Shown: positions 1-64,000 of the stretch, piece by piece | Position numbering within the stretch: the first letter of the stretch is position 1 | Layout: every line of letters begins with the position of its first letter | Assembly (NCBI GenBank): GCA_032622095.1 | Contig: CP136061.1 | Span: 11,299,287 to 11,363,286, forward strand | From: Siphonodentalium dalli | Lineage: Eukaryota; Mollusca; Scaphopoda; Gadilida; Siphonodentaliidae | Length of the DNA stretch: 64,000 nucleotides | Direction: 5' to 3' | Translations under genes and position numbers: made by a program | Notes under the pieces: generated by a model | Database searches by the model: none | What the model was told of the DNA's origin: nothing | What the model saw: the letters and a program-made list of their open reading frames with translations, nothing else

Positions 1-493
1 CGTTCACATTTCACAATCCCGATATATGGTGACCCACATAAGTCACTTGAACAATTATATCTCCTTAACAGTCATATTTATATGGGAATGGCAATCAAGG
101 CATTCACACACTGATATGATAGCCAGGTGTCCTCGAGATCTTAGTCCAACCCACTAGATTGATTGATACATCTCAATATGTAAAACCCAATGATCATCTT
201 TTATCGAACTAATGTTTTTATGATGTTCATGTATCATATTATAACCTCTAATGTATACGCAGTTGTAAATAAATAAATACTTCATTATTGGTGGAACGGA
301 TTAATCGCGATAAACAGAATGACAATTGACAAGGTGAGCCACTACTTATATTCCATGACTGTAATAATCATGTTTTGTGATGCTATTTGAATATACAATT
401 TATGAGAAAACGTATAACACTTTAAGCAAGAGCATTCTCTATTCCCAACAAATATCCACAGCATACATTAACCTGGGCAACGCCGGGTAACCC
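1..493. other. Unassigned AT-rich intergenic DNA
   Basis: I see no reading frame with family resemblance, no tandem repeat and no inverted repeat of note here. The reading frame between 422 and 616 on the minus strand runs into the dispersed repeat that follows and is not credible as a gene. Confidence 0.6.
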
Positions 494-600
494 TGCTAGT
501 ATATATATATATACGGAAGTCTCAAAATATATAGTATAGACTAGCAGGTTAGCCCGCCACTGGCGGCATTCGTCCCATGGCTTTGTTCGAAAAAGCAATT
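494..600 (+). repeat. Dispersed module R1, truncated copy
   Basis: This is the 3' part of a module that recurs at about 1012, 1948, 2773, 3630 and 5647. It carries a short TA run, then ACGGAAGTCTCAAA, then GCAGGTTAGCCCGCCACTGG. The CCCGCCA/TGGCGGG core in the module end can form a small hairpin in the copy at 2895-2910. The upstream part of the module is missing here. Confidence 0.7.
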
Positions 601-667
601 GCAACAGGTTCCGCATTCTTTGTTTTTCCTTATTTTTTAACCCGCCCGTACCCGTCCTAATGTCGTA

Positions 668-911
668 AAATCTCTAACATTGCATTGAATTGAAAACAAA
701 CACTTCCCGTCGTGAAATCTCTGTACGATAACATTGCATTGAATTGAAAACAAACACTTCCCGTCGTGAAATCTCTGTACGATAACATTGCATTGAATTG
801 AAAACAAACGCTTCCCGTCGGGAAATCTCTCTGCATAATATTTCGAGTCTGCCGTACCCGAACAAAAGCTTCCCGTCGTGAAATCAAATCTCTATGCATA
901 ATATTTCGAGC
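668..911 (+). repeat. 54 bp tandem repeat, three copies plus a degenerate tail
   Basis: The string CATTGCATTGAATTG starts at 678, 732 and 786, giving two intervals of exactly 54 bp. Each unit continues with AAAACAAAC and CTTCCCGTCG. A degenerate continuation (CTTCCCGTCGTGAAATC, then GCATAATATTTCGAG) follows to about 911. Related units recur at 1638-1800 and 3464-3620. The short minus-strand reading frames here, with repeating peptide text, are products of this tandem structure. Confidence 0.85.
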
Positions 912-1011
912 GACAGGATACAGACTCTCGTCATACAGATACGTAGATAGCGAAAACGACGCTCTTTATATAGACACTGCGGAAAACTAACGCTCTTTAT
1001 ATATGAACGCT

Positions 1012-1243
1012 ATTAACCCCGAAGTGCCGATTGCGGTGATTTTGATGATTGGGAAGGGAGAAACGGTGCTCTGAGCTTCTCCAAAACGCGACCACGAATA
1101 TCCCCGTGGGTTTTTACACTTATATACGAAATTTGAGCTCAATCTGTACACGCGTTTTCGATTCTATGAAGTACCCACACGTACATATATATATACGGAA
1201 GTCTCAAATTATATAGTAGATAGCAGGTTAGCCCGCCACTGGC
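1012..1243 (+). repeat. Dispersed module R1, copy 1
   Basis: Recurrent parts in order are a GCGGTGATTTTGATGATTGG segment, GTGCTCTGAGCTTCTCCAAA, a TTTGAGCTCAATCTGTACAC segment, CGATTCTATGAAGTACCCAC, a TA-rich spacer, and the GCAGGTTAGCCCGCCACTGG end. The same order is found in the other copies, so this is a repeat-family unit. No coding potential is seen. Confidence 0.8.
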
Positions 1244-1404
1244 ATGCTTGGTCAGAAACATTACATTTTTATTAAAAAAAAACAAAACAATTTAATAATA
1301 ATTTAATGTTTTTTGAAATTTAATTAATTATTTTTTAAAAATTTTAATTTTAAATTGTTTTAATTAATTTTTTTAATGAATTTTTTGTTTCTGGCGGAAA
1401 AAAT

Positions 1405-1602
1405 GACCCGATGAAATCCCCCCCCCCTTCCTAGGAACGACAGACAACGCATTGTTTGTTTTTCAATGAGATAATTCATGGTACCCGTCCTAAACATCCC
1501 CGTTCCTAGATTAGTCCCCGAATTGACCCGATGAAATCCCCCCTTCCTAGGAACGACAGACAACGCATTGTTTGTTTTTCAATGAGTTAATTCATGGTAC
1601 CC
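1405..1602 (+). repeat. Direct duplication of an ~80 bp segment
   Basis: GACCCGATGAAATCCCCCC begins at 1405 and again at 1525, 120 bp apart. Each copy continues through TTCCTAGGAACGACAGACAA and a TTTGTTTTTCAATGAG segment. A third partial copy is at about 3052-3105. Confidence 0.8.
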
Positions 1603-1637
1603 GTCTCCCCCAAAAGAGCGGACAGTCAATTAATCTC

Positions 1638-1800
1638 GTCGTGAAATCTCTCTGCATAATATTTCGAGCGATAGCGTTGCGTTGAAATCTCTATGCATAA
1701 TATTTCGAGCGATAGCGTTGCGTTGAATTGTAAACAAAGCGCAATTAATCCCGTCGTGAAATCTCTCTGCATAATATTTCGAGCCATAAGGTTGCGTTGA
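1638..1800 (+). repeat. Short tandem copies related to the 54 bp repeat
   Basis: The string GAAATCTCT(CT)GCATAATATTTCGAG occurs three times in about 160 bp, each followed by a GCGTTG-containing segment. The units are less regular than the array at 668. Confidence 0.65.
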
Positions 1801-1947
1801 ATTCTGCCTTTTTAATCTAGATAATTGCATTTCGCGGTTCTCATCCGTATTTCGGACGCATGGGGGTAGTTGTTTAGCAATGTCCATTGCAATAAAGAGC
1901 GTTGATCGGTAATACCTCCGAATATGGTCAATATAAAGATCGTTGAT

Positions 1948-2200
1948 GCCTTAACTCCCAAAGTGGCGTTTGCGGTGATTTTGATGATTGGGAAGGGAGA
2001 ATCGGTGCTCTGAGCTTCTCCAAAACGCGACCACGAATATCCCCGTTGGTTTTTACACTTATATACGAAATTTGAGCTCAATCTGTACACGCGTTTTCGA
2101 TTCTATGAAGTACCCACACATATACACACATACATATATATATATATACGGAAGTCTCAAATTATATAGTAGACTAGCAGGTTAGCCCGCCACTGGCGGC
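1948..2200 (+). repeat. Dispersed module R1, copy 2
   Basis: Closely matches the copy at 1012 in segment order and wording, with a longer TA-rich spacer (about 2118-2148). It ends in the same CCCGCCACTGGCGG hairpin-like core. Confidence 0.8.
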
Positions 2201-2369
2201 AATAGTCAGAAACATGACAATTTTTAAGTTTTAAATAAAAATTTTAATTAATTTAATTTTTTGTTTTTCAATGAGTTAATATTTTGGTTTTTCAATGAGT
2301 TAATTGTGCCTTTTTAATTTTGTTTTTCAATTTTACCTGATTTTTTTTTTCAATGAACCCGCCCATGAC

Positions 2370-2665
2370 ACTTCCCGTATTTAGCAAGTTTGAGCTCAAT
2401 CGGTTCGAGTCTATAAAGGACACACACATATATATGACACTTCCCGTAGGTAGCAAGTTTGAGCTCAATCGGCATTCCCTGGAATTTTCTAGTCAATATT
2501 TAGCAAGTTTGAGCTCAATCGGTTCGAGTCTATAAAGGACACACTCATATATATGACACTTCCCGTAGGTAGCAAGTTTGAGCTCAATCGGCATTCCCTG
2601 GAATATGACACTTCCCGTAGGTAGCAAGTTTGAGCTCAATCGGCATTCCCTGGAATTTCCCAGTC
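2370..2665 (+). repeat. Nested short tandem repeats (AGCAAGTTTGAGCTCAATCGG type)
   Basis: AGCAAGTTTGAGCTCAATCG occurs five times in under 300 bp. It alternates with two followers: a TTCGAGTCTATAAAGGACAC follower and a CATTCCCTGGAAT follower. GACACTTCCCGTA precedes most copies. Another related copy lies at 3176-3235. Confidence 0.8.
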
Positions 2666-2772
2666 ACCAACGCGGCGTAATTTTGGTACATATATAGAGA
2701 CCAATTGTCCATCGGCTGTCATGTGTAGTAAAGATGTCTTATAAGCCGACATTGCCGTGGGGATGCCCGTTC

Positions 2773-2811
2773 CTACACGCGTTTTCGATTCTATGAAGTA
2801 CCCACATATAT

Positions 2812-2859
<48 letters not shown>

Positions 2860-2912
2860 GGAAGTCTCAAATTATATAGTAGACTAGCATGTTAGCCCGC
2901 CACTGGCGGGAT
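2773..2912 (+). repeat. Dispersed module R1, truncated copy 3, with (TA)n run
   Basis: Begins inside the module at ACACGCGTTTTCGATTCTAT and includes an uninterrupted TA run of about 40 bp (2820-2858). It ends in CCCGCCACTGGCGGG, whose arms CCCGCCA and TGGCGGG are complementary. Confidence 0.75.
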
Positions 2913-3365
2913 TGGTCCCATGGCTTTGGTCGATCCATTATTTTTTTGTTTTTCAAGGTAACCCCGTACAGGCACGCCGAAAAAAATATTCCCCGTCCAG
3001 AGTTGACAAATAATTATTTTGTTTTTATAAATTTTAAATTGCGGAAAAATTTACCCGATGAAATCCCCCCCTTCCTAGGAACGACAGACAACGCATTCTT
3101 TGTTTTACTTTTTTTTAACCTGCCCGTACCCGTCCTAATGTCAAGGTCAGGTCGGTGACAATTTAACCCGTCCATGACACTTCCCGTAGACACCAAGTTT
3201 GAGCTCAATCGGTCCGAGTCTATAAAGGACACACACATATATATCATTTGTGGGTACCCGTTTCAAGGTGAAGATCACATCGGGCGGAAAAACTTACCCG
3301 ATAAAAATCTCCCCCGTTACTTGGAACTCCTAAGTACGAAATTAAGTACGAAATGTCGCCTCGAG

Positions 3366-3463
3366 ACGGTCAATGGAGCCGTATTTATACTCGTCGTGTA
3401 TATAGACGCTCAGTACGGTCAATGGAGCCGTATTTATACTCGTCGTGTATATAGACGCTCAGT
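3366..3463 (+). repeat. Perfect 49 bp tandem duplication
   Basis: ACGGTCAATGGAGCCGTATT starts at 3366 and at 3415. I see no difference between the two 49 bp units, which suggests a recent slippage or exchange event. Confidence 0.9.
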
Positions 3464-3620
3464 ACGATAACATTGTATTGAACTGAAAACAAACGCTTCC
3501 CGTCGTGAAATCATCTCTCTGCATAATATTTCGAGGGATAAAATTGCATTGAATTGAAAACAAACGCCGGCTTCCCGTCGTGAAAATCTCTCTGCATAAT
3601 ATTTCGAGCGACAGGCTACA
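3464..3620 (+). repeat. 54 bp repeat family, second locus
   Basis: Two further units of the family at 668, recognised by TTGAATTGAAAACAAACGC, CTTCCCGTCGTGAAA and GCATAATATTTCGAG. Confidence 0.7.
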
Positions 3621-3629
3621 ATCTCTCTG

Positions 3630-3935
3630 CAGATGCTAATAACGTTGAATGGTAAACAAAACGCTCTTTATAGCGATGCGTCAAAAACAAACGCTCATAA
3701 AATTATGACTTGATTAACCCCCGCCGTGCCTTTGCGGTGATTTGGGAGTGGATAAAGGGTGCTCTGAGCTTCTCCAAAACGCGACCACGGCGGTGTCGGT
3801 GGGATTTTACACTTACATACGAAATTTGAGCTCAATCTGTACACGCATTTTGAATTCTATGAAGTACCCACATATATACATATATATATACGGAGTTCTC
3901 AAAATATATAGTATAGATTGGCAGATTCCAGTAGC
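3630..3935 (+). repeat. Dispersed module R1, long copy 4
   Basis: Carries an extra 5' part shared with the copy at 5647 (GATGCTAATAACGTTGAATG, then GATGCGTCAAAAACAAACGC, then TTGATTAACCC). The common R1 segments follow as far as the CTCAAAATATATAGTATAGA stretch. The CCCGCC hairpin end is missing. Confidence 0.75.
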
Positions 3936-3960
3936 TTTATAACGGTATATCTGGGGAGAA

Positions 3961-4428
3961 ATCTGATCCTCCGTAGGATAAGGTATCATATAATATGTGA
4001 TCCTCGTCTCAGGAGTCACTCGTGGCTCAATGAAGGCAGGATCATATATCAAAATGAGAGGATATGGTGATCCCATGAAAAGGGGATCACCATATCCTCT
4101 CATTTTGATATGTGATCCTAAAATAAGAAAATATTTTTATTATTATAACGGAGATATTTGAAGAAGGTGTTTTTGACGAAATAACGGAAATATTTGAAAA
4201 GTGTTTTAAAGAGCGTACCCCAAACCTGGCCCAATCCCACCCACCCTATAGAAGAATTTGACTTATATTTCACCAAAGTTGATCTATTGTTGTGTTGTAA
4301 TTTCTCATACAAATCGCCGTTATTTAGTAAAGGTACATTCTTTATAGAGTTATTACCCTTAATATAAAATCACTAAAACAGATCAAGGTCGCATATCAAA
4401 ACCTATGTTATCCTCCGTAGGATCAGAT
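3961..4428. mobile_element. Candidate MITE with 21 bp terminal inverted repeats
   Basis: The left end (3961-3981) and the reverse complement of the right end (4408-4428) share ATCTGATCCT, then four variable bases, then AGGATAA, with two mismatches in 21. Each end is itself partly palindromic (ATCCTCCGTAGGAT). The interior holds the long hairpin at 4038-4119 and no credible gene. I could not define a target-site duplication, so the boundaries are uncertain. Confidence 0.5.
4038..4119. repeat. Long hairpin: 37 bp arms, 8 bp loop
   Basis: The arm at 4038-4074 and the arm at 4083-4119 are reverse complements with a single mismatch. The loop is ATGAAAAG. The arms contain GAGAGGATATGGTGATCCC and its complement. 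This would extrude or fold very stably in DNA or RNA. Confidence 0.9.
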
Positions 4429-4552
4429 ATCGTTTATAGTCTACACTCGTGCGCATTAGGTGGCCATCTGTGCTCGCAGGGTTGGTCAGAAACAAATGTT
4501 TTTTAAATTTAATTTATGTTTTTTATTTAATTTTTATTCTAATTGACACGGG

Positions 4553-4600
4553 CTCGGCGACCCGATAAAATTCGTATCCGGGGCAAGATACACACTAACT
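4553..4600 (+). repeat. Fragment of the 122 bp repeat
   Basis: GGCTCGGCGACCCGATAAAA and GTATCCGGGGCAAGATACA match the 122 bp units found at 5966-6480 and 6725-7270. This isolated piece lies just upstream of the hAT element and a poly-C run (4602-4612). Confidence 0.7.
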
Positions 4601-4618
4601 ACCCCCCCCCCCTAAGCC

Positions 4619-5548
4619 TAGGGCTTCACGGTTTTTCGGTATTTAGTCATACCGCGGTTTTGTTTTTAATACCGTGTAGTCGGTATTGAATTTCTTGAAT
4701 AGTCGGTATACCGCTGCACACTATATTTTCTTTTTTTAGTCTGTTTTACGACAGCAAATGTCCATAAAATACATATTCTGAGGCACTAAAGCGTACCTGT
4801 AAGTTATGAACGAAAGCAAGAACTAACGAGACGAAACGAGAACCAGCGAGATGAAACGAGAACTAGCAACTGTAACGAGTCTCATATGCACTTCAAATTA
4901 GTGTACACAAAGCAATAATTAGACTAGGTCGCCATCCATACAATTACGAAATGTAAACTATACTCTCACAATTGTTTTCGTGCTAATGTTTATCCACTAT
5001 CGAGACACCATGGATAAATACCATTGCTTGGGGACCTTTTTAGTATAATCTGGACTTAAATCCCCCATGGTATAAATTCTTTAGAAAACGAACCAAGAGA
5101 CATATCAATTTGATTCTCGAAATGTAAAAGTTAAAACCACCGCCTGTGACTGAAACAAAACACGTAGATTTAATTTCAAAATCAAACCGCAAAAGGTTAA
5201 CATGTTGTCCTTTCTCGCGGCAAATATGTAATTTACTGTTCAATATTGTGCTTTGTTGTGAAATAAAAATTGTGAACTAATTGTTTGTTTTTTTTATTTT
5301 TGCATAAGCGACGTCAGTAGTACCCCACACATTGTTAAGATCACAAGCGACATGCATTACGTTGTCCTCTTTTCGCGTGTCCGCGTGACACCGCATTCAC
5401 ACGTGAATATTGAATTGTGTACTGCATGTTCCGACGGATCTTAACTAGCAAAATGTTTGGACATTATTCTTGACGGTTTTTAGTCATACCGCGGTATTGA
5501 TTTCAATACCGTAGTCGGTATTGTGAAGGTGGATACCGTGAAGCTCTA
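4619..5548. mobile_element. Non-autonomous hAT-type DNA transposon, 930 bp
   Basis: The left end reads TAGGGCTTCACGGT (4619-4632). The reverse complement of the right end reads TAGAGCTTCACGGT (5535-5548), one mismatch in 14. The flanks are an exact 8 bp direct duplication, CCTAAGCC, at 4611-4618 and 5549-5556. An 8 bp target duplication and ends of the (C/T)AGGGCTT type are hallmarks of the hAT superfamily. Subterminal AATACCG / CATACCGCGG motifs occur near both ends, plausibly transposase-binding repeats. The interior (about 4750-5460) has no transposase; the 67-codon minus-strand frame at 5040-5243 has no recognisable domain. It would need a transposase supplied in trans. Confidence 0.85.
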
Positions 5549-5646
5549 CCTAAGCCCTGACCTAAGTTTCATACATACTATAACAATAATTTTGTAAGAG
5601 TACTATGGCATCCAATAAATCTCCCAGCATAGGAAACCACTCAATG

Positions 5647-5940
5647 TTCCAGTATATCTCTCTGCAGATGCTAATAACGTTGAATGGTAAACAGACGCTC
5701 TTTATATCGATGCGTCAAAAACAAACGCTCATTAAATAATCACTTGATTAACCCACGCCGTGCCTTTGTGGTGATTTTGGAGTGGATAAAGGGTGCTCAG
5801 AGTTTCTCCAAAACGCCGCGACGACGATTCCCGTGGGATTTTACCTTTAGATAGGTAAGTTTGGTCCCGATCGGTCAACCCGTTTTCGATTCTATGAAGT
5901 ACACATATATATACGGAAGTCTCAAAATATATACATTTTC
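5647..5940 (+). repeat. Dispersed module R1, long copy 5
   Basis: Shares the extended 5' part with the copy at 3630. In its middle it carries AAGTTTGGTCCCGATCGGTC instead of TTTGAGCTCAATCTGTACAC, which links this family to the tails of the 122 bp arrays just downstream. It ends in ACGGAAGTCTCAAAATATAT. Confidence 0.75.
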
Positions 5941-5965
5941 ATATATATTTTTTAAATTTTTAGCT

Positions 5966-6480
5966 CCACGCGTTTCAATAAGAAAAATTTGTACTCGGTA
6001 GCTCAACCAGTTTCCGAGATCTGGTCTGCGCATGAAAATTTGTACCCGGCGCAAGATACATTCACATGCCAAATTTCAAGTCGATAGCTCCACCCGTTTC
6101 CGAGATCTCGTCTGCGCATGCGCTGCACGGGCGTCGCACGGGCTCGGCGACCCGATAAAATGTGTACCCGGCGCAAGATACATTCACATAGCATATTTCA
6201 AGTCGATAGCTCCACCCGTTTCCGAGATCTCGTCTGTGCATGCGCTGCACGTGCGTCGCACGGGCTCGGCGACCCGATAAAATTTGTACCCCGCGCAAGA
6301 TACATTCACATAGCAAATTTCAAGTCGATAGCTCCACCCGTTTCCGAGATCTCGTCTGCGCATGCGCTGCACGGGCGTCGCACGGGCTCGCCAATACGAC
6401 AACGACCACCGCCTGGTCAAACTACACACACGTACCAAGTTTCGTCCCGATCGGTCGAGAATCGTAGATTTGTATGAAGT
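5966..6480 (+). repeat. 122 bp tandem repeat array with tail, copy 1
   Basis: GCGTCGCACGGGCTCG starts at 6131, 6253 and 6375, giving intervals of 122 bp. Each unit holds ACCCGATAAAA, GCAAGATACATTCACAT, AAATTTCAAGTCGATAGCTC and CCCGTTTCCGAGATCT. The array stops abruptly at CGCCAATACGAC and passes into a tail with CCACCGCCTGGTCAAACTAC and AGTTTCGTCCCGATCGGTCG. Overlapping frames on both strands here (up to 119 codons) mirror the repeat and are not genes. Confidence 0.9.
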
Positions 6481-6724
6481 ACAACACACACACAAACATA
6501 AATATATAAGAGAGATATGTAAATTAGATAGATTGTATTAAAATATATAGGAGAGATATGTAAATGATGTACACACCATTACTGGTGTTTGTCAAAGTTT
6601 AGTGGGGTATATCAATACTCATTCACGATCATATCATTGAGGTCCGGAGGGTGTGGGCTATCTCTCGAATACAAGGAGTTTCTCAAAATATATAGAAGAG
6701 AAGACTAGCCGATGAGCCCGACGT

Positions 6725-7270
6725 TGTCCGGGCTATTCAAAAACCAAATTTCAAGTCGATAGCTCCAACCCGTTTCCTAGATCTGGTCTGCGCATGCGCG
6801 AAGCTGGCGTCGCACGGGCTCGGCGACCCGATAAAATTCGTATCCGGGGCAAGATACATTCACATAGCAAATTTCAAGTAGATAGCTCCACCCGTTTCCG
6901 AGATCTGGTCTGCGCATGCGCGAGCTGGCGTCGCATGGGCTCGGCGACCCGATAAAATTCGTATCCGGGGCAAGATACATTCACATACCAAATTTCAAGT
7001 CGATAGCTCCACCCGTTTCCGAGATCTCGTCTGCGCATGCGCGAAGCTGGCGTCGCACGGGCTCGGCGACCCGATAAAATTCGTATCCGGGACAAGATAC
7101 ATTCACATACCAAATTTCAAGTCGATAGCTCGACCCATTTCCGAGATCTCGTCTGCGCATGCGCGAAGCGGGCGCCACACGGGATCGCCAATACGACGAC
7201 GTCCACCGCCTGGTCAAACTACACACACGTACCAAGTTTCGTCCCGATCGGTCGAGAATCGTAGATTTGT
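6725..7270 (+). repeat. 122 bp tandem repeat array with the same tail, copy 2
   Basis: The unit marker GCGTCGCA starts at about 6807, 6928 and 7050 (121-122 bp apart). The array ends near 7180 at CGCCAATACGAC and is followed by the same tail as copy 1, through AGTTTCGTCCCGATCGGTCG. Sequence variants (GTATCCGGGGCAAGATAC rather than GTACCCGGCGCAAGATAC) distinguish this array from the first, so the two arrays were homogenised separately. Confidence 0.9.
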
Positions 7271-8690
7271 ATAAATGACAAACAAACATACATACAGACA
7301 GACAAACAGAGGTCTTCATAATATATATGAGATAGATTACTATATACTATACATATGCATATATTTATTTATCATATGACTCAATCATTATTTACGTTGG
7401 AAAGTATGTCATGAATCAATTTCATATGAACTACTAGTTCATATCACCTTCCCATAATTTGATTGGTTTGTTGACAAAAAGTGTGTTTTGATTGGCTGAA
7501 TGGCAGCCGGTGCCGAGCCGTATCTCTAACTAAATGCAGGTCAAATTCGTGCGCGTCAATCAACGCGATGCCGAAATTCTCGCTATTATAATCTTGAAAT
7601 ATATAGTTTTGGACATTGTTATACGATAAATAGAATATGTAATTCGTATTTATCTAATAAACATACGATATAATGTCACAAACTGAGAACATAATAGCGC
7701 ACTATATCTTTGCGTGCATATTATTTCTGCTAGTTCACCAGGTGTAATTGGGCTTCCGGTGCACTGAAGTGACGTCACATTAACCTTTTGCTGCCGATGT
7801 CATATAGCTATTTAGTGATTTGTGTGCGTTTTGGACATCATAATCAATTTATAGGTGTCATATGATAAATAGAATATGTAATTCGTGTTTCTCTCATATG
7901 ATATTTATAGTAATATTTATAGTAAGAAAGATATATGTTTGAACGCGAGGAATGCCATATCTGTATACAAATATAAATTCCATTGACTATTTTGTATATG
8001 ACATTCCTCACTGTGATGAATTCTTCAATAAACATTTTAAACATATATATATATCCTCCTTTATGGGTGTAGGGACAGGTCTGTGGACGTTAGCGTCATT
8101 AATTATTATCGGATTCTATTTCAAGAAATACCAAGGTGTTACCACGCAAGGTCAATGATCGGAGCTGACGTGGGAAAGTTTGTGGACCCGTTTATCACCA
8201 ACCTGATCTGTGAAACATACGCATTACACGGGGGGGGGGGGGGGTCTGCAAATTGTTTCCGAACACTAGGCGTGGGTGGGTGGGTATTTGGTTCAACAGC
8301 CCGGCTAACACAATTTTTTCCTGTAATCATTTTTCTTCAAAATAATGCGACAAAAGGTTTTAAGAATGTTTCTATTATGTAATAGGTATGAACATAACTC
8401 TTGGTAGAGCTTTTGTGTTCACCATCAGTTAATAATGAGCGATGAAACGAATGGGTAATAAAAAAGGTCAGCTTTCTAAATGTTTCTATCAATGATCTAT
8501 AAATGTACATTGACATGGAAAGGCTCAGGTTTAAATAGTTCTATTAAAAATCTTTTATTCAACCTGATATAAATGAAAACATAACACAATAATGAATTCT
8601 TCAAATATATGTAAACTCTACAAATAAAATTAGACTATTCAAAAAACCATAATAAAATAACACATATTTCAACATTATTCGGTCTAGGAT
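7271..8690. other. Unassigned AT-rich DNA with one diverged duplication and a G tract
   Basis: A segment with TTTTGGACAT and ATAAATAGAATATGTAATTC occurs at about 7612-7660 and again at 7832-7890, so a ~220 bp tandem duplication is likely but decayed. A run of 15 G lies at 8230-8244. The overlapping short frames at 8083-8382 cross the G tract on both strands and show no family resemblance. Confidence 0.5.
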
Positions 8691-9060
8691 CACCTCTAGA
8701 TGGGAGCTGTCAAATTTGAATGATTTCCGATGAAAACATGGCCACCGGCAGCCATCTTGGAGTTTAATCTTTGAATCACTAAATCTTTAGCACGCCCTAC
8801 AGAGCTTGTCCCTCATCCGATTATCACAAAACTTCATATGAATGCTCGGTGTGAACTCCCGATGGATGCCTATCACTTTTCCCAAAATTCTGATTTTGTA
8901 AAAAAAAACAACATGGCCACCAGAAAATAGTTATTTGAAACAATTTGAAGGGGCTGGTTCCCTATCCCAGAATCGGAAAAAAAATAAAATTAGGGAGTGG
9001 TAGGTACCCATAGGGCGGAAAAAATAAAAAAGCGGCTAGTGTCTGGAAATTACCCGCCAC
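8690..9060. other. Unassigned segment, possibly an old dispersed repeat
   Basis: ACATGGCCACC occurs twice (about 8737 and 8912), once followed by GGCAGCCATCTTGG. The style resembles a dispersed intergenic repeat, but with only this window I cannot show copies elsewhere. Confidence 0.3.
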
Positions 9061-9320
9061 CCCAGTAATGAATAGTGGGCATGGCTTAACCTAGAGCATT
9101 CCAACCATTGTGAGTGAACCGCGCGGACCATAGAGTTATCTCACTTACTATATATTGTTTGATCAAATAAGTATTATGCCACAATCCACGCATTCCACCC
9201 CAACGCAGGCTGCTGTCAGGGCAGAAACACGCAACCGTGATGCTCCGATCATTGAACCCAAACATCCAGAGGTCAAAGACATATGTATAGTTATGCATTA
9301 CATTGTATGTTTGCCAATAT

Positions 9321-11440
9321 CACAGTGGCTAAACCTTGCACAACATATAATCGGAAGTTGCTTTCGCCAAGTCGAAAAATTATATTTTAGAACATAAATA
9401 CCACAAAAGAATCAAAACAAAAACAAGTTTTCAGACCGGATAGACGGTTTCTCAACAGCAATAAACGTCAGTATAAATTGTTCATGCACATTTGCCGATC
9501 GCAAGCGGGCTCCATTTGAGCGAAGGACTCGTTTCTATAGATTAAAACGGCCTTTGATCACTTCAGAAAAAAAAAATTCTCGCAACAATTCCCTCTTCGA
9601 CTGTAATTTTAACACATATACAGCATCTGTCGGAAATCCTACTATATCGCAATGGAAAGGTCGTTTTGTGTGCAACAAATATTGATATTATCTTGTCTCG
9701 AGTGTATTCACAATCTGAAAGAAGATACTATTTATTTGGACACCCCACTCGTCAGTCTGTGGACTGTGCTGATCACTAGTTGTCAAAAATGTGTACGTCA
9801 AGTTGTGATGATGGGATATCATGAATTAGGTTTCCATATTAGACATGTTCCACCTCATGATGGCCAATATTAATCTTCAGTCACACGATGAAGGCACTGT
9901 TCCCTTCCACATCCGTTTTCCGATTTCTGGACAAAAGTTGTTCTTATATGTTCAAGCACCGAACGTAACTATATGTATCAATAGATACCGTGCTGAAATC
10001 TTTAAGTGTATTTGAAATCTATTTTAAAATGTATTATGACGTTGAATTACATGATGTAGTTCATCGAAAAGCATGGTAAGTAATTGAATACTTCTGCTCT
10101 ACATGTATACATATCATGCATATTACGTCTCGTATTCCGGTGACTCAAGAGATGAAACTCTATATTTTCAATATAAGTACCAAAAGCATCTTAAATCAAA
10201 TTAAGTAGACATAATATAATAATAATGTAGAATTAAACTTATTGAAAAACATAAAACCTCAAGTCTTGAATGTTCGTTATCAGCACTTGGAGTGATTTGT
10301 TGATTTAAGCGATAGGAAACTGACATATGCATGTACAACCAAAATCGACATCGCATGATATCTCATTTAACGGGGTACTTCCGTACATAACACACTTTTT
10401 TCAGATCGATATTATGATCAGAAGACATATTTAGACACTGTGATTGTGAACCGTACAATACAGTCTATCTCTCCAGTTGCAACGAACATTTCAATAATAT
10501 TGCGATATTGTCGTCCCAATTCTGACACAATATGTCTTATCCACACATAATTATATTAGCCAAGTCTACTTATTTGGACATTTGTGGATTTTATTGGAGA
10601 TACTGTGTCTAAAATGTGAGCATATATAGTCCTATATACAGGGACTTTATAATGTGCGAGCGCTATCTACCCCCCCCTCCATTGTTTTGGGTTTTCAATA
10701 TGAATCTAAATCGAACTACCATGTCACACCCCCTCCGTCACATCACCGTAAATATAAAGCGATGGTGCACATACGACCTGTGTGTTTTATTAGTAAATTC
10801 CCACGTATACACAATATCATCACAGAATATAACATACAGCCTCCACCCCTAAATACAGTTTGTTACCTACGGAGCCGAATAACTGTCGCTAAATGTTAAT
10901 ACCTTGTTTGATTCAGACAGAGTCTATAAGTTCAATGGCGTGATATTTCGAAGATATATTTATGTTTCAATGGGTCAAAAGGAACATATCATCACTGTAT
11001 GATTCATGTACAAGTTACAACGTCGCAACTGACGATTGTCGTCGTACACAACAAGGCGTACAGAGACTGACGAGTGGGTTGTCCAAATAGATAGTCTCTA
11101 CTTTCAGATTGTGAATACACCCGAGCCAAGGTGATGTCAATATATGTTGCACACATAACGGCCTTTCCGTTGCAATTAGTTGGATTGGAGAGGGAATTTT
11201 CGCGAAAAAATTATTTTCTGAAGGCCGTTTTTATCTATACAAAAGAGTCCTTCGCTCAACTGGAGCCCGCTTGCGATCGGTAAATGTATATGTACAATTT
11301 ATACTTACGTGTATTGCTGTTGGGAAACAGTCTATCCGGTCTGAAAACTTGTTTTTATGGTGTTTTGATTCTTCTGTAGTATTTATGTTCTAAAAGTAGA
11401 ATTTTTCGTCTTGGCGAAAGCAACTGGTTTAGCCACTGTG
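9321..11440. mobile_element. 2.1 kb element with ~380-440 bp inverted repeats and CACAGTG ends
   Basis: The left arm (about 9321-9764) and the reverse complement of the right arm (about 11060-11440) align along their length with scattered substitutions and several indels. Shared strings include TTTTCAGACCGGATAGAC, CCGATCGCAAGCGGGCTCCA and GTGTATTCACAATCTGAAAG. Both outer ends begin CACAGTGGCTAAACC. The bases directly outside are AATAT at 9316-9320 and AATAT at 11441-11445, a 5 bp direct repeat. The left arm has a 20 bp insertion 15 bp from its end compared with the right arm. The ~1.3 kb middle has no transposase, so this is a non-autonomous element. CAC(A/T)RTG-type ends and 5 bp duplications are known for Transib and RAG-like (ProtoRAG) transposons; assignment to that group is inference. 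Confidence 0.75.
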
Positions 11441-11469
11441 AATATATATGTTAGAATGCAGAATATTCA

Positions 11470-11622
11470 GTATTATTATATACTTGCCCATGAATTATAA
11501 GGTTTTAGCAGTGAGATATAAGTGATATCCCACTAGTGAGATATAAGTGATATCCCACTGGTGAAATTTATGATGTATTGACATTCATTGGGGGCCATAG
11601 GCAAGTAACTAAAGTATATAAT
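11470..11622. repeat. Small inverted-repeat element with a 25 bp tandem core
   Basis: TATTATATAC...TTGCCCATG near 11470-11491 faces CATAGGCAAG...GTATATAATA at about 11596-11622. Between them GTGAGATATAAGTGATATCC starts at 11511 and is repeated at 11536, a 25 bp tandem duplication. Confidence 0.55.
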
Positions 11623-11629
11623 AAACAGA

Positions 11630-11782
11630 ATATCCACACTTTTTCAGTGGATATGGGTTAAATCTCATTCGTGATGACAACACATTTGAATTTCCACTCG
11701 TGGCTAAAGCCACTCGTGGAAATTCAATGTTTTGTCATCACTCATGAGATATAACCAACATCCACTAAAAAAGTGTGGATAT
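11630..11782. repeat. Imperfect 150 bp palindrome
   Basis: The arm at 11630-11704 pairs with 11709-11782 around a TAAA loop. Paired parts include ATATCCACACTTTTT / AAAAAGTGTGGATAT, CATTCGTGATGACAA / TTGTCATCACTCATG and TTGAATTTCCACTCGTGGC / GCCACTCGTGGAAATTCAA. A few mismatches are spread through the stem. It is probably a fold-back type mobile remnant. Confidence 0.8.
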
Positions 11783-12332
11783 CCTCTATTTATTCATTTA
11801 ATTGTATATTATGTCATATCATTTAATAATGCATTATTTAGGCAGTACCTGGGGTTAGTATATTCCACCTGCCGAGTCCCATGGGATATGCTGCTATTAT
11901 CAGATATAGCAAAAATTAAATATTAATGTTTGACATAATTATTGTTTTACTGGCCCGACAGCATTTAGCCAGAAATCTGTTTGCGCGAAGGTTTGATCCA
12001 ATTTGAAAAATGATTGGTTGCCGAGTTCGTAAAATGAGTGTTTTCTACTATGTTCATGTCAGATGTACCTGCAACCTGGAATGGTGTTTGTAATTCACAT
12101 ATTAGAAGCACCAAATAAAGTTGTTTTTTTTAATTAAACATTAAATTGTTGTAATGTTATTCCCCGCCTACGCATCATCCATCTCTACAGGTAACTATAG
12201 CAGTGTCAGGAATCAAGTCATTGCAATAATTAAGGTTTTCAACTGATATGTACACTGGGATAGTTTGGAGTTTCTTTGCATCTTCAATGTGTCATTTTCT
12301 AGATTTCTTCATAGTGAAATGCTTTCTGGTAG
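11783..12332. other. Unassigned AT-rich DNA
   Basis: I see no repeat, hairpin or recognisable coding sequence. The 64-codon forward frame at 11732-11926 starts inside the palindrome and is not credible. Confidence 0.5.
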
Positions 12333-12747
12333 TTACATCAATTCCACCAATGAAATCAAAATTGATGCGTTAGCCCCATTAAAGCTTCCACTAATGAATC
12401 TGTTCCTGTGGTAGGCTAGTTGGATTCTCTCATGATTAGATAAACTGGTCATAAGCTGGATATTTAGTTTAGTCACATCATCTCTCACTTTTCTTATGTT
12501 CAAATATTTTGTCTCTTTTTTCGGTCCGAGCGAATTTTTCAATGCACGGTTTTAGTGCATTTACATTCCTAGTGGGGGGGGGGGGGCTGTGAGCCACTAT
12601 TATGTAATTTCGAGTAATATTCACATTCGATTGGCTGCAGTTTACGACTTCACATATTTCATGTCTTAGATGTCCACCCTCGATCTCCTCCATGTTAACA
12701 ATAGGTATGTTTGTTTTTATTGAGTATTGTTCACTCTGTTCTGACAT
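12333..12747 (-). pseudogene. Decayed LINE ORF1-like fragment
   Basis: Read on the minus strand, the first frame (12747 to 12478) contains IIVAHSPPPPT followed by KPCIEKFARTEKRDKIFEHK. That spacing resembles the RNA-binding domain of LINE ORF1 proteins, where an I..AHR motif is followed by RPIIVKFARxxxRDxV. The frame breaks near 12480 and similarity-bearing sequence seems to continue in the next frame (KVRDDVTKLNIQL, then ERIQLAYHRNRF), which fits a frameshift. There is a G tract at 12573-12586 inside the fragment. No ORF2 is next to it. The call rests on motif memory only, so a chance resemblance cannot be excluded. Confidence 0.4.
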
Positions 12748-12871
12748 GATCTTATTTCTTATGTTTTAAAATTAAAATTGTATATGTCTGGCTCAGTTTA
12801 TATTGTTCTTATCAATACCGAAAGAATTACCCTTATTACAAACTTGTGATGGTTTAAAATAACGTAAAAAA

Positions 12872-14918
12872 CACTGTTAGAAAATACTGTCGGTTTGACG
12901 GTGTCGGACCGGCGTAATCCGACGGTCCCATACCGTTTCATCATATAGTACGGTCACTACGGTGAGCCACTGTTGTGTTATATGCCCTGAAAGGTATAAG
13001 TTAAGAATTTTCGTGATTCAAAGTTCATGGCGTCAAAATTCAATAGTATATTTATCGGTGACCAAATTATATACGACAGTGATTCCATGCAGTATGATCG
13101 AATCTGACTCTGTTGATATTTAATATGTATTATTAATTGTTTAACTGTATTCAGTACAGTGATCCGGTATTAATTATGTGCAATGCGGATCCGTCTTATC
13201 TTGCTTCCGTAATTAAATTACGTCGCGGTGTCTTTATTACTAATGAATTGTCTTTTGTCATTCCGCATATTTCATCGCGGGCGCTCTACAAGCTATTGCT
13301 TTTTGTGAAAATGGGATCTGTATAGTTGTGAACTAATATGAAGACGGTCTGACTTGTGCGAAAATCGGTCTGAAATGTGCGAAAACCGGCTTAATCATTG
13401 ATATTTTCGCTAAATTATAACAACTGGGTTGTCGTCGAGCTGTCGGCTATGAATTTTCCTCATTCGACTCAGTGTTCATGTTGAAATTGACAGTGCTATC
13501 AAAGCACTGACACATTTACTATCACGAGAGGATACCGGTATAATTTACAAGAGCTTCGATGTCAACCACTGCATGGTGACAATAATATCAATAACAACAA
13601 CATATCAGCTATTAAAATGTTGACAGTGTTGTTTTTATCTTGAACTGTTCAGTTCAGTTGACTGTGTTTTGATTGTTTCAAAGCACATGCATGTACATTT
13701 ACACGATAGGATATACTGTACGCACCAGAGTAATTCGCAAGAGCTTCAATGCCAACAACAACACCGTAAACAATGAACTGACGCCTCGCAGTGGCGGATG
13801 ATCACATATCTTCAATTCCAACTTACAAGTACAATTTTCATTGAAACATGTGGATATAAGACATTGTCGTCATTCGCCATGTTATCGCCAAGTTATTACG
13901 ACAATTTACGGACCGGGAGTGCACTATTGGTTAAACGTTTTTATCAAACTATCTTTGGCTGACTCATTGATTTGGATACTAAGTGTCATGACACCAGTAT
14001 ACACAGTTTGATGCCTGATGCTATCAAAATTCATCGAAAAATATGCGACTATAGGAGAACATTGTCGCCAAATCATCGGGCACAGTTATTACGGGATCTG
14101 CTGTTGTTAATATAGCTGTTATTGATATATTGTCGTGATGTACGGAGTCGCCTGTTAAAACAAAAACTGTGTTTACAATTGACTGGACAATTTCACGCCT
14201 TACACGTTACCAAAAATTCTGCCATTAAGATGTTTTACTTTTACATGTACATACAATTTAGTTTTAACTGTGATACATGTAACTTTGTTATTTTATGTCC
14301 TAAAGGGGCATGCCGATTCATGATTTAGAATTGTCGAAATTAGTATTACACGTAAATGAATAGTGATGGGTTGGCTTTTCAGCTATTACTATAGTATTGT
14401 TTTTTATTTGCAGCCATATGTATACAGTAGTCAGTGAAAGGTGAACACATCACGCGTGCGCAGCCTTTTTCGGATTAAATTCCACGAGACAAATAACAAG
14501 TTGGATCCTCTGCAAACTGCAAAGTTTCATAAGAATTGTCTATCACTTTATGCATTGAGGAATTACGTTTCACCAAAACTATGATTATATTAGAAGAACT
14601 AAGATATATTTTTTCAGTTACTAATAATACTAGTTTCCACCATTCTAAAACATGAATCGTAATGGCTACCGGGAAATCATACTGTTACCATGTGAACTTG
14701 GCTAATTCTACGGTAAATTAGCAGATTAAGAGTAAAATATTGGTGTTGAACCGTTAAAAATACAACGGTCTGACAGTTACTGGTTACAGTCTGCCAGTAA
14801 CTTAAACGGTTTTGTACCGTGACATGCTACAGCCTGACTGTTTGTTTAATGGTCCAATGTTGTCAGCGATGTTGCGCAATATGACACCGTTAAAGCGACG
14901 GGCATTTTTATAACAGTG
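12872..14918. mobile_element. CACTG-ended DNA transposon remnant, ~2.05 kb
   Basis: The left end reads CACTGTTAGAAAATACTGTC and then GGTTTGACGGTGTC. The reverse complement of the right end reads CACTGTTATAAAAATGCCCG and then TCGCTTTAACGGTGTC. Similarity is clear over about 36 bp. Subterminal zones are rich in ACCGT/ACGGT motifs (12895-12965 and 14750-14900), as expected for CACTA/EnSpm-like elements that carry arrays of transposase-binding sites. I see no matching target-site duplication. The interior has no transposase; the frames at 13137-13325 and 14122-14328 have no recognisable domain. Chapaev-type ends are an alternative. Confidence 0.65.
13480..13790 (+). repeat. Diverged internal duplication inside the CACTG element
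   Basis: Two segments about 185 bp apart share the order 'CAAAGCAC', 'ACATTTAC', 'CACGA...AGGATA', 'CAAGAGCTTC(G/A)ATG' and 'AACAACA'. Divergence is substantial. Confidence 0.45.
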
Positions 14919-15515
14919 TAGGTGACTAAAGATAGTTCCGACGATACGTAAAAATAGATGTATCGATCCTCAAAATACCATCCTTGTGGCAGTGATATAA
15001 ATTTTGAAATAAAATGTGCAAGAAAGCCCAGCGGTCTTCCCTATTTTGGGAATCGAGTTGTATAGTTCATATTGTGTATATCGTGAATTAAAGGTACACA
15101 CAATTTGTGTACATCATTAATTTTTGCAAATTGTTATATTGTTGTTGTTGTTGTTGTTGTAACATCCAGAACAAATTATGAAAGTTAGTTGCCTGCAATT
15201 ACGAGAGCTGTACTTCTGGATGACAAACATTATATAAAGTATATAACGATTAAAGGACTGAATGCGAGTTAAAATACTCTCTCTTTAGATTGAGTTCAAT
15301 TTTAAGTGTGGGTCTATGTTATCGTGGGATATTATATCTAGTCGTTCTCACATGATCACACACAGGTTTTGTTGTTTGTGTGGTTATATGTCATTCTTTA
15401 ATATCTACCCCATCTTGGTTTCTCAAAACTTGAAATAAATTGGTTTATTCGCAAAAAAAGGTGTTGCCTCTTTTTAACACGTCCAGACTCGAACGTTCTG
15501 AAATTTTGCGAAAAA
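14919..15515. other. Unassigned DNA with a (GTT)n microsatellite
   Basis: GTT is repeated without interruption at 15141-15160. No other structure is supported in this stretch. Confidence 0.7.
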
Positions 15516-15687
15516 CCTGTGCCAATGCACTATCTTATAAATGCGAGTCTCACATAGGCAGCCTCGCATATATAAGCGCATACATTGGCCTAACAATATT
15601 TACCTTAATATTGTAAGCCAGTGCATTCTCTTATATTTGCTAAGCTCCCTATGAGAGACCCGCATACATAAAATAATGCATTGGCAC
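15516..15687. mobile_element. Old truncated relative of the MITE at 26185
   Basis: CCTGTGCCAATGCA, a TATCTTATAAATGCGAG segment, CATATATAAG and GCATACATTGGCCTAACAA match the inner part of the terminal repeats of the element at 26185-26640 in the same order. The opposite orientation follows as far as AATGCATTGGCAC. The outer TGTGACCCGCC ends are absent and the palindromes are eroded. Confidence 0.7.
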
Positions 15688-15822
15688 AATATCTTTAATG
15701 CTGCACCAGCGCAGCTCTCTTAACGAAAGGGTTAACTATACATAGGTGTGTTCGTTCACACAGATATCGTCGCCCAGTTTAACCTCAAATCGAATCGTTC
15801 GATCAAACATAACTTGTTGCTT

Positions 15823-16150
15823 CTGTACAATACTTGGTGGCTACCTCTGTATCACACTGTCTTTGTGGTTGCCTCTGTACCACATTGATGGTTACTTCTG
15901 TACCACACTTGATGAATGCCTATGTACCACACTGTCTTGGTGGTTGCCTCTGTACCACACTTGGTGGTTGCTTCTGTACCACACTTGATGAATGCCTATG
16001 TACCACACTGTCTTGGTTGTTGCCTCTGTACCACACTTGATGGTTGCATCTGTACCACACTTGATGGTTGCCTCTGTATCACCCTTGGCGGTTTCCTATA
16101 TAACACACTGTTTGATGTTTGCCTCTGTACCATACTTGATATTTTCCTCT
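15823..16150 (+). repeat. 24/28 bp minisatellite
   Basis: The string TGTACCACACTTGATGGTTG and variants of it recur about twelve times. Units are 24 bp, or 28 bp when CTGTCTTGG replaces CTTGG. Repeating-peptide frames on the plus strand (for example 15916-16188) follow from this structure. Confidence 0.85.
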
Positions 16151-16221
16151 TTATAATAGATATTAACGGAAAACACGCACAAGTATAGTTGATTGATCAA
16201 GTAATTTAGTTTTGAGGCATG

Positions 16222-16330
16222 ATAGGATACCTCTTTGCAGGGACGTGTATACTGGGGGTTGTGAGTATCTACCCACCCCAAACGTTGGTCATAGTTTTCA
16301 ACATTTTGAAATTTCATGCCTGACACAACA
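16222..16330 (-). repeat. Dispersed repeat shared with 23765-23875
   Basis: On the minus strand this reads TGTGTCAGGCATGAAATTTC, then an ATGTTGA-like stretch, then a C-rich segment and CCCTGCA. The locus at 23765-23875 has GTGTGAGGCATGAAATTTCC, then a C-rich stretch and GCGCCCCTGTC in the same order on the plus strand. Only parts are alike. Confidence 0.4.
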
Positions 16331-16619
16331 GTAGATGGAAATTTTACATCATGTATAGGGTGAAATTGTTCTCATTGTTTAATTATGTCACCAACAGTAG
16401 CATATCCTTCTACCTTTGGTCAACATTTCGGTCTGAAACCACCAGTTGTTCATTTTCCAACCTTTTGAAAATGATTGAAAATGTGCAACAGTTGGGACGT
16501 TTGAGGCGTTAGTTTAGTTGGAATGGTGCAACCTGGGAGAGCTGCAAATCATATTTCGTGAACATATCATTTTGGTCTGGTTCAATACGGGGATGTAGTT
16601 GGAAATTTCAAAATGGTCA

Positions 16620-16800
16620 CCCCCAACAGAGACCCTCCATCCACGCCCCTACCTCCCCTATCCACGCCCCTACCTCCCCTATCCACACTCTAACTCCCAT
16701 ATCCACGACATACCTCCCCTATATACGCCACTACCTCCCCTATCCACGCCCTGCATTCCATATCCACGACCCTACCTCCTTAGCCACGCCCTACCTCATC
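16620..16800 (+). repeat. ~21 bp C-rich minisatellite
   Basis: CCTCCCCTATCCACGCCCCT and its variants recur about eight times with 19-22 bp spacing. Overlapping proline/serine-rich frames on the plus strand are products of the repeat. Confidence 0.85.
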
Positions 16801-17469
16801 TAGATCAAACTGACCATGACATGAAAATAACTAAGTAAACACAACAAAATATGCATTAAGTTGATATTTGCACCACTTAATAGTTTCGGTGAGTTACAAT
16901 GCATTCCTGTAAATGCGTGTATAGCGAATGCTAGGTGACAAATGGTAACATAATTGTGTGATGCAAGCTTGAAATTGGACAAGAATGGTCATTGATGATT
17001 GAAAAACAAATTACGACAAACCAATCATGGTCGAAAGATTCAGAATGGTTTGTATTCCACGTATACGATGAAGGTTATTTCCATTCATTATTCTTTGTAT
17101 ATTTCCTCATTCGAAAAGTGTATATTTCGCTTAAATGAAGAGTGTTCTAGGGTGGCTCACGTGACACTCTTTCCACACACCCCACCCTAATCCAATACGT
17201 CCGGCGTCCAAAGTGATTCATACAGGTGACCAATTAAATTTTGCGACCCCTTGTCCGATTTGGGTCAACCAAAGGGTGTTGTGGTGTGGCACATAAGACA
17301 TCCTAAATATTTACCACACACACCCACTTCATTCAAATTAGCCGCCGCACAGAGTGGCTCAAATGGAGGACCGCAAAGAAAAGGTGTGGTTGCCACCAAA
17401 TACATCATAAACATACACACCCGATGCTAGATGGCCGCCGCCCAGAAAGGTTCACATAGGGCACGTTTG
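16801..17469. other. Unassigned DNA leading into the 34 bp array
   Basis: A possible weak duplication links the GCCGCCGCACAGAGTGGCTC segment near 17341 with the GCCGCCGCCCAGAAAGGTTC segment near 17433. Nothing else is supported. Confidence 0.4.
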
Positions 17470-20259
17470 CCATGTTCTGTATTGGAACCCCTCTGGCTGG
17501 TGGCCATTATCTGTATTGGGACCCCTGTGGCTGGTGGCCATTATCTGTATTGGGACCCCTCTGGCTGGTGGCCATTTTCTGCGTTGGGACCCCTCTGGCT
17601 GGTGGCCATTATCTGTATTGGGACCCCTCTGGCTGGTGGCCATTTTCTGCGTTGGGACCCCTCTGGCTGGTGGCCATTATCTGTATTGGGACCCCTCTGG
17701 CTGGTGGCCATTTTCTGCGTTGGGACATCTCTGGCTGGTGGCCATTTTCTGCGTTGGGACCCCTCTGGCTGTGGTCATTTTCTGCGTTGGGACCCCTCTG
17801 GCTGGTGGCCATTATCTGTCTAGGGACCCCTCTGGCTGGTGGTCATTATCTGTAGTGGGACCCCTCTGGCTGGTGGCCATTCTGTATTAGGACCCCTCTG
17901 GCTGGTGGCCATTATCTGTATTGGGACCCCTCTGGCTGGTGGCCATTATCTGTATTGGGACCCCTCTGGCTGGTGGTCATTATCTGTATTGGGACCCCTC
18001 TGGCTGGTGGCCATAATCTGTATTGGGACCCCTCTGGCTGGTTGTCATTATCTGTATTGGGACCCCTCTGGCTGGTTGCCATTATCTGTATTGGGAACCC
18101 TCTGGCTGGTGGCCATTATCTGTATTGGGATCCCTCTGGCTGGTGGCCATTATCTGTATTGGGACTTCTCTGGCTGGTGGCCATTATCTGTATTGGGACC
18201 CTACCGGCTGGTGGCCATTATCTGTATTGGGACCCCTCTGGCTGGTGGCCATTATCTGTATTGGGACCCCTCTGGCTGGTGGCCATTATCTGTATTGGGA
18301 CCCCTCTGGCTGGTGGCCATTATCTGTATTGGGACCCTTCTGGCTGGTGGCCATTATCTGTATTGGGACCCCTCTGGCTGGTGGTCATTATCTGTATTGG
18401 GACCCCTCTGGCTGGTGGCCATAATCTGTATTGGGGCCCCTCTGGCTGGTTGTCATTATCTGTATTGGGACCCCTCTGGCTGGTTGCCATTATCTGTATT
18501 GGGAACCCTCTGGCTGGTGGCCATTATCTGTATTGGGATCCCTCTGGCTGGTGGCCATTATCTGTATTGGGACCCCTCTGGCTGGTGGCCATTAACTGTA
18601 TTGGGACCCCACTGGCTGGTGGCCATTATCTGTATTGGGACCCCTCTGGCTGGTGGCCATTGTCTGTATTGGGACCCCTCTGGCTGGTGGCCATTATCTG
18701 TATTGGGACCCCTCTGGCTGGTGGCCATTATCTGTATTGGGACCCCTCTGGCTGGTGGCCATTATCTGTATTGGGATCCCTCTGGCTGGTGGCCATTATC
18801 TGTATTGGGACCTCTCTGGCTGGTGGCCATTATATGTATTGGGACCCCTCTGGCTGGTGGTCATTATCTGTATTGGGACCCCTCTGGCTGGTTGTCATTA
18901 TCTGTATTGGGACCCCTCTGGCTGGTGGCCATTATATGTATTGGGACCCCTCTGGCTGGTGGCCATAATCTGTATTGGGGCCCCTCTGGCTGGTTGTCAT
19001 TATCTGTATTGGGACCCCTCTGGCTGGTTGCCATTATCTGTATTGGGAACCCTCTGGCTGGTGGCCATTATCTGTATTGGGATCCCTCTGGCTGGTGGCC
19101 ATTATCTGTATTGGGACCCCTCTGGCTGGTGGCCATTAACTGTATTGGGACCCCTCTGGCTGGTGGCCATTATCTGTATTGGGACCCCTCTGGCTGGTGG
19201 CCATTATCTGTATTGCGACCCCTCTGGCTGGTGGCCATTATCTGTATTGGGACCCCTCTGGCTGGTGGCCATTATCTGTATTGGGACCCCTCTGGCTGGT
19301 GACCATTATCTGTATTGGGACCCCTCTGGTTGGTAGTCATTATCTGTATCTGGACCCCTCTGGCTGGTGGTCATTATATGTATTGGGACCCCTCTGGCTG
19401 GTGGCCATTATCTGTATTGGGACCCCTCTGGCTGGTTGTCATTATCTGTATTGGGACCCCTCTGGCTGGTGGCCATTATATGTATTGGGACCCCTCTGGC
19501 TGGTGGCCATTATCTGTATTGGGACCCCTCTGGCTGGTGGTCATTATCTGTATTGGGACCCCTCTGGCTGGTGGCCATAATCTGTATTGGGACCCCTCTG
19601 GCTGGTTGTCATTATCTGTATTGGGACCCCTCTGGCTGGTGGCCATTATCTGTATTGGGACCCCTCTGGCTGGTGGCCATTATCTGTATTGGGACCCCTC
19701 TGGCTGGTGGTCATTATCTGTATTGGGACTCATCTGGCTGGTGGTCATTATCTGTATTGGGACCCCTCTGGCTGGTGGCCATTATCTGTATTGGGACACC
19801 TCTGGCTGGTGGCCATTATCTGTATTGGGACCCCTCTGGCTGGTGGTCATTATCTGTATTGGGACCCCTCTGGCTGGTGGTCATTATCTGTATTGGGACC
19901 CCTCTGGTTGGTGGTCATTATCTGTATTGGGACCCCTCTGGCTGGTGGTCATTCTGTATTGGGAACGCTCAGGCTGGTGGCCGTTATCTGTATTGGGACC
20001 CCTGTGGCTGGTGGCCGTTATCTGTATTGGGACCCCTGTGGCTGGTGGTCATTATCTGTATTGGGACTCATCTGGCTGGTGGTCATTATCTGTATTGGGA
20101 CCCCTCTGGCTGGTGGCCATTATCTGTATTGGGACACCTCTGGCTGGTGGCCATTATCTGTATTGGGACCCCTGTGGCTGGTGGCCATTATCTGCATTGG
20201 GACCCCTCTGGCTGGTGGCCATTATCTGCATTGGGACCCCTCTGGCTGCTGGTCATTCT
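17470..20259 (+). repeat. 34 bp minisatellite, about 82 units
   Basis: The unit is CCCTCTGGCTGGTGGCCATT followed by ATCTGTATTGGGAC, 34 bp in all. The consensus contains no stop codon in any plus-strand frame. Because 34 is one more than a multiple of three, one long frame (17839-19302, 487 codons) and several overlapping frames pass through it, all giving the same W/G/L-rich 34-residue period. Between 17575 and 17815 a variant with TTTTCTGCGTTGG alternates with the standard TTATCTGTATTGG form, first at 68 bp spacing. A variant group (GTTGTC, GTTGCC, GGGAACCC, GGGATCCC) recurs with GGGAACCC at 18093, 18501 and 19045, intervals of 12 and 16 units. I do not call it a gene: there is no start context, no splice logic and no non-repeat coding flank. 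Confidence 0.95.
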
Positions 20260-22080
20260 GGATCCGGAGTGGGGTGCATGGGATGTAAGTTTACATTGTG
20301 ATCCTATATACAACTGGACTTTCAATATTTGGTCTGTGCCACTCGAGGTTAAGCAGATTACACTTAATATACTAATAATAGATATATTTACTCTTATTTC
20401 TTAATGTATACATGTTTGGTTATGCACATGTCATAACTTAGTCATTATCGGATTTAAAACTATTGATACACAAAACTATATTCGGCCAAATGCTCCAAAT
20501 TATCAACCCCTATCGGGATATTGTTCAGCTAGTGTATAGAAGAATAACACAGAAATACTTTATACTCAGTGTTTTGTCTTCAAAATGCGTTTCGCACAAA
20601 GGGATTATGTTTACTTGGCTTAATTTCCAGTGATTACAGTTTATTATTACACGATAACTCGTTATTTCGGAGTTAATTATTATCAAAAGTTCAGCTTTCT
20701 ATAAAACGGACTTCTACAGCATAGGTTCGTTCCGGGAAGTTTAACGCATTCGAGATATCTATAAGTTTGAGTGATTGGTCCCGATTGTACGGTTCCAGTA
20801 CACCACTTAATCAAAAGAAATCCTTACTGAATCATCGATCACACAACAGGCAATAGAACGACTTCCGGTGTAACACTTCCTATACACAGGGCTGGGCAAG
20901 GAACTTTCCAAATGTTGGAAATGTCCAACCCTAATCCACTATCAGCTATGGCACATCAACTTTTATTCCTGATACAACAGTGTACAATTATTGTACAATA
21001 ATATGATTATACGCAAGCGTACTTAACGAACCAAAGCTAAAACAATCACATAGGGGTTTCTGCATGTAGCGTATAAAACAATTCTGCTTTGTTCATAAGT
21101 ATGTGTTTGCATTCTATTCAAGAAAATAGGATATGTATATGGATTATCAGATGCATGTAAGTATGCAGACTTATGATAACAATCAAACCCACATTAAATA
21201 TTATCTTATTTCATTTCGCACGGTATATAGTCACTACATAACCATGCAGTATTGATCAACTGCTGTGCATCAGTTGGAAAATAAAGCTTTGAGATACACG
21301 TATCTAGATCGTGTTGAGTTGTGGTTATTTTAGTTTATTTATGATTTGATACAGTAGAGTGCCGGAGTAGAGTAAACCAAATAAATGATTTTATGACGTT
21401 TATATAAATAGGAGAATGTTGCACATCGACTGATTTGTGTTGACCTCTTGACAATACTGCTTTAGGCCCACCGATCTAATATGCGACATTCGCGCTCCCA
21501 AAATTCAAAAATTGGAGCGCCGTATTAGTTAATAATTGGTGACGTCATAAAATCATATATAGCCTATATACGACCCAAAGCGTCCGGCTTTGGTTCGTTA
21601 TTACCTTCTAGTGAAAAGTCGCTCCGTGTTCTTCAATTTTGTAAATTTTCATCTCGCAATATGCAAAATTCAGACTTGACACAAAACATATATGGACAGC
21701 CGTGCACGGCACTATCTGATGTACTCAATAGGACAGTTGAGAAATGACATAATTTACGTTGCTGGTGTCATGGTACCTTAATTGTCCTCTTGAGGCTTTC
21801 TCAAGTGTGAATGGCCATATGGGACTTTTCGGTTGAACATTCTTCCCAACATCGTGTATTGTAGTCAACGTACATGTAGGTGAAAACCTGTTGCCATGGT
21901 AACTGACCCTCATAATGGCTATAAAATATCCAAATGTACACCCACCATCTATGTCATCTCTCTACACCTACACAATTATACACCTAAACAAACTCTTCTA
22001 ACAACCAGATTGGAACAGTGTGTAAACTAATTTACACTGTATTGCAATTTGCTTCTAAACTGCACGGTGAATATGTGTCA
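20260..22080. other. Unassigned AT-rich DNA
   Basis: I find no supported gene, tandem repeat or paired inverted repeat. CAGGGCTGGGCAAG at 20887 looks like a hAT terminus but I could not find its partner. Confidence 0.5.
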
Positions 22081-24380
22081 GTATCGTTAACGGGGATCCA
22101 GTTCGAAACTGCCTCCCCATTTTCAAATAAATAAATAAATAATAAATAACAGTTTTATATAGCGTAAAATCAACTGAAGTGTTCTATACTGTCCGCGATC
22201 GGGCCCCACCGCTTGACATGTTGAACATAAAATACAATTGCAGACATAAGATATACGAACAACAATAAAATAGAAACACTATATGCACCTTATAAAATAG
22301 CGAACACAGATTTAGAATAACAGAACATTATTTTAAAAGACATAATTAATTTAGTGGTGATAACTGGCTATGCTAAACACAATATTAACTGCCAAAGGGT
22401 AAAAATGGTGGACGGGAAACAATAAAATACTAATATAAATAGCAATAACAGGTTGAAATAAAATTAGTTTTTTTTAGTTTTGATAGCATTTCATGATAAA
22501 ATAAAAAACAATTATCACACATATGTATGTGACAGTGCTATTTTATATACCAAAACAGTATATGCCTTTATTACATGCTACACATGTATACAAACTAAGT
22601 TATTATACCTAAATCACTAATATACATTTTATAGCCGCATTATCATTTCATTCCGCGTACTTGGTCCATTTCATTCCATTTCGCGCTATTCCGTTCTTTA
22701 ATTTCCCGTTCCTAGTTCGGTTCCTGATCTCTATTTTGCTATTTGCTATTTCTATCTACGCCCAGTCTCTTACCCACTTAAGTCTATTATCTGTCTATGT
22801 TTGAGCCCAATATTAGATCTAACTGTCGGACACTAAGGTGTCTTAGCCAATCACAGTTAAGCTTATTTGCCGCCTTTTGTCAGTTCATAATTAGCGTTCG
22901 AAGAGTGCACATCGTTCGTCTCGTTTGACATTTAGTGTCGTCGCACTTGAAATTCTTCAAATGGTTGAAGAATGTTAAAGTTAAGAAGTATAAGATGAAT
23001 ACTACGTTATGACATCTGACCTATGCTTTCCAAAGGATGGTATGTAATACTTGTTATATGTTTTTACCCGTTATTATATCTTGTATTTTAATACTATTGT
23101 CTTCGTTTTGGAAGTTTAGAATTACGTCATATTTGCAATATATATTTGCCCAATAGTTTAGGGATGTTGGAAATCGCACGCCGCGTTCGTAATCTCCCTT
23201 TTATACTAGCATGTTGGTTTTATGTCTAACTGTTAATTACAGTTAGGATTGTGTCAAATAGTTGTTTATATCGACAATAGGGAAGTTGGTTTATTGACAC
23301 AATCACATTTCACATATTTATTAATATCCATTCTGGATATATATTTTGGTAGCAACTACAATCTATGTATTTGTTCACCAGGGTCATTTTTCTCGTTGGA
23401 CATCTCTGGATTGGTGTCTGATGTGTGATGTCTGATGTTTGATGTTGTTGGATGTCTAGCTGTCTGTATAGATGTGTGTGATGTCATCCATATGTGTCTT
23501 GTGATGTTGGGTTGTGTTTCCGTTGCATGAGTATCAAATAAATGCATGATGAAGACTTTTAAGGTAGGCGTAGTGTTTCAATAGACCCTGCCAGATGTTA
23601 AGACTCAGAGCCCATAAATGTTTGTGATAGCGACATGGTTCACTTAAGACCCACCCTGTGCTCTACCACATGTACACATGGTATGAAGGAGGAAAAATTA
23701 GCACCAGCACTGGGGTCTGATATATTTGTTATGTCGACACAATTACAACCTATTTGTGGTGTAAAATTTTCTAACAAAGTTTGTGTGAGGCATGAAATTT
23801 CCAATTGTTTGTCACAAATGTTTGAGGGTAGACTTTCCCAACCCAACCCCCTGTCTCTGCGCCCCTGTCTAAGGTGATCTATGGTGATCTATGGTGCGGT
23901 GGTGGTTGATACAGATACGGTCAGTAGAATAAAATTCTCGTTATTTCTTACACGAAATAGCAATCTGTGGACGTAATTACAACTGGTTTACTAAATATAC
24001 ATTATATCGAGCAATCGCTCAGTTCGTTTCGTTTCCCCGCGGCTGATTCCGGATTTTTTAGATAAATAGATTACGAGGCGATTAAGCCGGAGCGTCTCAA
24101 TATGACTTGATAAATTTCGTTTTCTATTAGTTTCGCATCTCGTCCGTGTAGTCTCGGTTTTCTTCCTGCGCGCGGATGTTTGCTTCGCCATGCCCCCACA
24201 CAATGTCGCAAAATCAATCAACAGAAGATTAGCTTCCGATCGAACGATAAATTACCCAGTTCGATAAACTCGCTACTTAACATCTTCCCACTCTCGTCTG
24301 TCTGCGTGTAATGGACGTTATTCATCAGAAGAGAGGTTTAGATTTCAAGACGGTAAACTGCAAACTGGTAGCTAACAGAC
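22081..24380. other. Unassigned DNA with an (AAAT)n tract
   Basis: An AAAT-type microsatellite lies at 22126-22149. A low-complexity GATGT-rich segment is at 23415-23500 and explains the short minus-strand frame there. The stretch 23765-23875 resembles the segment at 16222-16330. No gene is supported. Confidence 0.5.
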
Positions 24381-24400
24381 CCGTACCATTGCGACGTTCA

Positions 24401-24546
24401 GCTTTTTCGCGTGGTCGGTAGCTGTTTCGTGTGGTCGGCATGATGCAGCTTTTTCGCGTGGTAGCTAACAGACCCTTTACTTTAGCGACGGTCGGCAGCT
24501 GATTCGCGTGGTCGGCAGCTGATTCGCGTGGTCGACAGCTCTTTCC
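24401..24546 (+). repeat. ~20 bp tandem repeat
   Basis: CAGCTGATTCGCGTGGTCGG is repeated directly near 24496 and 24516. Looser copies with GTAGCTGTTTCGTGTGGTCGG-like and CAGCTTTTTCGCGTGGT text precede it. Confidence 0.75.
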
Positions 24547-24590
24547 GTTGTACCCACACTGTTTTAGATTATTCACAGTTCATACCATAA

Positions 24591-24604
24591 AGAGAGAGAG
24601 AGAG
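24591..24604 (+). repeat. (AG)n microsatellite
   Basis: Seven AG dinucleotides in a row. Confidence 0.9.
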
Positions 24605-25524
24605 CAATGCTTCGAGTTGAGTCAAATATTGTGCAGCGGTCCGCCACTTTATTATGGGTTTAGGAGCCCCCCCCCCCCCCTCCCCTTTCGTACGCCGTAG
24701 TCCGTGCCCTGTTATGAGGTACGCCGTATTCCGCCCCTCTGTTAGGAGGTATTCGGTATTCCAAAAATACCGGTATTCGTACGCCGACCTTCCAAAAAAT
24801 GATCATAATAATAACATAAATGAGATATTTGTCACAATAAATTCACGGTTTGACATACAGATCGTCGACCATCGTCATTTTAGGTCATTTTAGACGTGGA
24901 CACTGCGGGATGACCGGCTTTCGTACGGCAATAGAAAATTTATCCATATGGCTGTTAACTGGTATTCCGTATTCCACCCTCTGTGTTAAGTGGTATTCCG
25001 TATTCCAGGGGGTGGGGGCCTCGTTTAGATCCAACAGTGAAAGTTAGTCTTTGTTATACTGTTATTTTCATGTTATTTACTTGTACGCTTGTCTTTTGTC
25101 ATTATTTGTGTAAACGTTATGCACCATTGGGATTAAATCGTATCTTATCTTATCTGCCATAGCTTCTAACGTTTAGCCCTAGTAATGCATCTGGTCGTAC
25201 ACTTCATAACTTTATATGATCAGTTTACATGTATAAAATCAGGGTTTATGGCATCCAAGTATGTCCTCATAGAACAAGACGCGAAGTTCAACTCAATGAC
25301 ACGGCGACGTCTGAATTGTTAGAACATACATTTCATACATTATTAGACATTCAATTCAAGCGAATGCCGTCGCTATAATTTAATTCAAGCGAACACCTTC
25401 GCTATAAGCGCTGCCGAGACACAACGTGTACATTCGCCAGATCGCATTTCCCCTCTTACGAAGTCAGACGGTTGTTCAATGTATCGGCAAACGTCGATCA
25501 AACCAGCGGATAAAACTTATCATC
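24605..25524. other. Unassigned DNA with degenerate GTATTCCG repeats
   Basis: GTATTCCG/GTATTCGG-type words recur at 24725-24780 and 24960-25010, next to a C tract at 24668-24679. AATTCAAGCGAA...TCGCTATAA is repeated twice at about 25351-25405. No gene is supported. Confidence 0.5.
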
Positions 25525-25800
25525 TGAACTGTACTGGAATATGCCGCGTCAGTATGGGATAACTGTTGTGATTATGATGCAAAATATCTGGAAGATTTGC
25601 AATATGATGAGGCTAGAGTCGTTAAATGGTCCACAATAAGTTGCAGCTTTGCAAAGTTGCTTGGTGGGACCAGCTGGGACACACTTGAAAAACGCAGAGA
25701 GATTGGAACTTATACAATTTTATAGAATTGTGACCAAATTTACTCCTGCGTACTTATATGATTTTGAACCCCGATCTCCGGCGTCCAATCTAATTATGAT
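25525..25800 (+). pseudogene. C-terminal fragment of a LINE reverse transcriptase, broken
   Basis: Frame 1 (25534-25725) reads LEYAASVWDNC, then about ten residues later YLEDLQYDEARVV, then GGTSWDTLEKRRE. This is the order found at the C-terminal end of the reverse transcriptase ORF of many non-LTR retrotransposons: a (P)LLEYA..VWD motif, an LE..Q..AAR motif, then L.W..L..RR. In-frame stops lie at 25525-25527 and 25723-25725. The family text then continues in the next frame as FYRIVTKFTPAYLYDFEP, which matches the usual (L)FYKIVN...P.YL.DL.P segment. It therefore carries at least one frameshift and is dead. No polymerase catalytic core (YADD) is visible upstream, so it is a 5'-truncated remnant. 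Confidence 0.75.
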
Positions 25801-25984
25801 TTCAGAACAATTAATCTTAGTATTCCTTTTTGCAATATTCTTAAATCCAATCGCTGATATCCCCGGCCGCGAATTTATGAAATAAATTACCATAAAAGGC
25901 AAGACAAAGTGAATTGGTAAAATAATTCAAATTATTCTTAACAGTTTCTGTGGGACCGACTGAGAGACAACGATTTTGCGAATT

Positions 25985-26135
25985 TGCGTGCACACGACAA
26001 AGCCATATATATTACCGCCGACTATACGTGCACACGGCAAAGCCAGGTATATTACCACCGACTACGTGCACACGACAAAGCCGGGTATATTACCACCGAC
26101 TACGTCTAGCCAGGTGTATTACCGTCGATTACGTA
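25985..26135 (+). repeat. 38-40 bp tandem repeat, 3.5 units
   Basis: CGTGCACACGACAAAGCC begins three units, each continuing through a GTATATTACC and CCGACTA stretch. A fourth partial unit (CGTCTAGCCAGGTGTATTAC) ends it. Confidence 0.85.
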
Positions 26136-26184
26136 TATAGGCTGCAGCAACTTCAAGTATGACCTTCATCGCAATCACCTTATA

Positions 26185-26640
26185 TGTGACCCGCCATATC
26201 AAATCCAGTCGTAAGTCGGGATTTTTTTACCCTGTGCCAATGCATTCTCTTATATATGCGAGTCGACCATAGGTCTCCTCTCATATATAAGAGAATGCAT
26301 TGGCCTAACAATTTTTTACAAATTTAATAATTTGTTCTTGTATTCTTTAACAATTTTATAATTTCACCCATACAGAGCCCCAGACAAACATGAGCAGACG
26401 ACACTCTTCTATATGCTATATATGTGTGTGGCTCCATGCAGGGTAATGGATGTTTTTTATTTTATGTCCTAATAATTGTAAGAAACATTTATTTAAAAAA
26501 CGTGATAAACAATTGTTAGGCCAATGCATTCTCTTATATATGCGAGGCGACCTATGGTCGATTCGCATATATAAGAGAATGCATTGGCACAGGGTAAAAA
26601 AAATCCCGACTTACAACTGGATTTGATATGGCGGGTCACA
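26185..26640. mobile_element. MITE, 456 bp, TA target duplication, double-hairpin inverted repeats
   Basis: Both ends begin TGTGACCCGCCATATCAAAT and the arms match for about 130 bp (26185-26317 against 26508-26640) with few differences. TA lies directly outside each end (26183-26184 and 26641-26642), as for Tc1/mariner-type elements. Each arm also contains its own palindrome, from CCAATGCATTCTCTTATATA to TATATAAGAGAATGCATTGG, so a single strand could fold as two small hairpins or one long one. The centre is AT-rich and non-coding. A decayed relative lies at 15516-15687, so the family is repeated in this genome. Confidence 0.9.
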
Positions 26641-26760
26641 TATGTGTGTTTTTACTTAAATGAACACAATCGTCGAAAAACATTTCTAGAAGGTTCGAAC
26701 AACCTATCACTAGAAGAGAACAAGTTCAGAAATGTATAATACTAATATGCTCAACCCAAA

Positions 26761-26814
26761 CCCTAACCCTAACCCTAACCCTAACCCTAATCCTAACCCT
26801 AACCCTAACCCTAA
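26761..26814 (+). repeat. Interstitial telomeric repeat, nine CCCTAA units
   Basis: Nine hexamers in a row; the sixth is TCCTAA. Flanking CAACCCAAA-like text is degenerate. CCCTAA is the C-rich strand of the TTAGGG telomere repeat of most animals. It lies about 410 bp upstream of the 56 bp satellite. Confidence 0.95.
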
Positions 26815-27093
26815 CCAACCCAAACCACCAAGACCATTAATTATAGAACAACTGCACACCGTGGTCAAACTTTCCCCGACTCGAATCGAGAAAACTTATG
26901 GATAGTTGGTGTGAGGTCCCACGTGAGCCACCGACCTGTGTATGAGTCCTGGAGGTGATAGGGCGGCCGTATCACGTGAGTCATCGACCTATGGATACGG
27001 CTTAGCTCACTTTGGTCCTACATCTCTCCAAGACGAGTTGTTGAGTTTACCCGGCTCACTCAATCGGTCTCCACAGTATTTCAGATTCACTTT

Positions 27094-27144
27094 CTACTAT
27101 ATGTTGTATTCTACTATATGTTGTATTCTACTATATGTTGTATT
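27094..27144 (+). repeat. 17 bp tandem repeat, three units
   Basis: CTACTATATGTTGTATT is repeated three times at the edge of the satellite. Confidence 0.85.
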
Positions 27145-30100
27145 GTTCTTTTGATGTTTGAAGTACTGTTTTCTGTGATGTTTTTCTGCATGATGTTTCT
27201 GTTTTCTTTGATTATCGTCCTGATGGTTGTTGTGTGTTTATGTATTCTGCATTGTTCATGCCTGTATCGTTGTGGTGAGGTACCGGTGGGTGTTTCTGTA
27301 TTCTGCATTGTTCATGCCTGTATCGTTGTGGTGAGGTAAGGGTGGGTATTTATGTATTCTGCATTGTTTATGCCTGTATCGTTGTGGTGAGGTAACGGTG
27401 GGTGTTTCTGTATTCTGCATTGTTCATGTCTGTATCGTTGTGGTGAGGTACCGGTGGGTGTTTCTGTATTATGCATTGTTCATGCCTGTATCGTTGTGGT
27501 GAGGTACCGGTGGGTGTTTCTGTATTCTGCATTGTTCATGTCTGTATCGTTGTGGTGAGGTACCGGTGGGTGTTTCTGTATTCTGCATTGTTCATGCCTG
27601 TATCGTTGTGGTGAGGTACCGGTGGGTGTTTCTGTATTCTGCATTGTTCATGCCTCTATCGTTGTGGTGAGGTACCGGTGGGTGTTTCTGTATTCTGCAT
27701 TGTTCATGCCTCTATCGTTGTGGTGAGGTACCGGTGGGTGTTTCTGTATTCTGCATTGTTCATGCCTGTATCGTTGTGGTGAGGTACCGGTGGGTGTTTC
27801 TGTATTTTGCATTGTTCATGCCTGTATCGTTGTGGTGAGGTACCGGTTGGTGTTTCTGTATTCTGCATTGTTCGTGCCTGTATCGTTGTGGTGAGGTACC
27901 GGTTGGTGTTTCTGTATTCTGCATTGTTCATGCCTGTATCGTTGTGGTGAGGTACCGGTGTGTGTTTCTGTATTTTGCATTGTTCATGCCTGTATCGTTG
28001 TGGTGAGGTACCGGTGGGTGTTTCTGTATTCTGCATTGTTCATGCCTGTATCGTTGTGGTGAGGTACCGGTGGGTGTTTCTGTATGCTGCATTGTTCATG
28101 CATGTATCGTTGTGGTGAGGTACCGGTGGGTGTTTCTGTATTCTGCATTGTTCATGCCTGTATCGTTGTGGTGAGGTACCGGTGGGTGTTTCTGTATTAT
28201 GCATTGTTCATGCCTGTATCGTTGTGGTGAGGTACCGGTGGGTGTTTCTGTATTCTGCATTGTTCATGCCTGTATCGTTGTGGTGAGGTACCGGTGGGTG
28301 TTTCTGTATTCTGCATTGTTCATGCCTGTATCGTTGTGGTGAGGTACCGGTGGGTGTTTCTGTATTCTGCATTGTTCATGCCTGTATCGTTGTGGTGAGG
28401 TACCGGTGGGTGTTTCTGTATTCCGCATTGTTCATGCCTGTATCGTTGTGGTGAGGTACCGGTGGGTGTTTCTGTATTCTGCATTGTTCATGCCTGTATC
28501 GTTGTGGTGAGGAACCGGTGGGTGTTTCTGTATTCTGCATTGTTCATGCCTGTATCGTTGTGGTGAGGTACCGGTGGGTGATTCTGTATTCTGCATTGTT
28601 CATGCCTGTATCGTTGTAGTGAGGTACCGGTGGGTGTTTCTGTATTTTGCATTGTTCATGCCTGTATCGTTGTGGTGAGGTACCGGTGGGTGTTTCTGTA
28701 TTCTGCATTGTTCATGCCTGTATCGTTGTGGTGAGGTACCGGTGGGTGTTTCTGTATTTTGCATTGTTCATGCCTGTATCGTTGTGGTGAGGTACCGGTG
28801 GGTGTTTCTGTATTCTGCATTGTTCATGCCTGTATCGTTGCGGTGAGGTACCGGTGGGTGTTTCTGTATTCTGCATTGTTCATGCCTGTATCGTTGTGGT
28901 GAGGTACCGGTGGGTGTTTCTGTATTCTGCATTGTTCATGCCTGTATCGTTGTGGTGAGGTACCGGTGGGTGTTTCTGTATTCCGCATTGTTCATGCCTG
29001 TATCGTTGTGGTGAGGTACCGGTGGGTATTTCTGTATTCTGCATTGTTCATGCCTGTATCGTTGTGGTGAGGTACCGGTGGGTGTTTCTGTATTCTGCAT
29101 TGTTCATGCCTGTATCGTTGTGGTGAGGTATCGGTTGGTGTTTCTGTATTCTGCATTGTTCATGCCTGTATCGTTGTGGTGAGGTATCGGTTGGTGTTTC
29201 TGTATTCTGCATTGTTCATGCCTGTATCGTTGTGGTGAGGTACCGGTGGGTGTTTCTGTATTCTGCATTGTTCATGCCTGTATCGTTGTGGTGAGGTACC
29301 GGTGTGTGTTTCTGTATGCTGCATTGTTCATGCCTGTATCGTTGTGGTGAGGTACCGGTGGGTGTTTCTGTATTCTGCATTGTGCATGTCTGTATCGATG
29401 TGGTGAGGTACCGGTGGGTGTTTCTGTATTCTGCATTGTTCATGTCTGTATCGTTGTGGTGAGGTACCGGTGGGTGTTTCTGTATTCTGCATTGTTCATG
29501 CCTGTATCGTTGTGGTGAGGTACCGTTGGGTGTTTCTGTATTTTGCATTGTTCATGCCTGTATCGTTGTGGTGGGGTACCGGTGGGTGTTTCTGTATTCT
29601 GCATTGTTCATGCCTGTATCGTTGTGGTGAGGTACCGGTGGGTGTTTCTGTATTCTGCATTGTTCATGCCTGTATCGTTGTGGTGAGGTACCGGTGGGTG
29701 TTTCTGTATTCTGCATTGTTCATGCCTGTATCGTTGTGGTGAGGTACCGGTGGGTGTTTCTGTATTCTGCATTGTTCATGCCTGTATCGTTGTGGTGAGG
29801 TACCGGTGGGTATTTCTGTATTCTGCATTGTTCATGCCTGTATCGTTGTGGTGAGGTACCGGTGGGTGTTTCTGTATTCTGCATTGTTCATGCCTGTATC
29901 GTTGTGGTGAGGTACGGGTTGGTATTTCTGTATTCTGCATTGTTTATGCCTGTATCGTTGTGGTGAGGTACCGGTGGGTATTTCTGTATTCTGCATTGTT
30001 CATGGCTGTATCGTTGTGGTGAGGTACCGGTGGGTGTTTCTGTATTCTGCATTGTTCATGCCTGTATCGTTGTGGTGAGGTACCGGTGGGTGTTTCTGTA

Positions 30101-31420
30101 TTCTGCATTGTTCATGCCTGTATCGTTGTGGTGAGGTACGGGTGGGTGTTTCTGTATTCTGCATTGTTCATGCCTGTATCGTTGTGGTGAGGTACCGGTG
30201 GGTATTTCTGTATTCTGCATTGTTCATGCCTGTATCGTTGTGGTGAGGTACCGGTGGGTGTTTCTGTATTCCGCATTGTTCATTCCTGTATCGTTGTGGT
30301 GAGGTACCGGTGGGTGTTTCTGTATTCTGCATTGTTCATGCCTGTATCGTTCTGGTGAGGTACCGGTGGGTGTTTCTGTATTCTGCATTGTTCATGCCTG
30401 TATCGTTGTGGTGAGGTACCGGTGGGTGTTTATGTATTCTGCATTGTTCATGCCTGTATCGTTGTAGTGAGGTACCGGTGGGTGTTTCTGTATTCTGCAT
30501 TGTTCATGCCTGTATCGTTGTAGTGAGGTACCGGTGGGTGTTTCTGTATTCTGCATTGTTCATGCCTGTATCGTTCTGGTGAGGTACCGGTGGGTGTTTC
30601 TGTATTCTGCATTGTTCATGCCTGTATCGTTGTAGTGAGGTACCGGTGGGTGTTTCTGTATTCTGCATTGTTCATGCCTGTATCGTTGTGGTGAGGTACC
30701 GGTGGGTGTTTCTGTATTCTGCATTGTTCATGCCTGTATCGTTGTGGTGAGGTACCGGTTGGTATTTCTGTATTCTGCATTGTTCATGCCTGTATCGTTG
30801 TAGTGAGGTACCGGTGTGTATTTCTGTATTCTGCATTGTTCCTGTATCGTTGTGGTGAGGTACCGGTTGGTGTTTCTGTATTCTGCATTGTTCATGCCTG
30901 TATCGTTGTGGTGAGGTACCGGTGTGTGTTTCTGTATTCTGCATTGTTCATGCCTGTATCGTTGTGGTGAGGTACCGGTGGGTGTTTCTGTATTCTGCAT
31001 TGTTCATGTCTGTATCGTTGTGGTGAGGTACCGGTGGGTATTTCTGTATTCCGCATTGTTCATGCCTGTATCGTTGTGGTGAGGTACCGGTGGGTGTTTC
31101 TGTATTCTGCATTGTTCATGCCTGTATCGTTGTGGTGAGGTACCGGTGAGTGTTTCTGTATTCTGCATTGTTCATGCCTGTATCGTTGTGGTGAGGTACC
31201 GGTATGTGTTTCTGTATTCTGCATTGTTCATGCCTGTATCGTTGTGGTGGGGTACCGGTGGGTGTTTCTGTATTCTGCATTGTTCATGCCTGTATCGTTG
31301 TGGTGAGGTACCGGTGGGTGTTTATGTATTCTGCATTGTTCATGCCTGTATCGTTGTGGTGAGGTACCGGTGGGTGTTTATGTATTCTGCATTGTTCATG
31401 CCTGTATCGTTGTGGTGAGG

Positions 31421-31648
31421 TACCGGGGTGGGTTTTTCTGTATTCTGCATTGTTCATGCCTGTATCGTTGTGGTGAGGTACCGGTTGGTGTTTCTGTGAT
31501 CTGCATTGTTCATGCCTGTATCGTTGTGGTGAGGTACCGGGGTGGGTTTTTCTGTATTCTGCATTGTTCATGCCTGTATCGTTGTGGTGAGGTACCGGTT
31601 GGTGTTTCTGTGATCTGCATTGTTCATGCCTGTATCGTTGTGGTGAGG
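31421..31648 (+). repeat. 114 bp two-unit duplication with a +2 bp variant
   Basis: TACCGGGGTGGGTTTTTCTG starts at 31421 and at 31535. Each is followed by a GGTTGG unit carrying TCTGTGATCTGC. The block is one 58 bp plus one 56 bp unit, copied in tandem. Confidence 0.9.
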
Positions 31649-33602
31649 TACCGGTGTGTGTTTCTGTATTCCGCGTTGTTCATTCCTGTATCGTTGTGGT
31701 GAGGTACCGGTGGGTGTTTCTGTATTCTACATTGTTCATGCCTGTATCGTTGTGGTGAGGTACCGGTGGGTGTTTCTGTATTCTGCATTGTTCATGCCTG
31801 TATCGTTGTGGTGAGGTACCGGTTGGTGTTTCTGTATTCTGCATTGTTCATGCCTGTATCGTTGTGGTGAGGTACCGGTGTGTGTTTCTGTATTCTGCAT
31901 TGTTCATGCCTGTATCGTTGTGGTGAGGTACCGGTGGGTGTTTCTGTATTCTGCATTGTTCATGCCTGTATCGTTGTGGTGAGGTACCGGTGTGTGTTTC
32001 TGTATTCTGCATTGTTCATGCCTGTATCGTTGTGGTGGGGTACCGGTGGGTGTTTCTGTGTTCTGCATTGTTCATGCCTGTATCGTTGTGGTGAGGTACC
32101 GGTGGGTATTTCTGTATTCTGCATTGTTCATGCCTGTATCGTTGTGGTGAGGTACCGGTGGGTGTTTCTGTATTCTGCATTGTTCGTGCCTGTATCGTTG
32201 TAGTGAGGTACCGGTAGGTGTTTCTGTATTCCGCATTGTTCATGCCTGTATCGTTGTGGTGGGGTACCGGTGGGTATTTCTGTATTCTGCATTGTTCATG
32301 CCTGTATCGTTGTGGTGAGGTACCGGTGGGTGTTTCTGTATTCTGCATTGTTCATGCCTGTATCGTTGTGGTGAGGTACCGGTGGGTGTTTCTTTATTTT
32401 GCATTGTTCATGCCTGTATCGTTGTGGTGAGGTACCGGTGGGTGTTTCTGTATTCTGCATTGTTCATGCCTGTATCGTTGTGGTGAGGTACCGGTGGGTG
32501 TTTCTGTATTCTGCATTGTTCATGCCTGTATCGTTGTGGTGGGGTACCGGTGGGTGTTTCTGTATTCCGCATTGTTCATGCCTGTATCGTTGTGGTGGGG
32601 TACCGATGGGTGTTTCTGTATTCTGCATTGTTCATGCCTGTATCGTTGTGGTGAGGTACCGGTGGGTGTTTCTGTATTCTGCATTGTTCATGCCTGTATC
32701 GTTGTGGTGGGGTACCGGTGGGTGTTTCTGTATTCTGCATTGTTCATGCCTGTATCGTTGTAGTGAGGTACCGGTGGGTATTTCTGTATTCTGCATTGTT
32801 CATGCCTGTATCGTTGTGGTGGGGTACCGGTGGGTGTTTCTGTATTCTGCATTGTTTATGCCTGTATCGTTGTGGTGAGGTACCGGTGGGTATTTCTGTA
32901 TTCTGCATTGTTCATGCCTGTATCGTTGTGGTGAGGTACCGGTGGGTGTTTCTGTATTCTACATTGTTCATGCCTGTATCGTTGTGGTGAGGTACCGGTG
33001 GGTGTTTCTGTATTCTGCATTGTTCATGCCTGTATCGTTGTGGTGAGGTACCGGTGGGTGTTTCTGTATTCTGCATTGTTCATGCCTGTATCGTTGTGGT
33101 GAGGTACCGGTTGGTGTTTCTGTATTCTGCATGGTTCATGCCTGTATCGTTATGGTGAGGTACCGGTGGGTGTTTCTGTATTCTGCATTGTTCATGCCTG
33201 TATCGTTGTGGTGAGGTACCGGTGTGTGTTTCTGTATTCTGCATTGTTCATGCCTGTATCGTTGTGGTGAGGTACCGGTGGGTGTTTCTGTATTCTGCAT
33301 TATTCATGCCTGTATCGTTGTGGTGAGGTACCGGTGGGTGTTTCTGTATTCTGCATTGTTCATGCCTGTATCGTTGTGGTGAGGTACCGGTTGGTGTTTC
33401 TGTATTCTGCATTGTTCATGCCTGTATCGTTGTGGTGAGGTACCGGTGTGTGTTTCTGTATTCTGCATTGTTCATGCCTGTATCGTTGTGGTGAGGTACC
33501 GGTGGGTGTTTCTGTATTCTGCATTATTCATGCCTGTATCGTTGTGGTGAGGTACCGGTGGGTGTTTCTGTATTCTGCATTGTTCATGCCTGTATCGTTG
33601 TG

Positions 33603-36600
33603 GTGAGGTACCGGTGGGTGTTTCTGTATTCTGCATTGTTCATGCCTGTATCGTTGTGGTGAGGTACCGGTGTGTATTTCTGTATTCTGCATTGTTCATG
33701 CCTGTATCGTTGTGGTGAGGTACCGGTGTGTATTTCTGTATTCTGCATTGTTCATGCCTGTATCGTTGTGGTGAGGTACCGGTGGGTGTTTATGTATTCT
33801 GCATTGTTCATGCCTGTATCGTTGTGGTGAGGTACCGGTTGGTGTTTCTGTATTCTGCATTGTTCATGCCTGTATCGTTGTGGTGAGGTACCGGTGGGTG
33901 TTTCTGTATTCTGCATTGTTCATGCCTGTATCGTTGTGGTGAGGTACCGGTGGGTGTTTCTGTATTCTGCATTGTTCATGCCTGTATCGTTGTGGTGAGG
34001 TACCGGTTGGTGTTTCTGTATTCTGCATTGTTCATGCCTGTATCGTTGTGGTGAGGTACCGGTGGGTGTTTCTGTATTCTGCATTGTCCATGCCTGTATC
34101 GTTGTGGTGAGGTACCGGTGGGTGTTTCTGTATTTTGCATTGTTCATGCCTGTATCGATGTGGTGAGGTACCGGTGGGTGTTTCTGTATTCTGCATTGTT
34201 CATGCCTGTATCGTTGTGGTGAGGTACCGGTGGGTGTTTCTGTATTCTGCATTGTTCATGCCTGTATCGTTGTGGTGAGGTACCGGTGGGTGTTTCTGTA
34301 TTCTGCATTGTCCATGCCTGTATCGTTGTGGTGAGGTACCGGTGGGTGTTTCTGTATTTTGCATTGTTCATGCCTGTATCGATGTGGTGAGGTACCGGTG
34401 GGTGTTTCTGTATTCTGCATTGTTCATGCCTGTATCGTTGTGGTGAGGTACCGGTGGGTGTTTCTGTATTCTGCATTGTTCATGCCTGTATCGTTGTGGT
34501 GAGGTACCGGTGGGTGTTTCTGTATTCTGCATTGTTCATGCCTGTATCGATGTGGTGAGGTACCGGTGGGTGTTTCTGTATTCTGCATTGTTCATGCCTG
34601 TATCGTTGTGGTGAGGTACCGGTGGGTGTTTCTGTATTCTGCATTGTTCATGCCTGTATCGTTGTGGTGAGGTACCGGTGGGTGTTTCTGTATTCTGCAT
34701 TGTCCATGCCTGTATCGTTGTGGTGAGGTACCGGTGGGTGTTTCTGTATTTTGCATTGTTCATGCCTGTATCGATGTGGTGAGGTACCGGTGGGTGTTTC
34801 TGTATACTGCATTGTTCATGCCTGTATCGTTGTGGTGAGGTACCGGTGGGTGTTTCTGTATTCTGCATTGTTCATGCCTGTATCGTTGTGGTGAGGTACC
34901 GGTGGGTGTTTCTGTATTCTGCATTGTTCATGCCTGTATCGTTGTGGTGAGGTACCGGTGGGTGTTTCTGTATTCTGCATTGTCCATGCCTGTATCGTTG
35001 TGGTGAGGTACCGGTGGGTGTTTCTGTATTTTGCATTGTTCATGCCTGTATCGATGTGGTGAGGTACCGGTGGGTGTTTCTGTATTCTGCATTGTTCATG
35101 CCTGTATCGTTGTGGTGAGGTACCGGTGGGTGTTTCTGTATTCTGCATTGTTCATGCCTGTATCGTTGTGGTGAGGTACCGGTGGGTGTTTCTGTATTCT
35201 GCATTGTTCATGCCTGTATCGTTGTGGTGAGGTACCGGTGGGTGTTTCTGTATTCTACATTGTTCATGCCTGTATCGTTGTGGTGAGGTACCGGTGGGTA
35301 TTTCTGTATTCTGCATTGTTCATGTCTGTATCGTTGTGGTGAGGTACCGGTGGGTGTTTCTGTATTCTGCATTGTTCATGCCTGTATCGTTGTGGTGAGG
35401 TACCGGTTGGTGTTTCTGTATTCTGCATTGTTCATGCCTGTATCGTTGTGGTGAGGTACCGGTGGGTGTTTCTGTATTCTGCATTGTTCATGCCTGTATC
35501 GTTGTGGTGAGGTACCGGTGGGTGTTTCTGTATTTTGCATTGTTCATGCCTGTATCGATGTGGTGAGGTACCGGTGGGTGTTTCTGTATTCTGCATTGTT
35601 CATGCCTGTATCGTTGTGGTGAGGTACCGGTGGGTGTTTCTGTATTCTGCATTGTTCATGCCTGTATCGTTGTGGTGAGGTACCGGTAGGTGTTTCTGTA
35701 TACTGCATTGTTCATGCCTGTATCGTTGTGGTGAGGTACCGGTGGGTGTTTATGTATTCCGCATTGTTGATGTCTGTATCGTTGTGGTGAGGTACCGGTG
35801 GGTGTTTATGTATTCTGCATTGTTCATGCCTGTATCGTTGTGGTGAGGTACCGGTGTGTGTTTCTGTATTCTGCATTGTTCATGCCTGTATCGTTGTGGT
35901 GAGGTACCGGTGGGTGTTTCTGTATTCTGCATTGTTCATGCCTGTATCGTTGTGGTGAGGTACCGGTGGGTGTTTCTGTATTCTGCATTGTTCATGCCTG
36001 TATCGTTGTGGTGAGGTACCGGTGGGTGTTTCTGTATTCTGCATTGTTCATGCCTGTATCGTTGTGGTGAGGCACCGGTGGGTGTTTCTGTATTCTGCAT
36101 TGTTCATGCCTGTATCGTTGTGGTGAGGTACCGGTGGGTGTTTATGTATTCTGCATTGTTCATGCCTGTATCGTTGTGGTGAGGTACCGGTGGGTATTTC
36201 TGTATTCTGCATTGTTCATGCCTGTATCGTTGTGGTGAGGTACCGGTGGGTGTTTCTGTATTCTGCATTGTTCATGCCTGTATCGTTGTGGTGAGGTACC
36301 GGTGGGTGTTTCTGTATTCTGCATTGTTCATGCCTGTATCGTTGTGGTGGGGTACCGGTGGGTGTTTCTGTATTCTGCATTGTTCATGTCTGTATCGTTG
36401 TGGTGAGGTACCGGTGGGTGTTTCTGTATTCTGCATTGTTCATGCCTGTATCGTTGTGGTGAGGTACCGGTGTGTGTTTCTGTATTCTGCATTGTTCATG
36501 CCTGTATCGTTGTGGTGAGGTACCGGTGGGTGTTTCTGTATTCTGCATTGTTCATGCCTGTATCGTTGTGGTGAGGTACCGGTGGGTGTTTCTGTATTCT

Positions 36601-39600
36601 GCATTGTTCATGCCTGTATCGTTGTGGTGAGGTACCGGTGGGTGTTTCTGTATTCCGCATTGTTCATGCCAGTATCGTTGTGGTGAGGTACCGGTTGGTG
36701 TTTCTGTATTCTGCATTGTTCATGCCTGTATCGTTGTGGTGAGGTACCGGTGGGTGTTTCTGTATTCTGCATTGTTCATGCCTGTATCGTTGTGGTGAGG
36801 TACCGGTGGGTGTTTATGTATTCTGCATTGTTCATGCCTGTATCGTTGTGGTGAGGTACCGGTGGGTATTTCTGTATTCTGCATTGTTCATGCCTGTATC
36901 GTTGTGGTGAGGTACCGGTGGGTGTTTCTGTGTTCTGCATTGTTCATGCCTGTATCGTTGTGGTGAGGTACCGGTGAGTGTTTCTGTATTCTGCATTGTT
37001 CATGTCTGTATCGATGTGGTGAGGTACCGGTGGGTGTTTCTGTATTCTGCATTGTTCATGCCTGTATCGTTGTGGTGAGGTACCGGTGTGTATTTCTGTA
37101 TTCTGCATTGTTTATGCCTGTATCGTTGTGGTGAGGTACCGGTGGGTGTTTCTGTATTCTGCATTGTTCATGCCTGTATCGTTGTGGTGAGGTACCGGTG
37201 GGTGTTTCTGTATTCTGCATTGTTCATGCCTGTATCGTTGTGGTGAGGTACCGGTGGGTATTTCTGTATTCTGCATTGTTCATGCCTGTATCGTTGTGGT
37301 GAGGTACCGGTGGGTATTTCTGTATTCTGCATTGTTCATGCCTGTATCGTTGTGGTGAGGTACCGGTGGGTGTTTCTGTATGCTGCATTGATCATGCCTG
37401 TATCGTTGTCGTGAGGTACCGGTGGGTGTTTCTGTATTCTGCATTGTTCATGCCTGTATCGATGTGGTGAGGTACCGGTGGGTGTTTCTGTATTCTGCAT
37501 TGTTCATGCCTGTATCGTTGTGGTGAGGTACCGGTGGGTGTTTCTGTATTCTGCATTGTTCATGCCTGTATCGTTGTGGTGAGGTACCGGTGGGTATTTC
37601 TGTATTCTGCATTGTTCATGCCTGTATCGTTGTGGTGAGGTACCGGTTGGTGTTTCTGTATTCTGCATTGTTCATGCCTGTATCGTTGTGGTGGGGTACC
37701 GGTGTGTGTTTCTGTATTCTGCATTGTTCATGTCTGTATCGTTGTGGTGAGGTACCGGTTGGTGTTTTTGTATTCTGCATTGTTCATGCCTGTATCGTTG
37801 TGGTGAGGTACCGGTGGGTGTTTTTGTATTCTGCATTGTTCATCCCTGTATCGTTGTGGTGAGGTACCGGTGGGTGTTTCTGTATTATGCATTGTTCATG
37901 CCTGTATCGTTGTGGTGAGGTACCGGTGGGTGTTTCTGTATTCTGCATTGTTCATGCCTGTATCGTTGTGGTGAGGTACCGGTGGGTGTTTCTCTATTCT
38001 GCATTGTTCATGCCTGTATCGTTGTGGTGAGGTACCGGTGGGTGTTTCTGTATTCTGCATTGTTCATGCCTGTATCGTTGTGGTGAGGTACCGGTGGGTG
38101 TTTCTGTATTCTGCATTGTTCATGTCTGTATCGTTGTGGTGAGGTACCGGTGGGTGTTTCTGTATTCTGCATTGTTCATGCCTGTATCGTTGTGGTGAGG
38201 TAAGGGTGGGTATTTCTGTATTCTGCATTGTTCATGGCTGTATCGTTGTGGTGAGGTACCGGTTGGTGTTTCTGTATTCTACATTGTTCATGCCTGTATC
38301 GTTGTGGTGAGGTACCGGTTGGTGTGTCTGTATTCTACATTGTTCATGCCTATATCGTTGTGGTGAGGTACCGGTATGTGTTTCTGTATTCTGCATTGTT
38401 CATGCCTGTATCGTTGTGGTGAGGTACCGGTGGGTATTTCTGTATTCTGCATTGTTCATGCCTGTATCGTTGTGGTGAGGTACCGGTGGGTATTTCTGTA
38501 TTCTGCATTGTTCATGCCTGTATCGTTGTGGTGAGGTACCGGTGGGTATTTCTGTATTCTGCATTGTTCATGCCTGTATCGTTGTGGTGAGGTACCGGTG
38601 GGTGTTTCTGTATTCCGCATTGTTCATGCCTGTATCGTTGTGGTGAGGTAAGGGTGGGTATTTCTGTATTCTGCATTGTTCATGGCTGTATCGTTGTGGT
38701 GGGGTACCGGTTGGTGTTTCTGTATTCCACATTGTTCATGCCTGTATCGTTGTGGTGAGGTACCGGTGGGTGTTTCTGTATTCTGCATTGTTCATGCCTG
38801 TATCGTTGTGGTGAGGTACCGGTGGGTGTTTCTGTATTCTGCATTGTTCATGCGTGTATCGATGTGGTGAGGTACCGGTGGGTGTTTCTGTATTCTGCAT
38901 TGTTCATGCATGTATCGTTGTGGTGAGGTACCGGTGGGTGTTTCTGTATTCTGCATTGTTCATGCCTGTATCGTTGTGGTGAGGTACCGGTGGGTGTTTC
39001 TGTATTCTGCATTGTTCATGCCTGTATCGTTGTGGTGAGGTACCGGTGGGTGTTTCTGTATTCTGCATTGTTCGTGCCTGTATCGTTGTGGTGAGGTACC
39101 GGTGGGTATTTCTGTATTCTGCATTGTTCATGTCTGTATCGTTGTGGTGAGGTACCGGTGGGTGTTTCTGTATTCTACATTGTTCATGCCTGTATCGTTG
39201 TGGTGAGGTACCGGTGAGTGTTTCTGTTTTCTGCATTGTTCATGTCTGTATCGTTGTGGTGAGGTACCGGTGGGTGTTTCTGTAGTATGCATTGTTCATG
39301 CCTGTATCGATGTGGTGAGGTACCGGTTTGTGTTTATGTATTCCGCATTGTTCATGCCTGTATCGTTGTGGTGAGGTACCGGTTGGTGTTTCTGTATTCT
39401 GCATTGTTCATGCCTGTATCGTTGTGGTGAGGTACCGGTGAGTGTTTATGTATTCTGCATTGTTCATGCCTGTATCGTTGTGGTGAGGTACCGGTGTGTG
39501 TTTCTATATTCTGCATTGTTCATGCCTGTATCGTTGTGGTGAGGTACCGGTGGGTGTTTCTGTATTCTGCATTGTTCATGCCTGTATCGTTGTGGTGAGG

Positions 39601-39930
39601 TACCGGTGGGTGTTTCTGTATTCTGCATTGTTCATGCCTGTATCGTTGTGATGAGGTACCGGTTTGTGTTTATGTATTCCGCATTGTTCATGCCTGTATC
39701 GTTGTGGTGAGGTACCGGTGGGTGTTTCTGTATTCTGCATTGTTCATGCCTGTATCGTTGTGGTGAGGTACCGGTGTGTATTTCTGTATTCTGCATTGTT
39801 CATGCCTGTATCGTTGTGGTGAGGTACCGGTGGGTGTTTCTGTATTCTGCATTGTTCATGCCTATATCGTTGTGGTGAGGTACCGGTGGGTGTTTCTGTA
39901 TTTTGCATTGTTCATGCCTGTATCGTTGTC
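33603..39930 (+). repeat. Higher-order repeat block, copy A (113 units, 6,328 bp)
   Basis: Every distinctive variant unit that I tested recurs 6,328 bp downstream, exactly 113 units: for example TGTATACTGC at 34803, TTGTTGATGTC at 35765, GAGGCACCGG at 36070, CATGCCAGTATCG at 36666, CATCCCTG at 37852, TTCTCTATTCTG at 37989 and CTGTAGTATGC at 39282. The left limit is set by a mismatch at 33602 against 39930. Confidence 0.9.
33920..35150 (+). repeat. Nested 4-, 7- and 5-unit repeats inside block A
   Basis: The group TGTCCATGCC, then TTTTGCATTG, then TATCGATGTGG recurs with TGTCCATGCC near 34087, 34311, 34703 and 34983. The intervals are 224, 392 and 280 bp, that is 4, 7 and 5 units. The same nested group is repeated in block B at 40248-41476. 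Confidence 0.9.
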
Positions 39931-42900
39931 GTGAGGTACCGGTGGGTGTTTCTGTATTCTGCATTGTTCATGCCTGTATCGTTGTGGTGAGGTACCGGTG
40001 TGTATTTCTGTATTCTGCATTGTTCATGCCTGTATCGTTGTGGTGAGGTACCGGTGTGTATTTCTGTATTCTGCATTGTTCATGCCTGTATCGTTGTGGT
40101 GAGGTACCGGTGGGTGTTTATGTATTCTGCATTGTTCATGCCTGTATCGTTGTGGTGAGGTACCGGTTGGTGTTTCTGTATTCTGCATTGTTCATGCCTG
40201 TATCGTTGTGGTGAGGTACCGGTGGGTGTTTCTGTATTCTGCATTGTTCATGCCTGTATCGTTGTGGTGAGGTACCGGTGGGTGTTTCTGTATTCTGCAT
40301 TGTTCATGCCTGTATCGTTGTGGTGAGGTACCGGTTGGTGTTTCTGTATTCTGCATTGTTCATGCCTGTATCGTTGTGGTGAGGTACCGGTGGGTGTTTC
40401 TGTATTCTGCATTGTCCATGCCTGTATCGTTGTGGTGAGGTACCGGTGGGTGTTTCTGTATTTTGCATTGTTCATGCCTGTATCGATGTGGTGAGGTACC
40501 GGTGGGTGTTTCTGTATTCTGCATTGTTCATGCCTGTATCGTTGTGGTGAGGTACCGGTGGGTGTTTCTGTATTCTGCATTGTTCATGCCTGTATCGTTG
40601 TGGTGAGGTACCGGTGGGTGTTTCTGTATTCTGCATTGTCCATGCCTGTATCGTTGTGGTGAGGTACCGGTGGGTGTTTCTGTATTTTGCATTGTTCATG
40701 CCTGTATCGATGTGGTGAGGTACCGGTGGGTGTTTCTGTATTCTGCATTGTTCATGCCTGTATCGTTGTGGTGAGGTACCGGTGGGTGTTTCTGTATTCT
40801 GCATTGTTCATGCCTGTATCGTTGTGGTGAGGTACCGGTGGGTGTTTCTGTATTCTGCATTGTTCATGCCTGTATCGATGTGGTGAGGTACCGGTGGGTG
40901 TTTCTGTATTCTGCATTGTTCATGCCTGTATCGTTGTGGTGAGGTACCGGTGGGTGTTTCTGTATTCTGCATTGTTCATGCCTGTATCGTTGTGGTGAGG
41001 TACCGGTGGGTGTTTCTGTATTCTGCATTGTCCATGCCTGTATCGTTGTGGTGAGGTACCGGTGGGTGTTTCTGTATTTTGCATTGTTCATGCCTGTATC
41101 GATGTGGTGAGGTACCGGTGGGTGTTTCTGTATACTGCATTGTTCATGCCTGTATCGTTGTGGTGAGGTACCGGTGGGTGTTTCTGTATTCTGCATTGTT
41201 CATGCCTGTATCGTTGTGGTGAGGTACCGGTGGGTGTTTCTGTATTCTGCATTGTTCATGCCTGTATCGTTGTGGTGAGGTACCGGTGGGTGTTTCTGTA
41301 TTCTGCATTGTCCATGCCTGTATCGTTGTGGTGAGGTACCGGTGGGTGTTTCTGTATTTTGCATTGTTCATGCCTGTATCGATGTGGTGAGGTACCGGTG
41401 GGTGTTTCTGTATTCTGCATTGTTCATGCCTGTATCGTTGTGGTGAGGTACCGGTGGGTGTTTCTGTATTCTGCATTGTTCATGCCTGTATCGTTGTGGT
41501 GAGGTACCGGTGGGTGTTTCTGTATTCTGCATTGTTCATGCCTGTATCGTTGTGGTGAGGTACCGGTGGGTGTTTCTGTATTCTACATTGTTCATGCCTG
41601 TATCGTTGTGGTGAGGTACCGGTGGGTATTTCTGTATTCTGCATTGTTCATGTCTGTATCGTTGTGGTGAGGTACCGGTGGGTGTTTCTGTATTCTGCAT
41701 TGTTCATGCCTGTATCGTTGTGGTGAGGTACCGGTTGGTGTTTCTGTATTCTGCATTGTTCATGCCTGTATCGTTGTGGTGAGGTACCGGTGGGTGTTTC
41801 TGTATTCTGCATTGTTCATGCCTGTATCGTTGTGGTGAGGTACCGGTGGGTGTTTCTGTATTTTGCATTGTTCATGCCTGTATCGATGTGGTGAGGTACC
41901 GGTGGGTGTTTCTGTATTCTGCATTGTTCATGCCTGTATCGTTGTGGTGAGGTACCGGTGGGTGTTTCTGTATTCTGCATTGTTCATGCCTGTATCGTTG
42001 TGGTGAGGTACCGGTAGGTGTTTCTGTATACTGCATTGTTCATGCCTGTATCGTTGTGGTGAGGTACCGGTGGGTGTTTATGTATTCCGCATTGTTGATG
42101 TCTGTATCGTTGTGGTGAGGTACCGGTGGGTGTTTATGTATTCTGCATTGTTCATGCCTGTATCGTTGTGGTGAGGTACCGGTGTGTGTTTCTGTATTCT
42201 GCATTGTTCATGCCTGTATCGTTGTGGTGAGGTACCGGTGGGTGTTTCTGTATTCTGCATTGTTCATGCCTGTATCGTTGTGGTGAGGTACCGGTGGGTG
42301 TTTCTGTATTCTGCATTGTTCATGCCTGTATCGTTGTGGTGAGGTACCGGTGGGTGTTTCTGTATTCTGCATTGTTCATGCCTGTATCGTTGTGGTGAGG
42401 CACCGGTGGGTGTTTCTGTATTCTGCATTGTTCATGCCTGTATCGTTGTGGTGAGGTACCGGTGGGTGTTTATGTATTCTGCATTGTTCATGCCTGTATC
42501 GTTGTGGTGAGGTACCGGTGGGTATTTCTGTATTCTGCATTGTTCATGCCTGTATCGTTGTGGTGAGGTACCGGTGGGTGTTTCTGTATTCTGCATTGTT
42601 CATGCCTGTATCGTTGTGGTGAGGTACCGGTGGGTGTTTCTGTATTCTGCATTGTTCATGCCTGTATCGTTGTGGTGGGGTACCGGTGGGTGTTTCTGTA
42701 TTCTGCATTGTTCATGTCTGTATCGTTGTGGTGAGGTACCGGTGGGTGTTTCTGTATTCTGCATTGTTCATGCCTGTATCGTTGTGGTGAGGTACCGGTG
42801 TGTGTTTCTGTATTCTGCATTGTTCATGCCTGTATCGTTGTGGTGAGGTACCGGTGGGTGTTTCTGTATTCTGCATTGTTCATGCCTGTATCGTTGTGGT

Positions 42901-45900
42901 GAGGTACCGGTGGGTGTTTCTGTATTCTGCATTGTTCATGCCTGTATCGTTGTGGTGAGGTACCGGTGGGTGTTTCTGTATTCCGCATTGTTCATGCCAG
43001 TATCGTTGTGGTGAGGTACCGGTTGGTGTTTCTGTATTCTGCATTGTTCATGCCTGTATCGTTGTGGTGAGGTACCGGTGGGTGTTTCTGTATTCTGCAT
43101 TGTTCATGCCTGTATCGTTGTGGTGAGGTACCGGTGGGTGTTTATGTATTCTGCATTGTTCATGCCTGTATCGTTGTGGTGAGGTACCGGTGGGTATTTC
43201 TGTATTCTGCATTGTTCATGCCTGTATCGTTGTGGTGAGGTACCGGTGGGTGTTTCTGTGTTCTGCATTGTTCATGCCTGTATCGTTGTGGTGAGGTACC
43301 GGTGAGTGTTTCTGTATTCTGCATTGTTCATGTCTGTATCGATGTGGTGAGGTACCGGTGGGTGTTTCTGTATTCTGCATTGTTCATGCCTGTATCGTTG
43401 TGGTGAGGTACCGGTGTGTATTTCTGTATTCTGCATTGTTTATGCCTGTATCGTTGTGGTGAGGTACCGGTGGGTGTTTCTGTATTCTGCATTGTTCATG
43501 CCTGTATCGTTGTGGTGAGGTACCGGTGGGTGTTTCTGTATTCTGCATTGTTCATGCCTGTATCGTTGTGGTGAGGTACCGGTGGGTATTTCTGTATTCT
43601 GCATTGTTCATGCCTGTATCGTTGTGGTGAGGTACCGGTGGGTATTTCTGTATTCTGCATTGTTCATGCCTGTATCGTTGTGGTGAGGTACCGGTGGGTG
43701 TTTCTGTATGCTGCATTGATCATGCCTGTATCGTTGTCGTGAGGTACCGGTGGGTGTTTCTGTATTCTGCATTGTTCATGCCTGTATCGATGTGGTGAGG
43801 TACCGGTGGGTGTTTCTGTATTCTGCATTGTTCATGCCTGTATCGTTGTGGTGAGGTACCGGTGGGTGTTTCTGTATTCTGCATTGTTCATGCCTGTATC
43901 GTTGTGGTGAGGTACCGGTGGGTATTTCTGTATTCTGCATTGTTCATGCCTGTATCGTTGTGGTGAGGTACCGGTTGGTGTTTCTGTATTCTGCATTGTT
44001 CATGCCTGTATCGTTGTGGTGGGGTACCGGTGTGTGTTTCTGTATTCTGCATTGTTCATGTCTGTATCGTTGTGGTGAGGTACCGGTTGGTGTTTTTGTA
44101 TTCTGCATTGTTCATGCCTGTATCGTTGTGGTGAGGTACCGGTGGGTGTTTTTGTATTCTGCATTGTTCATCCCTGTATCGTTGTGGTGAGGTACCGGTG
44201 GGTGTTTCTGTATTATGCATTGTTCATGCCTGTATCGTTGTGGTGAGGTACCGGTGGGTGTTTCTGTATTCTGCATTGTTCATGCCTGTATCGTTGTGGT
44301 GAGGTACCGGTGGGTGTTTCTCTATTCTGCATTGTTCATGCCTGTATCGTTGTGGTGAGGTACCGGTGGGTGTTTCTGTATTCTGCATTGTTCATGCCTG
44401 TATCGTTGTGGTGAGGTACCGGTGGGTGTTTCTGTATTCTGCATTGTTCATGTCTGTATCGTTGTGGTGAGGTACCGGTGGGTGTTTCTGTATTCTGCAT
44501 TGTTCATGCCTGTATCGTTGTGGTGAGGTAAGGGTGGGTATTTCTGTATTCTGCATTGTTCATGGCTGTATCGTTGTGGTGAGGTACCGGTTGGTGTTTC
44601 TGTATTCTACATTGTTCATGCCTGTATCGTTGTGGTGAGGTACCGGTTGGTGTGTCTGTATTCTACATTGTTCATGCCTATATCGTTGTGGTGAGGTACC
44701 GGTATGTGTTTCTGTATTCTGCATTGTTCATGCCTGTATCGTTGTGGTGAGGTACCGGTGGGTATTTCTGTATTCTGCATTGTTCATGCCTGTATCGTTG
44801 TGGTGAGGTACCGGTGGGTATTTCTGTATTCTGCATTGTTCATGCCTGTATCGTTGTGGTGAGGTACCGGTGGGTATTTCTGTATTCTGCATTGTTCATG
44901 CCTGTATCGTTGTGGTGAGGTACCGGTGGGTGTTTCTGTATTCCGCATTGTTCATGCCTGTATCGTTGTGGTGAGGTAAGGGTGGGTATTTCTGTATTCT
45001 GCATTGTTCATGGCTGTATCGTTGTGGTGGGGTACCGGTTGGTGTTTCTGTATTCCACATTGTTCATGCCTGTATCGTTGTGGTGAGGTACCGGTGGGTG
45101 TTTCTGTATTCTGCATTGTTCATGCCTGTATCGTTGTGGTGAGGTACCGGTGGGTGTTTCTGTATTCTGCATTGTTCATGCGTGTATCGATGTGGTGAGG
45201 TACCGGTGGGTGTTTCTGTATTCTGCATTGTTCATGCATGTATCGTTGTGGTGAGGTACCGGTGGGTGTTTCTGTATTCTGCATTGTTCATGCCTGTATC
45301 GTTGTGGTGAGGTACCGGTGGGTGTTTCTGTATTCTGCATTGTTCATGCCTGTATCGTTGTGGTGAGGTACCGGTGGGTGTTTCTGTATTCTGCATTGTT
45401 CGTGCCTGTATCGTTGTGGTGAGGTACCGGTGGGTATTTCTGTATTCTGCATTGTTCATGTCTGTATCGTTGTGGTGAGGTACCGGTGGGTGTTTCTGTA
45501 TTCTACATTGTTCATGCCTGTATCGTTGTGGTGAGGTACCGGTGAGTGTTTCTGTTTTCTGCATTGTTCATGTCTGTATCGTTGTGGTGAGGTACCGGTG
45601 GGTGTTTCTGTAGTATGCATTGTTCATGCCTGTATCGATGTGGTGAGGTACCGGTTTGTGTTTAAGTATTCCGCATTGTTCATGCCTGTATCGTTGTGGT
45701 GAGGTACCGGTTGGTGTTTCTGTATTCTGCATTGTTCATGCCTGTATCGTTGTGGTGAGGTACCGGTGAGTGTTTATGTATTCTGCATTGTTCATGCCTG
45801 TATCGTTGTGATGAGGTACCGGTTTGTGTTTATGTATTCCGCATTGTTCATGCCTGTATCGTTGTGGTGAGGTACCGGTGGGTGTTTCTGTATTCTGCAT

Positions 45901-46090
45901 TGTTCATGCCTGTATCGTTGTGGTGAGGTACCGGTGTGTATTTCTGTATTCTGCATTGTTCATGCCTGTATCGTTGTGGTGAGGTACCGGTGGGTGTTTC
46001 TGTATTCTGCATTGTTCATGCCTATATCGTTGTGGTGAGGTACCGGTGGGTGTTTCTGTATTTTGCATTGTTCATGCCTGTATCGTTGTC
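39931..46090 (+). repeat. Higher-order repeat block, copy B (110 units, 6,160 bp)
   Basis: Second copy of the block at 33603. I noticed only one substitution (T at 39337, A at 45665) and one deletion of exactly three units: 168 bp present at 39483-39650 is missing at the 45810/45811 junction. After about 46150 the sequence no longer follows copy A. Confidence 0.9.
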
Positions 46091-47042
46091 GTGAGGTACC
46101 GGTGGGTGTTTCTGTATTCTGCATTGTTCATGCCTGTATCGTTGTGGTGAGGTACCGGTGGGTGTTTCTGTATTCTGCATTGTTCATGTCTGTATCGTTG
46201 TGGCGAGGTACCGGTGGGTGTTTCTGTATTCTGCATTGTTCATGCCTGTATCGTTGTGGTGAGGTACCGGTGGGTGTTTCTATATTCTGCATTGTTCATG
46301 CCTGTATCGTTGTGGTGAGGTACCGGTAGGTGTTTCTGTATGCTGCATTGTTCATGCCTGTATCGTTGTGGTGAGGTACCGGTGTGTGTTTCTGTATTCC
46401 GCATTGTTCATGCCTGTATCGTTGTGGTGAGGTACCGGTTGGTGTTTCTGTATTCTGCATTGTTCATGCCTGTATCGTTGTGGTGAGGTACCGGTGGGTG
46501 TTTCTGTATTCTGCATTGTTCATGCCTGTATCGTTGTGGTGAGGTACCGGTGGATGTTTCTGTATTCTGCATTGTTCATGCCTGTATCGTTGTGGTGAGG
46601 TACCGGTGGGTGTTTCTGTATTCTGCATTGTTCATGCCTGTATCGTTGTGGTGAGGTACCGGTGGGTGTTTCTGTATTCTGCATTGTTCATGCCTGTATC
46701 GTTGTGGTGAGGTACCGGTGGGTGTTTCTGTATTCTGCATTGTTCATGCCTGTATCGTTGTGGTGAGGTACCGGTGGGTGTTTATGTATACTACATTGTT
46801 CAATGCCTGTATCGTTGTGGTGAGGTACCGGTGGGTGTTTCTGTATTCTGCATTGTTCATGCCTGTATCGTTGTGGTGAGGTACCGGTGGGTGTTTCTGT
46901 ATTCTGCATTGTTCATGCCTGTATCGTTGTGGTGAGGTACCGGTGGATGTTTCTGTATTCTGCATTGTTCATGCCTGTATCGTTGTGGTGAGGTACCGGT
47001 TGGTGTTTCTGTATTCTGCATTGTTCATGTCTGTATGGTTGT

Positions 47043-47064
47043 GGTGAGGTACCGGTGTGTGTTT
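47043..47064 (+). repeat. Left target-site-like duplication (22 bp)
   Basis: Satellite text starting GGTGAGGTACCGGTG and ending GTGTTT lies directly left of the insertion and recurs at 50411-50432 with one mismatch (T or A at the sixteenth base). It is also normal satellite sequence, so its value rests on the phase: removing the insertion and one copy rejoins the array in register. Confidence 0.65.
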
Positions 47065-47202
47065 GTTTTATGGTTTATGGCAATTATGCCAAAGGGGATG
47101 TCAGGAATGATAACTTATTGGCAAGGTCCGCAAGCACCACACCGACACACCGAGCAGGCAGATAAAAACCCGCGTGATGCATCGACTGGTAACCGGAAGG
47201 CG
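47064..47202 (-). repeat. Terminal direct repeat, left copy (139 bp)
   Basis: Identical in all 139 positions to 50271-50409 as far as I can read. It contains GGCAATTATGCC (near-palindrome), GGTCCGCAAGCACCACACCG and GACTGGTAACCGGAAGGCG. In this copy the similarity could extend into unique DNA (TGAACCCACGGCTA), which is absent at the right copy. Confidence 0.9.
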
Positions 47203-47339
47203 TGAACCCACGGCTATCTAAAAGTCAACAAAAACAGTTAGGATAGTAGAACGGTTGATTATTCACCGGTTATGTGAAGTTTTAATTATGCGATAATAGT
47301 ATAAGGCACATACATGTATATATTGAGTATACAGAGAAG

Positions 47340-47510
47340 TTACACACCCATAGTTACACAAATATAGATACAGGTCATCGTAGCATGCATTGTATGAGTA
47401 TATATACCTGTAGTTCCCGATAAATATAGTTAAAGGTCATCGTAGTGTGCATTGGATGAGAATATATACATGTAGCTCCCGATAAATATAGTTAAAGGTC
47501 ATCGTAGTAT
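47340..47510 (+). repeat. 62 bp tandem repeat, about 2.5 units
   Basis: TAAAGGTCATCGTAG starts at 47431 and 47493, with a CAGGTCATCGTAG relative near 47371. Between them lie a TATATACATGTAG-like stretch and CCCGATAAATATAG. Weaker relatives (GAAGGTTATCG, AAGGGTTATCG) appear at about 47740-47805. Confidence 0.75.
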
Positions 47511-48417
47511 ATTAGATATGGATATTGTTTGCAAATTCCCAAATATATGTTTATGACGTATATTACCACATTTCCATCCATAGTTATGATGCATAGTAAC
47601 CCTCCCCATTTATGTATGATGTATACGACGCACATCTTACAGTTATAATGTATATCACTCCTTTCCCATTTCATAGTTAAGTTCTATGCCAACATGTTAA
47701 CGTGTATGTCAGATATGATAATTTGGGCAAACTATATATAGTTGAAGGTTATCGTCTCTTATTGGACGAGCAGTTACTCATAATATCGTTAAGGGTTATC
47801 GTTGCCCATAGGATGAAAATTGTTAGTAAATTCATAAATATATGGATAGAGTTAAATGGTTTCCATAGATGCATACTTACAGCAACAGTTTATCGCTGTC
47901 AGATATTATATATTTTGATTTTATAAACCTTATTATAAATGGCACACCTTTTCTGGTGGTATGTTTATGTATATGTTTATTGTTATGCAGTGTTTGACTA
48001 TCAGTATATCCTGATGGTTTTGGAGGAAAAATAATTAACCAATTTTGGAAAATGTTTACTAAGACCATGTCCAAAAGATAGCATTTAAAAAGTTGGGATC
48101 GAAAAAACTATACCAGCAAAGAGTTCTCAAGAGCATAACTCTGGTATAACAGACATCAAATACAGCCTGTTTGTGTGATAGGTTTCGGCCCTTAATGCTC
48201 GACCTAATTGGTCACCAGAGAGGGGCCGTATAGAACAAATTACCATTCTATACCTCCAGCTGGAAAAATGTGGCCAAATTTCCCTCTCCATCAAAATACA
48301 TGACGTCAAACTAGATAAAAAATCCGCGCGAACGAGAGTCTCTCATACCGGTAAACACGAGTCCGTTAATTGTTTAGATTTTACACGATATATTAACACG
48401 AGATTCGTGTGATGAAC

Positions 48418-49860
48418 GAGGCGCGTTCACGTGGTTGTAGGGAAATCATACATGGGGGGAGTTGTGTTTATATTTTATAACAAATCAATTTCATGCGATA
48501 ATGTACGCTATAACTGAAAAGCTATGTTACCTTTTTATAAGAATATAGGTCAGAGTCCTCATATGTGGTCCCTCACGTAATATATGATTGCCCGTGCGGC
48601 ATATATGCCTGATTTTAGAAAACACTACATATGTCATGGTACTGAATACAAATGTGTAGTCTACCCCAAGATGGCTGTCACAGCTCTGAAGTACCAGACG
48701 TTACAGAAACACGTCACAACCACGCGCTCCGGTATGACGTACTTACCAGTGACGTCACAAGTCAGGTGCGTGCAACAATTATTTAAAGGGATATATATCG
48801 GATGCGTTTTATTTACAAACTAAGTTGTAGATTTCAGAAAATAATTTCGTTGTATGTAACCAACTGTCATGTTGGTGTGTGCATAATATATATTAATTCC
48901 AAGATAGATTATGGTGAATGGTTCCGAGCTGAGAGCATTACATTAAGTTGGTGTGAGCTCTTTTGAAGAGCGTAGTTGCATGAGCATGTACTAGTACTAG
49001 TAAGTGGCTAATAACCATACCTTTGAAGAGTATTCATACTATTGTAAAAAATATCGTAAATGGGTATCTAAAATGGACGTGTCCATCGCGAAATTAATGA
49101 TTATAACAACGAGGCGCGTTCACGTGGTGTTAGCGAAATCCTAAGGTGGAGTTGCGTTTATATTATTATAAAAATTCAATATCATGCATCAATATATGCT
49201 ATCCCCTAAAAGTCACGGAAACAAATTCGTTTTATATAACCAACTGTAATGTTGGGGTGTGGATATTATATCTTAATTCCAAGATAGATTATGTTGAATA
49301 GTTCTGAGCTGGGCCATACCATTAAGTTAGCGTGAGCTCTGTTAAAGAGCGTTGTTGTTTGGATGTGTAAGTGACTCAACATAAAATTTTATAAATTATC
49401 GTAAATGGGTATCAAAAATGGACATGCCTACCGCGAAATTAGTGATTATAACAAAGAGGCGCGTTCGCGTGGTGGTAGGAAAATCCTAAGGGGTGTGATT
49501 ATATCATTATACAAATTTAATTTCATCGCCAATGTGTTCTATAACCTAAAAGCTACGGAAACAAATTCGTGCTATATGACCAACTGTACTACTGGGATGT
49601 GGATGCTACATATTAATTCCAAGATTGATTATGGTGAATGCTTCCGAGCTGCGGCCATTATTTAGGTTAGTATGGGCTCGTATAAAGAGCGTTGTTACTT
49701 GAGCATATAAGTGATTAAAACCATATCATTAAAGAGTATTCATAACATTGTAAAATATTGTAAACAGGTATCAAAATGGACGTGATCATTCCGAAATTAA
49801 TGATTATAACATACCGCTATTACCATTTATAATTGTTATATATGCTAGGAATCAAATTAC
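48418..49860 (+). repeat. 345 bp tandem repeat, three units, the first split by an insertion
   Basis: GAGGCGCGTTC starts at 48418, 49111 and 49456. The last two are 345 bp apart. Shared landmarks in order are GCGTTCACGTGG, CCAACTGTAATGTTGG-like text, TTAATTCCAAGATAGATTAT, GAGCT(G/C), AAGAGCGTTGTT and AAATTAATGATTATAAC. The first unit carries about 330 bp of extra DNA (about 48525-48835) between its CTATAAC part and its AACCAACTG part. A fourth unit is begun at about 49860 (ATATAACCAACTATACTGTT). Short frames here are not credible genes. Confidence 0.85.
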
Positions 49861-50270
49861 CTAATATAACCAACTATACTGTTGGAAGTAATGTTAGTCT
49901 ATGTGTCAATTAGCAAAAGTGTAATAATAATGAACTCAGTGCCACCATCTGTGATATATGTAGGTATACATGTATATATACATATTTAACACGTGCAATC
50001 AATAAGTTTTGTAACTAGTTTAGTAACTAGTAATTTTTTGCAACCATGTACATGCCATCGGTACCTGTATCGCACTAATGCCAATATGGCCGATCTAAAG
50101 TACATAACGTCATGAAGATCAACAAATGAACGGGTACTTAAAATAAGAACGAGTCTGTCTATTAACTAAAGGTATAATAAACTGAATATAACAAGAGTGT
50201 GAAATTAAGTCGTCAAACGTTTAAAAACGAATGTTGCGTGTTGCCAAAAGCCTCACCGACGGATAGTATA

Positions 50271-50409
50271 TGTTTTATGGTTTATGGCAATTATGCCAAA
50301 GGGGATGTCAGGAATGATAACTTATTGGCAAGGTCCGCAAGCACCACACCGACACACCGAGCAGGCAGATAAAAACCCGCGTGATGCATCGACTGGTAAC
50401 CGGAAGGCG
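50271..50409 (-). repeat. Terminal direct repeat, right copy (139 bp)
   Basis: Perfect copy of 47064-47202. Its right end (GGAAGGCG, then A) abuts the satellite directly. Confidence 0.9.
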
Positions 50410-51725
50410 AGGTGAGGTACCGGTGAGTGTTTCTGTATTCCGCATTGTTCATGCCTGTATCGATGTGGTGAGGTACCGGTGGGTGTTTCTGTATTCTGCA
50501 TTGTTCATGTCTGTATCGTTGTGGTGAGGTACCGGTTGGTGTTTCTGTATTCTGCATTGTTCATGCCTGTATCGTTGTGGTGAGGTACCGGTGGGTGTTT
50601 CTGTATTCTGCATTGTTCATGCCTGTATCGTTGTGGTGAGGTACCGGTGGGTATTTCTGTATTCTGCATTGTTCATGTCTGTATCGTTGTGGTGAGGTAC
50701 CGGTGGATGTTTCTGTATTCTGCATTGTTCATGCCTGTATCGTTGTAGTGAGGTACCGGTGGGTGTTTCTGTATTCTGCATTGTGCATGTCTGTATCGAT
50801 GTGGTGAGGTACCGGTGGGTGTTTCTGTATTCTGCATTGTGCATGTCTGTATCGATGTGGTGAGGTACCGGTGGGTGTTTCTGTATTCTGCATTGTTCAT
50901 GCCTGTATCGTTGTGGTGAGGTACCGGTGGGTGTTTCTGTATTCTGCATTGTTCATGCCTGTATCGTTGTGGTGAGGTACCGGTTGGTGTTTCTGTATTC
51001 TGCATTGTTCATGTCTGTATCGTTGTGGTGAGGTACCGGTGGATGTTTCTGTATTCTGCATTGTGCATGTCTGTATCGATGTGGTGAGGTACCGGTGGGT
51101 GTTTCTGTATTCTGCATTGTTCATGTCTGTATGGTTGTGGTGAGGTACCGGTGTGTGTTTCTGTATTCTGCATTGTTCATGCCTGTATCGTTGTGGTGAG
51201 GTACCGGTGGGTGTTTCTGTATTCTGCATTGTTCATGCCTGTATCGTTGTGGTGAGGTACCGGTGTGTATTTCTGTATTCTGCATTGTTCATGCCTGTAT
51301 CGTTGTGGTGAGGTACCGGTGGGTGTTTCTGTATTCTGCATTGTTCATGCCTGTATCGTTGTAGTGAGGTACCGGTGGGTGTTTCTGTATTCTGCATTGT
51401 TCATGCCTGTATCGTTGTGGTGAGGTACCGGTGGGTGTTTCTGTATTCTGCATTGTTCATGCCTGTATCGTTGTGGTGAGGTACCGGTGTGTATTTCTGT
51501 ATTCTGCATTGTTCATGCCTGTATCGTTGTGGTGAGGTACCGGTTGGTGTTTCTGTATTCTGCATTGTTCATGCCTGTATCGTTGTGGTGAGGTAAGGGT
51601 GTGTATTTCTGTATTCTGCATTGTTCATGCCTGTATCGTTGTGGTGAGGTACCGGTGGGTGTTTCTGTATTCTGCATTGTTCATGCCTGTATCGTTGTGG
51701 TGAGGTACCGGTGGGTGTTTCTGTA

Positions 51726-52395
51726 TGCTGCATTGTTCATGCCTGTATCGTTGTGGTGAGGTACCGGTGGGTGTTTCTGTATTCTGCATTGTTTATGCCT
51801 GTATCGTTGTGGTGGGGTACCGGTGGGTGGTTCTGTATTCTGCATTGTTCATGCCTGTAGCGTTGTGGTGAGGTACCGGTGGGTGTTTCTGTATTCTGCA
51901 TTGTTCATGCCTGTATCGTTGTAGTGAGGTACCGTGGGTGTTTCTGTATTCTGCATTGTTCATGCCTGTATCGTTGTGGTGAGGTACCGGTGGGTGTTTC
52001 TGTATTCTGCATTGTTCATGCCTGTATCGTTGTGGTGAGGTACCGGTGGGTGTTTCTGTATGCTGCATTGTTCATGCCTGTATCGTTGTGGTGAGGTACC
52101 GGTGGGTGTTTCTGTATTCTGCATTGTTTATGCCTGTATCGTTGTGGTGGGGTACCGGTGGGTGTTTCTGTATTCTGCATTGTTCATGCCTGTAGCGTTG
52201 TGGTGAGGTACCGGTGGGTGTTTCTGTATTCTGCATTGTTCATGCCTGTATCGTTGTAGTGAGGTACCGTGGGTGTTTCTGTATTCTGCATTGTTCATGC
52301 CTGTATCGTTGTGGTGAGGTACCGGTGGGTGTTTCTGTATTCTGCAGTGTTCATGACTGTATCGTTGTGGTGAGGTACCGGTGGGTGTTTCTGTA
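51726..52395 (+). repeat. 335 bp (six-unit) duplication in array II
   Basis: TGCTGCATTG at 51726 and 52061, GTAGCGTTGTGG at about 51857 and 52192, and the one-base-short ACCGTGGG at about 51931 and 52266 all repeat at 335 bp (five 56 bp units plus one of 55 bp). Confidence 0.9.
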
Positions 52396-53052
52396 TTCTG
52401 CATTGTTCATGCCTGTATCGATGTGGCGAGGTACCGGTGGGTGTTTCTGTATTCTGCATTGTTCATGCCTGTATCGTTGTGGTGAGGTACCGGTTGGTGT
52501 TTCTGTATTCTGCATTGTTCATGCCTGTATCGTTGTGGTGAGGTACCGGTGGGTGTTTCTGTATTCTACATTGTTCATGCCTGTATCGTTGTGGTGAGGT
52601 ACCGGTAGGTGTTTCTGTATTCTGAATTGTTCATGCCTGTATCGTTGTGGTGAGGTACCGGTGGGTATTTCTGTATTCTACATTGTTCATGCCTGTATCG
52701 TTGTGGTGAGGTACCGGTGGGTGTTTCTGTATTCTGCATTGTTCATGCCTGTATCGTTGTGGTGAGGTACCGGTGTGTGTTTCTGTATTCTGCATTGTTC
52801 ATGCCTGTATCGATGTGGTGAGGTACCGGTGGGTGTTTATGTATTCTGCATTGTTCATGCCTGTATCGTTGTGGTGAGGTACCGGTGTGTGTTTCTGTAT
52901 TCTGCATTGTTCATGCCTGTATCGTTGTGGTGAGGTACCGGTGGGTGTTTCTGTATTCTGCATTGTTCATGCCTGTATCGTTGTGGTGAGGTACCGGTGG
53001 GTATTTCTGTATTCTGCATTGTTCATGCCTGTATCGTTGTGGTGAGGTACCG

Positions 53053-53610
53053 GTGGGTGTTTCTGTATTCTACATTGTTCATGCTTGTATCGATGTGGTG
53101 AGGTACCGGTGGGTGTTTCTGTATTCTGCATTGTTCATGCCTGTATCGATGTGGTGGGGTACCGGTGGGTGTTTCTGTATTCTACATTGTTCATGCTTGT
53201 ATCGTTGTGGTGAGGTACCGGTGGGTGTTTCTGTATTCTACATTGTTCATGCTTGTATCGATGTGGTGAGGTACCGGTGGGTGTTTCTGTATTCTACATT
53301 GTTCATGCCTGTATCGTTGTGGTGAGGTACCGGTGGGTGTTTCTGTATTCTACATTGTTCATGCTTGTATCGATGTGGTGAGGTACCGGTGGGTGTTTCT
53401 GTATTCTGCATTGTTCATGCCTGTATCGTTGTGGTGGGGTACCGGTGGGTGTTTCTGTATTCTGCATTGTTCATGCCTGTATCGTTGTGGTGAGGTACCG
53501 GTGGGTATTTCTGTATTCTGCATTGTTCATGCCTGTATCGTTGTGGTGAGGTACCGGTTGGTGTTTCTGTATTCCGCATTGTTCATGCCTGTATCGTTGT
53601 GGTGAGGTAC
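53053..53610 (+). repeat. Five-unit (280 bp) duplication in array II
   Basis: The combination CTACATTGTTCATGCTTGTA followed by TCGATGTGG occurs at about 53070 and 53350, with a shorter copy at about 53238. Confidence 0.75.
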
Positions 53611-56600
53611 CGGTGTGTGTTTCTGTATTCCGCATTGTTCATGCCTGTATCGTTGTGGTGAGGTACGGGTTGGTGTTTCTGTATTCTGCATTGTTCATGC
53701 CTGTATCGTTGTGGTGAGGTACCGGTGGGTGTTTCTGTATTCTGCATTGTTCATGCCTGTATCGTTGTGGTGAGGTACCGGTGGGTGTTTCTGTATTCTG
53801 CATTGTTTATGTCTGTATCGTTGTGGTGAGGTACCGGTGTGTGTTTCTGTATTCTGCATTGTTCATGCCTGTATCGTTGTGGTGAGGTACCGGTGGGTGT
53901 TTCTGTATTCTGCATTGTTCATGCCTGTATCGTTGTGGTGAGGTACCGGTGGGTGTTTCTGTATTCTGCATTGTTCATGCCTGTATCGTTGTGGTGAGGT
54001 ACCGGTGGGTGTTTCTGTATTCCGCATTGTTCATGCCTGTATCGTTGTTGTGAGGTACCGGTGGGTATTTCTGTATTCCGCATTGTTCATGCCTGTATCG
54101 TTGTGGTGAGGTACCGGTGGGTGTTTCTGTATTCTGCATTGTTCATGCCTGTATCGTTGTGGTGAGGTACCGGTGGGTGTTTCTGTATTCTGCATTGTTC
54201 ATGCCTGTATCGTTGTGGTGAGGTACCGGTGTGTGTTTCTGTATTCTGCATTGTTCATGCCTGTATCGTTGTGGTGAGGTACCGGTGGGTGTTTCTGTAT
54301 TCTGCATTGTTCATGCCTGTATCGTTGTGGTGAGGTACCGGTTGGTGTTTATGTATTCTGCATTGTTCATGCCTGTATCGTTGTGGTGAGGTACCGGTGG
54401 GTGTTTCTGTATTCTGCATTGTTCATGTCTGTATCGTTGTGGTGAGGTACCGGTTGGTGTTTCTGTATTCTGCATTGTTCATGTCTGTATCGTTGTGGTG
54501 AGGTACCGGTGGGTGTTTCTGTATTCTGCATTGTCCATGCCTGTATCGTTGTGGTGAGGTACCGGTGGGTGTTTCTGTATTCTGCATTGTTCATGTCTGT
54601 ATCGTTGTGGTGAGGTACCGGTTGGTGTTTCTGTATTCTGCATTGTTCATGCCTGTATCGTTGTGGTGAGGTACCGGTGGGTGTTTCTGTATTCTGCATT
54701 GTTCATGCCTGTATCGTTGTGGTGAGGTACCGGTGGGTGTTTCTGTATTCTGCATTGTTCATGCCTGTATCGTTGTGGTGAGGTACCGGTGTGTATTTCT
54801 GTATTCTGCATTGTTCCTGTAACGTTGTGGTGAGGTACCGGTGGGTGTTTCTGTGTTCTGCATTGTTCATGCCTGTATCGTTGTGGTGAGGTACCGGTGT
54901 GTGTTTCTGTATTCTGCATTGTTCATGCCTGTATCGTTGTGGTGAGGTACCGGTGTGTGTTTCTGTATTCCGCATTGTTCATGCCTGTATCGATGTGGTG
55001 AGGTACCGGTGGGTGTTTCTGTATTCTGCATTGTTCATGCGTGTATCGTTGTGGTGAGGTACCGATGGGTGTTTCTGTATTCTGCATTGTTCATGTCTGT
55101 ATCGTTGTGGTGAGGTACCGGTGTGTGTTTCTGTATTCTGCATTGTTCATGCCTGTATCGTTGTGGTGAGGTACCGGTGGGTGTTTCTGTATTCTGCATT
55201 GTTCATGCCTGTATCGTTGTGGTGAGGTACCGGTGGGTGTTTCTGTATTCTGCATTGTTCATGTCTGTATCGTTGTGGTGAGGTACCGGTGGGTGTTTCT
55301 GTATTCTGCATTGTTCATGCCTGTATCGATGTGGTGAGGTACCGGTGGGTGTTTATGTATTCTGCATTGTTCATGCCTGTATCGTTGTGGTGAGGTACCG
55401 GTGGGTGTTTCTGTATTCTGCATTGTTCATGCCTGTATCGTTGTGGTGAGGTACCGGTGTGTATTTCTGTATTCTGCATTGTTCATGCCTGTATCGTTGT
55501 GGTGAGGTACCGGTGGGTGTTTCTGTATTCTGCATTGTTCATGCCTGTATCGTTGTGGTGAGGTACCGGTGGGTGTTTCTGTATTCTGCATTGTTCATGC
55601 CTGTATCGGTGTGGTGAGGTACCGGTGGGTGTTTCTGTATTCTGCATTGTTCATGCCTGTATCGATGTGGTGAGGTACCGGTGGGTGTTTCTGTATTCTG
55701 CATTGTTCATGCCTGTATCGTTGTGGTGAGGTACCGGTGGGTGTTTCTGTATTCTGCATTGTTCATGCATGTATCGTTGTGGTGAGGTACCGGTGGGTGT
55801 TTCTGTATTCTGCATTGTTCATGTCTGTATCGTTGTGGTGAGGTACCGGTGGGTGTTTCTGTATTCTGCATTGTTCATGCCTGTATCGTTGTGGTGAGGT
55901 ACGGGTGGGTGTTTCTGTATTCTGCATTGTTCATGTCTGTATCGTTGTGGTGAGGTACCGGTGGGTGTTTCTGTATTCTGCATTGTTCATGCCTGTATCG
56001 TTGTGGTGAGGTACCGGTGTGTATTTCTGTATTCTGCATTGTTCATGCATGTATCGATGTGGTGAGGTACCGGTGTGTGTTTCTGTATTCTGCATTGTTC
56101 ATGCCTGTATCGTTGTGGTGAGGTACCGGTGGGTGTTTCTGTATTCCGCATTGTTCATGCCTGTATCGTTGTGGTGAGGTACCGGTTGGTGTTTCTGTAT
56201 TCTGCATTGTTCATGCCTGTATCGTTGTGGTGAGGTACCGGTGGGTGTTTCTGTATTTTGCATTGTTCATGCATGTATCGTTGTGGTGAGGTACCGGTTG
56301 GTGTTTCTGTATTCTACATTGTTCATGTCTGTATCGTTGTGGTGAGGTACCGGCGGGTGTTTCTGTATTCTGCATTGTTCATGCCTGTATCGTTGTGGTG
56401 AGGTTCCGGTGGGTATTTCTGTATTCTGCATTGTTCATGCCTGTATCGTTGTGGTGAGGTACCGGTGGGTGTTTCTGTATTCTGCATTGTTCATGCCTGT
56501 ATCGTTGTGGTGAAGTACCGGTGGATGTTTATGTATTCTGCATTGTTCATGCCTGTATCGTTGTGGTGAAGTACCGGTGAGTGTTTCTGTATTCTGCATT

Positions 56601-57035
56601 GTTCCTGTATCGTTGTGGTGAGGTACCGGTGTGTGTTTCTGTATTCTGCATTGTTCATGCCTGTATCGTTGTGGTGAGGTACCGGTTGGTGTTTCTGTAT
56701 TCTGCATTGTTCATGCCTGTATCGTTGTGGTGAGGTACCGGTGGGTGTTTCTGTATTCTGCATTGTTCATGCCTGTATCGTTGTGGTGAGGTACCGGTAG
56801 GTGTTTCTGTATTCTGCATTGTTCATGCCTGTATCGTTGTGGTGAGGTACCGGTGGGTGTTTCTGTATTCTGCATTGTTCATGCCTGTATCGTTGTGGTG
56901 AGGTACCGGTTTGTGTTTCTGTATTCTGCATTGTTCATGCCTGTATCGTTGTGGTGAGGTACCGGTTGGTGTTTCTGTATTCTGCATTGTTCATGCCTGT
57001 ATCGTTGTGGTGAGGTACCGGTGGGTGTTTCTGTA

Positions 57036-57590
57036 TTCTGCATTGTTCATGCCTGTATCGTTGTGGTGAGGTACCGGTGGGTGTTTCTGTATGCTGCATT
57101 GTTCATGCCTGTATCGTTGTGGTGAGGTACCGGTGGGTGTTTCTGTATTCTGCATTGTTCATGCCTGTATCGTTGTGGTGAGGTACCGGTAGGTGTTTCT
57201 GTATTCTGCATTGTTCATGTCTGTATCGTTGTGGTGAGGTACCGGTGGGTGTTTCTGTATTCTGCATTGTTCATGCCTGTATCGTTGTGGTGAGGTACCG
57301 GTGGGTGTTTCTGTATGCTGCATTGTTCATGCCTGTATCGTTGTGGTGAGGTACCGGTGGGTGTTTCTGTATTCTGCATTGTTCATGCCTGTATCGTTGT
57401 GGTGAGGTACCGGTAGGTGTTTCTGTATTCTGCATTGTTCATGTCTGTATCGTTGTGGTGAGGTACCGGTGGGTGTTTCTGTATTCTGCATTGTTCATGC
57501 CTGTATCGTTGTGGTGAGGTACCGGTGGGTGTTTCTGTATGCTGCATTGTTCATGCCTGTATCGTTGTGGTGAGGTACCGGTGGGTGTTT
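57036..57590 (+). repeat. Four-unit (224 bp) tandem group in array II
   Basis: TGCTGCATTG occurs at 57092, 57316 and 57540. GGTAGGTG and CATGTCTG variants follow the first two at the same offsets. Confidence 0.85.
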
Positions 57591-59544
57591 CTGTATACTA
57601 CATTGTTCATGCCTGTATCGTTGTGGTGAGGTACCGGTGGGTGTTTCTGTGTTCTGCATTGTTCATGCCTGTATCGTTGTGGTGAGGTACCGGTTGGTGT
57701 TTCTGTATTCTGCATTGTTCATGCCTGTATCGTTGTGGTGAGGTACCGGTGGGTGTTTCTGTATTCTGCATTGTTCATGCCTGTATCGTTGTGGTGAGGT
57801 ACCGGTGGGTGTTTCTGTATTCTGCATTGTTCATGCCTGTATCGTTGTGGTGAGGTACCGGTGGGTGTTTCTGTATTCTGCATTGTTCATGCCTGTATCG
57901 TTGTGGTGAGGTACCGGTGGGTGTTTCTGTATTCCGCATTGTTCATTCCTGTATCGTTGTGGTGAGGTACCGGTGGGTGTTTCTGTATTCTGCATTGTTC
58001 ATGCCTGTATCGTTGTGGTGAGGTACCGGTGGGTGTTTCTGTATTCTGCATTGTTCATGCCTGTATCGTTGTAGTGAGGTACCGGTGGGTGTTTCTGTAT
58101 TCTGCATTGTTCATGCCTGTATCGTTCTGGTGAGGTACCGGTGGGTGTTTCTGTATTCTGCATTGTTCATGCCTGTATCGTTGTGGTGAGGTACCGGTGG
58201 GTGTTTCTGTATTCTACATTGTTCCTGTATCGTTGTGGTGAGGTACCGGTTGGTGTTTCTGTATTCTGCATTGTTCATGTCTGTATCGTTGTGGTGAGGT
58301 ACCGGTGGGTGTTTATGTATTCTGCATTGTTCATGCCTGTATCGTTGTGGTGAGGTACCGGTGGGTGTTTCTGTATTCTGCATTGTTCATGTCTGTATCG
58401 TTGTGGTGAGGTACCGGTTGGTGTTTCTGTATTCTGCATTGTTCATGCCTGTATCGTTGTGGTGAGGTACCGGTGGGTGTTTCTGTGTTCTGCATTGTTC
58501 ATGCCTGTATCGTTGTGGTGAGGTACCGGTTGGTGTTTCTGTATTCTGCATTGTTCATGCCTGTATCGTTGTGGTGAGGTACCGGTTGGTGTTTCTGTAT
58601 TCTGCATTGTTCATGCCTGTATCGTTGTGGTGAGGTACCGGTTGGTGTTTCTGTATTCTGCGTTGTTCATGCCTGTATCGTTGTGGTGAGGTACCTGTGG
58701 GTGTTTCTGTATTCTGCATTGTTCATGCCTGTATCGTTGTGGTGAGGTACCGGTTGGTGTTTCTGTATTCCGCATTGTTCATGCCTGTATCGTTGTGGTG
58801 AGGTACCGGTGGGTGTTTCTGTATTCTGCATTGTTCATGCCTGTATCGTTGTGGTGAGGTACCGGTGGGTGTTTCTGTATTCTGCATTGTTCATGCCTGT
58901 ATCGTTGTGGTGAGGTACCGGTTGGTGTTTCTGTATTCTACATTGTTCATGCCTGTATCGTTGTGGTGAGGTACCGGTGTGTGTTTCTGTATTCCGCATT
59001 GTTCATGCCTGTATCGATGTGGTGAGGTACCGGTGGGTGTTTCTGTATTCTACATTGTTCATGCCTGTATCGTTGTGGTGAGGTACCGGTTGGTGTTTCT
59101 GTATTCTGCATTGTTCATGCCTGTATCGTTGTGGTGAGGTACCGGTTGGTGTTTCTGTATTCTACATTGTTCATGCCTGTATCGTTGTGGTGAGGTACCG
59201 GTGTGTGTTTCTGTATTCCGCATTGTTCATGCCTGTATCGATGTGGTGAGGTACCGGTGGGTGTTTCTGTATTCTACATTGTTCATGCCTGTATCGTTGT
59301 GGTGAGGTACCGGTGGGTGTTTCTGTATTCTGCATTGTTCATGCCTGTATCGTTGTGGTGAGGTACCGGTGGGTGTTTCTGTATTCTGCATTGTTCATGC
59401 CTGTATCGTTGTGGTGAGGTACCGGTGGGTGTTTCTGTATTCTGCATTGTTCATGCCTGTATCGTTGTGGTGAGGTACCGGTTGGTGTTTCTGTATTCTG
59501 CATTGTTCATGCCTGTATCGTTGTGGTGAGGTACCGGTGGGTGT

Positions 59545-59850
59545 TTCCGTATTTTGCATTGTTCATGCCTGTATCGTTGTGGTGAGGTACCGGTTGGTGT
59601 TTCTGTATTCTGCATTGTTCATGCCTGTATCGTTGTGGTGAGGTACCGGTGGGTGTTTCTGTATTCTGCATTGTTCATGTCTGTATCGTTGTGGTGAGGT
59701 ACCGGTGGGTGTTTCCGTATTTTGCATTGTTCATGCCTGTATCGTTGTGGTGAGGTACCGGTTGGTGTTTCTGTATTCTGCATTGTGCATGTCTGTATCG
59801 TTGTGGTGAGGTACCGGTGGGTGTTTCCGTATTTTGCATTGTTCATGCCT
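59545..59850 (+). repeat. TTTCCGTATTTTGC variant units at 3- and 2-unit spacing
   Basis: This rare variant appears at about 59545, 59713 and 59825, intervals of 168 and 112 bp, showing spread by short unequal exchanges. Confidence 0.8.
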
Positions 59851-62800
59851 GTATCGTTGTGGTGAGGTACCGGTGGGTGTTTCTGTATTCTGCATTGTTC
59901 ATGCCTGTATCGTTGTGGTGAGGTACCGGTTGGTGTTTCTGTATTCTGCATTGTTCATGCCTGTATCGTTGTGGTGAGGTACCGGTGGGTGTTTCTGTAT
60001 TCTGCATTGTTCATGTCTGTATCGTTGTGGTGAGGTACCGGTGTGTGTTTCTGTATTTTGCATTGTTCATGCCTGTATCGTTGTGGTGAGGTACCGGTGG
60101 GTGTTTCTGTATTCTGCATTGTTCATGCCTGTATCGATGTGGTGAGGTACGGGTGGGTGTTTCTGTATTCTGCATTGTTCATGCCTGTATCGTTGTGGTG
60201 AGGTACCGGTGGGTGTTTCTGTATTCTGCATTGTTCATGCCTGTATCGATGTGGTGAGGTACCGGTGGGTGTTTCTGTATTCTGCATTGTTCATGCCTGT
60301 ATCGTTGTGGTGAGGTACCGGTGGGTGTTTCTGTATTCTACATTGTTCATGCCTGTATCGTTGTGGTGAGGTACCGGTGGGTGTTTCTGTATTCTACATT
60401 GTTCATGCCTGTATCGTTGTGGTGAGGTACCGGTGGGTGTTTCTGTATTCTGCATTGTTCATGCCTGTATCGTTGTGGTGAGGTACCGGTTGGTGTTTCT
60501 GTATTCTGCATTGTTCATGCCTGTATCGTTGTGGTGAGGTACCGGTGGGTGTTTCTGTATTCTACATTGTTCATGCCTGTATCGTTGTGGTGAGGTACCG
60601 GTGTGTGTTTCTGTATTCCGCATTGTTCATGCCTGTATCGATGTGGTGAGGTACCGGTGTGTGTTTCTGTATTCTGCATTGTTCATGTCTGTATCGTTGT
60701 GGTGAGGTACCGGTGGGTGTTTCTGTATTCTGCATTGTTCATGCCTGTATCGTTGTGGTGAGATACCGGTGGGTGTTTCTGTATTCTGCATTGTTCATGC
60801 CTGTATCGTTGTGGTGAGGTACCGGTGGGTGTTTCTGTATTCTACATTGTTCATGCCTGTATCGTTGTGGTGAGGTACCGGTGTGTGTTTCTGTATTCCG
60901 CATTGTTCATGCCTGTATCGATGTGGTGAGGTACCGGTGTGTGTTTCTGTATTCTGCATTGTTCATGCCTGTATCGATGTGGTGAGGTACCGGTGTGTGT
61001 TTCTGTATTCCGCATTGTTCATGCCTGTATCGGTGTGGTGAGGTACCGGTGGGTGTTTCTGTATTCTGCATTGTTTATGCCTGTATCGTTGTGGTGAGGT
61101 ACCGGTTGGTGTTTCTGTATTCTGCATCGTTCATGACTGTATCGTTGTAGTGAGGTACCGGTGGGTATTTCTGTATTCTGCATTGTTCATGTCTGTATCG
61201 TTGTGGTGAGGTACCGGTGGGTGTTTCTGTATTCTGCATTGTTCATGCCTGTATCGTTGTGGTGAGGTACCGGTGGGTGTTTCTGTATTCGGCATTGTTC
61301 ATGCCTGTATCGTTGTGGTGAGGTACCGGTGGGTGTTTATGTATTCTGCATTGTTCATGCCTGTATCGATGTGGTGAGGTACCGGTTGGTGTTTCTGTAT
61401 TCTGCATTGTTCATGCCTGTATCGTTGTGGTGAGGTACGGGTGGGTGTTTATGTATTCTGCATTGTTCATGCCTGTATCGATGTGGTGAGGTACGGGTGG
61501 GTGTTTATGTATTCTGCATTGTTCATGCCTGTATCGATGTGGTGAGGTACCGGTTGGTGTTTCTGTATTCTGCATTGTTCATGCCTGTATCGTTGTGGTG
61601 AGGTACCGGTGGGTGTTTCTGTATACTGCATTGTTCATGCCTGTATCGTTGTGGTGAGGTACCGGTGGGTGTTTCTGTATTCTGCATTGTTCATGCCTGT
61701 ATCGTTGTGGTGAGGTACCGGTGTGTGTTTCTGTATTCTGCATTGTTCATGCCTGTATCGTTGTGGTGAGGTACCGGTGTGTGTTTCTGTATTCTGCATT
61801 GTTCATGCCTGTATCGTTGTGGTGAGGTACCGGTGGGTGTTTCTGTATTCTGCATTGTTCATGCCTGTATCGTTGTGGTGAGGTAAGGGTGTGTGTTTCT
61901 GTATTCTACATTGTTCATGCCTGTATCGTTGTGGTGAGGTACGGGTGGGTGTTTCTGTATTTTGCATTGTCCATGCCTGTATCGTTGTGGTGAGGTACCG
62001 GTTGGTGTTTCTGTATTCTGCATTGTTCATGCCTGTATCGTTGTGGTGAGGTACCGGTGGGTATTTCTGTATTCCGCATTGTTCATGCCTGTATCGTTGT
62101 GGTGAGGTACCGGTGGGTGTTTCTGTATTCTGCATTGTTCATGCCTGTATCGTTGTGGTGAGGTACCGGTGGGTGTTTCAGTATTCTGCATTGTTCATGC
62201 CTGTATCGTTGTGGTGAGGTACCGGTGGGTGTTTCTGTATTCTGCATTGTTCATGCCTGTATCGTTGTGGTGAGGTACCGGTGGGTGTTTCTGTATTCTG
62301 CATTGTTCATGTCTGTATCGGTGTGGTGAGGTACCGGTGGGTGTTTCTGTATTCTGCATTGTTCATGCCTGTATCGTTGTGGTGAGGTACCGGTGTGTAT
62401 TTCTGTATTCTGCATTGTTCATGCCTGTATCGTTGTGGTGAGGTACCGGTGTGTGTTTCTGTATTCTGCATTGTTCATGCCTGTATCGTTGTGGTGAGGT
62501 ACCGGTGGGTGTTTCTGTATTCTGCATTGTTCATGCCTGTATCGTTGTGGTGAGGTACCGGTGGGTGTTTCTGTATTCTGCATTGTTCATGCCTGTATCG
62601 TTGTGGTGAGGTACCGGTGTGTATTTCTGTATTCTGCATTGTTCATGCCTGTATCGTTGTGGTGAGGTACCGGTGGGTGTTTCTGTATTCTGCATTGTTC
62701 ATGCCTGTATCGTTGTGGTGAGGTACCGGTGTGTATTTCTGTATTCTGCATTGTTCATGCCTGTATCGTTGTGGTGAGGTACCGGTGGGTGTTTCTGTAT

Positions 62801-64000
62801 TCTGCATTGTTCATGCCTGTATCGTTGTGGTGAGGTACCGGTGAGTGTTTCTGTATTCTGCATTGTTCATGCCTGTATCGTTGTGGTGAGGTACCGGTTG
62901 GTGTTTCTGTATTCTACATTGTTCATGCCTGTATCGTTGTGGTGAGGTACCGGTGGGTATTTCTGTATTCTGCATTGTTCATGCCTGTATCGTTGTGGTG
63001 AGGTACCGGTGGGTGTTTCTGTATTCTGCATTGTTCATGCCTGTATCGTTGTGGTGAGGTACCGGTGGGTGTTTCTGTATTCTGCATTGTTCATGCCTGT
63101 ATCGTTGTGGTGAGGTACCGGTGGGTGTTTCTGTATTCTGCATTGTTCATGCCTGTATCGTTGTGGTGAGGTACCGGTGTGTGTTTCTGTATTCTGCATT
63201 GTTCATGCCTGTATCGTTGTGGTGAGGTACCGGTGGGTGTTTCTGTATTCTGCATTGTTCATGCCTGTATCGTTGTGGTGAGGTACCGGTGGGTGTTTCT
63301 GTATTCTGCATTGTTCATGCCTGTATCGTTGTGGTGAGGTACCGGTGGGTGTTTCTGTATTCTGCATTGTTCATGCCTGTATCGGTGTGGTGAGGTACCG
63401 GTGGGTGTTTCTGTATTCTGCATTGTTCATGCCTGTATCGTTGTGGTGAGGTACCGGTGGGTGTTTCTGTATTCTGCATTGTTCATGCCTGTATCGTTGT
63501 GGTGAGGTACGGTGGGTGTTTCTGTATTCTGCATTGTTCATGCCTGTATCGTTGTGGTGAGGTACCGGTGGGTATTTCTGTATTCTGCATTGTTCATGCC
63601 TGTATCGTTGTGGTGAGGTACCGGTGGGTGTTTCTGTATTCTGCATTGTTCATGCCTGTATCGATGTGGTGAGGTACCGGTGGGTGTTTCTGTATTCTGC
63701 ATTGTTCATGCCTGTATCGTTGTGGTGAGGTACCGGTGGGTGTTTCTGTATTCTGCATTGTTCATGCCTGTATCGTTGTGGTGAGGTACCGGTGGGTGTT
63801 TCTGTATTCCGCATTGTTCATGTCTGTATCGTTGTGGTGAGGTACCGGTGGGTGTTTATGTATTCTGCATTGTTCATGCCTGTATCGTTGTGGTGAGGTA
63901 CCGGTTGGTGTTTCTGTATTCTACATTGTTCATGCCTGTATCGTTGTGGTGAGGTACCGGTATGTGTTTCTGTATTCTGCATTGTTCATGCCTGTATCGT

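Follow-up and report, generated by a model that had tools for sequence, protein, structure and literature searches.

In the unequal-exchange model of Smith (1976), as related in part of the review by Talbert and Henikoff (2022; PMC8997354), runs of satellite units of variable size are duplicated and deleted out of register, and the same part of that review describes both unequal sister-chromatid exchange and break-induced replication for satellites. Duplicated array parts are visible as long parallel lines in self dot plots of pea CEN6 (PMC10027222), and segmental duplications inside satellite arrays have been described in rice (Ma and Jackson, 2006, as cited there). In human alpha-satellite, the higher-order repeats and layers presented in sections of PMC11062924 are recent, highly identical multi-unit copies, and haplotypes differ in array structure. 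According to passages in PMC8997354 and PMC11062924, simple unequal crossover accounts poorly for some centromeric arrays.

The 56-bp satellite examined here shares features with each of these systems, possibly including the structural differences between human haplotypes. As in the model of Smith (1976), in the form cited above, runs of variable size appear to have been duplicated and deleted out of register; the difference is that here, in a satellite of 56 bp, each event can be made out separately, with no centromere role implied. Compared with pea CEN6 and rice, the complete tandem blocks are small (0.2-6.3 kb) and adjacent, and both host and satellite are different. Compared with human alpha-satellite as presented in those sections, the locus has no regular higher-order unit, only two copies of the block, and a much shorter array and unit. 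The turnover of satellite blocks is often inferred from averages; within one array of 150 kb, single duplications of 4 to 113 units, their relative ages, their join points and the footprint of a deletion are readable, and the size distribution and relative timing of satellite exchanges could be measured. The largest of these events, the duplication of 113 units, is a well-preserved example of a known, textbook process and is ordinary in kind.

The window, the whole stretch of 64,000 nucleotides that was analysed, corresponds to C1:11299287-11363286 in a genome assembly of 2.227 Gb and 9 contigs, and a further 200 kb beyond it were also examined. The satellite array in the window (array I) starts at 27231, and wrap-around unit decomposition divides its first part (27231-47063, + strand) into 356 units, including two end fragments. 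On the same strand the array continues from 50410 to the window end at 64000, and then for another 112.9 kb up to a gap of 100 N at C1:11476222 (176936 in window-continued coordinates), for a total length of ~150 kb. When five shorter end or edge pieces are left out, array I consists of 2,613 units longer than 46 bp, 2,575 of which are exactly 56 bp and 38 of odd length. There are 554 distinct unit sequences, with the consensus present in 675 copies. Units differ from each other by 4.1% on average, and this divergence is nearly flat with distance, at 4.0% for neighbours (0.0399, vs 0.0415 for random pairs) and 4.2% for units that are 800 units apart.

Within the first part of the array, a block of 113 units (copy A, 33603-39930, + strand) is followed directly by a second copy of 110 units, three units shorter (copy B, 39931-46090, + strand). 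Positions 33603-39336 match 39931-45664 exactly over 5,734 bp, or 102 exact units, at a lag of 6,328 bp, which is a whole number of units (113 x 56). After a single mismatch at 39337/45665, the copies are again identical up to 39482/45810, and past a deletion the match resumes at a shift of 6,160, with 39617-40000 equal to 45777-46160 over 384 bp. When the two copies are aligned, 6,229 of 6,230 bases agree, with one substitution (0.016%) and one gap of 168 bp (three units), both as described in the earlier note, whose further remark that single units are far less alike than the two blocks is also borne out (mean pairwise unit difference of 3.8% in 27231-47063, against that one substitution). 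The duplication that it described is likewise real in the assembled sequence, with ends that need one adjustment: identity runs 70 bp beyond those it gave, from copy A to 40000 and from copy B to 46160. Outside the pair, to the left of 33603 and to the right of 40000, mismatch density is back to its ordinary level; scored as a segment extending 210 bp further left, the pair has a divergence of 0.10%.

The copies share variants found nowhere else in the arrays of the window. Thirty of the 112 whole units of block A are private 56-mers in this sense, and 25 of them recur at +6,328, two at +6,160, and three do not recur: the unit at 39330, which holds the substitution, and those at 39498 and 39610, which lie at the deletion. 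The earlier note's claim that every private variant checked recurs 6,328 bp downstream needs a small correction, as after 39650 the lag is +6,160. With up to one mismatch allowed, each of two private 90-mers of the block has exactly two occurrences in the 2.23-Gb genome, 6,328 bp apart. Shuffling the units never produced exact repeats of the observed length: the longest reached 549 bp when all units of 27231-47063 were shuffled 100 times, 452 bp in 200 shuffles from which copy B had been left out, and 481 bp when the full array of 150 kb was shuffled 40 times. At lag 113, the best in-register window spanning 110 units has 11 differing columns, a count that takes in the deletion and the edges; every other tested lag gives at least 181.

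The two copies abut in the order X-U-U-Y, with a block length equal to the lag and a shared tract of 70 bp at the junction (39931-40000, + strand), which is the same as 33603-33672 and 46091-46160. Because identity extends over these 70 bp, the exchange point may lie anywhere within the tract. At 7,994 random in-register sites, the median identity tract is 39 bp long and 16% of the tracts measure at least 70 bp (on aligned unit columns, after 6 of 8,000 sites with tracts of at least 480 bp had been dropped); a tract of this length thus also turns up at random, and no special exchange site is needed.

The sole substitution between the copies is T at 39337 against A at 45665 (+ strand). The T is the common base, present in 592 of 599 units in the window, and the substitution is therefore read as a change in copy B. 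The three units that are present in copy A and missing from copy B can be placed at 39483-39650 (+ strand), a position that is ambiguous by 34 bp, which is a small correction to the deletion noted earlier at 45810. At the corresponding site, copy B has a unit (45770-45825, + strand) which combines variant 7A of unit 39442 with variants 42A, 55T, and 56T of unit 39610, and from its sequence we read this hybrid as the probable footprint of an in-register deletion exchange inside a unit. A deletion accounts for the hybrid in a single step and is preferred over an insertion, and we infer that three units were lost rather than gained. The opposite possibility, an insertion of three units into copy A, was considered and is less favoured, as its donor would have to divide a single unit's variants; the three extra units have near matches elsewhere, the best with 1 mismatch in 168. 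The order of events would then be duplication first, after which copy B underwent one mutation and one small deletion.

The 113-unit pair is one of many block repeats in the array. Array I has 21 exact repeats of at least 482 bp on 17 lags, a threshold set by the maximum of 481 bp in the 40 shuffles of this array, and 20 of the 21 are also longer than 549 bp, the top value of any shuffle. Some are pieces of one pair, such as three at 101 units. For twelve of the 21 repeats the lag is an exact multiple of 56, and for nine it is off by 1 to 13 bases, for which the 38 odd-length units could be the source. When lags with an exact repeat of at least 330 bp were scored, one segment per lag, 22 segments were obtained. 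Nine of them cover at least 0.96 of their lag and are taken as complete tandem blocks; the other 13 are partial or more distant. The complete blocks have sizes of 113, 65, 41, 36, 23, 20, 15, 13, and 4 units, so that the pair described above is the largest, and it is also among the least diverged. Segment divergence ranges from 0 to 1.49%, against the background of 4.1%, with 0% for the block of 65 units, 0.09% for those of 41 and 20 units, and 0.14% for that of 36 units. At 101 units, 83 units match with 3 substitutions and the full period has 53 (0.94%), and the full period of the 18-unit pair has 13 (1.29%); these two are therefore not intact tandem pairs, and the remainder of the 101-unit block is reworked. 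The graded divergence of the blocks looks like a series of ages rather than a single event.

We consider it probable that one recent homologous misalignment event, in register, duplicated the 113 units in tandem. The stretch would have been duplicated by unequal sister-chromatid exchange or by break-induced replication, in the latter case with a restart 113 units behind the break; copy B would then have acquired one point mutation and lost three units in register. The array as a whole may have been turned over by a series of such duplications, of which the 113-unit event would be one member, and the array-wide pattern fits recurrent unequal exchange or break-induced replication. A recent exchange is best supported because the lag is a multiple of the unit, identity at the junction is ordinary, the hybrid unit is present, and the blocks form a graded series. 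The assembled sequence shows the tandem block, its register, the hybrid unit, the graded series in this array, and block repeats in a second one; from these we infer that the organism itself carries the duplication and that one or other of the two recombination pathways made it. In a simple neutral model in which runs of units were duplicated or deleted at random and in register (exponential sizes with a mean of 20 or 40 units, 12 runs, not fitted), the longest exact repeats were 24-115 units, with a tandem arrangement (length equal to lag) in 5 of 12 runs, and the observed 102 exact units were reached in 1 of 12. The ratio of neighbour to random-pair difference was 0.89-1.07, and unit divergence was 0.058-0.289, above the observed 0.041. 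All that the simulation can say is that a pattern of this kind is to be expected.

A second array of the same satellite lies on the same contig. All 55 genomic matches of a variant 29-mer lie on C1 in forward orientation, 26 of them in array I and 29 at 12.048-12.163 Mb (array II); a consensus 40-mer has 2,528 forward and 0 reverse matches, 1,433 in array I and the other 1,095 not individually placed. A centromeric satellite would be expected on most chromosomes or in association with centromeric histone; some centromeres are chromosome-specific. Array II starts at 12041145, ~0.56 Mb to the right of the gap, and has its last match at 12162989, for a length of ~122 kb, and the parts seen (12041145-12090000 and from 12160001 on) contain no N. 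Its first 48.9 kb hold 39 exact repeats of at least 482 bp (the threshold taken from the array I shuffles), many of which are combinations of the same blocks, with a longest repeat of 2,708 bp.

The left flank of array II matches 21925-26417 and 26417-27233 of the window, with ~12.3 kb of other sequence between the two stretches, and the break in the match falls near the centre of a 462-bp palindrome. Beyond these stretches, comparison of window positions 1-21924 with C1:12010001-12041144 revealed only short repeat matches. The flanks of the two arrays differ by 37 substitutions in 4,112 aligned bases (0.9%), and the leaders next to the arrays differ by 10 in 524, some of them at differing repeats; the leader of array II is without (AACCCT)n and otherwise matches that of array I. 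Part of the shared flank (query 579-1501) is a dispersed element whose other copies are 85-93% identical, and of the 40 candidates scored, the copy at array II is the sole full-length match at 99%. In the 48.9 kb of ~122 kb seen, units do not follow the same order in the two arrays, and the longest exact stretch common to both, away from the gap end, is 408 bp. At the gap end, the last 2,164 bp of array I (C1:11474058-11476221; L012:772-2935) recur in array II at 12062840 and 12067379, which would be explained either by exchange between the arrays or by an unmerged contig end. To the right of the gap, an anchor of 1.5 kb (L016:8000-9500) has a full-length inverted copy at 97% identity 1.1 Mb away (C1:12615657-12617158), which may be either a segmental duplication or part of a partly purged haplotype, and for three other anchors of the region, none of the 40 candidates scored in each case was a further full-length copy. 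A whole haplotype, consisting of the window side, the gap, the inverted piece, and the array II side, may have been left in the scaffold; the evidence is mixed, and one of the four anchors fits.

Divergence between the two copies (1/6,230) is ~56-fold lower than between the flanks of the two arrays (37/4,112), for which a Poisson estimate gives roughly at least 7-fold on the assumption of equal rates, the counts being small and the range wide. It is very likely that the 113-unit block arose after the two loci had separated. A further reading, to which we give rather less than an even chance, is that arrays I and II represent one satellite locus, as two haplotypes or as paralogues of very recent origin, with flanks that differ by 0.9% and a unit order that, over the stretch seen, is rewritten almost completely, and that they still trade blocks of kilobase size, such as the exact one of 2,164 bp at the gap. 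If this were true, only one of them would have the 113-unit duplication, whose age would be less than that of their split by a factor of several to tens, and the locus would be one at which the rate and size spectrum of satellite exchange are countable directly.

Satellite arrays are prone to assembly duplication artefacts, and a single stretch of 6.3 kb could have been walked twice, through a graph loop or unmerged overlapping ends, with the differences between copies A and B originating in the consensus. The near identity of the copies would be expected in that case, and array I does end at an N gap, with its last 2,164 bp recurring exactly in array II. Indeed, the region is not cleanly assembled, as seen from the gap, the block common to both arrays, and the inverted 97% copy of the anchor; this counts against a genuine duplication and gives a local assembly error some prior. 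However, there is no N within the window, and a loop would not age, whereas blocks of other sizes are graded from 0 to 1.5% and array II has blocks as well. The three-unit difference also comes with a proper hybrid unit, a trace that an in-register collapse could equally have produced. We therefore regard an artefact as unlikely; the assembly duplication that the earlier note offered as its alternative is weakened by the 0.9% between the flanks and by the non-collinear units, and keeps a small share of the probability. Much less probable is an allelic origin of copies A and B, in which mixing of haplotypes would have set both alleles of a single stretch side by side. Arrays I and II have a common left flank and could be two haplotypes of one locus in the scaffold, but if they are alleles, then the allelic difference is 0.9% with non-collinear units, against 1 in 6,230 between the copies, and at 0.016% these are therefore unlikely to be misplaced alleles. 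The two private 90-mers of the block, moreover, have no match in array II. If the arrays are paralogues, an allelic reading of copies A and B is formally possible.

The least credible of the alternatives is that the pair is the first step of a regular higher-order repeat with a unit of 6.3 kb. One 113-unit block does occur twice, but it has no third copy and lag 113 no further pair, array-wide divergence is 0.039-0.042 at all 17 tested lags (0.0402 at lag 113), and each of the remaining eight complete tandem blocks has a size of its own. The earlier note's suggestion of a very recent large unequal exchange thus stands as the best supported explanation, and its higher-order repeat, with two copies and no clearly favoured lag, is not supported. 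Break-induced replication or template switching, in place of a reciprocal crossover, is a subset of this explanation rather than exclusive of it, and we would put it at somewhat below an even chance. It predicts the same in-register tandem duplication and has been proposed for centromeric satellites in the part of PMC8997354 cited above, but nothing separates it from unequal crossover, and a single new substitution in 6.2 kb, itself weak evidence, gives no sign of error-prone synthesis.

The duplicated 113 units lie within an array that has a sole large interruption, an insertion of 3,346 bp (47064-50409, + strand) with identical terminal direct repeats of 139 bp (47064-47202 and 50271-50409). 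Its interior contains repeats at 73-81% identity (48415-49811) and a 62-bp tandem repeat (47360-47510). No stop-to-stop frame longer than 86 aa was found in the insertion, nor a clear target-site duplication by eye, and it looks like a non-coding terminal-repeat element. The 462-bp palindrome in the left flank, which is imperfect and lies at 26182-26643, is a dispersed foldback-type element with more copies in the flanks examined, and between it and the array start are ~10 copies of the telomere-type motif AACCCT (26753-26816). Elsewhere in the window there are a 34-bp minisatellite in 82 copies (17469-20257) and 122-bp repeats (6035-6390 and 6735-7187). No RNA families or tRNAs were detected across the window at the thresholds used, a query of viral contigs with a 22-mer of the unit returned zero matches, and a literature search by phrase for a 56-bp satellite found no paper. 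The longest start-to-stop frame listed in the satellite is 159 aa, and stop-to-stop frames outside the arrays reach 130 aa (with 17401-20299 left out). The satellite is also asymmetric between strands across 27231-64000, the + strand being G/T-rich with a GC skew of ~0.33 and an AT skew of ~-0.57.
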